Below are positions 1 to 64,000 of a stretch of 64,000 nucleotides of DNA, one piece after another. The position numbers were made by a program, and so were the translations under genes. How positions within the stretch are numbered: position 1 is the first letter of the stretch; the number at the start of each line of letters is the position of its first letter. Source of the stretch: Porphyra umbilicalis (lineage: Eukaryota > Rhodophyta > Bangiophyceae > Bangiales > Bangiaceae); assembly GCA_002049455.2 (NCBI GenBank), contig KV918802.1, positions 1 through 64,000 of the forward strand, read 5' to 3'. The notes under the pieces are model-generated. The model saw nothing but the letters and a program-made list of their open reading frames with translations, ran no database searches and was not told where the DNA came from.

Positions 1-264
1 GCCGACCACCGCCACGTACGCGGCGGGCACGGGGGCGGCGGCGGTCAACAAGAACGCGGCGATGGACACGTACCCGGGCACCGCCGACGTGTCGTACGCG
101 TTGGCAGAGAAGAGCTGGTAGTGCAGGGGCGTCGACACCCCCGTGAGGCCGTTGAGGGTGAGCGTCGTCGCCGCGAGCGCCGCGTAAAAGGCAAACTGCA
201 GGAGCGTAATTTGCGCGAGGATGAGCAGCGGGTCAAACGGCTCGCGGCCGTAAAAGGAGCCAGA
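1..264 (-). CDS. SYS1: SYS1-like Golgi membrane protein, N-terminal part (cut by window edge)
   Basis: SYS1 is a small multi-pass Golgi protein that recruits the ARL3/ARFRP1 GTPase in Golgi trafficking. Read on the minus strand, this stretch encodes FDPLLILAQITLLQF, matching the family's WDPLLILSQI.LMQ signature. It is followed by a hydrophobic first membrane segment, a loop ending near YDTSAVPGYVSIAAF, and the start of a second membrane segment. The rest of the gene lies left of base 1. No in-frame ATG is visible: the frame runs upstream into a poly-C tract (bases 266-282 on plus). An ATG at 367 lies in another frame, so either a run-length error or an upstream exon probably supplies the start. 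Confidence 0.7.
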
Positions 265-908
265 CGGGGGGGGGGGTGGGGGTTGGCGGGCGCCGACGCC
301 GATGCGTGGGGGGGGGGGGGACGGGGGGAGGGAGCGGCAACGCGGGGGTGGAGGAGGAGCGAGCCATGAACGCCGGGCGCAGCGGCGCAGCGGGCGCCGC
401 GGCGGCCGCGTGGCGCCCGCGCACCGGGCGGGGTGGCGCGGAGCGTGGCCACCGACGCGGAGCGCGGAGGCTGGGGCAACGCCCACGGGGGTCGGCATGC
501 AGCGACAGATGGGGCGGGGGCGGAACCCGGCCGGCGGCCGCCCGCCCAGACGCGGGGGGCGCCCGCGCCGCCGAACCGCCCGACCGCAACGACGGGCGGT
601 GTGGTCCGAGCTCGCCCGGCTTGTGAAAAACCGCGCGTCGCCAATGCAATGTCAGAGGCCGCCCCAGCCGGCGGCACCTCACCAATATACCGGTGACCGG
701 TAAGACGGCACAGCGAACGCACGACGGCGGGGGCGGCGGCGGCGGCTGGGGTCGGTGGTGGCGTCCGTGTGGTGGGCAGGAGCGCGATGAGGGGCAGTGC
801 GATAGCGACAAAATTCGAGCGTGTGCCAGGCGCGCCTCGCTGCCTCGGTCTGGACCTTGACAGTCCACGTGTGAAGACACCCGTTCTTGGTCGCCGCAGC
901 CAGCAATA
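265..908. other. GC-rich upstream region of SYS1, no gene recognised
   Basis: The stretch holds long G and C runs (for example 266-276 and 310-320) and proline- or arginine-rich open frames on both strands without recognisable domains. It is probably the 5' region of the minus-strand SYS1 gene, and its N-terminal codons may lie here. Confidence 0.4.
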
Positions 909-1290
909 GGGTTGCACACGACGCCCCTATTTCGGGGGCGTCAGGGGCGCGCGACGGATAAGACGCCTTACTAACGCCCCATTAGGCAGCCAAAACGCAC
1001 TCACGACGCCCAAAGTAGCACCCTCAGAATTATCGATATCAGACAAGTGGCACCCATATTTTTCTTTCTTATGTCATGTTTGTGTCAAGACCGGGTGCAT
1101 GTCCTCAACCAAGGTGCACAGCCGCCACCTGCTGAATCATGTAGACCCCCCTGAAATCTATCTCTTCGCGACGCCTTGCTGACGCCCTTTTGAGTTCGGG
1201 CGTTCGGGGCGCACGACGCCCAAATGACGCCCTGGTGACGCCCTTATGTAACGACGCCCTTAACGACGCCCCGGGCGTTCTGAGCAACCC
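909..1290. mobile_element. probable MITE with TA target duplication
   Basis: The segment begins GGGTTGC and ends GCAACCC, and both ends are flanked by TA (907-908 and 1291-1292), as expected for Tc1/mariner-type insertion. Inside each end are several copies of an ACGACGCCC-like motif, direct on the right and inverted on the left, giving a longer imperfect inverted repeat. The 382-bp centre is relatively AT-rich and non-coding. The perfect terminal match is only 7-8 bp, so the family assignment is tentative. Confidence 0.5.
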
Positions 1291-1441
1291 TAGCTAGTAG
1301 CCAGCAACACTGCAGCAAAATACTTGAGCGTTAGAATCGCCATCAAATTGCTCGATGCTCGACAACAAGCACAATGTGTACCAAGATTGCTGTGAAAATG
1401 TCATTTTCACACCAAGCTTTGTGTTGCGAGCCGTCCCTATG

Positions 1442-1577
1442 TACAGCCGTTCTCGCAAAAACCTCGCACGCCAACTGTGGCACCACTCTTACAAATCGGC
1501 CTCTGCGACCCCGTGAACGCCGATTTGTAAGAGTTGTGTGACAATTGGCGTGCGAGGCTGTTGAGAGAACGGCTGTA
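1442..1577. repeat. long imperfect hairpin, 59-nt arms and 18-nt loop
   Basis: Arms 1442-1500 and 1519-1577 are reverse complements at about 52 of 59 positions, separated by an 18-nt loop (1501-1518). The outer 12 pairs and inner 15 pairs match perfectly. A foldback of this size and mismatch pattern resembles a plant- or algal-type microRNA precursor, or a very small foldback MITE. No protein-coding role is evident. Confidence 0.6.
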
Positions 1578-1812
1578 GGGTGCACGAGACCCGTGTATCT
1601 CTTCCAGACGAAGAGGGACAGAGAAACACTGTTTCCGAACAGAACACGCTGATGCGACTTTTGCAGGTACAATGCAGCAAAACACGCTAGCGATTCTCGC
1701 ACAGGTACCTCCGTGGCCCGCCCACAACCATCAAAGCGCGGGCCGAGACGCCGCCGCAGCGGCCAACCCCCTCCACGGCGCCGCTCCGTCGCCACCCCAC
1801 CCTCGGGGCCCC

Positions 1813-2166
1813 TCACGCCCCGCGGCGGAAGACGACGGCGTTGCCCTTCCCCGCCGCTGCCACCATCCCCCCGGTATAGGTCACCTCATCGACGACTCGC
1901 CCAGACGCATCGGTGAGACGGAGCCCCCCACCCGAGTTGCCCAGCGGCAGCCCGAGGCGGAACGTCTGGCGCCCCCCCGGCGGCAGCAGCAGCAGCTGAC
2001 CCCGCGGCCCGAGGGGAGCGTCCGCCCCCGACCGCGTCGACACGAGGGCCCACCCCCCAATGTCGACGGCCGCCGGCCCGCCATTGACGAGCGTAACGGC
2101 CTCGTCGGCGCGCTCGTTGGCGCCGACGGGGTTGACGAGCGCCGACGCAATAACAATACCGTCGCT

Positions 2167-2213
<47 letters not shown>

Positions 2214-3279
2214 GCCCGCGCGGCGCGGGCTCCACGCCGACCGGCGGCGTGAGGTCCCCCGGCCCGTCAATCGGGCAGCGCTGCGGAAAGTCCCCCCCAC
2301 AATTGATGCCGTCGGCCGGCACCTCGGGCGCCGGCACGCCCGGCGGCGTGAAGCGCAGCGGGTTGGCCTCCCGCACGGCCGGGGAAAAGACGAGCCCCGT
2401 CAGCGCTTCAATCTCCGTCACCGTCACCTGGTAGGCGCGCACGTCAAAGAGCGGCGCGCCGGCGCCGCGCTTGTCCCGCAACGCCGCCGCGTCTTGGGCC
2501 ATGAGGAAGGCCGAAACGCCGAGGTTGCCACGGGGGGTGGCGTACGCAAGGATTTTGAAAAAGGCGGCGGGGACGGCGGCGGGCGCCCGCCCGTCTGACG
2601 GGGTCACAAACGTGGCCGACGGCGCGTCGGGTGGGCCATAGACGGGCCCAGAAAAGACGGCCAACCGCCCGTTGGCGTCCCCTTCAAACGCCTTGACATA
2701 GTCCTCGAGGGCGAGCCACTCGTCTTGGTTGAAGGACCCGTGCTGCAACGCCGCGTTGGTGTAGGTCATGGACGCGTCCGACGCCGCCTGCGCCTCCCGC
2801 TCCGTGGTGCCCCACGACGTGGACGCGCGGCGGGCGAGGTGCCCCCGGTCGTACACATTGTTGCGGTAGTAGGCATTGTCCAACTGGGCGCCGGCGGGGA
2901 TGCGCGGGTCCACGGACCAGCCAGAGCGGGAGGAGCGGCGCAGCGTGCCTTGATCAATGTTGAGCGCAACAAACACGGCGGAGCGGGTGTCGGTCGCCAT
3001 GGCCAGCGTAAAGTGCGGGTAGTCGAGCAGCGTGTTGTTGCGCAGGGACGGCAACGTTAGGATGGTCGGCGCGAGGGCGGGGGAGAAGGTCGGGAGCTCC
3101 ACGGTCAGGCCGGCAACGCCCAGGAACGTGGGGGAATAGCCAGAGAGCAGCGCCATCTTGGCGGTGCGGGGAGGGGGGGGAGAGGGGGGGCGGGCAAGAG
3201 CGACAGCCAGGGAAGAGGAGAGAGCAAAAAGGCGGCACAGGAAGAGCGAGGGCGGCACGGGGACGGCGCGGGGACCCAC
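1813..3279 (-). CDS. DNA/RNA non-specific endonuclease with C-terminal lamin-tail domain
   Basis: The 488-residue protein reads without interruption. Residues about 8-30 form a hydrophobic stretch like a signal or transit peptide; an internal Met at residue 42 would omit it. Residues about 80-320 resemble the NucA/EndoG-type endonuclease family. The active-site motif YDRGHLA sits near residue 143 (His near 146), with a conserved Asn-containing segment (YTNAALQ) downstream. A polyglycine linker encoded by a GCC triplet run (about residues 355-371) leads to a C-terminal beta-rich segment (IGGWALVS, VDEVTYTG) typical of lamin-tail domains. This pairing is known mostly from bacterial secreted nucleases, so bacterial origin is possible, though base composition matches the neighbours. 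It likely cuts nucleic acids in the secretory or extracellular space. Confidence 0.75.
2167..2211. repeat. GCC trinucleotide microsatellite inside the endonuclease gene
   Basis: About fifteen uninterrupted GCC units encode the polyglycine linker between the nuclease and lamin-tail domains on the minus strand. Length changes here would alter the linker without breaking the frame. Confidence 0.85.
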
Positions 3280-5489
3280 AATGGCGACCAGGTGCCGGCA
3301 GCATTGCCAAAGAGGACACCAATGGGGTGTCTATCACCCAGCCACAGCCGCCCGCCCCCCCGGTGCCCGCGGCGGCGGCACGTCACCCCCTCCCCCCCCC
3401 CCCCCCCCCCCCGGCCCCCCTCCGTCCACCGCAAGTGTGGCGCATCCACGCCGCCGCCGCCACACCCGTCCTCGACAGCACGGGCGGGCTCGACCGAATC
3501 AGTGGCAAACCCAGCTTCCACAGCCCCACACAGCGGGGACCCTCGGCGGGGCCTCGACCGCCACGGGCGGGGGCGGGGCCGCACCGCGCGCGCGCCGCCA
3601 CAACAGGGCGGCAGCAGCGGGAGTGGCGGGCGCGCGCACGACCGCCCGCGCCCGCCGAGCGGCGCCCGCCGCCGCCGGCGCGTGGCCGGCGCCACCGCCA
3701 CACGGGGGGCGGTCGGCCACGGGTGTGGCGGCGGCGCGCGCGGCCGCCGCGCCACGGTGGGCGCGCCCGCGGGCGCCCCGCGGCGGCGCGCGCTCCACGG
3801 AGCGATCAGGCTCTTGATCCAGGGGGTGGCGGCCACCCCTGGATCCACGGGTGGGGCCCCCACCCCGGCGCGCGGCCGCCGGGCGCGCGGCCGCGGCGGC
3901 CGATCCGCCGCGCCCGCGCGCCCGCGCGCCACCGCGTCGCCACGCCGGCGCACGCGCGCGCCGCCCCGGTCGCTGCCCCGCCAGACGGGGGGTGCCACAA
4001 GCGCAGCCCCGACGCCGGGGGCGGCGTGCCCCCCGATCACCGGTCGTCGGTGCACCGACGCGCGGCGGCCCGCCGGCGAGCGCGGGCCGCGGGGTCCGCG
4101 CTGGGGGCGCCCCGAGGGGGGAACGACCACCCCGGCGGTGGGCGGCCCCAGCGGCGGCCGCCGCGTGCGCGTGCGCGTGCGCGCGCGTGTGGGCGGGTGG
4201 GTGTGTTGCCTGCTGCATGCTGCGTGGCCCGCGATGGGTGTGGGTGTTTTTCAGTGTGAGTGCGCGGGCAATGTCCCGTGCTGGCCCGCGCGCGTGCGCG
4301 CCCGCGCGCGCGCGTCGTGCGGTTTGGGGGGAGGCGCGTCGGGTGGGCTGGCGGCGCACCTCACAAAAAAAAAGACCAGGAGATAAAAAGTCGCGACCGG
4401 ATGGCCATGGGCGGGAACCCCACCCCCGCGCCACCCCCGGTGCACCGACCACACGGGGCGCCGCGTCGCCCAGAGCGCATTGTCAAAAAAAAAAAGAAAA
4501 GAACCAAAGGGTGGCCACACCCTCGGCGGTGCGCGCCGGGTCAAGTGCGGCCGCCACCCGCCGACGCGCGCGCGGTCGTCGCGGCCGCGCGCCAACGTCC
4601 GCCTCGGCGGCGGCCGTCGGGTGGCCGCCCCCAGACGCCCAGCACCGGGGCGGCCATGGCGGCCGGGCGACAACCCGCCGCCCGCGGGGTGGCGCCCATC
4701 GGGGCGCTCGCCACGCCAGCCACCGCGGGGTCGGGCGGGCCCCGCTCGGCCGCTGCGTTCGCGGCCGGCTCTGCCGCCGCACCTGCGACGCGGGGGGGCC
4801 GCCTCGGACCGCCACGAGTCGGTGGTGGCGGGCGGCAGAGGGCGGCGGCGGCACGGTGGCGGACCTTGTCCGGGGGGGGGGGCGGGGGGAGGGCGGCTCG
4901 GGAGCGTGTCGTCGCCCCGCAAAACAGGCCGCCGTCAGAGCCCGCGCGGGGCGCTGCCGTGGGTGCCCTTCCCCCGCCGCGGCGGGGGCGGGAGGCGGAG
5001 GAGCGGGCGCGGGAGCCGCCGCGCGCACCCGCCGCGCGCGGCGTGCGTGTCCCCCCGCTGGTGCGCCCGCCGCCGTCGACGCGGCCACGCCCCAACGTGG
5101 CGGCGCGCGCGCGGCGCGAGCCCGCACCAAGAGACGAGCGGCGGGGGGGGTGCACGCGGGGCGCCGCCGGCGCGCGCGCGCCGACGGGGCAAGGCGCGCG
5201 GCGACGGCGGCGGCAGCGTCGCCGCCGCCCCCCGGGGCGGACCGCCCCCCCCCGCCCCCCCAGACCGCGTTGGGGCAGCGGCGGCCGCCGCCACCGGCCG
5301 CCGAGCCGCCGCGCCAGCGCCGACACACTGCCGCGGGTGTGGTGGGGCATTGGGACGCCCCCCACCCCCGCCCCCCCCCCCCCCCCGGGGATCGAGCGCC
5401 GCGACCGCCGCGGAACCCCCGCAGCGGCCCCCACCACTCACGGCCGCGTGCCCGCACCGTCGAGTGCGGCGTACCGGGGCCCCCGCCGC

Positions 5490-5522
<33 letters not shown>

Positions 5523-6843
5523 ACAACGCCCACCACCGGCCGACGCGGCCGCGTCGCGGTGGGGGCGGCGGGGCACCGACCCCCCCCCCCACCCCCCACG
5601 CCGGCCGCCGACACGGCCGCCGCCGACGCGCCGTTGCGGGCGGCGTGTCGCGGCGGCGGGGCGCCCCGGGGGGCGGCCGCCCCGCCCGCGCGTCGGGCGG
5701 GGCGGTCGGTCACGCGCGCGTCGGCGGCGGCGGCAGCGCCGCCGCCCCCACCGCTGCCGCCGCAAGCTCCCGGCCGCACCGGCGGGGCGGCCGCCGCCGC
5801 CGCCGCCGCCGCGCGCCGCCGCCCGACCGCGCGGGCGGGGGGTGCGCGCGCGCGGCGGGCGGCGCGCGCGCGCCGCCCGCCCGCGCGCGCGGGGCGCGCT
5901 CCCGCCGCCACGGCGGCGGGCGCGGCGGCGCGGGGCCCCCGCCGACGGCGCCGCGCCGACGCTGTCGCGGCGCGCGGGCGCCCCGCCGCCGGCGCGGCGG
6001 TCGGCGCGGTCCCCCCGCCGCGCGGCCGCGGGGCGCGGCGGCGGGGGCCCCCGCGCGGCGCCCAGCTGGCGCCTGCAGGCGCCCCGGCGTCGGCGATTGG
6101 TCGCGCTGCGCGCGGGGGGGGGGGGGGGTGGCGGTGGCGAAATCCGCGCCGTGCACGGCGTGGCGCTGTGGCCCCGCGCGTGGGGGCCCCCCCGGGGGGG
6201 CCCGGAGCGGAACTCTGGCGGGGGGCAACAAGGTCGGTGTGTGTTGGGTGTGGGCACCCTGCTGTACAGTATGGGTGTGGATGCCGCGGGGGCGGGTGCC
6301 CCCAGCGGCCTGCCCCCCCGCCCACCTGTTTCGAGCGCATTGCTGGCCGTCGCTACGGTGTGGTGCCGTTGCGGGCCGCGGGCGGCGCACCCGCCCCGCG
6401 CCACCGCGGCGCAGGCCCCAAGAGTGGGCGCTGCGCGCACACGCCCGGGCGCTGGGAGCCGCCTTCCCCCCCCACGGCGAGCCACCGACCGACCCCCGCG
6501 CGTGCTGTCAACGTCCGCGCCCGTCGAGCACGCCGCCCCTCTTCCCCGGCCACGCCGCACCCGCCGCGGGCCGCCCCCCGGCGCAGCCCGTGGGGTTGCG
6601 CTCCACCCCGCGCGCGCCGCCACACGTCGTGTCTGGCGTGCCGCCGCCTCTGCCGTGCGTGCCGCAGGTAGACCCGCCGCAACGCGCCGGCCGCCGCCGC
6701 CGTTGCGCGCCGGCGCGCGCGGTGGCCGCCGCCACAGGACGCGCCGGCGCCGTTGCCCGCCGGTGCCGCCCCGTCTGCCATCGAGGCAGCAGGAAGGCGG
6801 GGACGCCTCGAGGCAGGCGGGCGGTGGTAGCGGCGGCCGCACG
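3280..6843. other. extreme-GC low-complexity region without a recognisable gene
   Basis: The stretch is dominated by C and G runs (for example near 3391-3413 and 6112-6127), CG-rich arginine/alanine/proline frames open in most registers, and short A runs (4365-4374, 4485-4498). Frames exceeding 800 codons exist but show only composition-driven sequence. A short perfect inverted repeat, CCAGGGGTGG/CCACCCCTGG, spans about 3818-3843. Confidence 0.6.
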
Positions 6844-9800
6844 ATGGCGGGCGGCGGGGCGACGAGGGGGGGGGTGCCCGACGCTGTGAGAGAGACGTTG
6901 CGCACGGCGATGGACGATGAAGATGGGGCGGCGGTGGCGGCAGTGGTGGCCGACTGGCCAAAGCTGCACTCGTGTAGAGACCGTAACGGCTCGACGCCGC
7001 TGCACTGGGTGGCAGTCAAGGGCAACAACGAGGTCGTGACGGCGCTGATCAGCGCCGGCGCGGCGGTCGGGGCGACGGCCAAGAGCGGCAAGACGCCGCT
7101 GCACTACGCAGCAGACAATGGCAACAAGGAGGCCGTGACGGCGCTGATCGGCGCCGGCGCGGCGGTCGGGGCGACAGACAAGGACGGCGAGGCGCCGCTG
7201 CATCCGGCGGCACGCGATGGCAGCAAGGAGGTCGTGGCGGCGCTGATCGGCGCCGGCGCGGCGGTCGGGGCGACGACCAAGGACGGCGAGACGCCGCTGC
7301 ACTGGGCGGCAGCCTTTCGCAGCAAGGAGGTCGTGGCGGCGCTCATCGGCGCCGGCGCGGCGGTCGGGGCGACGGACGCGGACGGCAAGACGCCGCTGCA
7401 CTGGGCGGCAGCCAATGGCAACAACGAGATCGTGGCGGCGCTGATCAGCGCCGGCGCGGCGGTCCGGGCGACGGCCAAGAACGGCATGACGCCGCTGCAC
7501 TCGGCCGCTCACAGTGGCAACAAGGAGGTCGTGGAGGCGCTGATCGGTGGCGGCGCGGCGGTCGAGGCGACGGACAAGAACGGCGAGACGCCGCTGCACT
7601 CGGCGGCACACCTTGGCAACAAGGAGGTCGTGGCGGCGCTGATCGGCGCCGGCGCGGCGGTCGGGGCGACGGCCAAGGACGGCGAGACGCCGCTGCACTG
7701 GGCGGCAGCCTTTCGCAGCAAGGAGGTCGTGGCGGCGCTCATCGGCGCCGGCGCGGCGGTCGGGGCGACGGACGCGCACGGCAAGACGCCGCTGCACTGG
7801 GCGGCAGCCGATGGCAACAACGAGATCGTGGCGGCGCTGATCAGGGCCGGCGCGGCGGTCGGGGCGACGGCCAAGGACGGCGAGACGCCGCTGCACTCGG
7901 CGGCAGACACTGGCAGCCAGGAGGTCGTGGCGGCGCTGATCGGCGCCGGGGCGGCGGTCGGGGCGACGGCCAAGGATGGCCGGACGTCGCTGCACGTCGC
8001 GGCAGGCATTCCCTGGAAAGAGAATGTGACGGCTTTGCTTTGTGGGGGCGCAGACGTTGATGGCAGCGGGTGTCTTCCTGCTCCCCTCAAGATAGCGGCA
8101 GACAGGGGCTATCTTGATACGGTGGGCGTCCTGGTTGCTTGGGGTGCGGATGTTCGTGCCGTGCAGCCGAGCAGCATGCACGTCCGGTTCTCTAGCAGTG
8201 CTAAGCAGCTTCGCTCTGTTCTGGACAACACCCCCCTGCTGTCCGACAAGGAGCGCCAAGAAGCCAAGGATGAGTGGCGCGCATCGTTCGCTCAGACCAC
8301 AACCGCTGTGGCTGTTGTGGACCCCGCCAACCGGGCCCTGGCCGACCTGCAAGCCGCCTTCGACCGCTTTTTTGTCAATCCCGACGGCATGTCCGTGGAC
8401 ACCATCCAGGAGGTGCTGACGCCGCCGCCTAACCGCGACGTGCGCTGGCACCACAAGGCGCACGAGGTGCTGCTCTTTGCCAAACGCATCGGCGTCATAG
8501 CATTGGATACCGCTGCAAATCCGCGCGAATGCAGCCCCAACTGGTGTCGCGACGTCTACTTGCCGATGGTACAGGTGCTAGCAGGGCAAGACGCCGGCCG
8601 CGCTGCCGCCGTGGTGCGCGACGCCGAGCGAAACGGTCTCATCGGGGAATCGAACGTCACCACCATGCTGGGATTGATTCAGTTTCACGTCACTGTGTAC
8701 GCCGAGCTAGCCAACATCCACCGGCGCATCGACAACGTAGAGAAGGCAGTCACCTGCACGGGTGAGATGCTGTTCAAGACCATCGAAGAGCTTAAAGGCC
8801 TGAAGCAGAGCCTCCACGAAAAGGAGGAGCACGACCGGAAGGTGGCGCTGGTCAAGTCCGCCGTCAAGATTGGGGTCAGCTTGGCGCCCGTGCTTGGCGG
8901 CATGCTCAGCGTGAGCGTTGACGTCGTTGCCTCGCTGACGGACGGCCTCCCTGCAGCCGCCGCACTGAGGCACCACGTGGCCGACACCACGGACTTGGCG
9001 GCGGCGCGGCAAGTGTTGCAGCTCGTGCTCGACGCAAGCAGCACGATGCCCGCAGAGCAGCTGCAGCAGTTGCAGGTGTTGGTTTTTCCATTTCCGTCCC
9101 TGGAGGTGATGGACAAGCAGCTCGGCTGGGCCATGCAGGAGCTTGCGATTTGCCAGGACGTGGAGGCAGCGGGCGTTTCCGAGGACGTGGCACCAGTGGA
9201 CGGCAGGGGGGAGGAGGCGTCGGCGGCGGGCGCGGGGGGAGGGGTGGGGGTGAATGATGCGGGGTCAGACACGGCGGAGGACACTGATGACGCGGACGCG
9301 ACGTCGGCCGGTGACGGGGAGGACGCGCCTTCTGACGCCGTGGAGAAGGACGTGGTGACCGACGAGGCAGAGGACAAGTGGGAGGATCCCAAGGACGAGA
9401 CCAAGGGCGTGCTGATTGACCATGGGGTGGATTTGGCGGCGGACGCGAGGCGCCGGCGACTCGCGAGGCGCACTGGCAAGGGCGGCGCCCCAGCTCCACC
9501 AGCCGCATCCGGGAGCAGCTCGCAGTCTCTGTCCCCAAGGGCGGCTGCGACTGGGGTGGCGCCATGGGAGGCCGACGTTGCTCGCGCCCCCCCTCCCTCA
9601 CACGCGGTGGCGGCGGTAAACCGCCCACGGCTTGGGCCTGCCGCCCACCCAGAGACGGCTGCAGCAGCGGCGGAGCCGCTGCTCGGCGAGCCGGGTGCCA
9701 CCGTGGCGGCGGCAGCGGCGGCGACGTCGACTCCGCCGACCGACGCGCGCTGGCGTCGCGACTTTTTCGCCGGCGTCACGCGCTGGAGCGCCAAGGAGCT

Positions 9801-10041
9801 CGCGTCGCACATGGCGAATTACGTGGCGGCCGAGTACGAGGAGGACGAGAAGAAGGCGCTGGCTGCCACCCTCCTCGCGCGGGCGGTGGAGCACTGCGTC
9901 ACGGGCCCAGTGGTGATGCGTTGCCGCCGCCCCGGCCGGATCGTAACCGTGCTGTTGGGCGACCCGCCGCAGCGCGACATGGAGGCGTTGTCGGTGGAGA
10001 GCTTCATCGCCGACGCGCAGCGCCACGCGCCACGTGAGTGA
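6844..10041 (+). CDS. large ankyrin-repeat protein with uncharacterised C-terminal region
   Basis: The ATG at 6844 opens a 1,065-residue protein; the same frame stays open far upstream but only as GC-rich low complexity. About eleven 33-residue ankyrin repeats with the TPLHWAA core run from residue about 48 to 420, and a twelfth is degenerate (DRGYLDTVGVLVAWGADV). DNA of the repeats is strongly homogenised. Residues about 430-770 form an alpha-helical region with a predicted coiled coil (IHRRIDNVEKAV) and no family I recognise. An acidic, disordered section (about 775-880) and a compact C-terminal segment (about 955-1065, WRRDFFAGVTRWSAKELASH) follow. Ankyrin repeats mediate protein binding; the partner is unknown. 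Confidence 0.8.
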   Translation: MAGGGATRGGVPDAVRETLRTAMDDEDGAAVAAVVADWPKLHSCRDRNGSTPLHWVAVKGNNEVVTALISAGAAVGATAKSGKTPLHYAADNGNKEAVTALIGAGAAVGATDKDGEAPLHPAARDGSKEVVAALIGAGAAVGATTKDGETPLHWAAAFRSKEVVAALIGAGAAVGATDADGKTPLHWAAANGNNEIVAALISAGAAVRATAKNGMTPLHSAAHSGNKEVVEALIGGGAAVEATDKNGETPLHSAAHLGNKEVVAALIGAGAAVGATAKDGETPLHWAAAFRSKEVVAALIGAGAAVGATDAHGKTPLHWAAADGNNEIVAALIRAGAAVGATAKDGETPLHSAADTGSQEVVAALIGAGAAVGATAKDGRTSLHVAAGIPWKENVTALLCGGADVDGSGCLPAPLKIAADRGYLDTVGVLVAWGADVRAVQPSSMHVRFSSSAKQLRSVLDNTPLLSDKERQEAKDEWRASFAQTTTAVAVVDPANRALADLQAAFDRFFVNPDGMSVDTIQEVLTPPPNRDVRWHHKAHEVLLFAKRIGVIALDTAANPRECSPNWCRDVYLPMVQVLAGQDAGRAAAVVRDAERNGLIGESNVTTMLGLIQFHVTVYAELANIHRRIDNVEKAVTCTGEMLFKTIEELKGLKQSLHEKEEHDRKVALVKSAVKIGVSLAPVLGGMLSVSVDVVASLTDGLPAAAALRHHVADTTDLAAARQVLQLVLDASSTMPAEQLQQLQVLVFPFPSLEVMDKQLGWAMQELAICQDVEAAGVSEDVAPVDGRGEEASAAGAGGGVGVNDAGSDTAEDTDDADATSAGDGEDAPSDAVEKDVVTDEAEDKWEDPKDETKGVLIDHGVDLAADARRRRLARRTGKGGAPAPPAASGSSSQSLSPRAAATGVAPWEADVARAPPPSHAVAAVNRPRLGPAAHPETAAAAAEPLLGEPGATVAAAAAATSTPPTDARWRRDFFAGVTRWSAKELASHMANYVAAEYEEDEKKALAATLLARAVEHCVTGPVVMRCRRPGRIVTVLLGDPPQRDMEALSVESFIADAQRHAPRE

Positions 10042-11539
10042 CGGGGCACCCCGGGTGGATGTGGGAGGGTGTAGGTGGTATGGATGGGCCGAGGTGCGGC
10101 ATCGACGCAGGACGGTAGTGACGGGGGGAATACTCACAGGCGCGATTATGCTTGCAACTGAGAATAGGAGCGATGGCTTGGTACAAAACACCCCTCGCCT
10201 GTAATGTCCCGCTCCTCCTGGCAAAGCGCCGTCCTGCCTCGCCTGACGCCCCGCGGCAGCAGGCACCCGCCACCAATGGTGGCAGTTGCATATACCAGGG
10301 GACCCCTGCCATCCGCCCCCCCACACGCGCCGCTCATGCCCCCCCCCCCCCCCCCAACCCGCCGTTCCCCCTCAGCCAACCGGCCACCCCAGCCAGCAAG
10401 ACACGCGCGCGAGCAGCACCGCCACCCCTGCCGCGGCCGTGCCGCGGCGGGCGCAACCGCCGAGGCGGCCGCCGACGACGCCAGCGTCGGCGTGCGCGGG
10501 CGAGTCCCGCGGCGCTCTCGCCCGCCGACGGGGCCGACGGACGGCCGCGCGCGGGGTCGAGCCGACAATGGCGCCGCCACCGCCGCCGCCCGCCGTGCAA
10601 GTGACACTGCGCCACGCCACGCCCTCTCGCCCCCCGCCGCTCGTTCAGCCGCGCCCCCTCGCTCAGCGGCCGCCGCCACGACTGCTGCGACGGCGGCCAC
10701 GTCGACGGCAACGTTCGCGGCGAGCGTCTCGGTCGGGCGCCTCCCCTCGCCAGCCGTCGGCGGCCACCCCCCCACCCCCCCCCCCCCCCCGACGGCGCCG
10801 GCAACAGCGGGGTGCCGCGCCCGTCGAGCCCTCCCACCTTCCGCCGCCGCCCTTGCGGCGCCGACCCCAGGTGTCCCCCCGCCCCCCCACCATGCTCGCC
10901 CACCGACGCGGTCAAGCGCGCGCCGTCAGCCCCCCCCGCGTGTTGCCGCCCCGCCGCTGCCCGCGGCGCGCGGCGGCGGCGGCGCCCGACCCCACAGCGG
11001 TGGCGGGGGGCGCCCGGGCAGCGCCGGGCGACAGGGAGGTTGGGGACCTGGACGCGCGCGCGGGGAGACGACGGCCCAAAGGGCCCATACGCGCACGTGG
11101 CGGGCGGGGGCGCGTCGACGCGCAGCGCGCGGGGGCACCGCCGCTGGGGTGCCACGCGACCATGCGGGGCGGCGGGGGGTGGACGCGGCGGCAGCGGCGG
11201 TGGCGGTCGCAGCCGCCACCGCCACCGCCACGCCCCGCGCGGTTTTGCCCCCCCCCCCCCCCCCGTCACCGCTGGCGCGACTGCCACCCCCGCCGGGCGC
11301 ACGCCCACACTGGGGAGCCCCGTGGCGGCGCTCGCTGGGAGCCCCGCGGCGAGCATCCCGCCCACCAGGGGGGGTGCGCCGGGGGCACGCTCACCGCCAC
11401 GACCGACCGGGGCGCGGGGACGGCGCCACCCTGAGCTCCACGAACAATGCGCACCGGCGCCCGTCTGGGAGCGCACGCCCGAGCCGCCCGCCCCTCGGGC
11501 ACACCCCCAACGCCCCCGCTGCGAAGCGCCGGTGGCGCC

Positions 11540-11540
<1 letters not shown>

Positions 11541-11605
<65 letters not shown>
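11541..11605 (+). repeat. uninterrupted A65 homopolymer
   Basis: Sixty-five consecutive A residues sit in surrounding DNA that is almost free of A/T. The tract could be the tail of an old retroposed transcript (sense on plus, body to the left), but no gene is recognisable upstream of it. Confidence 0.95.
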
Positions 11606-11607
<2 letters not shown>

Positions 11608-12873
11608 GCCCGCAATCCCGCCAGGCGGCTCACCCGCCGCCACGACCATGTCTGGGGGGCACGCCCCACCACGGGGCCGCCCCCCGACCATCGTGTCGGC
11701 ACGCGGTTGGTGCGGCGGCGGGGGGCGGTTGAGGCCCGGCAAGCCCCCCGAGGCCGGCGTGCGCGCGTCCGAGGATGGTGGGTGCGCACGACGGGCGCCC
11801 GCGGGCGGGCGGGTGATGGGTGGCGTGGCGCGGGGTTGGCAGCGCCGGCAACGCCCCCGGCGGGCCGTCGTCCACGCCTGGGGCGCTAGCGCGTGGGCGG
11901 TGCGGGGCCGACGCGGGTCCGCCACAACCGCCGTCGACGCGCAGTCGACGCCGACCCCGCCCCCGGGGGGACGACGCCCCCCCTCGGTCGACGCAGGGGA
12001 AGGGGGCAGAGGAGCGCCACCGCGCCGGCGACGGAATCCAACACCCGGGGGAGGCGGGGCGAGCCGGCGCGCGTGCCGAGCGCAGAGCGCACGCGGGCGA
12101 TGGCGGTGCGGTTGCGCCCGCCCGCCCACGCCGTCGCGCCCACACGCCCACCGCGCACGGCGTGTAGCACAGGGGCGGCGGGTGGCACCAAAAGGCGCCC
12201 ACGGGTCGTGCCCGCCCACCCCGAGGGGGCGGCCCCCACCCCGCCGCAAACCGCCCGAGGGCGCCGACGCGCGGCGCCGTCGCGCCGCCCACAAAAAGGG
12301 CGCGGACGAGCCCGCCTCGTCCCCCCACACCGCCCCCCGCCGCCAACGACGCGAGGCGCAGACGGTGTCGGCGGTGCCGCCCCGGCGGCGCGTCGGGGTG
12401 GCCGCGGGGGGACACACCAGAGCCCCCCCCCCGACGGCCATCACCCCACCCACCCGCGCGGCCACGAGTGGCGGCTCGGCAAAGGCCGCCGACGCCGCGC
12501 GCGCCCCGCACCCCCGCCGCGCGCCGCCGAGAGTGGGGCGCGGCGCCGCCGACGCGGCGCCGCGCGCCCGCCGCCGACGGGGCGCGCGTGACACGCGGTC
12601 CACGGGGCGGGGCGGCCGCGCACCCGTCGGCCGCGGCGGCAGCGTCGCGCGCCGCCGCCCGCGCCCCGCCGGGGCGGGCGCCCGCCGCGCCCGCCACGCC
12701 CGCCGCGCCCGCCGCGCCCGCCGCCGCCGTCACCGCCACCGCCGCCGCCGCACCCGCCGCCGTCCCGCGCGCCGTCACCAGCGGCGCCCGCCGTGCGGGC
12801 GCCCGCCGGTCGACAACGTGGCGTGGGCGGGGTGGCCACCCCGTCGGGGGGGGGGGAGGGGGCGCCGCCGACT

Positions 12874-12932
12874 AAAAGAGGGCGACAGGGGGGGCGGGCG
12901 GCGCGCCGCCCGCCCCCCTGTCGCCCTCTTTT
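12874..12932. repeat. near-perfect palindrome with no loop
   Basis: The left arm AAAAGAGGGCGACAGGGG... is mirrored by ...CCCCTGTCGCCCTCTTTT. About 29 bp per arm pair with a single one-base difference in the G/C run (7 G against 6 C). It lies about 540 bp upstream of NSA2. Confidence 0.85.
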
Positions 12933-13475
12933 CCCAGCGCCGCCGGCGGCGCCACTGGGCGGTCCGTCAGCGTCGGCATTGCGCGCCAGCTGGGGGGAGG
13001 GGGCGGGCGCGGGGGGCAGCCGCGACGGCGGGGCGGCGGGGAGGTGACGCGCTCGGTTCCTCCCCGCCACCGTTGTTGGGCGGGATAATATCGATGGGGG
13101 ATCGCCGGCAGACCTTTCAGCCGCGCTGTTCTTGTGTGGGTTCCCGGGAACCGGATCCCGTGTGCCACCACGTGGCAAATACAGCAACGCAGTTGCGATT
13201 TACCGGCGTGGCAAACTCGGTTCACGGCGCGGGCGGGTGACGTCGGCGTCCGTCGTCGAGACGCCCCCCAAGCGGCCTGTCGCCTCGGTCGCCCGCCCCG
13301 ACAAAGTGCCCATCCCGTGTCCCTGGTCCGTACCTGCCAATTGTCCGACGCCCCTGCACTCCTTTTGGTGCTCTCGTCGCGCTCGCCTCGCCTGTATTTT
13401 TCCTCTGCGTATCTTCTTTTGGCGGCGCCGGGTCAACCTTGCCGCCGCTGAGGGCGCCGTCGCCCCCCTCCCGCC

Positions 13476-14258
13476 ATGCCCCAGGGCGACTACATCGACC
13501 TCGCGCGCAAGCGCCATGGCTACCGCCTCGATCACCATGAGCGGGTGCGCAAGGCAGAGGCCCGCTCCGTGCGGCGGGCGTCTGAGTACGCCAAGAAGGT
13601 GACGGGCATCAAGGCCAAAATCCACCACAAGCGCCGCTACGCGGAAAAGGCGGCGATGAAGAAGACGCTCGCGCTCGCCGCCGAAAAGTCGGTGCGCCGC
13701 GCCGACGCGTCGGCGGCCCCCGACGGCGCCGTCCCCGCCTACCTCCTCGACCGCGAGGCGACCGCGCGCAGCAAGGTGCTCTCCAACACCATTAAGCAAA
13801 AGCGGAAAGAGAAGGGTGGCAAGTGGGACGTGCCGCTGCCGCGCGTCAAGCCCGTGGCCGACGATGAGGTGTTCAAGGTCATCAAGACGGGCAAGCGCAA
13901 GGCCAAGCAGTGGAAGCGGATGGTGACCAAGGCGACGTTTGTCGGCGAGGGCTACACCCGCAAGCCCCCAAAGTACGAGCGCTTCATCCGCCCGACGGGG
14001 ATGCGGTTTACCAAGGCGCACGTGACCCACCCAGAGTTGAAGACGACCTTTTGCTGCGACCTGCTCGGCGTCAAGAAGAACCCGCAGAGCACCATGTACA
14101 CGCAGCTGGGCGTTATCACCAAGGGCACCATCGTCGAGGTCAACGTGAGCGACCTCGGGCTCGTGACTAATACGGGCAAGGTTGCGTGGGGGAAGCTGGC
14201 ACAAGTCACGAACAATCCGGAGAATGACGGGTGCATCAACGCGGTGTTGATTGTGTAG
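13476..14258 (+). CDS. NSA2: ribosome biogenesis protein NSA2
   Basis: The 260-residue product has the usual length of NSA2 (eS8-like family), a nucleolar factor needed for 27S pre-rRNA processing and 60S subunit maturation. It starts [15 protein letters not shown] and has the lysine-rich nuclear region (residues about 28-70), the [14 protein letters not shown] motif (about 111) and the C-terminal eS8-like domain with [19 protein letters not shown] (about 170-188). It ends in GCINAVLIV. The ATG at 13476 lies in the context CCGCCATGC. There is one exon and no break, and the gene converges with the MYB gene on the other strand. Confidence 0.96.
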
Positions 14259-14833
14259 GGCTCGTACTGTGTACTTTGAGAAGACTACGAGAGTAAAAAC
14301 ATGATGCCAACCTGTGACGGATGACGCGTGTGTTATGAGCCGGCATCAACTTCTCGGCTGTTTTGTTCCACGGCTGCGGTTGCAAACCTTGGCGTCGCCG
14401 CCGGCGAACGACATGGTTTTTGCCCCTAGTCAAGGACTACAGGGATTGGGACGTGGTCAGTCACCAGTCAAGGCACGAGGGACCTAAACGCGCACGCGCC
14501 TTCCCCCCCGCATGCACAATCAAAAGAGGCAGCACAAAAATGTCGCGCACGTTCCCCTTGCGGGACGCGGACGAGACACGACGAAGCAAGGCCCACCAAC
14601 GCAAAAAATAAAGACATGGAGAACGGCACGAATGAATCGCGCAAGCAACGACCACACGAGACCAAGCACGAGGAAGAGAAGCGGGCCGAGCGCCCGCCAC
14701 CAGAACCAACAAGAAAGATCACCACCAACAACCAGAAAACATAAAAATCACCCCTCCGCCCATCTCGAGCCGCCGCCGCAGAGCGACTGACCCACCACCA
14801 TCCACCACCCCCACCGCCCCCACCTCCGTTCGA
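14259..14833. other. intergenic region between convergent NSA2 and MYB genes
   Basis: This is about 575 bp of moderate composition between two 3' ends. AATAAA-like sequence occurs on plus near 14608 (AAAAAATAAAGAC). No gene is recognised; the short frames lack family signatures. Confidence 0.5.
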
Positions 14834-17446
14834 TCAAGACCACTTGGCGTCCTGCAGTTGCATCGCCACCGCCTGGGGCTCCTCCAAGTCCTCCACCGCC
14901 GACAACCCCGCGAGATGGTCAAAGCTGCCGCCGCGCTCGCCCAAGCCGACGACCACAAACGAGGAGTGGTCTCCCGCTCCGCCGCCACCAACACCAAAAC
15001 CAAGCGCCCCCGCACCGCCTCCAACGCCAGCCATTGACAGTGGCGGCCCGCCGATGCGGTATGCAACCGTCCCGTCAACGTCGTTGAGTTCGCCGGGGAC
15101 GAGCCCGAGCAGCCGGTCCGTCGAGGGCGACTCGGGCAACCCCCGCAGCGTCGGCATGCCCGACAGGAGGGAAAGCACCGAGTTGCTCCGCCGCACCGGC
15201 GGATGCGGATTGCCAGGCGCGGGCGCTCCGGGGACGTTCGCAGAAGAGGCGGCGGCACCGCCGGCCACCACTCCATTGGCCGGCCCGCTCGCGACGCCGC
15301 CCGCTACGCTACTGATCGCACCCGTGCCGTCGCGGCACAGCGCAAAGCCCTCCGCCGACATGAGCGGCCGCTGAAGGTAGGGGAGTTCACTCAACAAAAC
15401 GCTGCTGCTGCCGCTTCTCCGTAGGGGTGGACGACCGCCGAGTAAAGCCTCCGTTGCCGTCTCATCCATCGGCACGACCGCCGCTTCACCAGGGACCTTG
15501 GTGGCTCCGTCGACTCCAACCATGCCTGAAGCGGCGACCGCAGCGGGTGCCGCCGCCACCCCCGCCACCCCCGCCACGACGGGGGTGGCAGCACCCACCG
15601 AGGGCGTGGTCGCACCACCACCAGCCGTTGCCGCGGCCGCCCGTGGCACCAAACTGGGCGAAGAAGCGCCCGGCCCGCGCGCGACAGGCGCTTCGGCGGG
15701 CGTTGCGGCCACCGGTGCCGAGCTGCTGCGTGCCCGCTTGCCCGACCGGTTGCGCTTGGGGCTTTGGCCCTTACGCGAGCCGGTCGCGCCCGGCCGCTTG
15801 TCGGGGGATGGGGCGGCGCCTGCGGCGGCCGCCGCGGCCGCTGCTGCTGCCGACACTCCCGACGCATTAACGGCCCGCGGCCCGGCCGCCGGCACCGTCG
15901 CCGCCGCAAGGCGTGACCCGCTCGGTGCTGGCGCGGTACTGTGGCCCGCGGCCGCGGCGCCGACCACCGGTTTGACGTCCTTTCCGGCCGCGGCCGCGGC
16001 CGCTGCCGCCGCAGTCGCGACGGCGGCGGCAGCCGCCACCGTCGCGGGCGCCCCCGCGGCAGTACGCGTCGCGCCCGCGCCTACGGACGGGGAGCTGGTG
16101 GGCACCCCGTGGGAACCCACCCCAAGGGCGCCCGCGGCCGACGCGGACGAGGGCGACGGCGCGCCCGCGCCTGGCGCGGCACCCGTCCCTACAGCGGCGA
16201 CGCCGGCCGAGTTTGCCTTCTCCTTTTCCCGCTGCAGCCGCAGATTGTACTTTTGTTGATGCGTCCGCACCTGTGTCGCAGAACGGGAGCCGACGTGACG
16301 TGCGATGCCCTTGATGTCTTTGGCGCCAAAGCGACTAAGGCCGTCAAGGAAGCGCGCGTGCTCTTCTGCCGTCCAGTAGCGGGACGTGCCCGCCTTCTTA
16401 GCACCCGCCGCAGTCGACGCGGCTGCGGGGCTCGCTGTCGTCGGTGTAGACGCCCCAGCTGCCGCTGGCACGGCGGCGGTGGGCGCACCCACCGCGGCGG
16501 CGGGTCCCGCCGCCGACGACGAACCATTCCTAGCCACTCCCGTCGACGATGGCGGCGGCGGGGGCGGCGACGCCGCGGGGGGCGGCAGGCCGCCTGCCGT
16601 CGGTAGCGACGGTGGCGGCGATACCATCATGGTCGGGCATGACGTGGGCGCCCCTCGGGGTGCCACCATGCCCGGCATCGGGTCGGACAACGGCGCACCC
16701 GCAGTAGAACGAGAGCCCGTCGACGGAGCAGCGCTGACAGCGATCGATGGGGCGCTGGCCAGGTGAGCGCGCGTCGCGCCCGCCGAGGCGCCCATCCCCA
16801 CCAAGGGGGGAGGGACGGGTTCTGGAGGTGAAGCCGGTGAAGGGGACACACCACCAGGGAAGCCAAATGACCCACTGGGGCCACCAAGCGAGCCAGTCGA
16901 AGAGAGGGCCCCGTATGACGCGACCGCCGCGACCGCAGGGCCGCCGCGGGCGATGCGGCGGAGGCGCGCAATTTCCGCTTGGCTGCTAGCCAACTGCACC
17001 TCGAGTGAGTGAATGTGTTGTTGCTGCTGCATTAGGACAGCATGCGTCGCATACTGACTTTCGTCCGATGCCGTCGTGTCTGGGGGGGGGGTCGCCGCAA
17101 CCGCAGGCCCCACCCCGTTCGCCACCATCGGTGGACCGGGCGGAGGGACCCCCAACGCCGCCACCAGTGAAGCGGCTACGCCACCCCCGCCAGCGGCACC
17201 GACAATGTCCGCGCCAGCGGCAGGTGGAGGCGGCGGCGGGGTCGCCGCGACAGCCGCGGCGGCGGCAGCGGCAACCGCCTTGGCACGGTTCGACGCCCCG
17301 CCACCAGCCGTCGGGCGAGTCGGCGGGGTGGGCGCCGGTGGCCTCCCGGCCGCCGGTAACAAAGGCTTGGGCTCCTCGTGCGGCACCGCAGATGGCACCG
17401 GTTCTGGCGGCGGTGGGGCCGACACCGCGGGCTTGGATGGCGGCAT
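14834..17446 (-). CDS. SHAQKYF-type single-MYB transcription regulator
   Basis: The first in-frame ATG at 17446 gives 870 residues. One MYB/SANT repeat lies at about residues 354-405: RYWTAEEHARFLDGL, then GRFG-like spacing, then VGSRSATQVRTHQQKY, a variant of the SHAQKYF signature of plant and protist MYB-like proteins. The third helix ends THQQKY instead of SHAQKY. The rest is alanine-, proline- and glycine-rich and probably disordered; short conserved-looking serine motifs near the C-terminus (VLSLLSGMPTLRGLP) may be interaction sites. It is probably a nuclear DNA-binding regulator. The flanking GC-rich repeats make exact domain limits outside MYB uncertain. Confidence 0.85.
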   Translation of the reverse strand: MPPSKPAVSAPPPPEPVPSAVPHEEPKPLLPAAGRPPAPTPPTRPTAGGGASNRAKAVAAAAAAAVAATPPPPPPAAGADIVGAAGGGGVAASLVAALGVPPPGPPMVANGVGPAVAATPPPDTTASDESQYATHAVLMQQQQHIHSLEVQLASSQAEIARLRRIARGGPAVAAVASYGALSSTGSLGGPSGSFGFPGGVSPSPASPPEPVPPPLVGMGASAGATRAHLASAPSIAVSAAPSTGSRSTAGAPLSDPMPGMVAPRGAPTSCPTMMVSPPPSLPTAGGLPPPAASPPPPPPSSTGVARNGSSSAAGPAAAVGAPTAAVPAAAGASTPTTASPAAASTAAGAKKAGTSRYWTAEEHARFLDGLSRFGAKDIKGIARHVGSRSATQVRTHQQKYNLRLQREKEKANSAGVAAVGTGAAPGAGAPSPSSASAAGALGVGSHGVPTSSPSVGAGATRTAAGAPATVAAAAAVATAAAAAAAAAGKDVKPVVGAAAAGHSTAPAPSGSRLAAATVPAAGPRAVNASGVSAAAAAAAAAAGAAPSPDKRPGATGSRKGQSPKRNRSGKRARSSSAPVAATPAEAPVARGPGASSPSLVPRAAAATAGGGATTPSVGAATPVVAGVAGVAAAPAAVAASGMVGVDGATKVPGEAAVVPMDETATEALLGGRPPLRRSGSSSVLLSELPYLQRPLMSAEGFALCRDGTGAISSVAGGVASGPANGVVAGGAAASSANVPGAPAPGNPHPPVRRSNSVLSLLSGMPTLRGLPESPSTDRLLGLVPGELNDVDGTVAYRIGGPPLSMAGVGGGAGALGFGVGGGGAGDHSSFVVVGLGERGGSFDHLAGLSAVEDLEEPQAVAMQLQDAKWS

Positions 17447-20436
17447 GGCTCGGGAACAATCTATCGCCGCCACCACAGATGCCGCCGTCCCTACCGCCGG
17501 CACTCACGCGCGTGTAGCGGCTGTCCCAAACAGCTGCACATGCGAGGACGGTCGCAAACCACCGCGCGGTGCACGAGCTCCTCGGAAATGCACCTGCACG
17601 CCCGGTCGACTCGGAAGACAACAACAAACACACAAACTCCAGCCAAAATGCACAGCAAGGGTAGCGGCGGGGGAAGAAGGGGCTAGAACAAGGTGAGGGG
17701 GCAACAAGGGGGGGCGTGGGAATAAGGCAGGGGGTACACGTCACGCCTCCCAGGAGCACCGTCTATTGAGAGTTGACACCCGGTGGAGCGGCCCGGCCAA
17801 CGCACACGCGGTGGCACCAGCCTCCCCTCCCCCCCCAACGCCACCGAGAGGGTACAACGAGTGTTGGGCATCCACTCTTGGGGCAGCACCGCCCTCCCGC
17901 AACGGCCGAGGACGGGAGCTCAGACCGTGACCACGACGGACGGCCGAACGCAGCAAGATGTGCGACGCGCACTGCGTCGACGACGGAGCTCAGAGCCTGT
18001 CAATAGAGGAGCTGACAGGGATGAGCCTACCAACCCGCGCCGACAATCCTAAACGCGCGTGGCGCGACGCGGCCGCCGCCGGCTGCTTGGCGAGCGTGAC
18101 GGGGGCGGCGTCGCACAGACGCGCGCCCGCTCTGAAAGCGCACACCACTCCGTCCTGGACGCGCGTCCGAGCGAGGTGCGGGGGGGTGGGCGGGACGAGC
18201 TGCCGACGCCGACGCCAAGGTGCATCCGGCGCCACGGGGGGCGGCGGCGACGGAGCTTCGGTTTGCCCACGACCGCGGCTGCTCACGCACGGGCGGGCGG
18301 ACGGCGGCACGGCCGACCACGCCGGGCGCGGCCGCGGGCTGCAACCACCCCCCCTCTGCTGCCACGGCGAAACGGTCCAGCTCGGGGTCGGCGTCCTTGA
18401 CCCCCCCCCCGCTTTCCTTGCCTTGCAGGGGAGGAATCGCGGCGCCGGGCAGACGGGCTCGGGATTGGCGGGCGCTGGACCGGCGCGGCCGCGGCGGGCC
18501 CCTGCGCCGCCGCGCGCGTATCTGTGTGACCGTCGGCGCCGCCGCCCGTGCGCCGGTCGGCGGCGTGGTGGGGCGGGGGCTGGCCCCACCGATGCCGGTG
18601 CCGAGAGCTGACCGGAACTCATTCGGTTTGGAACACTCGCCCGGCCCTTGGGGGGGCCACACGGCCCCCTGCGGGGGGGGGGACGGGGCCGGACCTCAAC
18701 GGCACCCATTTCACAGTCCCGGTTGCGCCGCGGCGTGCGCGGTCCTGAGTGGCCCCGCCGACTGCCGAGCACGCGCGCGCCGGGCGGGCCCACCAGCGGG
18801 CCACTTGCAACGGGGGGCGCAGTCTCGCACCCCGCCAAGAGGGGGAGGGGGCCCGTCCACCTGCTGCGCGTGCACCCAAAGGTGGCTGCGAGTCCATCCC
18901 GAGACTCGCGACGGGGAGCGTCTGCAGGTCGACTTTGGGGCAAGCCGTCGGCTGGGCGGCCAACCCGCGGCACCCCGCGCAGCGGCCGCGGTGCCCGACC
19001 GGATGGGCCGACGCCACCGCTGCGGAAGCCGCCTCTGGCGGCGCCGCGGCGCTGCGGAGGCGGCGGCTGAGCCGCCTCCAAGCCCCCTCCCGGCGAGGTG
19101 TTTCGCCGCCACCGTGCTGGGTCTGACACGTGACCACGTGACCACGGGCTGGAGGGCTTGCCGCGGCAGCTCGTGGCCGACGGCCAGTGCCGGTGAGGAA
19201 AGTGGGGTCGACCAAGAAATGAAACAGCGACAGCCCAGTGGCCGAAAAGGTCAACGTCGGAGAGGTGCCCGTGGAGGCGGTCTGGCCACCTCCAGGGGGC
19301 CGCGATGCAAGTCAGAGCGCCACCAGCATTTGGTGGCCTGGTGGATCAGCGGTTTTCATTGGCCACGCGGTGAGCGTGGTGCGCAAAAAGCGACAGGCCA
19401 ATCCGCCATGCGCCGTCGGCTCGCCGTTGGAAGATGTGATTTGTGCGGTCGTCCGTCGACGGTTGAAGCCAATCCAACCGTCCATCTTGCCGTCAAGGAG
19501 CCCGTGGTCCTGAGCGGTCTACCGCACAGATAGAGCGAGCTATGGCGGTTGATGCTTCTCTTCCGGCAGTCCACAGAGGAACGCAGGGGGACACAGCCCA
19601 TGACAGAGATGACCCCGCTCTGAATTCGAATACTTAGGGACCACCGGGAGCTCAAAGTGTCCGCTTCCGACCCACACAAGTGGTATGCAAGTCTTGAGCA
19701 TGGGTGCGGCACTCCAATGCGTCAGATCTGGAAGCCTCCAGGCGGTGCACATGGCGGGGGGGGGGGAGCGCGTCCTTCCGACAGGCCGGCGGCAACTCCG
19801 TTGTCGACCGCCCGGATGGCCCCGTGTTGGCTGAAGAGCACTCGTCAGCAGTCCACGCCGGTCCAGCGCACACCGAAAAACACATGCAGGTTTGATTTTC
19901 ATGGCAACCACGACTCCACCAACTCAACCTCCCACTGGACGCGCTCAGCGGTCACTCGACCGACTGCTGTGGTCATGATGCAAGGATCGACCAAGATATT
20001 TTCTGGCAATCCAGCGACGTTAGTGTGATGCCATCCAACCACGATGACCTGCAGAAAATATCTGGGTGCGCAACGGCTGTGCAACGGCCGCTTGCATCCG
20101 ATCATGAGCCGACGCCCCCGAGTGCAAACATGGTCAAGTACAAAACATATCAGCAGATGCGACAATGCATTGTGGATCATCAGAACCTGTGCCACGTGAA
20201 AATACGGGGTCGGTCGGATCAAGGCGGCTTCGGCCGTCTCGCTCCCGCCCGCGAGCAGAGCGTCGGCGCTCGCCGCCGAGCCCCGGCGGCGTCTGGTCGA
20301 CGCGCGTCCCCCCCCCCCCCCCCCCAAACCATGGCGGCAGGCGCGTCGCCCCCCCCCCCAAACCATGGCAGCAGGCGCGTCACCCCCCCCCCCCAAACCA
20401 TGGCGGCAGGCGCGCCCCCCCCCCCCCCCCACCCCC
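17447..20436. other. intergenic region, no recognisable gene
   Basis: The first part probably contains the 5' region of the MYB gene. From 18000 to 19500 the sequence is GC-rich with arginine-rich frames of no recognisable family. From 19500 to 20200 composition is nearer balanced, but no ORF gives a family match. Poly-C tracts begin at about 20310 and lead into ELP2. Confidence 0.5.
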
Positions 20437-22424
20437 CCCCCCCACCCTCCACGCACTCGCGTGCACCGCATCCCCCCCCCCCGGGGCGGGCCTCCTCGCC
20501 GCCGCCGCCGACACGGTCGCGCACGCGGCCGGGCGGGCGGTGGTCGCCTTCCCGCCCGCCGCCGCGGCGGCCGGCTGGCGCCACGCCAAGGCGCTCGTCG
20601 GCGTGGCGCCCCGCCGCGTGACGGGGCTGGCCGTCCTCCCCGGGGGGGGGGCCCTCGCCGCCGCCGACGCGGGCGGGCAGGTGCGGGTGTGGCGGCGGCG
20701 GCGGCGGCCGGCGGCGGCGGCGGCGGCCGCCGCCGCGCCCGGCGGGGCTGCGCCCCCCGCCCCCCCCGCCGCCGATTGGGTGGCCGTCGACGTCTTTGAC
20801 GCGGCGCCGCCGCCGCCGCCGGGCGCGGAGCAGCCGCTGCTCCTCGCCGCCGACGGCGGGCGGCTGGCCGTTGCGTCGGCGGCCGGCGTGCGCGTCTGGA
20901 CGCGCGTTACGGATGCGGCGGCGGCGGCGGCGGCCACCGGCGGCGGCGGCGGCGCCGCCACCCCCACCGCCAATGGAAATGGAAATGGCGGCGGCGGCGG
21001 CGGCGACGGCGGCGGCGGCGGCGGCAACGGCAACGACGACGACGGTGGCGGGCGCTGGGTCGGCGGCGCGTCGGCGCCGCTGCCGCCCGGCCTCCTCCCC
21101 AAGGCCGTGGCGCTCGCCGCTGCGCCCGGCCTCGTCGCCCTCGGCGGCACGTGCGGCTCCCTGTACGTTGCGTCGGTGGGGGTGGCGGCAGCCGCCGCCG
21201 ACGGCGGGCCGGGCGGTCGCCCCCGCCGCCGCGCCGCCGCCGTCGACGTGGGCGCCTGGGCGGTCCTCCCAGCCGCCCACACGGGGTGGGTGCACGCCCT
21301 CGCGTGGACGACGGTGGGTGGCGCCGGCGGCGGCGCGGGCGTGGCGCTCGCAAGCGGCGGCGGCGGCGACGCGGCCGTGCGCTTGTGGGCGTTTACGCCG
21401 ACCGCCGCCGCCGGCAGCGGCGGCGGCGACGGCGACGGTGGCGGCAGCGGCGGTGCCGCCGCCGCCGCCGACGATGGGTGGGGCAGCGACGGCGAGGGCG
21501 CCCTGTGGGCGGCGCCGACGGTGGGGGTCCCCCCCCCCCCGCCCCCCCCACCCACACGGGTCGCCTCGGCGGGGCGGTGCACGTGCATGGCGCGCCCGTG
21601 GCGTCGCTCGCGTGGTCCCCGGCGGGGGAGCTCCTCTCCGCCTCGGCCGACGGCACGGTCGGCACGTGGGCGGTCGGGCGGGCGGGGGGGCTGTGCCCGA
21701 CCGGCCGCGCCGGCACGCTCGGCGGCGCCCCCCTGACGGGGGGGGTGTGGGACGGCGCGGGCGGCGTCGTCGCCGCGCGGCGGGGGGGGGGGCTCGCCGC
21801 GTGGACGCGCCCGCCGCCCGCGGGCGCCGACGGCAGCGTCTGCGCCGACGGCGGCGGCGACGGCGACGGCGACGGTGACGGCGGCGACGGCGACGGCGGT
21901 GGGGGGGGTGGCGGGCGCGGCGTGTGGGCGGGCGTGCCGATTACGGGTGGCCACGTCGGCGCCGTTGCGGGGGTGGCGTGGGCGGGCGCCGCCGCCCTCG
22001 TGTCGGCGGGCGTCGACAAGACGACGCGCCTGTGGGTGCCCGTCGGCGGCGCGCCCGGGGCGGGCGGGTGGGCGGAAGCGTGGCGCCCGCAGGTGCACGG
22101 GCACCCGCTGGCGGGGGTGGCGTACGTGGCGCCACCCGGGGGCGGGGGGGGCCCGGGGGGGGTCCTCATCTCGGCCGCCGAGGAAAAGGTGGTGCGGCTG
22201 TTTGGGGCGCCGCCCGCGTGGGCAGAGGAGGGGGGGGGGGGGGGGGGGGTCCACGTCCCCCAACTCGGCCTCTCCAACCGCGCCGTCGGCGACGCGTGGG
22301 CGGGGGGGGGGGGGGGGCGCCGCGGCCACGGGCGGCCGCGGGTGCGGCGGGGGGGGCGTGACGGGGGTGGCGGCGGCGGGGGCGGCGGCAACGACGACGA
22401 CGACGACGACGGGGGTGGCGACGA

Positions 22425-22463
<39 letters not shown>

Positions 22464-23620
22464 GGCGGGGCGGGCGGCGCTCCCGCCGGCGCCCGGCGGC
22501 ACCGTTGCCGGCGGCGGCGGGGCGGGCGCCCCCCCGCCCCCCCCCCCCCCCCGCCCGCGGCGCTGCCGCTCGAGCCGCACCTCGACCGGCACCGCCTGTG
22601 GCCCGAAATCGTCAAGCTCTACGGCCACGGCAACGCGCTCGCGACCGTTGCGGCGGTGGCGGGCGCCGCCGCCCCCCGCCCCCCCCCCCCCCCGACGGCA
22701 CGGGCGGCACCCCCCCGCCCCCCCCGCCCCCGCCCCGCCCACCCTCCTCATCGCGTCGGCGGCGCACGCGTCGTCGGCCGCCGACGCGGCCATCCACCTG
22801 TGGGCCGCCCCCGCCGGCGGCGGCAGCGGCGGCAGCGGCAGCAGTGGCGGCGACGCGGCCGTGCCCCCCCCCTTTGTGCGGTTGATGCCGCCCCACGGGC
22901 TGACGGTCACGTCCTTGACGTTTGCGCCCGGCGGCGGGGCGCTGCTGTCCACCTCCCGCGACCGCACTTGGGCCGTCTACGCGCCGGCGGCGGGGGCGGC
23001 GGGGGCGGGCGGGTGGGCGCGCCGCGCGACAGCGCCGGCGGCGCACACGCGTGCCGTGACGGCGGGGGGGTGGGTGGTGGCCCCGCCACCCGCCGGGGGG
23101 GGGGGTGGGTCCTCACGGGCGGCCGCGACCGCGCCGTGCGCTTGTGGGCGGTGCCGGGCGCGGCGGGTGCGGCGGGTGCGGGTGCGGCGGGTGCGGGTGC
23201 GGCGGCGGTGGCGGCGGCGGCGGCGGCGGTGGTCGACGGGGGGGGTGGTGCGGGGGGGGGGGGGGGGGGGGGGCGCCCGTCACCGCCCCCGCGGCGGCGC
23301 TCAAACTGCCCACCCCCATCACGGCCGTGGCCGTGCGCGCCGTTGCGGGGGTGGCGGCCGTCGGCACGGACGGCGGGGGGTTGTACCTGCTGCGCGCGTG
23401 GACGGGGGGGGGGTGGGGGGGGGCGGGGGGGGGGGGGGGGGGGGCCGCGCCTAACGGCCCTCGCCGCGTGGCCGGCGTGGCACGGCGGCCGCGTCGGGTG
23501 CGTCGCGTGGGGCGGCCCCGCCGGCCGCTGGTTGGCGTCGGGGGGGGGGAGGATGGGTGCGTGCGCGTCGTCGCCGTGGGGGCCGTGGGGGGGGACGCCG
23601 ACGCGCCGTCTGGGGGGTGA
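20437..23620 (+). CDS. ELP2: Elongator complex subunit 2 (WD40 protein), frame broken at homopolymers
   Basis: ELP2 is the WD40 scaffold of Elongator, which makes wobble-uridine modifications in tRNA. Recognisable pieces in order are: N-terminal WD repeats (GLAVLPGGGALAAADAGG), HTGWVHALAWT near 21285, VHGAPVASLAWSPAGELLS near 21590, GVDKTTRLWVPV near 22010, RPQVHGHPLAG near 22090, VPQLGLSNRAV near 22255, the family signature LWPEIVKLYGHGNA near 22590, HGLTVTSLTFAP near 22900, SRDRTWAVY near 22960, and terminal WD repeats to 23620. The frame must change at C/G runs near 21530, 22240-22310, 22540, 22680, 23100, 23260 and 23430. Sequencing error in homopolymers is likelier than decay, because the protein between runs is well conserved. 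The start is unresolved because of poly-C tracts at 20308-20435. Confidence 0.82.
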
Positions 23621-25132
23621 GGGGGGGGGGTGAGGGGGGGGGGGGGGGCGGGGGTTGGAGGCGCCGCGTCTGGGGTCGCGCGCGTGCCGCCGCCGCTGCC
23701 GCCGGCTTTGGCGGCGGTGCGCCACGACGGGGGCGGCGGCGGCGACGGCGGGGCGCGGCGCACGCCGCGCGCGCGTGTCGCGGGGCGGGGCCGCGTCCGC
23801 CGCCGGTGCGCGGGCGCCCGCCCGGCGGCGCGCGCGACGCGCCGTCGGTGCGGCAACGGCGGCCGTGGCAAACGAGCGTGGCCCGTGTTTCCCTCGGTCC
23901 CGCCCACCACCCCCGAGACGCGCGGGTGCACGGGGTAATACGGCGCGACAGGCGCGACTGGCGCTGCGGCGCTACACGCTCCCCACGCCCAGCAAACGCA
24001 CCAATCATTGGGTTACCCGTCGCCGGCGCGGCGGCGGGGCGCGTGGCCGGCGGCGGGGGCGCCCCCGCTGGGTCGTCCGCGCCGCCGGCCAGGCGCGGCG
24101 CGTCGGCCCCGACGGCGACGCGGTGGACGTTGACGCGGGGTCGGGGCCGAGGAGGGCGCCTGGTCGGGCTGAGTCGACCGCCGACGGCGGCGGCGGCGGA
24201 CCCCGCGAACCGTGCCCTTTGCCGTTGCGCCGGGGGGGCTGTCACCACCGTTGTGGGCCGCGACGCGACGCGCCCGCCGGGCGGCACCCGCTGTCTGGCC
24301 AACACAAGCGTGCACCTTGGTTTTTATTGATCCAACGGCAAACGCAACACGCGCGCGGGTGTGGGCAGGTCTTAGTGGAGGGAGTGACGTGGTTTGCGTC
24401 ACACCTCTGTGTACCCTGCCAGGGGGGCCCTTGTTCTTGTAGGCCCCCACGTGGGTCACTCTGGGCGAATGGGAACGAGAGCCGGCCGGAGGGGGCGCCG
24501 CCAACCCCGAGGGGCGGCGGCACCCCGCGGCACGTCCCTAGCAAAATCGCCTGGGGGTGCGGGGGGAGCAGACAAGCGGGGGGAAAGAGCGTGCAAGGCA
24601 CGACGGGGGGACGGGATGGGACGAGGGCGGAGGGAGGGAGGGAACCAACACGCAAGGCACGAGCAAAGGGGAAACAAACAATCACAACAGTGGACACAGC
24701 AGGGAGGAAAGAGAAAAGAGGGACGAGGGGCGCCCGTGGCGCACGCCCAGAGCGGACCTTTACCGAGCCTAGCGGAGAAGGTGCGGCGGAACGGGAGCGC
24801 CGACCAGGGGACAGCACCGTGCGGCAGGGGTTGGTGACAGACGGATGCGGAGCGTGTCGACAGAGTGGCAGCAGCGGTTGAGATCGCAACGGTCAAAGAC
24901 GTGGGGTGCAACACAGCAGTGAGGGTGGCGACGGGGGCTCGGCGGTGCCCGCCACGACGACGGCGGCGACGGCGGGACGGACGGGGGCGATCAAGAGGCA
25001 ACGCGCCAACCAGCGTCGACGGTGGCCGCTCAAATCAAAAACACGCGGTAATCATTCTCAGCGGGTCTGCCCCTCGAGAATGTACTTGCCTCGTACAGTG
25101 GGCGAAAAAAAATTCATCACGAGCAGTCCTAT

Positions 25133-25154
25133 ACGCGTACGGCACCGTACGCGT
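25133..25154. repeat. perfect 22-bp palindrome ACGCGTACGG-CA-CCGTACGCGT
   Basis: Two 10-bp arms surround a CA centre. It may be a dimeric protein-binding site or a chance product of composition; nothing nearby fixes its role. Confidence 0.7.
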
Positions 25155-26327
25155 CGTGTCCCGTACGTCGGTGCCACGCGCGCCACGGCCCCGACACGCG
25201 CGGGCGCGCCCGCCCCACGGCCGCCGCCCTCTGGCGCGTGCACGTCCCCCACGATGCGCGCGCCGGCGGGGGTGCGCCCCACCCCTGCCCCTGCGTCGTC
25301 GGCGGCGGCGCCCCCCCCACGGGCGGCGGCGGCGGCGCTGCGGTGCGCCCCCCGGGCTGCGCGCGCCGCCGCCGGGGGCGGCGCGCCGACGCACCGCCGC
25401 CGCGCGCGCGGCGGCGGCCGGCCGCGCCGCGGGGGCGCCCCGCCCCGGCGGCCGCCGCCGCCGCCGCTGCCGCCACCGCCGCCGCCGGCCGCCGGCCACC
25501 GGCCACCGGCGCGCGGCGGCGCCCGCGTCGCTCAAAGGGCGGTCGCGGCGGCGCGGCGGCGCCTGTGCGTGCCACTGCCGCTGCCGCGGCGGTGGCCGCG
25601 TCGGCCGCCGCCGCCGCTGCCGCCGGCGGCGTGCCCGCGCGGCCGCCGCGCCGGCCAACCGCGGCGGGGGCGGGTGTGGGCGGGGGCGCCCTTTCCGGAA
25701 AGGAAACACGCCTAAAGTTTAGTTTGTCCTGCTCTTCTGGGTCTGAGCTTTACACAAGACGTTCGAAAATAGTTCCTTTAGAGCAAACCCTGCAACGTCG
25801 ATCCCATCTTCCAATTGGGGAATCTAGAGGCGCAACGTGTGGCATGCTGAATGGAGAGCCCATTCTGAGGGCCCTGTTTGGGGCCAGACGCGATGTACAG
25901 TCATTGCGCATTTATATGTGTCCCGCTTATAAGGTACCCTGCTTTATAACTGAGCACAACTCGATCGCTCCAGTGCGGGGCCCACCGCACTTGATGGCAC
26001 TTGAAATGATGATTCACAGCTGATCTGTGATCGAGTAATCTGTTGCCTCAAGTCTGTCAGAATTTGCCTGCCTACCCCCCCAGGAACACCTCGTGAAGAC
26101 CGGGGCACAAGTCTTGCTACGCCTTTCCGGGTCTCATTGCACCATTTATGAACCAAATCCACGATCGAGCGTCATGCGCGCCTCGGGTGGTTGTCGTTTC
26201 GGAACCGATTGTCCAATCAGATGTAAATTAACACGTGGGCTACAAAGTGCTCCACCCTGCTTTACAAGCGCACAATGACTGTAGTTGGGCATCGAGCTGT
26301 CTGAAACGAGCCACGAGTAGGGAAGGC

Positions 26328-26440
26328 ACATGTCATGCCACGTTGTGACATGTCAATGACATGTCAGTGTCACGCCCCACGGGGTCGATTTCGCCGATGT
26401 CATGACACAGGAAATGTCATGACATGTCACCACGTGTCAG
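26328..26440. repeat. cluster of TGACATGTCA/TGTCATGACA palindromes
   Basis: Within about 110 bp the motif TGTCA/TGACA recurs roughly ten times in both orientations, including TGACATGTCA (twice) and TGTCATGACA (twice). The left and right halves are roughly inverted copies of each other around 26380, so this may be a small foldback element or a multi-site binding region. Confidence 0.6.
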
Positions 26441-26745
26441 ACCCCCCCCCCCGATCCTGTGCCTAAAAACGCATGCTGAGAATGCGACCAAGCGAGCACC
26501 ATATGAGGGGGGTCCCTGATCCGCACGAAGTCCTCAAAATCGACTCCAGCGGGGTCAAAATCGCACTGTCGCGAGGTCGTTCGCAACAAGCGGATTCTGT
26601 GCCAGCCAAATTCATATTCAAAGGTGGGCTACTATGTCGCAGCAGCAGCGACACGGTGACACCGTGTCGAGACATCTGATAGGAATTGATGGACAGGGAA
26701 ATGCCACCTCGACACCGTGCCAACTCTAGCCACGAGACGGTCTGA

Positions 26746-26797
26746 GGGTCATTCTACACCACGCCGAACGCCCCGAACGTCCGAACGCTGAACGGCC
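26746..26797 (+). repeat. left terminal inverted repeat of Harbinger element
   Basis: Twenty-five of the first 26 bases match the right end in inverted orientation. Subterminal CGAACG(C/T) octamer-like repeats follow, likely transposase or ORF1-protein binding sites. Confidence 0.88.
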
Positions 26798-27198
26798 ATA
26801 TCGACATCCCATTGGCCAAATATCCGAGTCGAGGCCACGTCGCAAGAGAGGCGTTCGGGACAGTTCGCGTCCGTGAATCGGTCCCAAACGTATTTCAAGC
26901 CATGTGGCCCCCTCAATTGATGGTTACTGGTGTTTCATGCCACGTTTTCACGCCTAGGAGCGTTCCACACTGACATTCGAGTCTGTGGTCGAAACAGCTC
27001 GACGGCGGCGGTCGCCACAGGCGCTTAGGTCCGCCCATCACGCGTCGGCCTTGGTGTTTGTAACTCTGTGCCGCACGTCGTGCAGTGTCTCCTCCCCACC
27101 TACAGCACCGCGTAGCCGAGAGCTGCACGCGGTGGCGTGCACCCGCCCCGCTCCCCAGCCTACGGCCCCCCCTCCCCGAACCATACGGTTCGTGGACC

Positions 27199-28418
27199 AT
27201 GGACAACGCAATGCAAGCCGCACACCCCCTCCCCCCCCCCCGGCGCCCGAGGCTGCTTTGGCCCCCTCCGCTGACGACTCCACGGAGACTAGTGCAGCAG
27301 ATGCCCCCGTCGGGAGTGTGGACACCACCGCATCCGAATGGGTTGTACAAACGCTGATGAGCGGCTACAACAAGGAAAACCTGAAAGACTTGTGTAAGGG
27401 GGCGTCCCTGCCCTGCACAGGGACCAAGGCGCTGGTGGCCGACCGCCTGGTGGCCAAACTCACGCCCCAGGTGCTGTGCGGCCTACTTTCATCCTTCTAC
27501 CATGGCGAAAAGCACGACAAGTTTCCCCGCCCTTCGTTGTACGAGACGGACGGCAGCTATGCAGCGGTGAGAAGCTCACCCAGTGTCAACTCGGTGCCGG
27601 CCCTGCCGGACGCGCCCCAGCTGGCGATGACCCTGCCGGAGTTCGCACGCCTGTTCAAGACGATGGCTAACCCCGTGGTGTTCAAGGTGCTCGAAGCCGA
27701 AAAGGACCACCGCACACGGCAGGAGCTGGACGGCGGCGACGGTCCTAAGCCGTGGGAGGACCACGTGGCCACGCTATACAACGATGCTGGCTATCTGCCC
27801 GAGCGGCCCGAGTTCATCTGCCCTTCGCTGCAGCACATCAACCCCGCCATCAACGAGGGCGAGCGGCCGAGTGCCTTCCTCAAGGCGAAGTGGAAGGACG
27901 TACGCCGGGTATTTGACCAGTCGTACCGCAACTACACCGTAAGTGGCCAATCGGTGCCGGCTACAAAGAACAATGTGAACAACTTTTACTCGTTCATCCC
28001 CAACAAGACGTCGTCGCTGATGCGCGATGCAGTGGCGTACGCCTGATGCGTGTTTCATCACAGCCCCGACCTCATCGAGTTCACTCAACGAACCGTGCCC
28101 GCGGGCTACGCCTTTGACGAGGGGGCAGGGTTGCTTCCGGACGACGTGGTGCCGGCCTCGCAGCGGCGTCGCAAGAACAAGCGGACGATGAGCGACATGC
28201 ACGACGAGATGATGACGTCGATCATGCAACAGGAAAAGGCGCCGAGCAACAAGCGCCATGACGCTCAGAACCAAGCGGACAACCTCGAGACGCTGGCACG
28301 CGTCGCCAAAGAGCTGGGCGACGGCCCAGAGGGAGACGACACAGCTCGCCTCATCCGCCGAATCCTCAACAAGCAGGTCAAGGACTTGGCCGCGGACATG
28401 TCTGTCTCATTGGAGTAG
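27199..28418 (+). pseudogene. Harbinger ORF1-type protein with SAP domain (one stop, one poly-C frameshift)
   Basis: Harbinger elements need a second, Myb-like protein for nuclear import and DNA binding of the transposase; this gene fills that position. From ATG 27199 the frame enters a poly-C tract (about 27228-27240), after which the conserved frame is shifted by one. A SAP-like DNA-binding motif (YNKENLKDLCKGA ... KALVADRLVAKL) follows at 27364-27462. A Myb-like region contains KAKWKDVRRVFDQSYRNYT and SGQS (27880-27950). A TGA at 28044-28046 interrupts the frame and the same frame continues to the natural stop at 28418, with a basic patch (RRRKNKR). AATAAA occurs at 28463. Confidence 0.75.
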
Positions 28419-28525
28419 AAATAACTTGGATGCGCATTGCCACTTACGTGCAACTTGTGCACAATAAAACCAGGTCAGGGGTCGCACTACACAGAAGAGA
28501 AACGCACACGAAAACCAGCAAAGAC

Positions 28526-29968
28526 CCACCAGTGAACCACCAACGGTATAGAACACAGCACGACCGGTCGACCGAAATTAGAATACCAGTCAAGCCGGAA
28601 ACAACGAGTAGCAGCGTGCATGGAGCGGTTAGCTTTCCAAACGTGGGGCAACGCGCGTGCCCCCCACCACGCCAGCCGTGGCAGCCTGGAACCGACGTCA
28701 AGGTGATGATATCAATCTGACCGCGGCGGTACGGTCCAGTCATGAATGCGCACGGGGTGCAAGCAGCGGTGTATGCAGCGCAGAGAAAAGAAGAAGACAC
28801 CACCACAGCGGGCACTGTACCCACACCCTCTTCCATGCCAGCGCAAACAAATAGAAAGAACATACCGTGGACACGTGCAGCGTCGTGCACCCTGTTTCCT
28901 CCCCTGTGGTCGCGACGCGCTTGTGCTCTGAATACTATCTCAATCCCCATGTAGCGTCACTTCTGTGTCCTGTTTGTACGACATAGATAAAGAACAGTCA
29001 AAGAAAACGCGGCAAGCGAGTAGTCGACGTAGGAAAACAATGGAGTCGGCGGCATCCAAGGTACATCACGAATGCAAAGTACAAATGCAGGTGCCCATGG
29101 AAACGAGTCAACAGAGCTGCCTGTATGCAAGAGAAAACATGCATAGGTGGTCCACCCTTGACGAACTCCATATCGGACAAGTCCACACACGGTCACACAG
29201 CAAACAGCAAGGAGGGAAGATGCGGAATACCACACCACACGCAGCGCACGCATCCAGTCCAAGGGATACAAAATACGTACGGGGTCTAGCCCGGTCGAGG
29301 CACAGCAAAGGCGACAGAGACACGGAACACTCGACAGCGAAACAGCAACTGGCCGAGGGGGTGCGTCAAACGACCGGCGGGCAGGCAAATGCAATCATCT
29401 GTAGATGGTTGGCGGCCGCAGCAGGGCGACGCGGTAGCGAGAGCGGTGGTGGGGCGCTCGGCGGTGGCAACGACGGAGGGTTGTGGGCGCGTGGGGCCGA
29501 GGCGCACAGAGGCTGCCAGCAAGACCCGCGTGCACACGGCCGGACTGCATCCGGCAGATATCTGGCGTTGAAAGAAAGTACGCACACGAACGGAAATCAA
29601 GTATATAGATCAAGTATATTTACCATATTAACGATAAAATCAAGACCGCCATTTAGCAAGCAAGCCTTTTGCATGATGTTCCAGCGAAGCGAGCCGGCGG
29701 CCCGCTGCGATGGCTCGAAACCGCCACCCAGGTAATCACAACTGCTTTCTCGCAGCAATCAAGCGTCGCCGTGGCCCCACGCGAGCCAGCGCCGTCTCCG
29801 CAAACGATCCCTCATGTCTCGCACAGCCTCGCACTCGATTCTGTAACGCCCCCCCCCTCGCCAAGGGTCCCCAGCAAGCTCCGCTTCACATGGATTTGCA
29901 CCAGTTTTTCTTTACATCCCTCACTCGGACCGCCCGCCCATACAATGCGGTTGAAACATGGAAAGGGA
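28526..29968 (+). repeat. left arm of 1.44-kb inverted repeat
   Basis: The arm is the reverse complement of 30251-31694 throughout. The only differences I found are one base of length in a C run (9 C at 29850 against 10 G at 30362) and two mismatches at the outermost 17 bp. It codes for nothing recognisable. Confidence 0.95.
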
Positions 29969-30250
29969 CGCTGTCAAAGAGAAAGCCGACAACACGGCAA
30001 GGACCGAGAGAACTGCGGGGTGGGGCGGGTCGTGCAGCAAGACAGTTGGACTCCGCCCCAGTTACTGGGAGGCCCGGAGGTGCGCGTGCCAGTCCGCACA
30101 ATAATGCCTGGCCAGTTAGGCGGCGCACCGTTTCTCGTCACGCGCACGGATACATGACTCACTGGCAGTTTCACATGCGACAGTACGCTGCCATACGTGA
30201 ATGCACTTCAACAGGACAGAGTGCAGCCGTTCCGACGGCGCAGGACTGCA
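29969..30250. other. 282-bp spacer between the inverted-repeat arms
   Basis: Unique sequence separates the arms, with no recognisable gene or structured RNA. If transcribed through, it would form the loop of a very long hairpin RNA. Confidence 0.8.
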
Positions 30251-31694
30251 TCCCTTTCCATGTTTCAACCGCATTGTATGGGCGGGCGGTCCGAGTGAGG
30301 GATGTAAAGAAAAACTGGTGCAAATCCATGTGAAGCGGAGCTTGCTGGGGACCCTTGGCGAGGGGGGGGGGCGTTACAGAATCGAGTGCGAGGCTGTGCG
30401 AGACATGAGGGATCGTTTGCGGAGACGGCGCTGGCTCGCGTGGGGCCACGGCGACGCTTGATTGCTGCGAGAAAGCAGTTGTGATTACCTGGGTGGCGGT
30501 TTCGAGCCATCGCAGCGGGCCGCCGGCTCGCTTCGCTGGAACATCATGCAAAAGGCTTGCTTGCTAAATGGCGGTCTTGATTTTATCGTTAATATGGTAA
30601 ATATACTTGATCTATATACTTGATTTCCGTTCGTGTGCGTACTTTCTTTCAACGCCAGATATCTGCCGGATGCAGTCCGGCCGTGTGCACGCGGGTCTTG
30701 CTGGCAGCCTCTGTGCGCCTCGGCCCCACGCGCCCACAACCCTCCGTCGTTGCCACCGCCGAGCGCCCCACCACCGCTCTCGCTACCGCGTCGCCCTGCT
30801 GCGGCCGCCAACCATCTACAGATGATTGCATTTGCCTGCCCGCCGGTCGTTTGACGCACCCCCTCGGCCAGTTGCTGTTTCGCTGTCGAGTGTTCCGTGT
30901 CTCTGTCGCCTTTGCTGTGCCTCGACCGGGCTAGACCCCGTACGTATTTTGTATCCCTTGGACTGGATGCGTGCGCTGCGTGTGGTGTGGTATTCCGCAT
31001 CTTCCCTCCTTGCTGTTTGCTGTGTGACCGTGTGTGGACTTGTCCGATATGGAGTTCGTCAAGGGTGGACCACCTATGCATGTTTTCTCTTGCATACAGG
31101 CAGCTCTGTTGACTCGTTTCCATGGGCACCTGCATTTGTACTTTGCATTCGTGATGTACCTTGGATGCCGCCGACTCCATTGTTTTCCTACGTCGACTAC
31201 TCGCTTGCCGCGTTTTCTTTGACTGTTCTTTATCTATGTCGTACAAACAGGACACAGAAGTGACGCTACATGGGGATTGAGATAGTATTCAGAGCACAAG
31301 CGCGTCGCGACCACAGGGGAGGAAACAGGGTGCACGACGCTGCACGTGTCCACGGTATGTTCTTTCTATTTGTTTGCGCTGGCATGGAAGAGGGTGTGGG
31401 TACAGTGCCCGCTGTGGTGGTGTCTTCTTCTTTTCTCTGCGCTGCATACACCGCTGCTTGCACCCCGTGCGCATTCATGACTGGACCGTACCGCCGCGGT
31501 CAGATTGATATCATCACCTTGACGTCGGTTCCAGGCTGCCACGGCTGGCGTGGTGGGGGGCACGCGCGTTGCCCCACGTTTGGAAAGCTAACCGCTCCAT
31601 GCACGCTGCTACTCGTTGTTTCCGGCTTGACTGGTATTCTAATTTCGGTCGACCGGTCGTGCTGTGTTCTATACCGTTGGTGTGTCACTGGTGG
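30251..31694 (-). repeat. right arm of 1.44-kb inverted repeat
   Basis: This is the mirror copy of 28526-29968. It ends about 58 bp past the 3' end of the minus-strand transposase gene. Confidence 0.95.
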
Positions 31695-31752
31695 CTTTAA
31701 TGTTTCGGCTGATTGTCATGCTGTCCTCTGCAGGACGAGTTCTAAAATGCAT

Positions 31753-33120
31753 TTATTTCGACGACGGCCGCCGCAGGCCCGCGTTATCAATCATGCCAGT
31801 CAACTCCACACGACGTTTGGAGGTGGTGTGGTCCCGCGCGGTGAAGACACCCGGCCCGCCTTGGCATTGCTCGGTGCTGGGTACCCAGTCTGACAGATCG
31901 TCAGCAGCCTGTGCAAGCGTGGCGTCCTCGTGGGGGCTGTCGATGATGTAGTCGTGGAGCTTCATAAGGGCGCCCACTAGGGGCCCGCTTGTGCGTAGGG
32001 AGAGTTGGATGGGGCGCCATAGCACCCCCCAGCGCGCGTGTAGGATTCCGAAGGCGCGCTCAATCGTCTGCCGTAGTTGGCTAAGATAGAAGTTGAACGC
32101 ATCATTCTCCACTGGAAGCACTTGCCCCGACCAAGGAGCCAGCAAGCTGTCCAAGACGGTAAACGCGTCGTCACCGATGAGGAAGTGAAGTAGCATGTTC
32201 AGCGCGCCGGACTCGAGCTGCTTTGCCTACCGTGACTGGCACCAGGCGGCACTGTCGTGCATTGAGCCAGGCGCCGCCGTGTTGGCGTAGATGAACCGAC
32301 AGTGCCCGTCGCATACAGCCTGCACGTTGAGGCTGAAGAAGCCTTTTCTACCGAAAAACTCGGCTGGCTTGGATGTCTCTGTGACTGACGGCCCGCGGAT
32401 GCGGATGGCAATCCCGTCCAATGCCCCAACCGTATGGGACGCCAACGGGTTGCCCGGGACGGCCGCCCGGAAGGTATCGCTCAGCGCCGTGCGCCCGTCG
32501 ACTGAGTGGAGGTTGCCCGACAGACCTAAGTTCTTGTGGATGGCCTTGATGACCCGATGAAGTGTGACGTAAAAAGTAGAATAATGCAATTTATGAGAGC
32601 TGCACACGTCAAGGTAGGACCCCCCCGCGAAGAAGCGCAACGCCACGGCTAACTGCGTCTCTGCCGCCAGCGACCACACCCCACGTTCTGGTCGTCCGTA
32701 ACGCCGCACCGCTTGCACCTCCACACGGTGTAGATCGCCGCGCAGCTCGTCTGCCAGTGCAGAAAAAGTACTCAGGGACATGCGGTATTTACGCGAGAAG
32801 AGACCGCCCAAATCTGCTACCTCGTCATCCCACAGGAGGCGGTCGTACGCTCGCTCCCGGTCGACTCGTGCACATCGCATGAGCATACCAGAGTGGTATA
32901 GGGCAATACAAGCGACCGCAAGCTGGCGCTGAACAACGGCCGTACCGTGCTTCCGCTGCCTGGCAACTCGCGTAGAAGGCCGCGACGAGCCCATAATGGT
33001 CTTGCTTGTTACGGTACCGCTTCTGCTCTGTGTTGGCGCGGGCGGTGGTTGGCTCTGTGGGCAGGCGCGGTGTGGATGAGAGTCGCAATTGAGAGGAAAG
33101 TGCAAGGGCGCAATTCTCAT
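31753..33120 (-). pseudogene. PIF/Harbinger DDE transposase with one in-frame TAG
   Basis: HARBI1-type nuclease that would cut and paste the element. From ATG 33120 the N-terminal region reads to a helix-turn-helix-like segment (MSLSTFSALADEL). The DDE_Tnp_4 domain has its first Asp in GALDGIAIRI (about 32410) and its second in PGSMHDSAAW (about 32250). A TAG at 32227-32229 falls a few codons after the second Asp, and the same frame continues to the catalytic Glu in RQTIERAFGILH (about 32060) and the natural stop at 31753. All three catalytic residues are present, so the single stop (a possible CAG to TAG change) is the only lesion seen. Confidence 0.85.
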
Positions 33121-33260
33121 CTGACTCTGGGAGAAAACTGAGCTTCTGTGGTCAGAACGCCTCAGCCTCTGAAAACCGTCGGGCAATTATTGACTCATTT
33201 CAAGGCCTCGTTTGGGCAATCCGGGTGCCATACATGAAGTGTGCGTTTGCCCGAACGTCC

Positions 33261-33312
33261 GAACGTCCGAACGTTCGAACGTTCGGCCGTTCGGCGTTGT
33301 GTAGAATGACCC
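33261..33312 (-). repeat. right terminal inverted repeat of Harbinger element
   Basis: This end mirrors the left one. It contains tandem CGAACGTC/CGAACGTT octamers (from about 33251), denser than on the left side. Confidence 0.88.
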
Positions 33313-33741
33313 TGAATGGGGTCGTCATTGCTGGGTTATGTGTAGCCCCATTCTGGTAGACCAAATCCGAATGAAAGCGAAGGAGCGCTAAGGGATCTCG
33401 ATCAGCGCTTAATGAAAAGAAACCACCGAAAGGTTGTCCGGAAAGTGTGCCTAACAGTCGCGGTGAGATTGCCACGTCCTCGTCAAGCGCCAGAAATGCC
33501 GCTAATAATCGTCGAAACCGATGACAACGTCGAAGAAAGAGGCATTCAAAGGGACGAACGGGCCGACACCTGGCACGGCCACGACATAAATCGGGCACCT
33601 CATTGGAACTACGCCCCTGGGAAGAATCCGATCTCCTCGTGCGCAGTCCTGTCGATTGTAAACGGATTGGATCGGGCCACAGAAGAAGCGGTAAGCGGCT
33701 GGGCGGGGAAACTGGAGAGCGAGCGTTGCCACTGGCACGAT
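33313..33741. other. sequence between Harbinger and copia elements
   Basis: This stretch is 429 bp with a TGA duplication at its left edge and CGAT at its right edge. A 110-codon plus-strand frame crosses it into the LTR but matches no family I know. Confidence 0.5.
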
Positions 33742-34159
33742 TGTTGAATCGCAGTGGGGATAGGGGTTGGGGGACCACAGTGAAGTGGTTGAGTGGCTTG
33801 AGCTTGTGTGTGTGTGTGCGAACGTGCTTTGTTGGTTGTCCCAAGGTTCGCCGGCCTCTCCCAACCGAGAGCACCTCTCAAATAGTCCCCACCGGCCCAA
33901 GTGCTCCCCCCTCTCGCGCCCACACCGACGCCCACGCCCTCGCACCAAATCGAATCACTCACCAAATCAAAAGCCACTAGAGCAAAGCGAAGATCAAATC
34001 CAAAACATGCCAAAAGTAACGCCCCAAGATGACCCAACACAAATGTGTGCAACTTGACCACGTCTTGCAAATGTACCATGTGGGGTACCATAAGGGTCAC
34101 CGACCATCATCCATCCGCGAACCGCCAGTGGAGTCGGCGACGAGCATCAAAGTCCAACA
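33742..34159 (-). repeat. copia 3' LTR (418 bp)
   Basis: Same length as the 5' LTR and 98.8% identical by direct comparison; terminal inverted repeat TGTTG/CAACA. Confidence 0.95.
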
Positions 34160-34169
34160 CTCCTCCTTG
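34160..34169 (-). promoter_or_regulatory. polypurine tract of copia element
   Basis: On the minus strand AAGGAGGAG directly abuts the 3' LTR, where plus-strand DNA synthesis is primed. Confidence 0.6.
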
Positions 34170-34194
34170 CTTGTTGCCTCGGCGGTTCTTGTAT

Positions 34195-37100
34195 TCAGCA
34201 AAGCCCCATGGCCTCGACATGCTTGTTGTGCTTGGTCTTGCCGAGCTCCTTCGTCATCGGGTCCGCCACCATGTCGTCCGTTGCACAATGCTCCAGTGTC
34301 ACCTTTTCCGTCGAGATGGCCTCGCGCACAAAGTGGTAGCGAATGTCGATGTGCTTAGTGCGCTTGTGCTCGACGGGGTTCTTGGAGAAGTCAATGCACC
34401 CGCTGTTGTCGACCTTGATGTTGATCGGCCCGCCCCAGATCGCTGTCCGCAGCCCTTGAGTTGCCACGCTTTGCACGAGCTTGTTGAGCCAAACAGCTTC
34501 CTTGCTGGCCTCACATAGAGCCATGTACTCGGCTTCCATCGTCGACAGCGCCACCGTCTTCTGCAACTTAGAACCCCAGCTGACGGCTGCTCCGCCAAAG
34601 ATGAAGGTGAAGCCCGTCGTAGAACGTCGCGTCTCGTGGTCACCCGCCCAGTCGGCATCACTAAAGCCTTGTAGAACACAGGAAGAGTTCTTGTCGAAGA
34701 CCAGCCCCTTGTCCATCGAACCCTTGACGTACCGTGGAACGCGCTTGATCGCCGCCCAATGCTCCTTGCCGTAGCACGAAACAAACCGACTCAGCTTCCC
34801 GATAGCGAAGGCGAGGTCGGGACGTGTCCCGACCATCAGGTACATTAGACTGCCGACGGCTTCGCGGTAGGGCAGCGCGTCGTCGCTCTCGTCGGCCTTG
34901 ACCAGCTGCAGGCCCACCTCCAGCGGCGTTCCGATCGGGTTGCACTCCGCCATCCCGAACTTCTCCAGCACTTGCGCCGCGTACTTGCACTGCGACAGCT
35001 TGAGGGTGCCCAACGCCTTGTCACGCCTAATCTCTAGCCCGAGGACGACCTTCGCCTCGCCCAGGTCCTTCATCTCAAAACGCTTGTGCAGAGCGTCCTT
35101 AATCTTGTAGATCGCCGCCAGGCTTGATGCCAACAACAGGAGATCGTCGACGTACACCAGGACGATGATGATTTCGCCGTCATCCATGAGGAGGTAGAGG
35201 CATGCATCCGGGTCAATGTTGTCAAAGCCCTGCGACTTGAGGAAGTCGTCGAGCTTGGCGTACCACATCTTGGGAGCTTGCTTCAGCCCATACAGCGCTT
35301 GGAGGAGACGACACACTTTGTCAGGATACGTCGGATCGACATAGCCATCTGGCTGCTCCATGTAGACCTCCTCGTCAAGGTCGCCGTTGAGGAATGCCGT
35401 CTTGACGTCCATCTGATGTAGCTCCCACCCGTTCGCCGCCGTCATCGCCAGGATGCATCGAATGGTGGTGAACTTGGCCACCGGCGCGAACGTCTCGTTG
35501 AAGTCGAGCCCCTTGATCTGCCGGTTCCCCATGAAGCACAGGCGCGCCTTGTGACGCGTCGTGTCGTTCCCGTTCTTGTCACCCTCGTTCTTGACCTTGT
35601 AAACCCACTTGCCCTTCAGCACGCGTCGACTGGCCGGGCGATCCGTCAAGCGCCAAGTCTTGTTCTTGCGGATGGCCTCCATCTCCTCGTCCATGGCAAT
35701 CTGCCACTTAGCCGATTCCTGCCCTTGAACGGCTTGCACGTACGTCGTGGGCGCCTCGTGAGCAACAAGGCTCACCGGGCGCCAGTACTCGACAGGGGGT
35801 CGCCGCGCTCTGCCGCTCCGACGCAGCGTGTCTTGAGAGCCGCCACAACCTTGATTGTCGTCCGCGGACTTGTCAGATCCATCGTCTTGCTTGTCATCCT
35901 TGTCGTCATTGTCAGCATCCACGTCTCCGCCGTCGCTTGCAGAGCGCAAACCCGTCTCGACTGCGACGTCTTCGTCTCCGGGAAGCTCCTCTGCAACTTC
36001 TGCCACCTTGGTTACGTTCGTCTCGGCGAACACGACGCTTCGTGCCTTGACGACCTTGCCGTCGTCGAGGATGACCTTGTACGCCTTGCTGCCGTCGGGA
36101 TAGCCTAAGAAGACGCCCTTGGCCGCCTTGTCGCCAAACTTGCCGTCGATGTGACTCTTGTGCAGCACCACCCAGCATGTCGACCCAAACACCCGCATGT
36201 GGCGTACGTCGGGCTTGTTTCCGGTCCACAGCTCAAAAGGCGTCTTGCCGACGGGAAGCGCCCGGCTGGTGACGCGGTTCTTGATGTAGACCGCCGTCCT
36301 GATGGCATCCGCCCAAAGATCTTGATCGACGTCCTTTTGTCGCATCATGGTGCGAGCCATCTCCACGAGAACTCGGTTAAGCCGCTCAGCAACCCCGTTC
36401 TGCTGCGGCGTGTCGGGCACCGTGGTCTGGTGCGTCGTGCCGTTCTCATCGTGAAGAGCCTCGAATGCATTCGACATATACTCGCCGCCATTATCGAAGC
36501 GTAGGATCTTGATCTTGGTTCCCGTGTGCAGCTGGGCCTTCGTCAGCCACTTCCTGTACTCCGAGAGCAGATCGCTCTTCTTCTGCAGGAAGACCACGTC
36601 TGTCCAGCGGGAGAAGTCGTCAGTGAAGGTGCCAAAGTAGAGCGCACCGCCAGGCGACGGCTCCGACATTGGCCCGCCCAGGTCCGAGTGCACGAGCTGC
36701 AGGCGCTTGCTGACTCGACCTCCTCCTGCACTAGGCATAGGCGTCATAGCTGCCTTCCCATACACGCACGGCTCGCAGACGTCCTTGACCGCCATGGAAG
36801 AGCACTTGAGTCCATTGATGTCCTTGTTCTTGATCATCTGCTTAACGCCATCCACGTTGACGTGCCCAAGGCGCTCATGCCAAAGCTGAAGGGAGGCCAC
36901 CGCAGCAATATCCAACAGTGGGGCCATGTCCAGGTGGTAGAGCCCACTCTTCCGCGTGCCACACGCAGCGACCTTGTCGCTAATCTTGATGATCATCTTA
37001 CCGCCCTTGAATGACACTTCCGCACCACGTTTCTCCATCATGCTGACCGACATGAGGTTGAAGCCCATGGTAGGAACATGGAGTACCTTCTCCAACTTGA

Positions 37101-38121
37101 TCTTGCGCGTCTTGCCGTGATCAATGACATTGAGCACGACGGTTCCGACGCCCGCCGTGGCTACGGACCCCTTGTCACCCATGGTGACGCTGCGTTCCGT
37201 GGTCGTCTGGTAGTCTTCGAAGCACTTGCGCATCCAGCACATGTGTGCAGACGCCGCAGAATCGACAAGCCACGACTTGGAGATGTCATCGGTGTCAGCC
37301 GCATTGCCCACCAGACAGATGGCGTCGTCGCTGTCGCTACCATAGTCAGCCGCAATTGCGGCCACCTTGTCCTGTCTCTGCTTCTTGGCCTTGAGCTCTG
37401 GGCAATCGCGAGAGATGTGCCCAAATGTATGGCAGTAGTAGCACTCGATTTTGGAGAGGTCACCACGGCGGCCTTGACCTCGATAGTTGGCGCCGACGAG
37501 TGCCATGTCGCCAATGCGCTTCGTCGCCGGTGACTTGTCCGCCTGCCGCCGCTTCTCCTGAAGCAAGCGGCTCTTGACAAAGTCGAGGCTCAGCTCGACC
37601 TCGCCCTTGGCGTCGAGAGCCACCAGCAGGCTCTCGTACTTGGACGTCAGCCTGTTCAGGACGCTCATGGCAACGTCCATCTCCGTCACTTCGCCGCCCA
37701 TGGCCTTGAGGTTCTCGCCGAGGTTGCGCACGCGGTTGATGTAGCCCAGCATGCCCTCGCCGACGGTCATTTCGACGGTGTAGAACTTGCGTCGAGCCTT
37801 CATCTTGTTCATCAAACTCTTGCGCTGGAAGACACCTTGCAGCGTCGACCACATTTCCGCCGTCGTCTTGCAGCCCGCCACGTGCTCGAGCTGCTCAGAT
37901 CCAAGGGTGAGCCCGATGATGGCGCTCGCCTTCGTGTCTCGACGCTTCCACACCGCCAACTCGCGGGCATCCGCGTCCGTCGGCTTGCCGTCTTCGTCAA
38001 GCATATCGTCCAGGTCGCGCAGCGCAAGGACGATCTTAATGCGCTGACGCCACTCGTGAAAGTTCGTCTCCGTCAACTTGTCGATCTTGATGCCGCCCAT
38101 GCCGGCAGCGCCTCCGTCCAT
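34195..38121 (-). CDS. copia gag-pol polyprotein, 1,308 residues
   Basis: One open frame from ATG 38121. Gag region (about 1-220, NFHEWRQRIKIVL) ends in a CCHC zinc knuckle CYYCHTFGHISRDC (about 226). The protease motif reads WLVDSAASAHM (about 285), with DSA where DSG is usual. Integrase has the HHCC zinc site (HERLGHVN about 412 ... CEPCVYGK) and D,D35E core (HSDLGGP, FDNGGEY, NGVAERLN), then copia-type C-terminus. Reverse transcriptase starts near GKWVYKVKNE and contains MDVKTAFLNGDL and YVDDLLLLAS (about 990). RNase H has FSDADWAGD, STMEAEYMAL and HIDIRYHFVRE. All enzyme domains are complete in the Pseudoviridae order PR-INT-RT-RH. Confidence 0.96.
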   Translation of the reverse strand: MDGGAAGMGGIKIDKLTETNFHEWRQRIKIVLALRDLDDMLDEDGKPTDADARELAVWKRRDTKASAIIGLTLGSEQLEHVAGCKTTAEMWSTLQGVFQRKSLMNKMKARRKFYTVEMTVGEGMLGYINRVRNLGENLKAMGGEVTEMDVAMSVLNRLTSKYESLLVALDAKGEVELSLDFVKSRLLQEKRRQADKSPATKRIGDMALVGANYRGQGRRGDLSKIECYYCHTFGHISRDCPELKAKKQRQDKVAAIAADYGSDSDDAICLVGNAADTDDISKSWLVDSAASAHMCWMRKCFEDYQTTTERSVTMGDKGSVATAGVGTVVLNVIDHGKTRKIKLEKVLHVPTMGFNLMSVSMMEKRGAEVSFKGGKMIIKISDKVAACGTRKSGLYHLDMAPLLDIAAVASLQLWHERLGHVNVDGVKQMIKNKDINGLKCSSMAVKDVCEPCVYGKAAMTPMPSAGGGRVSKRLQLVHSDLGGPMSEPSPGGALYFGTFTDDFSRWTDVVFLQKKSDLLSEYRKWLTKAQLHTGTKIKILRFDNGGEYMSNAFEALHDENGTTHQTTVPDTPQQNGVAERLNRVLVEMARTMMRQKDVDQDLWADAIRTAVYIKNRVTSRALPVGKTPFELWTGNKPDVRHMRVFGSTCWVVLHKSHIDGKFGDKAAKGVFLGYPDGSKAYKVILDDGKVVKARSVVFAETNVTKVAEVAEELPGDEDVAVETGLRSASDGGDVDADNDDKDDKQDDGSDKSADDNQGCGGSQDTLRRSGRARRPPVEYWRPVSLVAHEAPTTYVQAVQGQESAKWQIAMDEEMEAIRKNKTWRLTDRPASRRVLKGKWVYKVKNEGDKNGNDTTRHKARLCFMGNRQIKGLDFNETFAPVAKFTTIRCILAMTAANGWELHQMDVKTAFLNGDLDEEVYMEQPDGYVDPTYPDKVCRLLQALYGLKQAPKMWYAKLDDFLKSQGFDNIDPDACLYLLMDDGEIIIVLVYVDDLLLLASSLAAIYKIKDALHKRFEMKDLGEAKVVLGLEIRRDKALGTLKLSQCKYAAQVLEKFGMAECNPIGTPLEVGLQLVKADESDDALPYREAVGSLMYLMVGTRPDLAFAIGKLSRFVSCYGKEHWAAIKRVPRYVKGSMDKGLVFDKNSSCVLQGFSDADWAGDHETRRSTTGFTFIFGGAAVSWGSKLQKTVALSTMEAEYMALCEASKEAVWLNKLVQSVATQGLRTAIWGGPINIKVDNSGCIDFSKNPVEHKRTKHIDIRYHFVREAISTEKVTLEHCATDDMVADPMTKELGKTKHNKHVEAMGLC

Positions 38122-38268
38122 GATGTCTTCTTGTCGTAGCGCCCGACCTTGCCGAGCCGTGCGCCTTGAACGTCACGTCCAAGAACCACCTTGACCTCGT
38201 CTTCTTCGCACTTGCCGCGACCGCCGCGACACAAGCTGGCACACCTTGCTCTTGTCACAGCCCCGGCT

Positions 38269-38282
38269 CTGGGCTCATAACC
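38269..38282 (-). promoter_or_regulatory. copia primer-binding site matching initiator tRNA-Met anticodon arm
   Basis: Immediately inside the 5' LTR the minus strand reads GGTTATGAGCCCAG. Its complement CTGGGCTCATAACC equals the anticodon stem-loop of eukaryotic initiator tRNA-Met (CAT anticodon), as in Drosophila copia and yeast Ty5, which prime from a half-tRNA. It does not match a tRNA 3' CCA end. Confidence 0.75.
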
Positions 38283-38700
38283 TGTTGAATCGCAGTGGGG
38301 ATAGGGGTTGGGGGACCACGGTGAAGTGGTTGAGTGGCTTGAGCTTGTGTGTGTGTGTGCGAACGTGCTTTGTTGGTTGTCCCAAGGTTCGCCGGCCTCT
38401 CCCAACCGAGAGCACCTCTCAAATAGTCCCCACCGGCCCAAGTGCTCCCCCCTCTCGCGCCCACACCGACGCCCACGCCCTCGCACCAAATCGAATCACT
38501 CACCAAATCAAAAGCCACTAGAGCAAAGCGAAGATCAAATCCAAAACATGCCAAAAGTAACGCCCCAAGATGACCCAACACAAATGTGTGCAACTTGACC
38601 ACGTCTTGCAAATGTACCATGTGGGGTACCATAAGGGTCACCGACCATCATTTATCCGCGAACCGCCAGTTGAGTCGGCGACGAGCATCACAGTCCAACA
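38283..38700 (-). repeat. copia 5' LTR (418 bp)
   Basis: Promoter-bearing LTR relative to the minus-strand gag-pol. It carries five single-base differences from the 3' LTR. Confidence 0.95.
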
Positions 38701-39111
38701 CGATCCGCATCGTGCGGAAGGCTCGTCGCGAGATATCAACAGGTCAGATGTCGTTGCCGTTGACACTCTCGAGAGCTGTTTTGAAACCGCCCAGTTTGGA
38801 GGGAAGTGCAGTCATTGGCTGAACCAGTGAATCGAACCAATTTGTCGTCCTGGACGGCATCACTTCTCTCAAAAGCTGCACTTTCGGTGACTAGTCGACG
38901 CCACAAACTGTCGGTTTCGGTGCCACTTGCACAATGCTCGGTTGAAGCTGGGTCGCGTCATCGGATGAGATCGTGCGTGAGTGGGCCACTGGAGGGGTGC
39001 GAAGCGCTCTGCGCATTGGGTGGACACGGCGACGCCTCAGAACGGATGGCCAACCGGTCACGTGACCAACTGGTCATCCTTTTGACGTTGGAACGGCCGC
39101 CGCGCTACGAG
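38701..39111. other. no gene recognised
   Basis: Flank of the copia element with near-balanced composition. The plus-strand frame that crosses it shows no family signature. Confidence 0.5.
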
Positions 39112-39551
39112 CAAGTCTATCTGTGGGCCATTGTGCTATCGCCATCTGCCCATATGTTCTGGCTATGGCCAAGAGCATCTCTATCAGTCAATTCTTGTGC
39201 TATATATGCAAATCCAGCTGCTCACCCCCTTCTGAAGGCCCATACCTCTCGGATAACTCGCAAAGCACCTTCCAGTACAGATGATGGCCTTGTATGGTTC
39301 GAAGTCCGCGCACAGAGGGCCTGTGGTAAGGTAGCCAAAACAATTCCGAACTGGCGCGTTCGAGAGACGCTGTTGCTCGTCGTTCTATTGGTCCACGTCT
39401 TTGGCACAAAGGATGGCTATAGCTATCCTTCTGGCTATCCTGCGCACATTTGGCACGAAGGATAGCAATATGGCACAGGATATGGCAAAATGACCTCCCG
39501 ATAGAGATGCCCTCGGCCATCGGATGGCAAAATGGCACACCGACAGACTTG
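39112..39551. mobile_element. candidate degenerate foldback/MITE, 440 bp
   Basis: The left end CAAGTCTATCTGTGGGCCATTGTGC matches the reverse complement of the right end CAAGTCTGTCGGTGTGCCATTTTGC. Similarity continues inward through GCATCTCTATC, so imperfect inverted arms exceed 80 bp. No clear target duplication is visible and the inside is non-coding, with short direct repeats (CTATCCTTCTGGCTATCC). Confidence 0.45.
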
Positions 39552-39671
39552 ATCTAACGCCCTCGCTGGCTCTGGAGGCGTGACGGCATTCAGCGCCGCG
39601 GCTCGTCAGGGGCCGCCTCGCGGCCCCTCAGCCGTCCGACGTGTGCCGCGCCCGGCGTGTCAGTCTGACGC

Positions 39672-40115
39672 GTGCCGCTCGACCCCCCAGCCGTCCAACG
39701 TGTGTGGCATGGGGGCGTCAACAAGCCAAACGACCAGGGCTATGTGCCGCTTAACGTTCGGAATACGTCAGGAGGCAGAACTCACACGCTACTTCACCAT
39801 GTCGTGCAAGTAGCTGGAGGAGCTTCCCATTTGGTGGCGAACGCCTCTCTCGATACCTCCCACCTTTGCGAGAATCGACGCTGTACTGTCTTCGAGCACC
39901 TGCACTCTGAGAGCCCGGTTGCAAATAACCGGCGGAAAAACTGTGCGGCCTGGGTCGATTGCCCGACTTGTCCCGTGCCGCTCGTGGTATGCCGTCACGA
40001 CCTCGTTTGTATCCGATATCACGAGCGATACGCCAATATGGAGGCGCTCATCGAGGCGTCGGATGCGGCGCCGGGTCACCGGGCTAGCCGCGAGCAAATC
40101 AAGACGGACCGCTAG
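39672..40115 (+). CDS. His-Me finger (I-PpoI-like) endonuclease domain, 5' end unclear
   Basis: The reading frame contains the zinc-bound His-Me finger pattern seen in I-PpoI-type nucleases: GYVPLNV, a HxxV helix, then SHLCENRRC (catalytic-type His with first zinc ligands), HLHSESPVANNRRKNC and CPTCP...CRHDLVCI. Such domains cut DNA and occur in homing endonucleases and as free-standing mobile genes in protists. No in-frame ATG precedes the domain (a TGA lies at 39666-39668), so this is a fragment, a frameshifted gene or an exon. It sits in transposon-rich DNA, not inside a recognisable intron. Confidence 0.65.
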   Translation: MPLDPPAVQRVWHGGVNKPNDQGYVPLNVRNTSGGRTHTLLHHVVQVAGGASHLVANASLDTSHLCENRRCTVFEHLHSESPVANNRRKNCAAWVDCPTCPVPLVVCRHDLVCIRYHERYANMEALIEASDAAPGHRASREQIKTDR

Positions 40116-41917
40116 CTCGAGGTAGATGCTTTCTTGATGCAAGATTGTGCTTTGATATAAAAACGTTTCTGTTTGTACAACCGTTGCTTCGTGTGTCTGA
40201 TTCCCGCCTTTAAACGGGTCTGCGTTGTCAGGCTGCCGTGGCGGGTCTCTCCGGCTCGTCTCACCCCCTCGTTCATATTTTATCGGGCGGGCACGGCGCC
40301 TCTGTGGACGGGCTGCACGTGGGACGACGAGACGCATGGGCGCTGGTCGGTTCTCAACCGAGACCAGTTTTTGGGAGCCAAGTCTCCTGCGGGGCGGGCC
40401 AGGCTGACGCAGTCCCCGCACACTCGCTCACCCGCCGTCGGACGGCAGGTGGGATTGGGCGGGCGGCGGGGACGCGTCTCCTCTGTGTGCGCAATCGCGC
40501 CGGTGTGGTGGGACGTCTGTGCAGCGCGCGCGCGCCGCCTGCCATCCCGCCCACCCCTCCCCTCCACCCACCGCGCCCACCCCTCCCGCCCTCTGTAACC
40601 GCGCTCATGACGCGTGTGAAGGGCGCCAGCGACACGCGACGACGCCGAGCGCAGCGGCAGCGCAACGGTCGCGCTGCCACCCCGCCCTCTCCGCCTTGAA
40701 CCTGCGCAAGGCCGTGTGACCACGGCACCACGGACGCCCCCCCCCCCCCCCCCCACCTGCTGAACGGTGCGCTCCACCCTGCCGCCCTTCCCGCCTCGGG
40801 TCCCCGAGCTTTGCTGGTCTCAGGGAGGACGGCTCCATGTACGCGCCTCCCCCCCCACCGCCCCGCGCTTTTGGGTCCTCCCCTCCCTGCAATCACTCCC
40901 GCCCCCCTCCTTCGGGCCGGGGTGTTGGCCGGCCGCTTAATCAAGGCGGCCGGCCTCCGGCACCACACCGGCTGCCCTGCCCTCCTCATCCCCGCCGCCT
41001 CGGACCTGACGCCGACCACGCCGATCCTGAGGACCGACGTGTTCGTCGACGCGTCGACGACGACGGGCGTTATCACCCTCAAGCCGGCGGCGACTATCCC
41101 CGTCGGTGGAGCCTGCCTCGTCGACCAGCGGGCCCGCCACGCGGGCCCCCCTGGCGCAGCCACCCTCGACGCCCGGCGGGCCCCCCACAGGCCCCCCCCC
41201 CCCCCCGTGGTGGAGCCCGCAGCGAGGACCAACGGGCGCCCCACGGGGCCCTCGACGGTGCAGCCCTCCGCGACAACCGGCGGGTCCCGGACACGGATCT
41301 TCTCGCTGGAGCCCTCCGCGACGACCGGCGGGCCCGTTTGAAGACCCAAGGTGCTGGCCGCCGGAGCCACCGGTCGACGATCACCGGCGTTCGTACGGCG
41401 CTTGGCCGCCGCCACCCCCGTCCTCGTCCACCCACGGGTACGCGAGCGCGGGAGAGCCGTTTCTTACCGGTGGGTACGACCCCACCGGTAGCTGGTCTTC
41501 CGCGTCGCGGCCGCCGCCGTACGCGGTGTGCCACCGTCCGGCGCTCTGGAGCGGCGAGTCACCCGCCAAGCCACACGGCGGGCACGCGTACCAGTGGGCG
41601 TTGACGACGGGGCAGCCGCAGAGCACACCTTTTCCGTTGATGTTGTTGCCCGCGCCGCCGCAGCCCTCGCTGCAGCCGACGCCGCAGGAGCCAGCGCGCC
41701 AACCTCTGTACGTGGTCGGGAGCCACCCAGCCCCGCAGCCGACGCCGCAGCCGACGCCGCAGGAGGCTGCTCGCCACCCTCTGTCCGTGGTAGGCGGCCA
41801 CCAAGCCCCGCCCCCCTCGACATTTGTGCTGGTGCCTGCTCCCCCCCAGCCTCCCCAGCAGGCCCCTCTCTACCTGACGTCACCGTTCCAGCAGTGAACT
41901 ACAACCTCCCCAAGTCC
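40116..41917. other. upstream region of SANT-like gene, C-rich, possible Pro/Gly-rich N-terminus
   Basis: Poly-C tracts occur at about 40738-40756 and 41198-41206. From 41106 to 41897 one plus-strand frame reads a Pro/Gly/Tyr-rich protein-like sequence (HGYASAGEPFLTGGYDP), ending at a TGA that overlaps the SANT-like frame. It may be the true N-terminal region joined by a homopolymer-length correction or splice. Confidence 0.4.
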
Positions 41918-43141
41918 ATGGGCTCCAGCCTGGGATGGACGGACGAGGACCGCGTGTCGCTGTGTAGGGCCTACCTCGAGGTGAGCGAGGACCCTGTGAG
42001 CGCCACTGGTTGCTCCAAGGACCAGCTGTGGGCGGCTGTGCACGAGAAGTGGACGGACCTGATGACCAAGAAGGGGCCCCTGCGCGTCAAGCGCAACGTA
42101 AGTGCGTTGGAGAAGCAGTTCAAGAAGATCCGGAAGGGGGTGAGCTCGTTTACTTCTCACTACGTGGCCGTCAAAAATATGCAAACTACCGGAAACCTGA
42201 CGGAGGAGGACATTATCAGTGGTGCGGTCGCGCGGTACTGCTCGCTGGACATCTACGAGTCCATCCGCAGCGACCGGGAGAAGGACACGCGCAAGGGCAA
42301 GACGGCCAAACGCAAAGCCAAACTGGCGCATTGCAAGTGGGTGGGGTGCTGGCGCGTTTTGCGCACATCTGACAAGTTCAGCGGCGCGGGCAACACGGCG
42401 GACGACGCGAGTGTGGACCTGGGCGACTCTTCAGACGAGGACGGCGAGAGTGGGAGCACGAGCAGCCCGAACTCGCGCAACAAGGGGTATCAGAGCCGCC
42501 CGGGCGGCATCAAGGCCGCGAAGCTGATGCGGTCGGAAGACGCCGGAATGGAGAAGCAGGTCAAGGCGAGCACGGCGGCGGTGGACAAGTTGACCGTTGC
42601 GCAGCAAGAGCACACGGCGCTTTGCTTTTTTGACTCTCCCTCGATGCGTCACACGCCCGAGGCGGCACAGTACCGGCAAGATGTTATGCTCAAGATGATG
42701 CCAGCTGCTGGCCTGGCGGCGCCCCCTGCACGGGCTCCCACGCCTGCGCCGCCGGCGCGCAGTGCTGCTAAGAAGATCCATGTTGTGGAAGTTGGCGACG
42801 GCGTGGCCGCCATTGAAGTCACGACTCTCGCGGCTGATGCGTCGTCGTCGGCGCCGCCGGCGGCCGGCTCTGCCGCCGGAGCTAACGCGCCGCCGGGAAA
42901 GGACCTACCGGCGGCGCGTGTGGCAGCTGATACTGCTGCTGCAACGGCTCTGGCGGCGAAGGCAAAGTCGCCGGCGGCGCGCGGCAGCGGGGGGGGCGAC
43001 AACCAGCGTGACCGCAAGTCGCAAGCCGCGAAGCAGCGCGCCGCTTCTGCGGCTCTCAACAAGCAGCTGGATACAACCCGCGGCTATGACCAAAGTAGCG
43101 AGTGTGACACGACCACCACCACCACCACGGACACTGAGTAG
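41918..43141 (+). CDS. Myb/SANT-like DNA-binding protein, 407 residues
   Basis: The ATG at 41918 precedes a plant-type Myb/SANT-like domain (GWTDEDRVSLCRAYLEVSEDP ... KDQLWAAVHEKW ... RNVSALEKQFKKIRKGVSSF). A conserved middle segment (AHCKWVGCWRVLR) and a low-complexity tail with NQRDRKSQAAKQR follow. This architecture is the one that partners PIF/Harbinger transposases in plants and algae, and it also occurs as domesticated nuclear factors. No transposase adjoins it and no terminal repeats were found, so it is either an orphaned transposon gene or a host gene. The frame stays open upstream to about 41528, without ATG. Confidence 0.7.
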   Translation: MGSSLGWTDEDRVSLCRAYLEVSEDPVSATGCSKDQLWAAVHEKWTDLMTKKGPLRVKRNVSALEKQFKKIRKGVSSFTSHYVAVKNMQTTGNLTEEDIISGAVARYCSLDIYESIRSDREKDTRKGKTAKRKAKLAHCKWVGCWRVLRTSDKFSGAGNTADDASVDLGDSSDEDGESGSTSSPNSRNKGYQSRPGGIKAAKLMRSEDAGMEKQVKASTAAVDKLTVAQQEHTALCFFDSPSMRHTPEAAQYRQDVMLKMMPAAGLAAPPARAPTPAPPARSAAKKIHVVEVGDGVAAIEVTTLAADASSSAPPAAGSAAGANAPPGKDLPAARVAADTAAATALAAKAKSPAARGSGGGDNQRDRKSQAAKQRAASAALNKQLDTTRGYDQSSECDTTTTTTTDTE

Positions 43142-43499
43142 CGTAGCGACTGTGTATTGCTTTGTGCTTTGTGACATGTAGCAGCAGCTCGGTGACGACG
43201 AAAGGTTTTTTTTTTATCCCACTTCGGGTTTTTTTTTTTCCTACACTTATGTCTTTCTCGGTGCACATAGACGACCTTTGCCTGCCGCAAGCACCCTGCG
43301 ACGGACCACACACAGTCGCGCGGCGTGCCGTCCTTGTGCCGCCGCCTCTTCACCAGCCCAACGCCTTGCGCGTCGCAGAGTCCGACGCCCACGCGTCCAC
43401 GCCAACGGTCGCCACCTCCTGCTCCATAAGCCCCGCCTGGTCGAAAACGTCGCTAAGACCCAGCCGACGGCACCGCGAAACTCGCGGGCGCAGGGAGCG

Positions 43500-43980
43500 C
43501 GGCGTAAACGCGTAGGCGACGGCGGGCAGCGACAGGCGCGGGCGACGGGACCGCGGCTCCAGCGCGGTGGCGACGGCGGGTGGCGACAGCCGCGAGCTCG
43601 CAGACGGCGGCGCAAGCGCGGGGGCACCCGCGGGCACCAACAGCCGCGGGCGAGGGGACCGCGGCGCCAGCGTGGGGGCGACGGCACGCGGCGACAGCCG
43701 CGAGCGAGCAGACGCCAGCGCAAGCGCGGGGGCAACCGCGGGCACCAAAAGCCGCCAGCGAGCATACGGCGGCGCAAACGCGGGGTCAACCGCGGGCACC
43801 AACAGCCGCGGGAGAGGGGACCGCGGCGCCAGCGCGGGGGCGACTGCACCCGGCGACAGCCGCGAGCGAGCAGCCGCCAGCGCAAGCGCGGGGGCAACCG
43901 CGGGCACCAACAGCCGCGGGCGAGGGGACCGCGGCGCCAGCCCGGGGGCGACGGCGGGGGGCAACAGGCGGGCAGCGGTA
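43500..43980. repeat. 54-bp minisatellite, about nine units
   Basis: Units share GCGGGCACCAACAGCCGCGGGCGAGGGGACCGCGGCGCCAGC-like cores. Because 54 is a multiple of three, all registers stay open and give 18-residue repeats, for example VPAVAPALAPRSPRPRLL on minus. Confidence 0.7.
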
Positions 43981-44943
43981 GACGCGGGCGAGCGTTGCTA
44001 CCCGGTGTGGGCCGCCCGTCCGCACGTCGCCGCAGACCCGAGTTCGGAGCCGCAAGCGAACGTGTGGCGAGCGGTGAGCGCCGAGTACATTTCATCGAAT
44101 GTTCTCGGGCAGCATGACAGTGCGACAATAAAATAAAAATAGTTCTGCCGAAATCGGCGTTGTTTTTGGAGTATGTGGGCATGTTCAAATTATGGGTCGC
44201 GTGACTGACTGTACAGCTCCCGTAAGACGCCCGTCTCGCGTTCTCAAATTTTGTGGCGCAAATACATGCACATGTCTTGCGGTCCGTGCTTCGTATCTCA
44301 ACGCCACCGCTCAAATGGGACGAGAGGGCGCGGGGGATGTTCGCTTTCCCGCATGGGGATCAGCCCCGCGCGAAGGCCGCCCCTCCCACGAAGATCTGCC
44401 GCACCGCCTCCCCCTTGACTCCAAGATCGTCGCTCCGTACCAGCCGCTTCGCCGCCAGGTTCGCGTCTAACCCCCCCCTCCGACCCGACGTCGGCGCCCA
44501 CTGACGCGGTGCCGCTCTTTGCTACCGCGCCATTGACGGCGGCGCCGGCGGCGGCGGAGCGGCAGCGCGTCAGGGCGGCTGCGACAGCGCCGGGGACCAC
44601 GCCGCCGCGGTCGACAGCGGCGGGGGTCGTGGGTCGGCACTGGCGACGCGGCGCGCCCGCTGCGCCGACCGCTGCCGGGCGGCCAGTGCGGCGCGAGCGC
44701 GGCGCAGCCGAGCTTTCTACCCTCGCCGCCGCTGCTGCGGCCGCGTCGCGGCGTTATCGCGCCCGGAGACGCAACGGCCACGCTGGCGGCGGCGACACGG
44801 GCAGCGCGCCGCCGACGCTGTTGGCGGCGATGCGCGGCGGGGACGACGGCGGCGGGCGGTCGGTGCCGTGTGCAGCGGCCGACGGCGACGGGAAGGGCCG
44901 TGGGCTGGTTGGGGGGGGAGGGTGGCGGGGGGCGCGGGGGGGG

Positions 44944-45245
44944 GGTCTCTGCCACCGCCGCTGCCGCACCGTGGCGTAGCGCGCGCCCCTGCGCGTCGGC
45001 ATTGGCGGGCGCGGCGGCACGGATGGGGGGTTGGTGGGGGGGGGGGGGTGGGGGTCTCTACCACCGCCGCTGCCGCACCGTGGCGCAGCGCGCGCCCCTG
45101 CGCGTCGGCAATGGCGGCCGCGGCGGCACGGCGGGGGGGTTGGCGGGGGGGGGGGGGTGGGGGGTCTCTGCCACCGCCGCTGCGGCAGCGTGGCGCGGCG
45201 CCCGCCCCTACGCGTCGGCAATGGCGGCCGCGGCGGCACGGGCGG
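44944..45245. repeat. tandem repeat of about 110 bp, 2.7 units
   Basis: Units start GGTCTCTGCC/GGTCTCTACC at 44944, 45053 and 45163. Each contains the same CACCGTGGCG...GCGTCGGCA core followed by a G run of 11-14. Confidence 0.85.
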
Positions 45246-45462
45246 CGCGTCGCCAACGCTTTTGGCGGGGGGGCGCGGCGGAGGCAAGAGCGGCGGGTCC
45301 CTGTGGCCAGAATGCCGTTGGCGACCACGGCGGCGACGCACTCGCCGCCCCTGCACAGGCGACCGTCGCGTCAACCGCTGTTGACGCGACGGTCCCAACC
45401 GCCGTCGCCGTTGCCGTTGCCATGAATGTCACCGTCTGTGCCTTCGACGTCGAAGGCGCGGT

Positions 45463-45494
<32 letters not shown>

Positions 45495-45856
45495 TGGCGC
45501 AAGCGGCGGTGGCGCGCCCGTGGCGGCTCCACGGCGTCCAGTGCCGCAGTCCTCGCACCCCACACGGCCGCCGTCCGTCTGCGGCCGCCGCCACCGCCGC
45601 CGCCGCGGGGCTGCGCGCGGTGGTGGCTGCCGCCGACGGCGCCGACGGCACGACGCCCCGGCGGTGGTTCTCCCGCCGCCTCCCGTTGGTGGCGACACGG
45701 GTGCGAGGGCCGTGGCTTCGCCGAAGGGTTTTTTTTTTTTTTTTGCACCTACGTCCCACGTCTTACTTGGACTCCATCCCACTCGAGCACCACGTCTCTC
45801 AAAGAAGTAAATTAATGTAGTAAACTCAATGCAAACATGTCCCCACAACGCAAAAA

Positions 45857-46270
45857 CTACGCCCGCTCGCCACAGATGCGGCGGGCAAGCTGAATGTCCT
45901 TGGCCATGACAGTCACACGCTTTCCGTGGATGGTGCACAGTTGAGCATCCTGGAAGAGGCCCACCAGGTAGGCCTCGTACGCCTCCTGAAGCGCCAGTAC
46001 AGCTGACGCCGAAAAGCGTGGAGAGTTGGTGTACTCCTGCGCAATCTCGTGCACCAGGCGCTGGAAGGGGAGCTTGCTCATAAGCAGCTCCCCCGACCGC
46101 TGGAATTTGCGGATGTCCCGCAGGGCGACCGTCCCAGGCCGGTAACGGCGCTTAACTGCGGCCTTGCTACCGGCCTTGGACTTGGTCGCCCGCCTGGCGG
46201 CGGCCCTGGCCAGAGAAGCCGGAGTCTTGCCGCCAGTGGACCGCCGCGCCGTCTGCTTCGTCCGCGCCAT
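45857..46270 (-). CDS. divergent histone H3 variant, 137 residues with initiator Met
   Basis: Core nucleosome protein. The start MARTKQTAR and the fold ([54 protein letters not shown]) are unmistakably H3. With the Met removed, Lys4 and Lys14 are kept but Lys9 is Arg. The region that normally holds Lys18, Lys23 and the ARKS motif around Lys27 is replaced by [17 protein letters not shown], with one extra residue. Loop 1 (EYTNSPRF) has canonical length, unlike most CenH3. Cys110 and the C-terminal ERA are kept; RIRGERA reads RICGERA. It is one exon, on minus, with a TATA-like box upstream. The role may be a testis-, stress- or silencing-resistant type variant; that is inference. Confidence 0.92.
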
Positions 46271-46610
46271 GGCTGGCGGGGCGCAGGTGTGGTAGCCGCC
46301 ACGGGTGGAGGAGGAGCGGGCGGGCAGGAGGAGGGGAGTTGTTGCGGGGTGAGGGGGGGGGCAGGTCCACGCCAGACAACAGTCAGCGCGGCCGGGCCAG
46401 GTCTCACCAACGGTAGAGGCTGGCGGCGCGGGGGGGGGGAAGGGGGGCAGGGTGCCGGGGGGGACAGGTGAACCCCAGAACACAGCCGGAGAGGCGGGGA
46501 CAGGCCGCACCGCCAGTGGAGTCGGGCGGGGCGGGGATGGGGAAAGGGACGGGCAGAAGGGACGATGCTGCCGGATGACGCCGAAAGGAGATGGCTGGGA
46601 TGGGCTCCTC

Positions 46611-46616
46611 TATATA
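46611..46616 (-). promoter_or_regulatory. TATA-like box upstream of histone H3 variant
   Basis: The minus strand reads GTATATAGAG about 340 bp before the start codon, in otherwise GC-rich DNA. It would imply a 5' leader of about 300 nt. Confidence 0.4.
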
Positions 46617-47980
46617 CCTGGAGTGGGGTTGCCCGGGGTGCTGTGGGTGACGGTCACGGCCACTGCCCGGCAGAGACCACGTGGGCAGCACCAGAAAGCC
46701 CTTCGCGACTCAGGTTGGATGCATCAGTGGGGACATTCCATCGCCTTTGTATTGGGCTCGTAGAGTCACCCAAATCCGCCGTCTCTATGACTGGGTTCAG
46801 GCGTGGACATGTACACTTCTTCTCATCTTCGTGAGTTCGTGTTCAATAAAGTGCGGAATGTATTGCAAGAGAAAGGGACGCTTGTCCGAAGAACCGCGCC
46901 ACCCGTACGCTGACGCCCTACTCAATGCGGGATCGTTCACCACAGATCGCCCCATCTGATCGCCCCCCCAGGGAGCGATCTTCGGATGACAAACCGCCTC
47001 CCCCCGGCTCTGTGAGGGTCCCGCTGTCGCCGCCGTAGATCTCTTTCGCAGCCATCCACTCGACGACGTCATACGAACTGCGCGACAGCAACCAATGGGG
47101 TGTGCAGAAATGCTGTTAAACAACGGCACGGTTCAGAGCTGTGCAATGTCAGATGTATGCACGTGTTTTGGTTGGTACTTCGTAAGTGTACGTCGGGGAC
47201 CGCGTGATTTTCTGTCGTTCGTTCTCTGTGGGCATTGAAACAGCGCCGCGACAACCGATGGAACGGCTTAGACATGTTGATCGAAATTCACGAGGGGCCA
47301 AGTCTTGCTATGTATCGTACATACCAGTGGTGTGGTTGGTTCTTGAAGTTGTGTAAGTAGTCACGTGAGCTGCTGGCGTCCGTCAACTGTCGGACAAGAA
47401 CTTTCGAAAGCCATGATAACCAATGGGGTTACTGACAGTTGTTAATCATCAAACATGTTGTTATAAGCCTTGGATCGATAATGGATACAGGTGTTTTGAT
47501 TGGTCGTTGTCGTCATGAGAGGGATCGCATGCCCTTCCACACGTTCGTGACTGGCGTACCTTCTTTGAGTGACGCCATGTCATTGGTCTGTGTCATCGTC
47601 AGCACCTCATGTGGCAATGAATTGTTTGCGCGGGATTTTTGTGGCGAGCGAAAACGGCAGAAGCAAGTTTATTAATGCGGTCCATGGGCAGCGTGTCGAG
47701 CCACAAGATCTTGCGAAGGTTGCACGCGCAATCATCTCGCGGCCCTTCGCACGAAAGCCACCCCACCGCAGGCCGCCCTGCTCACGCTGCTGCTACCCGC
47801 AATCCTGCCCCGCCCGCGCTCCCGAGCCGCCACCACCAGCAATCTCTGTAGCCTGGTCGCCTGGAGCCGCTGCGCCGTCGCGGCGCGGGCGCTGCGTACC
47901 CTCGCGCCGCCGCACGTGCGCTTGCCGCAAGCTGGACTCCGCAAGCGCAGTGGGCGGCGTCGCCGGCGGCCAACGGCGCC

Positions 47981-48310
47981 ATGTGCGGCGAAGACGACGG
48001 CAGCAGCTACGGCGGCGGCTGCGGCGGCGGCTACGACGGCGGCAGCAGCAACGGCGGCGGGGGCGGCGGCGGCGGCGGCGGCGGGGGCGGCGGTAAGGGC
48101 GGCGTCGGCGGTGGCGAGGGCGGCGGCGGCGGCGGCGGCGAAAGCGGCGGCGGCGGAGGCGTCGGCGGTGGCGGGAAGGGCGGCGGCGGCGGCGTTGGCC
48201 GTGGCGGTGGTGGCGGCGGTGGCGGCGGGGGCAGCATCGGCGGCGGCGGCGGCGGCGGTGGCGGCGGGGGCAGCGGCGGCGGCGGCGGCGGTGAGGGCGA
48301 CAGTGGAGGC
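47981..48310. repeat. long imperfect (GGC)n tract
   Basis: More than 300 bp of GGC/GGT/GGG triplets with occasional AGC and GTC; likely unstable and structure-forming. Confidence 0.85.
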
Positions 48311-48374
48311 CCGCTGCCGCTGCCTGCCACCTCCGTGCCAACCTTCTCGGTGACCGCCGCGGTGCAGCCGTCGC

Positions 48375-49277
48375 CTACCTTCCCGCCGCCGCACCTGCAC
48401 TCGCCGACAGCCTCGACGCCGCCCAAGCGCAGTGGGCGTCGCCGCCGGTACCGGCGGCTGGTGCTGCAACGCCACCGGCTCGAGGCATTCCGGCGCCGCT
48501 GGCCAGTCGGGAGAGAGGAGCAGCCGGCGGCTCTTGTCCGTCCGTGCAGGGCTCGTTGCAGGGCCCCCGACGCGCACCGTAGCCGCCGGCGTCCTGCAGT
48601 ATGGCACCGATCGGATGCTGCCAGTCGTCACGGATCGGCTCAAAGTCGCCGGTCTGGGGGGATCCTCCACCTGGCGGCCCCCAGTTGTTGCAGCGTCCCG
48701 CTTGGCCGCCGGCTTGACGATTTGCGTGACCTCCTGGCGGCCCCCAGTTGTCGTGGCGTGTAGAGTGGCCGCCGGATTGACGAACTGCTTTGCCACCCGT
48801 CGGCCACCAATCCTCTCTCAGTGGCCCAAAGCCGCCGGGCTGATGGGGACGCTGCCTGCCCGGTGGCACCAAGTTCCGCCTGGGCGAAGGCTGGCGATTG
48901 GGATGAAAGCCACAGCCACCGTGACGACCGGGCTGCTGTTCTCCTTGATTTTGGCACCCCGGCGGCACCCACAGGTCGCGGCGGGGAGATCCGCACCTCT
49001 CCAGCAAGTCCTGTCCCCGGGCGCCGTACGCGTGGTCCGGTTCTAACGGCGGCTCGCGGTGGCCACTGGCTTGAGAAGACCGACCAGCCGGCGACGCCCG
49101 GCCACAGCGGCGAGGAGACACTCGACGGCCGCCCGTATCCCACCCCCGACCACCGTGTCCGCCGTGACCGTCTGGCGGTTGCTCCCAACGGCCGCCGGCT
49201 TGATTCTCTTGCCAGGGAGCCGGCGGCACCCACCTTTCACGCGGCGGCAGCGACGCCCGTCCCGCTCCCCCTCGCAA
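48375..49277 (-). CDS. hypothetical Trp/Pro/Gly-rich repetitive protein
   Basis: The frame of about 300 codons has no ATG at its start (it opens after a TGA). It differs from the surrounding low-complexity frames: Trp-Pro-Pro-Gly motifs recur (WVPPG, NWGPPGG twice, DWWPTGG) together with Gln, Asn, Arg and His. That looks like a disordered, RNA-binding-type protein. I do not recognise a family. It may be a chance frame over a short tandem repeat (48655-48790). Confidence 0.3.
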   Translation of the reverse strand: MRGGAGRASLPPRERWVPPAPWQENQAGGRWEQPPDGHGGHGGRGWDTGGRRVSPRRCGRASPAGRSSQASGHREPPLEPDHAYGARGQDLLERCGSPRRDLWVPPGCQNQGEQQPGRHGGCGFHPNRQPSPRRNLVPPGRQRPHQPGGFGPLREDWWPTGGKAVRQSGGHSTRHDNWGPPGGHANRQAGGQAGRCNNWGPPGGGSPQTGDFEPIRDDWQHPIGAILQDAGGYGARRGPCNEPCTDGQEPPAAPLSRLASGAGMPRAGGVAAPAAGTGGDAHCAWAASRLSASAGAAAGR

Positions 49278-51001
49278 ATGTCCATCATCTTGGTTGGAAT
49301 CAATCCTTGGTCCCGGGCCCCAGCTGCCGAGCGCCGGCAGTGACGACCGTCACGTCCCCGCGGCCCAATTGCCGCCGCCTTCGTTCGGTGTAGCGTTGTG
49401 CGGCGGCACCCAGGCGCCGCCAGCTACCGGCCGTCCCTGGCCACCCAGCGGCGCACAGCTACTAAAGACAGGGAGCGCGGGCCCCGCGCGTGATTGGGCC
49501 GACGTTGAGCACGGTGGGCAGCCCGTGAGATGGCAAGAGCTAGTACACCGCGCGAGCACCGCGAGCAGCTCTTGATGACGACAATGCTGGTCGCGGCGAC
49601 ACTCCATGTCGCGCTCCCGGTCCGGCTGACGGGTCATGATCGGAAAGGAGGGGGGGGGAAGAAGGCTATATTTTGATGGCCGGGGGTGGAGACGGGGAAA
49701 ATAGGGAAGCGGTGACCACAGCACACGGCCTCGCCGCCGGAGCTCGCTGTACACCGGCGGCGTATCGGTTGGAACTGGCGCGCGCGGGAGGCGAAAAGGA
49801 GAGAATCAGCACGAGTGGTGCAGGGGGAGAGGAAAGAGCCGCCGGCATCTTCCGCTGAAGCACTCCGGCGGCAAGCACGTGATCGGTGTCGCGCACGCGG
49901 TCTTTGGGCCAGCGGGCGGGAGGGCGGCGAGCCCCCGCATGCTGCGCCAGTGCTCGACAGACCTTTCGTGCGCGCTGGAAGAGGGGGCGGGGCAGGGCGC
50001 AGGCCCAAAGCGGGCCCAAAACACACGAGGTGTTTTCGAGAGCGCCCGAGGTGCGGCACGAGCCCCGGGTGACGCCTCCCCAGCCGCAATACACACCGCC
50101 TGCAGTGACCTGCGCTCCCTCGACCCACCCCAAACGACCGGTTGGGCGGGAGAGGGGCACACAGGACACAAGAAGCAACACAATCTGATCACGGGCCCGC
50201 CGACCCCTCACCGCATTGATTCCACCTCCCACCTGAGTTTTTCTTAACAATTCCGCAAGCCAATGACAAGGCTCCATACGACTACAAACTTTTCAAAATT
50301 TGCCCATGTCAAGCAAACAAATCGTGCGACTGGTTGCGGGATCGGACCAGATTTTTGGCGTCGGACCAGCAACACTTCGCAATCGAATTTTGCACCAGCC
50401 AGCCTCAAGGGCCTTCCGACACCTGGTCCAACGAATGGCGTCGGCCACTGTTGCTTCTGAAAGCACCTGAAAGGCGCTTCGGGACGGACCGCGCGGTCCA
50501 CGACTCGGGCTTGTCGCGACAGCGCATCGCATCACGCACCCATTGAGGGAACTTCGACCAGCGCCAGCACCTCTGTTGTGGCCCATGAGACTCGGGTCTG
50601 AGACGAGTGTGCCAAGTTTCTCCAGCCGTGCTTACTCTGGACGCGTGGTGCGACCACTTCGTCCGATCTTCACGATTCGTGTCTCTCTATTTCAGAGGTA
50701 TACGCCAGAAGTGCCATTTCTTGACGCGATTTGTAAGGTTCTACTGGGATCAAACAAACTTTTTTTCACGATCGGTTCCGCACGGCAGCCTTTTCGTCCG
50801 GTGTATCTTCGCATGAAAACTGCTTCAGAATAGGCACAAAATTCGATCACTTGGGGACAAACGTTGCTGGGCGCGCATCCCCCATCTTGCTTTCCCCATC
50901 TGGTGATCATGTAGCCCCGGTTTTAGATAAATGCAGGACCGCGGAGGGCCTTCTTGGATGAGAAAAATGGGGGGCCACTCACCGCCCTCCACGTAAGCAA
51001 A
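49278..51001. other. intergenic region, no recognisable gene
   Basis: GC-rich to about 50200, then balanced DNA up to the old chromovirus LTR. No ORF gives a family match. Confidence 0.5.
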
Positions 51002-51720
51002 TGTGGCATATTCCATTTTAGAATTCGGATCTTGAGGGTGACGTTGTCGAGTGTGCTCTTAGGAGACTCGTCGACAACAATAATTTATCAGTCGATCGAC
51101 GTTTCCAGCTGGCAGAGGCCACTCATATTCATATTCCAGGACATTCAGCTGTCTGTCGGCAGACAGATAAGACAGGCAAGCAAATGAGCACAATAAAAAA
51201 TAAATAATGCGGATGTAGCCCCCCCAAGAGCATGCCACAGGCCCATTCGCACAGTACGTGGGCTTTAGCCAGTCAGAGGGGCTACCGGTGGCAATTTGCC
51301 AACTGTGGGTGAAGATATGCTGCGTACCTTCAACGCGAGATTCTTACAATCCCGGTGAGATCCCAGGATAATAACACCTGATCGGGCGGTCGCGGACTCT
51401 TACGTGCCCGCGCGGGCGTAACCGCCCGGGCAGCGAGAGTCGTGTAGGGGCGCCGATCCGTCCCGATCGGGGGATGGTGGCGGTTCTCCGGCGTCGGCAG
51501 CGACCGTCCGACCACGCACGCGCGTGCGTGTGTGGCGAGCAGCTCGCGCTGCGGGTCGGATCGACGCTTACGCGACAGGATGCCCGCGCAGGCGGTTCCA
51601 CGCGTGCGCGTGCGTGGGTGCGGGTGCGGGTTAAGACCCGTGGTCGCGGCGGCTCGTCTAGCAGCACCTGCTGGGGTCACTATCGTCGGTGCCGTGTGGC
51701 GCCATCTTCGCCGGGGTTTT
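51002..51720 (-). mobile_element. older chromovirus copy, left part (3' LTR remnant and adjoining internal DNA)
   Basis: 51148-51324 aligns with the distal part of the younger element's LTR, and 51325-51720 aligns with the internal DNA right after it (52117-52526). The LTR probably begins at TGTGGCATATTCC (51002), which shares only its first bases with the younger LTR. The copy continues at 61981 on the other side of the nested insertion. Confidence 0.75.
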
Positions 51721-52116
51721 TGTGGTAGTATTCACGTTGGTGCAATTACCAGAGTACTGAGACCGAACGTAGCCAAGCAATAAAGAGAGTTCTATCGCCG
51801 TCGCGGCGAGGAAGAAAGACCGTTTGTCGAAGGGCATCCGATGAGGAGCCGGGTGGTGCCCACGACGGCGACCTCGGGCCCACGGTGATTTAATACAAAC
51901 AAGGGCACCGGTCGATCGACCGTCCGATCACGAGCGATCGTAATGAGTGCCGGCAGACAGATAAGACAGGCAAGCAAACAAACAATAAAAAATGAACAAT
52001 GCGAAAGTAACCCCCCAAAGGGCGTGCCACAGGCCAATTCCCACAACACATGGGCTTTGGCCCGTCAAGGAGGCTACTTGTGGCCAATTGCCAATTGGGA
52101 GCAGAGATATGCGACA
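51721..52116 (-). repeat. chromovirus 3' LTR (396 bp)
   Basis: Same length as the 5' LTR, with matching termini TGTGGTA and GACA/TACA. Confidence 0.93.
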
Positions 52117-52199
52117 TACCTCCAACGCGAGATTCGAACCGTCCCGGTGCGATCCAAGGATTGTGAAACCCGATTGGGCGATCGTGGCCTTTTACGAGC

Positions 52200-52225
52200 C
52201 CGCCTGGGCGGAACCGCCCAGGCGG
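52200..52225. repeat. 12-bp-stem hairpin conserved in both chromovirus copies
   Basis: CCGCCTGGGCGG-AA-CCGCCCAGGCGG here; the older copy keeps a GC-rich hairpin with changed arm sequence at about 51402-51430. The position is just inside the 3' LTR in element orientation. Confidence 0.6.
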
Positions 52226-52889
52226 CGGGAGTCGTGGGGGGCGCGACGCCCTGTCCCGATTGGGGGGAGGTGGCGGTTTGACGTCGCCGGTCGCGAACGT
52301 CCGGCCACGCACGCGCGTGCGTGTATTGCGGGCAGCGTGCGCTGCCGGTCAGATCCACGCTTACGCGCACGCGCGCCCGCGCAGGCGGGTTGGCGTCGGC
52401 GTCGGGGCCAGGCGGCCGGGCGCCAGGTGACGATCGGCGGGGTTAAGACCCGTCGGTGTGTGGGGGCGTCGTGCAGCACGTGCTGGGGTGATCGTTGTCG
52501 GTGCCGAGTGGCGCCTACTTCGTCGGGGTTTGACTACCCCGGCGACAAGGCGAAAGCCTGGACGCGGAGCCGTGTTGTAGAGAGTGGGGGGAAGGGGTTT
52601 GTACACTGGGACCGGTTACCACCGTGTCATGTGCGTGGGGCAGCGCGGGCTGGGTGGCCAGCGTCGTTGCCGGGTGGCGCCCACCTCGTCGGGGGTTGAC
52701 TACCCCGGCAACGAGGCGAGAGCCGGGACGCGGGTCCGTATTTGTCGGCACGGGGCCATCCTGTGTCTTCGTGCTCACGCACAGGTCAAGGCCTTGCGGC
52801 AAAGCTTTAGTGGGGGTGCGCTACCGCGAGGTGGCAAACCGAGAGGTTGCGGAACCGGTGAGTGTGGGTTTGCGTTGGGGGGGGGGGCG

Positions 52890-53035
52890 ACGCGCAAGGC
52901 GGCAAGCCCGGCGACGGCGGCAAGAAGGGCGGGAAGCCCGGCGACGGCGGCAAGGGCTGCAAGCCCGGCGACGGCGGCAAGGGCGGCAAGCCCGGCAACG
53001 GCGGCAAGGGCAGCAAGCCCGGCGACGCGGGTGGT
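52890..53035 (+). repeat. collagen-like Gly-Lys-Pro minisatellite of the antisense region
   Basis: About five units of roughly 27-30 bp encode GGKPGDGGKG on plus (frame 52862-53179). The older copy has a diverged counterpart at about 62320-62540. It may belong to a leader ORF before the antisense gene, or be non-coding. Confidence 0.6.
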
Positions 53036-53150
53036 TGGCTTTACGGCGCGTGCGGGTCGCCTGGCGGCGCGGCGGTAACTGCCGGCGGCGCGGGCGATTG
53101 GCCTTGCGGCGACGTATGGGAGGAGGAAGGGTTCGCACCCAAGCACCAGC

Positions 53151-53840
53151 ATGGCCGACCAGGCCGCGATGGCGGTTGACGGCGGCCACGCCAATGGCGA
53201 GGCGCCCGTGCCCCACGCCGCGGGGGGGGCCGAACGCGATGTGCAGCGGTCCACCGACCCGGAGGTGCTTCGACAGTTCCGGCCCAGTGGCATGTTCTGT
53301 GCCCACGTGGGCCCAACTGAGGTGGTGGACGGGGTCCCGATCATCGCTGACCACGGTCTTCATGAGATTTTCATTGGCAACCGCGCTCGCGCGCACACTC
53401 GGCGTCTTCACGGGCGCTACGAGGCCCTGCCGGGCTTTGTGGAAGTGTTGGCCGAGCACGGCTCACCTACCCATGCGGGTGACCGCGTGGCCGAAGTCCA
53501 TGGTGAACCGTTATTTGGGAACTAGGGTCTGCATCGCCGTATATACGAGGTCATGTCGTTTTGCAACGAAGTCATCCGGTACCAGGTGCCCTTGCACCCC
53601 TGCCACCGTTTGGTATACACCAACGCCTTGTTTTTTCCCGTGCGGGGTACCAAGACGTTCGAGGCGGCAGCCAACTCGGTTTGCCGCCTGTTGCGGAACT
53701 GGCCTATTGCCGTCTTTCTCTCGCGCCCGGTGGCCACGGACCTCGCGGTACCGATCGGCCACGATGCCGGGTTGCCGGAGTACTTGGATCAGCTTAAGCT
53801 GGTGGCGGCGGAGGAGAACGATGCGGTCGATGAAGATTGA
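53151..53840 (+). pseudogene. antisense ORF A of the chromovirus, one in-frame TAG
   Basis: ATG 53151 (MADQAAMAVDGGHANGE) starts a 230-codon frame interrupted only by TAG at 53523-53525, where the older copy has CAG. The downstream half (IYEVMSFCNEV, HRLVYTNALFFPVRGT, RLLRNWPIAVFL, DLAVPIGHDAG) is the best conserved between copies. It lies on the strand opposite to gag-pol, between pol and the 3' LTR. No family is recognised; the fold could be capsid-like or regulatory, but nothing shows it. Stop TGA is at 53838-53840. Confidence 0.7.
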
Positions 53841-53849
53841 AGCCCTCGC

Positions 53850-55103
53850 ATGAGCCGGCTACCGAACCCCTTTCGGGTGCCGATGTTCGCGACTGATCAT
53901 CGCCGCGCGGCGGACACCCGGTTCTTCCGCGGTCGCCGGCTGCTGCCGACGGAGTGGTCAGCCGGCTTCCTTCGGGCGCCGAAGTCGTTTGACTTGTCTC
54001 GTTGGCTTCCGCCAGTCCCTGACTGGGAGCTACAGACCGATCTGTGGGTTGCGACCCCGGTGGTGGTATCGTACCTGGCGGACTCGTTGCGAAACGATTA
54101 TAGCTCCGAATGGCAGATTGTGTACTTGGAGTACTACTACAATCTGATTGCGGCTTGGGTAAGCACCCTTCAAGAGGACAAGGTCTTTGTCCGCTTGGAC
54201 GAGAAGACACTTCGTCACTTCGACGTTTTGGACACCTCCAAACTGCGTGAGGCGCCTTACGGCGAGGTGGCACATGCCTTATATGGAAAGATGCGCCGCG
54301 CAATGGACGTTTTTCCTCGTGGGGTCGTCTTCAAGGACGTGGTCCGTCGGAGCCGGGACACCGGCGAGGCGCGGCAAGTGCGCGTGCCGGTCGACGAGAC
54401 CAAGGAGTTCGGTTTTGGCCTTAGACACGCGTGTGTGAATTTCGACTGGGCACCTGACCCGACCGCGCACGCCCATGTGGCGCCGGTTCCTGCGAGTCAC
54501 CTCGGGGTGTGGCGTCGCGGTCGACAGACCCATCCGGGAGGGGCTTATGCCGTCAGTGGCGACCGTGGGGGCTATCACCGCCCGCGTTCGCCACGTCGCG
54601 ATCGCTCGCGGTCGGCGTCGCCGCCCCGGGCCATCGAGGCCACTTGGCCGACGCGTGCCTCTTCCCCCGCGGCGGTTTCCTTGTTTGGGTCGGCGCGCGT
54701 GCGCGACGTGCGCCTTCGCGCGCCCCGTGGGGCGACTATGTCAGCGGTGGCGCACGCCTGGGTGGACCAAGTGACTGGCTTGCGCCGTGCTGGGGAGCAG
54801 GCGGACGGCCGAGGGTTCGAGTCGGCCTTGGCCATCATTGGGCAGGCCGTGGCTCGCGCCGTCGATGGCGATGCCAACTACGAGCACTTTGTTCAGCATC
54901 TTGAGGTTATCCAGCCGGAGGAGGTGGCGGCACCGACGCGCTTTAACGCGCAGAGCGTTCTGGGGCGTCGCGCTCATGCTGACGGGGGGCCGTCCGTCGG
55001 GGCTCCGCCCTCGGCGCGTAATACGCGTGCGCGTAGTGTGTCTCAGGAGTCGGGGGCGACTTGTCGTCGCGACTCGCGTGGTGGTGATGAGGAGGAGGAG
55101 TAG
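53850..55103 (+). CDS. antisense ORF B of the chromovirus, 417 residues, intact
   Basis: It begins 9 nt after ORF A ends and in the same frame, so the two may be one protein or be translated in succession. The N-terminal 200 residues look globular (FDLSRWLPPVPDWELQTDLW, LEYYYNLIAAWVSTLQEDK, VPVDETKEFGFGLRHACVNFDW). A Ser/Arg-rich stretch (PRRDRSRSASPPRA) like a nuclear or RNA-binding linker and a helical C-terminal part ending in acidic residues (GGDEEEE) follow. No stop or frameshift is present, unlike gag-pol in the same element. Unknown function; not recognised as gag, envelope or transposase. Confidence 0.65.
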   Translation: MSRLPNPFRVPMFATDHRRAADTRFFRGRRLLPTEWSAGFLRAPKSFDLSRWLPPVPDWELQTDLWVATPVVVSYLADSLRNDYSSEWQIVYLEYYYNLIAAWVSTLQEDKVFVRLDEKTLRHFDVLDTSKLREAPYGEVAHALYGKMRRAMDVFPRGVVFKDVVRRSRDTGEARQVRVPVDETKEFGFGLRHACVNFDWAPDPTAHAHVAPVPASHLGVWRRGRQTHPGGAYAVSGDRGGYHRPRSPRRDRSRSASPPRAIEATWPTRASSPAAVSLFGSARVRDVRLRAPRGATMSAVAHAWVDQVTGLRRAGEQADGRGFESALAIIGQAVARAVDGDANYEHFVQHLEVIQPEEVAAPTRFNAQSVLGRRAHADGGPSVGAPPSARNTRARSVSQESGATCRRDSRGGDEEEE

Positions 55104-55287
55104 CGAGGTTCACTGTTCAGTGACTTGCCCGTTTGACCCTGGCGGGGAGGGGGTGCCAATGTCGGGGGCTTACGCCTTTAAGGTGTTGATGTTTCTTCGT
55201 CTTGTGATTGTTTGTGGTTCGACATGTTTTTATCCACTTCTCAGTTTTTCTGTTTATCGTCATAGCGATGAAGGAAGAGGCAGGCCA

Positions 55288-58200
55288 TCATGGCCCATGT
55301 TGTGCGATTTGTATCCCTTGCATCTGCTGATAAAAGCACTTCGTACTCGAAACATGCGCGTATGGCGGTAGCGTACCAACTGGTGTGGTCCATTGTGGTA
55401 TGACCACGGTTGCTTCCGCTGTGGTTGTCACCAAGCGTCGAAGGACTGAGTACGAGTGTTGTACCGGGGGAACCAGAAAACCATTGGGGAGCACTGGTAC
55501 AGAGGGATCGTTCCCAATCAGTGTCGCCTGCGCGGATTTCGGCCACATATATGTGTACGGGCCGTGAACACGGTTCAGCCGATGGAAATGACACAAGGCA
55601 AGTTGGGGATCATACGCAAAGTTGCGCGTAATGGACGACAGAGTGGACTTAAGCCACGCGACAAGAAGTACTTCATTAATTGCGGCGGCAGTACTTGAAC
55701 CTGTCCACGAGACATCGGCATGGATCACTCCGTCCCCGATAACATGGACAAGTTGGATGGTGGATATCCACGTGGAGTTCATGACAATGTTGGTCACGGT
55801 TGTGAGCCCGGCCTGTCGCTGACTTCGTCGTGTTGGCGTTTGCCATTCGTACCCGGTTACATGCTTCTTCTTCTGCCGGAGAAATCGCTCAAACAGGTTG
55901 CGTGAGAGATTCTCCAGGGGTTCCCAGGTGTCGTCTTTCGACCCGCAGTCGAACCAGCGCACTTTAGCGCTGTAGCGGTCGCCAGTCTGGCGTCAGTCTG
56001 GATGTTTGTCAACCACATACTCATCGGCAGTTGCCGGGGGTGGCTTGCGTTTGTCAAGCCCATCTAGCAGGGGGTGTGGAGCCGTGTCCGTCGTCGTTGG
56101 ACGAGGAGCTGGGGTGACATGGTCACTGCTGACTCGTTTTTCATCGCAGTCAACGTCAATGACGAAAGTAGAGGCATCCGTATCCGCGTCAATGACCACG
56201 ATGGGTTCAATGGCTTTGCTTTGCAGCTTGTTTTGCCGATCGTGGTTGGTCGCGTATACGAAGTCGCCGATCTTGACGTTCGCATTGCGGGTTGCGACCG
56301 GATGGTCGAAGTTACGGTTGTGACGTTGTTGCGTCTTACGCAAGGCCTCGATTACGATGGGGATCTGCTTGCGCAGGCGGGCTATGAACTCGCGTTTGCG
56401 AGCTAGGGGTGACCCATCCTTGAGCGTTTCCTTATTGGTAAGCGGGGTGCCTAGGTGCGAGTTGCGAACCGTGAGGTTGGGGATCCGCATTGGGATATCG
56501 AGTTCAAATGGAGTTATACCCGTAGACCGGTGTGGTTGGCCATTCTATGCCATGGTGATTACCGGGAGTAGCTCGTCTCATCGTTATGGGTCGTCGGCGA
56601 CGTAGTGTCTCAGCTGAGTAGCCATGGTACGGTTGTACCGTTCAACGTGCCTATTGGTTTGGGGACGATACGCCGTGGTGCGAACCGTTTCAATGCCAAG
56701 CATTTTCATCACAGCGATGAAGAAGTTCGACATGAACTGGGGCCGTTGGTCCGATAGGATCCGATCCGGGGGGGCGTAGGCGGACACCCACGCGTCGATG
56801 ATGGCTGACGCCACGGACATGGCCGTACTTCGCCGTAAAGCGACGCACTTGGTGAGCTTGGCGAAGCGGTCGGTGATAACCAATATGAAGCGATCGCCCT
56901 TTTTGGAGGCCGGGATGGGCCCAAATATGTCAACGGACAGCTCCGTGAGAGGCTCAGTAGCCGGGAACAGCGTCAAGGGCGTGGTGTGTCCCAGCAAGGC
57001 GAGGCGGTTTTGGGCACAAGTTGTGCACTTGGTGATGGTGGTGTGAATGTCCTTTACCATCGAAGGCCAGAAATATGTCTTTCGCATGGTGTAGTACATC
57101 TGGTTCGTACCGGGGTGGGCTGCCACTATGGCGTGGTGCTCGAGCGTCAAGACGCGTTCGCGTCATGATTTTGGTATATCCAATTGGTTGCCGTAAGGCG
57201 TCCGGCGATACAGAGCGTGATGCTCGTTGCGGAAGAAGGCCTTGGCCGCTCCGCGCTCCACGCGAGTGGACATCTCGACACAAGTGTCGCCTGTTTGTTG
57301 TGCTTCGACAACATCGTCGAACTCCACCGGTTCTGGTGTGTCGGTACCCGTGTACCTCCCCGTTCTTAAGCCTTTGGCCGTCTCGGCCAATACAAGGCAA
57401 GTTATATCATCATGGATATCTTCTGGCGGCGCCACCGTAGAGGCGCGCGACAGGAAGTCCGGCAAGTGGTGCGATGCACCTGGTTTATACACCCTATCGA
57501 AAGTGTATTCGGAGAGGCGAAGTCGCCATCGCATCAAGCGTCCGCTTGAGTCAATCGTGCTGTAGATTCAGCTAACTGCTTGGTGATCGGTTCGGATGAG
57601 AAATCGTTGCCCACCGAGGAAGTGCCTCGGCTTGAGGACAGCCCATACGACGCCGAGGCATTCGCGCTCCATTGTGGAGTAGTTTTGCTCTGCAGCAGTG
57701 AGTCCTGTGCTCCAAAATCCGACAGGATGAAGCAGTTCGCCCGGTTCCTCCTGGAGGAGTGTAAAACCAATTTGGTCGGCGTATGCGTCAACGTCGACGA
57801 CAAACTTCCGGTTGGCCTTTGACAAGGCAAGTACCGGTTGGCACAATAGTGCGTTCCAAAGGTCTTCAAATGCGGCTACTGCCACGTCCATCGGTGGTGT
57901 TAGGTCTGGTGGGATCTCGGCCCCAGTCAGGGCGTTCAGGGGCTTCGCTCGTTTAGTGAAGTCCTTGATATAACGTCGATAGACGTTGCACATGCACAAA
58001 AAGCTTCTCAGCTGGATCTTCGTCATTGAGATCTTGGCGTGCTTCAGAGCATCCACGTTCTTGTTGTGCACGTGCAGTTGGCCGGGGCGGAAAATATGTC
58101 CGAGGTACTCGACTTAGTCGGAGAACCATATGCACTTTTCCAAGTTCAGGGTAACCCCGGCTTCGCGGAGGCGGTGCAGAACCATTCCAACGTCCTTGAC

Positions 58201-59713
58201 GTGTTGTACCGCGTTCGCGGAAAGGATGATGACATGGTCTCAGTAGAAGAGGCATATCTGCCACTTCAAGCCCAAGAGGATAATGCCCAAGGCACGCTGG
58301 AAGGTATCTGGCGTGTTCGACAAGCCGAAAGGCATTGGTAACCAGTGGTAAACACCACACTGCGTTGTGAACGCCGTCTTCTCTTGGTCTTCCTTGCGTA
58401 ACGGCACTTGCCAGTACCCCGCGGTGCAGTCGATAGACGAGAACAACTGGGCATCTCCCTAGGAGTCAAGGCAGTCCTCCATTTGAGGCAAGGGATAAGG
58501 ATCCTTCTTGGTGATGTTGTTTAACCGACGATAGTCGACACAGAGTCGGGCTTTGCCATTCTTCTTTGGTTCAATTACCACGGGGCTTGCCCAAGCACTA
58601 TGGCCATGGGCAATGACGTTGAGCTTCAACATCTTGTTAATCTGATCAGCGATGATCTGCCGTTTGAACGGCTCTGACCGGTAGGGTTGGGCCCGTATGG
58701 GCAGAGCGTCTGGTGGCGGAACGATGGCGTGCTGCGTAGCACGGATGACACCTAGGACTCCATCCCAAATCGACGAATGCGTCTTGAGCATGTCTCGAAT
58801 CTGCTTGTGCAGATACTCGGAAGCCTCACTGAGGTCGAGGTCCTGGAGTGGGTCACGACTGGCGTTGTCTGATGAAGTATCGGTTTCAACTTTTGGAGTG
58901 TTGTCATTCAAGACGGCGGCCAACATAGGCCCTTGCTGAGGTTCCGCAAACCCCACATTGAGTTCTTGCGAAAAATGACTTGGTCTTTGCCAAAGTTGAA
59001 TAACTTGACTAAGAAGGATTCGTCGGGCTTGACGATGGCTAGGCCGCGGGCGACCGCCATTGACTTATGTCGGCATAACCGAGCGTTCGGTGTGATGGTA
59101 ACCATACCAGGGGTGTCGCATGTGGCCATCATCCACTCCTCTTGTTGTCCGTCGGCATGTACCTGTTTACAGGCTCGCACCCTTGCGGGTTTGCCTTGCC
59201 AATGACGGTCCGAGGCACTGTCATTAACACAATCCAAGATCGGCGTTGGCCGAGGAAGCTCCTCCGTGCAGCGCACGTGTTCCTGCCAGACGATCTTACG
59301 CAAAAGCGGCAAGATCGCCTCGATGTTGTGATCAATGAACTCGGTCCCAAGGATGCACGGGACTGACAAGTTGTCGAAAACGAGGAATTGGTCAAATAGA
59401 CGAACACCCCCGGTGTCTACATACAGATATATGGCATACTTCGTCACGAGAAGATTGTTGTTTGCATCTTGAATGCGCGGAAGCGTGGTCAACTCCTCGG
59501 CGCAAGCCATCCAGTTCGCAGGGAGAACACTAGTTCGAACTATGTTCACCCCGGCGCTCGTGTCAAGTGCAGGGCGGTAGCTCCACCTCACACACATGCA
59601 CGGGCCAAGAGTGGCGGCGATCTCGTAGTGCCGTAAGGCACGGCGCAACAACCTTGTTATCGTACGCTTTCGCGTTCCGCCGGGCAACCCCAAGTCGGGC
59701 ACCTGGCCTGGGC
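55288..59713 (-). pseudogene. chromovirus pol (protease, RT, RNase H, integrase, chromodomain), degraded
   Basis: It enters from the frameshift site. Protease motif ALDTSAG is at about 59560. A one-base loss near 58950 moves the frame; from there a single frame runs to 55288 with TAG/TGA/TAA stops near 58459, 58240, 58113, 57568, 57163, 56584, 56578, 56533 and 55993. RT: SPVVIEPKKNGKARLCVDYRRL near 58550, and the YxDD site reads Y-stop-D-H (about 58237), so the enzyme is dead. RNase H: VDVDAYADQIG near 57800. Integrase: HHCC (HHAIVAAHPG ... CTTCAQN) and D,D,E (LSVDIFG, ILSDQRP, HVERYNR). Chromodomain: KVRWFDCGSKDDTWEPLENL near 55960. About 185 further codons follow it. Confidence 0.9.
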
Positions 59714-61354
59714 GTTTTTTGAGTCGTACACGGCGTCGGCCGGATGTTCGATCTCGTCTTCTTCGACGTTACCGTCGGCAAGGGCATGAACGCCGATAGG
59801 CGGTTGGCGACGCTCGCAAGGGCGATATGGTTCGGAACACTGTGCGGCAAAGTGCCCCGGCTTGTTACAATTGTAACAGATGTCAGCCCGATTTGCTTGC
59901 GGGACGGCGGCCCGAGGGGACGGCGGGGTGTGAACCGGTGTGAACGGTCGCTCCGTCGTCGTCCGCCGGTCCTGTGTCGCGTAACCGACTATGATTGCCG
60001 TTGAGCGGGTCATCTTGAGCTGCAAGCGCAGCTTGTTGGTGCCGTCCCAGTACATCTGGGCGGTAGCAACCGTCTCTGGTAGAGTTCAATCCGGGAATCG
60101 GCCATTCAGGACCCGTACATGCGCTTGAACAAGGTCCGAAAGACCCGTGATGAAGACGTCCTTAACGTCTTGAATGTTGATTAAACCGTTCAGAACATTG
60201 CATTGCGATTCCACGCGGGTACCAAAGGCCGTGGGCGCCTCGTTGTCTTGTTGCTTCAGCGTAATGATGTCTTGGTGGGCGTTAGCCATAGTTGCGTGTG
60301 TCGCGTTCTTCAAGAAAAGCCAGTTGAAGGCATCTCCGTATGTACAGATGGCATAACGCTTACGTCCGAGAGTGCTGTTGAGCGCGCCGAAGAAGGCCAT
60401 CTTGGCATTGCCGGCTATTCGAAAAACCATGAGTGGAAGTGCTTGACCGTGTGTCAGCCCAGCCGCGACGCACGCGGGGCGAAGTGTCGTTAAGAACATG
60501 AAGATGCCCGAGGGCAGGGCTCCCGTGAATGGCTGTTGCCCATGGAACGCTCCGCCTAAAAGTTTCTTGAGACGATGCGACCGTTGTGCCTCTCTAGGCG
60601 TAAACGTCAGTTGGCGGCGGATCAGGAAGTTCGTCCTGTAGTCCAGGAGTGTCTTGAAGCGGATATTTGCCGGGCGGATCACCTTGATCCTATCGGCTTT
60701 TTCGAGTCGCTCCTTCCGTTTGGTGGGGGTCGCGGGGTGCTTGCGCGCGGCCGCGTCCGACTCGCTCGAGCTGTCGCTCGGTGAGATCCCACTTGGGGGC
60801 GAAAACGGGCCTCGAGGCCCGTGGCCATCGTCCGAAGAGGACGTGTCCGTCGCGTTGGGGTTGTCGTCGTCTCACGACGTCGGGCTTGACCCAGAGGCGG
60901 AATCATCGGCAGATGAGGAAGTCGCGGCGTTAGCCGGATGGTCCTTGCGCACGGACTTGTCTTTAGTCACCTTGCTTGTCTTCTTGACATTCTTGGTCTT
61001 GTCGCCCAACTTGCGGCAAGACTTAGCCACACGGCGCTCCTCCTCGTGGGAGTCGACCTTGCGCAGGGCCTCGACGTCGTCGACCAACTTGTCATTGGCT
61101 CGCGCCAGAGACTCGTTAGTCTGTTGTTGGGCCGTCAGGCGTCGTTGAAGTGCGTCAACGGCCGCCCTCAGGCTCTCGACCACCTGCATCTGCCCGGAGG
61201 CGGCTTGATCCGAAGGGATGAGAGGAGTTGGAGCACCGTCCATTGGGGCGTCGGAGGCGGCCGGGGTGCCTTGTCCCTCGCCCGGCGGCCGGTAGCCAGC
61301 TGGCAAATTGCCGTCTCTGGCTCGCCGAGTGCCGCCGGTACCACCAGTAGACAT
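59657..61354 (-). pseudogene. chromovirus gag with CCHC zinc knuckle, two nonsense codons
   Basis: ATG 61354 starts a 565-codon frame broken only by TGA at 60872-60874 and at 60086-60088; translation of the same frame continues coherently past both. A coiled-coil stretch (VESLRAAVDALQRRL, ANDKLVDDVEAL) is near the N-terminus, then a Ser/Asp-rich acidic section, a capsid-like helical domain (GDAFNWLFLKNATHA, FITGLSDLVQAHV) and a nucleocapsid zinc knuckle CYNCNKPGHFAAQC near 59880. It ends 57 nt past the slippery site. Confidence 0.85.
59714..59720 (-). promoter_or_regulatory. -1 ribosomal frameshift slippery heptamer A AAA AAC
   Basis: On minus the gag codons read TCA AAA AAC, giving X XXY YYZ in the correct phase. 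A one-base slip back opens the pol frame (R-P-G-Q-V-P-D-L), which is open here and overlaps gag to 59657. Confidence 0.85.
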
Positions 61355-61565
61355 ACTGGGACCTGAACAAAGTGTTCCGACTTGGCTAACGCCCTGCGCG
61401 CCAACGTCAAAGATCTCAACCGTGATGCCCCCGGCACCACGCCTACAAGTCGATGGCTTACGCCCCGCGCGCCAAGCGACCGTATCGACACCGTCACAAT
61501 GCCACGAGGCAGCGAGAAGGTTCTCGGGAACACCGTGCCGCGAGGCACGATGAAGGCGAGGGTAT

Positions 61566-61582
61566 CCCCTGCCGCTCCACCA
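61566..61582 (-). promoter_or_regulatory. chromovirus tRNA primer-binding site
   Basis: Two bases inside the 5' LTR the minus strand reads TGGTGGAGCGGCAGGGG, the complement of a tRNA 3' end CCCCTGCCGCTCCACCA. The exact tRNA was not identified. Confidence 0.85.
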
Positions 61583-61584
61583 AA

Positions 61585-61980
61585 TGTGGTATTAATAACG
61601 TTGGTGCAATTACCAGAGTACTGAGACCGACCGTAGCCAAGCAATAAAGCGAGTTCTATCGCCGTCGCGGCAAGGAAGAAAGACCGTTTGTCGAAGGGCA
61701 TCCGATGGGGAGCCGGGTGGTGCCCACGACGGCGACTCCGGACCCACGATGATTTAATACGAGCGAGGGCACCGGTCGATCTACCGTCCGATCACGAGCG
61801 ATCGTAATGAGTGGCGGCAGGCAGATAAGACCGGCAAGCAAACGAACAATAAAGAATAAACAATGCGGAAGTAACCCCCCAAACGGCGTGCCACAGGCCA
61901 ATTCCCACAACACATAGGCTTTGGCCCGTCAAGGAGGCTACTTGTGGCCAATTGCCAATTGGGAGCAGAGACATGCTACA
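61585..61980 (-). repeat. chromovirus 5' LTR (396 bp)
   Basis: Drives the minus-strand gag-pol and pairs with 51721-52116. AATAAA-like sequence is present on plus (61642, 61848). Confidence 0.93.
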
Positions 61981-62550
61981 GTTTTGCGAACCAGGCGATA
62001 AGACGAAATCCGTCCCGCGGATCCATGGTGGCGAAAAGGTGCATACCCCGTGGCCTGTTCACACCGTGCCTTGCGCGGGAGTGTGGATTCTCGGCACCGG
62101 GCCCCCCTGTGTCTTCGTGCTCGCGCATAGGTTGAGGCCTAACGGCAATGCTTGAGTCGGGGCGCGCCACCGTAAGGTAGGAAACCGCAAGGTTAGGTGG
62201 AGCTTCGGCGAGCGTGGGGGGGGTGACCAGGGGGAGGGGCGTGCCCTGCGGCGGCGACGGCAGCACTGCTGGTGCTGCGGGCAGCACACCCGGCGGCTAC
62301 ACGTGAGGGCGGCAAACCCGGCAGGGCCGGCGGCGCGGACGACAAGCCCGGCGCCGCCGGCGGAAAGCCCGGCGGCTAAGCGCGGTGGCGGCAAGGGCGG
62401 TAAGGCCGGCGGCAAGCGTGGCAAGAACAAGCGGCAAGCGCGGCGACTACGCACAAGGGTAGCAAGAGCGGCAATGCCGGTGGCGCGGGCCGTTTGCCAG
62501 GCGGCGCCGGCAACAAGCCCGGCGGCTACGTGCGGAGGCGGCAAGGGTTA

Positions 62551-63302
62551 ACACCAGGGAATGTCATGGAGATATCCCCGAGGAATATATCCGTGCATTA
62601 CATCCGTATCCACTTTGAAATACGAGCCGGGCACGCATATCCAAAATGCATTAGGAGAAAAGAAGGAGAGGATATTTCTGTCCTGTCCGACAGAAATTCC
62701 GAGATTTCATCGGATCCGTATCCTAGATATGAGAGTCAGGATCCAGAAATATATACGGTTATGAGGCTTCCCGCGCCTGAAGAATTCTGGTTAAACACAG
62801 TCGACCTCTCTTTTCGCGTGCCGACAATCGGGGGATTAACGTCCGAACATTGGGCAGCAACAAGTGGCGATCCAGCCCGACCCGGGTGGAGCCGCTCAAT
62901 CACGCGACTCGACCTGCTTGCGTTGTCTTGAGAGTGTAACACAAGATACAGAATGGTCATTCTGACGTCCTTTTGAACAGACGGCGAGGAACCGCCTCGA
63001 CGGCGCCCGTTGGGGCGTTCTAATCAAGTGTAGATTTCAAGTCCTACTGACGTCCAATTTGCACTCGAATAACGGCTGGATGGCGTTCTTCTTGGGCTCT
63101 TATTGAGCAGTCCGTCGGACTTGGGGAATTATACATCGGATCCAATACACGTATCCGGATAGGAATATAATCAACTCAAATATCCGGTTCCGGAGGCTGA
63201 TATCCTGATCAAGATCTCAGCTGAGGGTGTTATCCGCAGATACGAAGAATCGGCGTGTATCCGTATCATATCACGGCCAAAAAATATCCTGACAACCCCT
63301 GG
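62551..63302. mobile_element. 752-bp MITE with TTA target duplication
   Basis: Flanked by TTA (62548-62550 and 63303-63305). The younger chromovirus copy has the uninterrupted site (AAGGGTTCGCACCCA at about 53126-53140). Ends: ACACCAGGGAATGTCATGGAGATAT and, inverted, CCAGGGGTTGTCAGGATAT. AT-rich inside, with many ATCCGTATCC/GGATAT motifs near both ends. TTA duplication and lack of coding suggest a PIF/Harbinger-derived MITE. Confidence 0.85.
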
Positions 63303-63323
63303 TTAGCACCCAGGTACGCCATC

Positions 63324-64000
63324 ATGATCGATCCCGCCGCGGTGGCGGTGGACGGCGGCAATGCAAACGGCGAGGCGCACGTGGCTGACGCCGTTGCGGG
63401 CGAAGGACACGATGTAGACCTGTCCATTGACCCGGACATGTCGCGCCAGGTTCTGTCTAGCGGCCTCTACTACGTGCACGTTGGCCCGATCGACCTGGCC
63501 GATGGGATCCCGGTCATTGCCAACCAGAGTCTGTACGACGTCTGCGTCCGCAACCGCGCTTGTGCGCACACTCTGCCCATTCACGCGCGGTATGGGGCCC
63601 TTCCGCGATTTTTCGCCGTGTTGGCCGAGCTTGGGACGCCCAGCCATGCTGGTGACCGCGTGGCCGAAGTCCATGGGGACGCGTTCTTCGGGAACCAGGG
63701 GCCGCCGCGCCGTATCTACGAGGTCATGTCGTTTGGCAACGAGATGGCTCGCTAGAAAGCGCCTTTGCACCCGTTACACCGTTTGGTCTACACCAACGCT
63801 CTGTTGTTCCCCGTGCGGGGGACGGAGACCTTCGAGGCGGCGGCCAACTCGTTTGACCGCTTGTTGAGGAACTGGCCGAACGCCGTCTTCCTCGGGCGCT
63901 CGGTGGCCACGGACCTCGCGGTACCGATCTTTCACGACGCCGGTCTGGCAAAGCACCTTGATCAGCTTACGCTGGTGGCGGCGAAGGAGAACGACGTGGT
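63324..64000 (+). pseudogene. antisense ORF A in the older chromovirus copy, one TAG, cut by window
   Basis: ATG 63324 (MIDPAAVAVDGGNANGEA) starts the homologue of 53151-53840. A TAG at 63753-63755 stands where the younger copy has TAC; the younger copy's own stop position is CAG here. Protein similarity is above half over the first 125 residues and higher in the second half, with the same length and no indels between conserved motifs. Confidence 0.75.

What the first reader, a model, noticed from the sequence alone, without database searches (positions are those of the whole stretch)
52526..55103. Chromovirus family that carries conserved genes on the strand opposite to gag-pol
The LTRs, GTTTT duplication and PBS define one element, 51721-61980. 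Between its pol gene and 3' LTR lie two plus-strand ORFs (53151-53840 and an intact 417-codon 53850-55103), antisense to gag-pol. The older copy has the same antisense ORF A at the same place (63324 onward), with the protein conserved while the DNA has diverged, and each copy has a different single stop. A few plant gypsy elements (for example Grande) are known to carry an antisense gene in this position; these proteins match no family I know. ORF B stayed open while gag-pol in the same copy gained about eleven stops.
Basis: partly seen in the sequence, partly recalled or inferred. Interest (0 to 1): 0.9.

Follow-up and report, generated by a model that had tools for sequence, protein, structure and literature searches.

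The report
Algal retrotransposon with conserved antisense gene
A large family of jumping elements in what appears to be a nori-type red alga carries, besides its usual replication genes, one extra gene on the opposite DNA strand; selection has kept that gene's protein intact, yet one branch of the family lost it and still multiplied, so the gene probably acts at a distance or is optional.

Summary
The element at 51721-61980 is real: 396-bp LTRs 93.4% identical, GTTTT duplication, chromodomain integrase. This copy has two premature stops; 12 of 20 fetched loci, picked as stop-free, encode 652 aa in one frame, and 46 of 68 scored full-length places are stop-free. The protein is constrained: dN/dS 0.21 between subfamilies, against 0.65 or more in 500 neutral shuffles of that pair; frame control. 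The gene lies tail-to-tail with pol, also in two deep lineages (pol 56-57% identical). No Pfam, PHROG, NCBIfam or PDB relative was found; the only named homologue is a Pyropia protein. Antisense genes in this position are known (Grande, RIRE2, Retand, Boty), so the kind is known. The unexpected result: one deletion removed most of the gene, and all 40 places scored share its junction; the last 300 codons of pol are still constrained in six of these copies (dN/dS 0.29). The gene is thus probably not needed in cis. Best reading: a trans-acting, probably nuclear accessory factor; a self-limiting or optional factor is not excluded. Transcription is untested.

The parts
51716..51720 (.). target-site duplication GTTTT, left
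51721..52116 (-). LTR, left (3' LTR in gag-pol orientation), 396 bp
   Evidence: an LTR was found upstream of the antisense gene in 17 of 20 fetched loci
52117..53150 (+). leader between LTR and the antisense gene's ATG; presumed antisense promoter and 5' UTR
   Evidence: promoter function not tested
52886..53027 (+). minisatellite (27-bp units) just upstream of the ATG; a 21-bp version in L010
55244..59348 (-). part of pol (RNase H and chromodomain matched in window pieces; RT, integrase by alignment to L009), degenerate: 9 stops and 2 frame shifts in the aligned 1369 codons
59349..61563 (-). gag and protease region, inferred from position; open pieces 60086-60871 (scanned, no significant Pfam match) and 60872-61591 (not scanned)
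61564..61582 (-). candidate primer-binding site next to the 5' LTR; donor tRNA not identified
61585..61980 (-). LTR, right (5' LTR in gag-pol orientation)
61981..61985 (.). target-site duplication GTTTT, right
51154..51320 (-). LTR fragment of the older copy (80% identical), into whose leader the young element inserted
63324..64000 (+). start of the same antisense gene in the older copy; it runs on outside the window to about position 65311 of contig C42, with the end of pol from 65456

Best explanation
This is a multi-copy Ty3/gypsy chromovirus family of what is probably a bangialean red alga. Its pol-3'LTR region carries one protein gene on the opposite strand (652 aa, tail-to-tail with pol, about 150 bp between the gene ends). 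SHOWN: the element; the single reading frame; selection on the protein; conservation of the arrangement in two deep lineages; a lineage that lost most of the gene and amplified. INFERRED: the gene is read from a promoter in the 1-kb leader inside the 3' LTR. Its product has a conserved N-terminal part, an Arg/Ser/Pro-rich basic linker and a conserved C-terminal part, with no membrane segment. It works in trans, most likely in the nucleus on element RNA or DNA (export, protection, import or transcription), as an accessory factor that helps transposition. Elements without it survive by using the protein made by the many copies that have it. I put the coding gene under selection at about 0.97, not-needed-in-cis at about 0.85, and trans-acting helper in the nucleus at about 0.45.
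For: Single frame with stop-free places: (46 of the 68 scored, out of 488 first-look candidates). dN/dS: 0.20-0.23 between subfamilies for 8 of the 9 copies compared, 0.34 for the ninth, the old nested copy; for L010-L025 0.21 (bootstrap 0.165-0.269) against a shuffle mean of 0.93 and minimum of 0.65; aORF and pol side by side 0.07/0.09, 0.17/0.17 and 0.145/0.25 for three pairs of young copies. Frame control: in three pairs the -1 frame, whose third positions coincide, gives 0.33-0.47 and the other four frames 1.0-2.03. Position: 60 of 131 pol hits have a listed aORF 144-179 bp away, 36 of them at exactly 149; an antisense pol end follows the aORF in 24 of 25 fetched loci; C91 and C260 keep the arrangement with 56-57% identical pol. 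Amplified deletion; last 300 codons of pol at dN/dS 0.29 in six deletion copies against 0.30 in seven aORF-bearing copies. Basic linker and no transmembrane segment. Precedent: Grande's protein in this position is nuclear and has its own promoter (PMC7264820, parts 1-2 of 3 read).
Against: No transcript, protein, localisation or binding data. dN/dS is not uniformly low: within sub1 36 pairs range from 0.21 to 0.66, L010-L017 gives 0.34 against pol 0.195, and L020-L026 0.485 against pol 0.58, as expected if many copies decay after insertion. Both structure models are poor (mean pLDDT 33 and 39), so no fold supports a nucleic-acid role. The basic linker is compositional only: the PDB profile hits to arginine-rich viral core tails have E 0.25 or worse. 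If the product were freely shared in trans, selection on each copy's own gene should be weak, yet it is strong; this needs some cis preference or selection between lineages. The deletion lineage fits an optional or self-limiting gene just as well. In the deletion copies only the last 300 codons of pol were tested, and 2 of the 6 have one stop besides the shared one near the end.
Confidence: 0.48

Rival explanations
1. Self-limiting regulator: the antisense gene product damps transcription or transposition of the family (copy-number control), and the deletion lineage is an escape from it.
For: One shared deletion in 40 scored places while the end of pol stayed under selection; antisense position; antisense retroviral proteins such as HBZ (named in PMC11963269, passages seen; that it is a regulator is recalled).
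Against: A gene that only harms its own element's spread should decay, yet between subfamilies and in three of four young pairs its dN/dS is about as low as pol's, and bearing places are not fewer in the capped lists (109 distinct aORF 3' ends, one place split in two; 40 deletion places scored of 486 candidates).
Confidence: 0.22
2. Optional function under selection at another level: the protein helps under some conditions (a life stage, stress, or host-defence evasion such as silencing suppression), so losing it is tolerated for a time.
For: Similar synonymous spread in both lineages over the last 300 pol codons (0.03-0.11 among six deletion copies, 0.01-0.11 among seven bearing copies).
Against: Nothing points to a particular condition; no homologue of known function.
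Confidence: 0.2
3. The antisense RNA, not the protein, is the functional product (dsRNA or siRNA source, or transcriptional interference).
For: Tail-to-tail transcription could overlap; proposed for other elements in PMC7264820.
Against: Codon-level constraint in this frame, and a frame kept open over the divergence of the subfamilies.
Confidence: 0.05
4. Captured host gene or unrelated inserted element carried as a passenger.
For: The named homologue P0035 is an annotated Pyropia gene model with a weakly glycosyltransferase-61-like tail. 50 of 110 listed aORF entries had no pol in the capped pol list, so their context is not shown; L005 had no antisense pol end in its 4.3 kb.
Against: Same position in three deep lineages; antisense pol end in 24 of 25 fetched loci and LTR in 17 of 20; purifying selection. 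Whether P0035 lies in an element could not be checked.
Confidence: 0.05

Closest known systems
Grande (maize), gene23
   Same: Protein gene antisense to gag-pol between pol and the 3' LTR, present across copies; unknown function (PMC7264820, parts 1-2 of 3 read).
   Different: Grande's product is reported nuclear and transcribed from its own promoter; neither is tested here. Grande is a flowering-plant element, of the Tat lineage by recall. Its protein was not compared directly.
Retand lineage (flowering plants), TRP28 antisense ORFs
   Same: [quoted passage not shown] some recently active elements lack coding domains (PMC11963269, passages seen).
   Different: Retand is described as non-chromovirus and found in Eudicotyledons and Liliopsida only; its antisense proteins carry Transposase_28 (PF04195), which none of the four aligned members of this family matches.
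RIRE2, Wallabi, Gran3 (rice), PvRetro13 (bean)
   Same: Antisense aORF between pol and 3' LTR (PMC7264820).
   Different: Other hosts; not compared directly. PvRetro13's has an SMC domain according to the review, none was matched here.
Boty / BcGypsy1 brtn (Botrytis cinerea)
   Same: Antisense extra gene in a fungal gypsy element (title of Zhao 2011 seen in a reference list); one consensus of the subfamily lacks the beginning of the gene (PMC8365987, passages seen).
   Different: No sequence relation tested directly; fungal host.
HTLV-1 HBZ and other antisense retroviral genes
   Same: Protein coded antisense in a retroelement (as cited in PMC11963269, passages seen).
   Different: Position, size and mechanism differ (recalled); analogy only.

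Membership tests
Ty3/gypsy chromovirus | gag-pol order RT-RNase H-integrase | tested here: met
   (L009 pol: RVT_1, RNase H, H2C2, rve in this order)
Ty3/gypsy chromovirus | chromodomain at the integrase C terminus | tested here: met
   PF00385 at 25.9 and 28.2 bits, cut-off 25.1. For the distant lineage C91 no chromodomain match in the two pieces scanned
Ty3/gypsy chromovirus | LTRs, target-site duplication | tested here: met
Ty3/gypsy chromovirus | tRNA primer-binding site | tested here: inconclusive
   19-base candidate next to the 5' LTR; its encoded 16 bases occur at 3 places in the genome, this element included, and a tRNA gene was not shown
Ty3/gypsy chromovirus | RT phylogeny within the chromovirus clade | not tested
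   no RT tree built
antisense aORF between pol and 3' LTR (aORF-3R) | position and orientation | tested here: met
antisense aORF between pol and 3' LTR (aORF-3R) | present in most copies with protein conservation | tested here: inconclusive
   protein conservation met. Presence: of 131 pol places 60 paired with a listed aORF, 2 more through, 35 with the deletion, 34 undetermined because lists are capped
antisense aORF between pol and 3' LTR (aORF-3R) | antisense transcript from its own promoter (as in Grande) | not testable with these tools
   no RNA data
Retand TRP28 (PF04195) protein | Transposase_28 domain | tested here: not met
   not listed up to E 5 and 10 (HMMER's filters drop most matches above about 0.1)
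env-like protein | transmembrane segment, sense orientation | tested here: not met
   antisense; best 19-residue hydropathy mean 0.98
captured host gene | homologue of known cellular function | tested here: not met
   (unnamed proteins and one Pyropia hypothetical)

The most novel reading that the evidence does not exclude
The antisense protein is a family-wide public good: a trans-acting factor needed for chromovirus transposition in red algae. A lineage that deleted the gene has become a natural cheater, keeping its own selected pol and living on the product of its gene-bearing relatives, while the gene itself moves between element lineages as a cassette. That would give an LTR-retrotransposon antisense gene a defined role in the social life of elements and let its function be tested in nature.
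Probability: 0.3. Interest if true: 0.78.

Novelty: new variant of a known kind. Interest (0 to 1): 0.6.

Why it matters
Antisense genes between pol and the 3' LTR have been described for years without a known function (PMC7264820, PMC11963269). Here the gene sits in a chromovirus of what appears to be a red alga, far from the flowering-plant and fungal cases, in a protein family without recognised relatives in the libraries searched, under selection comparable to pol in most comparisons. One genome holds both many bearing copies and an amplified lineage that lost the gene. That natural contrast asks directly whether such genes act in trans, limit the element, or are optional.

Tried and rejected
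Structure route: two AlphaFold jobs (33-row alignment of the full protein, 27-row alignment of residues 45-427) gave mean pLDDT 33 and 39; I made no fold search, since such models give meaningless matches. PDB profile hits (12 chains, E 0.22 or worse; 11 of them viral core or capsid proteins or constructs of these) align near the Arg/Ser/Pro linker: composition, not homology. PHROGs, NCBIfam and Pfam gave nothing significant. A scan of viral contigs found no relative among 18 pattern matches.

Rejected: two separate genes (one frame); ORF B kept open by selection in this copy (Fisher p = 0.52); env-like gene (no membrane segment); antisense RNA as the sole product (codon-level constraint); chance long ORF of GC-rich DNA (six-frame control).

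Weak spots: the 20 loci were picked from places that one search listed as stop-free, so their open frames are not a sample. In one search the motif search caught 17 of the 20 (not L018, L020, L027), and L019 and L022 showed no start of the expected kind. In one search, L005 (41% identity), L019 and L027 aligned poorly to the reference and I left these three out of the dN/dS set; L002, L007 and L008 were not used because they repeat L025, L018 and L019. In one search the pol alignments of L013, L018, L025 and L027 are unreliable (large insertions or degeneration, dN/dS 0.66-0.85 there) and I did not use them. Pairwise dN/dS values are not independent. Genome searches score only the best candidates, so copy counts are lower bounds and lean to intact copies. 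Cassette exchange between subfamilies is inferred; slower synonymous change in pol could mimic part of it.
Full report
WHAT IS THERE. The window is part of an unnamed 83.8-Mb genome in 665 contigs. The element is bounded by 396-bp LTRs (51721-52116, 61585-61980; 93.4% identical, no gaps) with a GTTTT duplication. Pol ends in a chromodomain (PF00385). A 19-base candidate primer-binding site follows the 5' LTR, but its donor tRNA was not found. The element is inserted in the leader of an older copy of the same family, whose LTR fragment lies at 51154-51320 and whose antisense gene starts at 63324 and runs on beyond the window.

ONE GENE, NOT TWO. Against an intact relative, the window copy has two premature stops (codons 127 and 232) and the older copy two others (146 and 294). 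I fetched 20 loci, all picked from places that one search listed as stop-free. In 12 of the 20 the frame runs unbroken for exactly 652 codons from a shared ATG; three more (L017 with an in-frame insertion, L025, L026) are open at 664-735 codons; L019 and L022 showed no start of the expected kind and L018, L020 and L027 were not caught by the motif search. A genome search with the 652-aa protein scored 68 of 488 candidates, 46 of them without a stop. Upstream of the ATG lies a minisatellite whose reading phase against the gene differs between the copies I compared (L009 and L017), which supports the ATG as the start.

IT IS UNDER PROTEIN SELECTION. Between two subfamilies (window-like sub1, L010-like sub2) dN/dS is 0.20-0.23 in 8 of the 9 copies compared, at dS 0.85-0.92; the old nested copy gives 0.34. 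For L010 against L025: 0.21, bootstrap 0.165-0.269, no stops, against a neutral shuffle mean of 0.93, minimum 0.65 and about ten expected stops. In the same DNA (three pairs) the -1 frame, whose third positions coincide with those of the gene, gives 0.33-0.47, and the other four frames 1.0-2.03. aORF and pol side by side: 0.07 and 0.09, 0.17 and 0.17, 0.145 and 0.25, 0.34 and 0.195 for four sub2 pairs, 0.485 and 0.58 for the sub1 pair L020-L026. Within sub1 the 36 pairs range from 0.21 to 0.66: copies decay after insertion, so the constraint is clearest between subfamilies and among young copies.

IT BELONGS TO THE ELEMENT. An LTR lies about 1 kb upstream of the gene in 17 of 20 loci; L019, L025 and L027 gave no LTR hit. 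An antisense pol end follows the gene in 24 of 25 loci, L005 being the exception; in L019 and L027 only short pieces match. Of 131 places matching the last 300 codons of pol, 60 have a listed aORF in tail-to-tail order 144-179 bp away, 36 of them at exactly 149; 50 of the 110 aORF entries had no pol in that capped list. Two distant relatives keep the plan: C91 (aORF 39% identical to L010, pol 57%) and C260 (aORF 40% identical to C91's, pol 56%); no chromodomain was matched in the two C91 pieces scanned. The last protein search listed 101 proteins, 43-99% identical to C91's, from public assemblies without names. The only named homologue in the three searches is MMPV_008440 of Pyropia vietnamensis (39%). 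The host is therefore inferred, not shown, to be a bangialean red alga.

A NATURAL LOSS THAT SPREAD. Of the 71 unpaired pol places, 35 carry one and the same deletion. In L032 (contig C24) the end of pol is joined to about codon 88 of the aORF; about 1.8 kb is missing against L010, and tandem repeats fill about 0.75 kb of the stretch upstream (436-1190). All 40 scored genome places, of 486 candidates, match across this junction at 95-100%, so one event most likely founded them all. Two more unpaired places pair with aORFs found; 34 are undetermined. The last 300 codons of pol in six deletion copies are still constrained: pooled dN/dS 0.29 with dS 0.03-0.11, against 0.30 in seven aORF-bearing copies; all six share a new stop near the end and two have one more (pairs are not independent). 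The rest of gag-pol was not compared in these copies. The lineage thus multiplied with a selected pol end and without its own aORF, so the gene is probably not needed in cis.

MOSAIC HISTORY. Along L010 against three sub1 copies (400-bp bins), identity is 87-91% at the LTR, 77-85% in the next two leader bins, 72-78% over most of the aORF and mostly 82-95% in pol (55-70% in the last bin of two). The one deletion copy read here has a sub2-like LTR and leader (95%) but an aORF remnant closer to sub1 (81% to L026, 72% to L010, over about 190 bp). The aORF seems to pass between lineages as a cassette, as template switching during reverse transcription would allow. This is inference.

HOW IT MAY WORK. 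The 72.6-kDa product has two conserved parts (about residues 85-425 and 500-590, judged from the alignment) joined by a basic Arg/Ser/Pro linker near 470-487, which recurs in the C91 and Pyropia proteins, and no membrane segment. No family or structure match was found, and the structure models are too poor to use. By analogy with the nuclear product of Grande, I favour a trans-acting nuclear accessory factor acting on element RNA or DNA. A self-limiting regulator and an optional factor remain open. No transcript evidence was available.

AGAINST THE LITERATURE. [quoted passage not shown] PMC11963269 and PMC8365987, passages seen). Retand also has tandem-repeat arrays in this region. Chromoviruses in red algae are on record (abstract of PMC3605345 in the listing). 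In my searches of the open library I saw no listing of an antisense aORF in a red-algal element; most subscription papers, including the survey of extra ORFs in plant gypsy elements (not held), were not available. By recall, that survey reports few extra ORFs in plant chromoviruses and only in 5' regions. Verdict: a new variant of a known kind, with an unusual natural experiment attached.

Noticed in passing
L017:3541-5748 (contig C158): This copy carries an in-frame insertion of about 83 codons early in the antisense gene without breaking the frame; its flanks repeat a few residues, like a small insertion with duplication.
   Followed up: no
L032:436-1557 (contig C24): In the deletion copy, nested tandem repeats (periods 9-281) cover much of the stretch between the aORF remnant and the leader, longer than the arrays of L010 or the window copy.
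   Followed up: partly
P0035 (Pyropia vietnamensis MMPV_008440): Annotated 984-aa gene model: aORF-like up to about residue 595 and a tail with a weak glycosyltransferase-61 match (E 0.026, below cut-off); possibly a model fused across an element.
   Followed up: partly
G000 contig C392, 35311-37266 (+) and 59411-61366 (-): Two aORF copies in opposite orientation, each with a pol end matched only to codon 294 with one TAG, as in a large inverted duplication; contig C63 also holds two copies in opposite orientation.
   Followed up: no
window 47943-48336, 4001-6000 and 22001-24000: GGC-rich repeat arrays (47943-48336) and 2-kb stretches of 84% G+C, outside the element.
   Followed up: no
L010:4952-5839: A second long plus-strand frame (295 aa) overlaps the antisense gene in many sub2 copies; dN/dS of 1.1-2.0 in the other two plus frames suggests it is mechanical.
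   Followed up: partly
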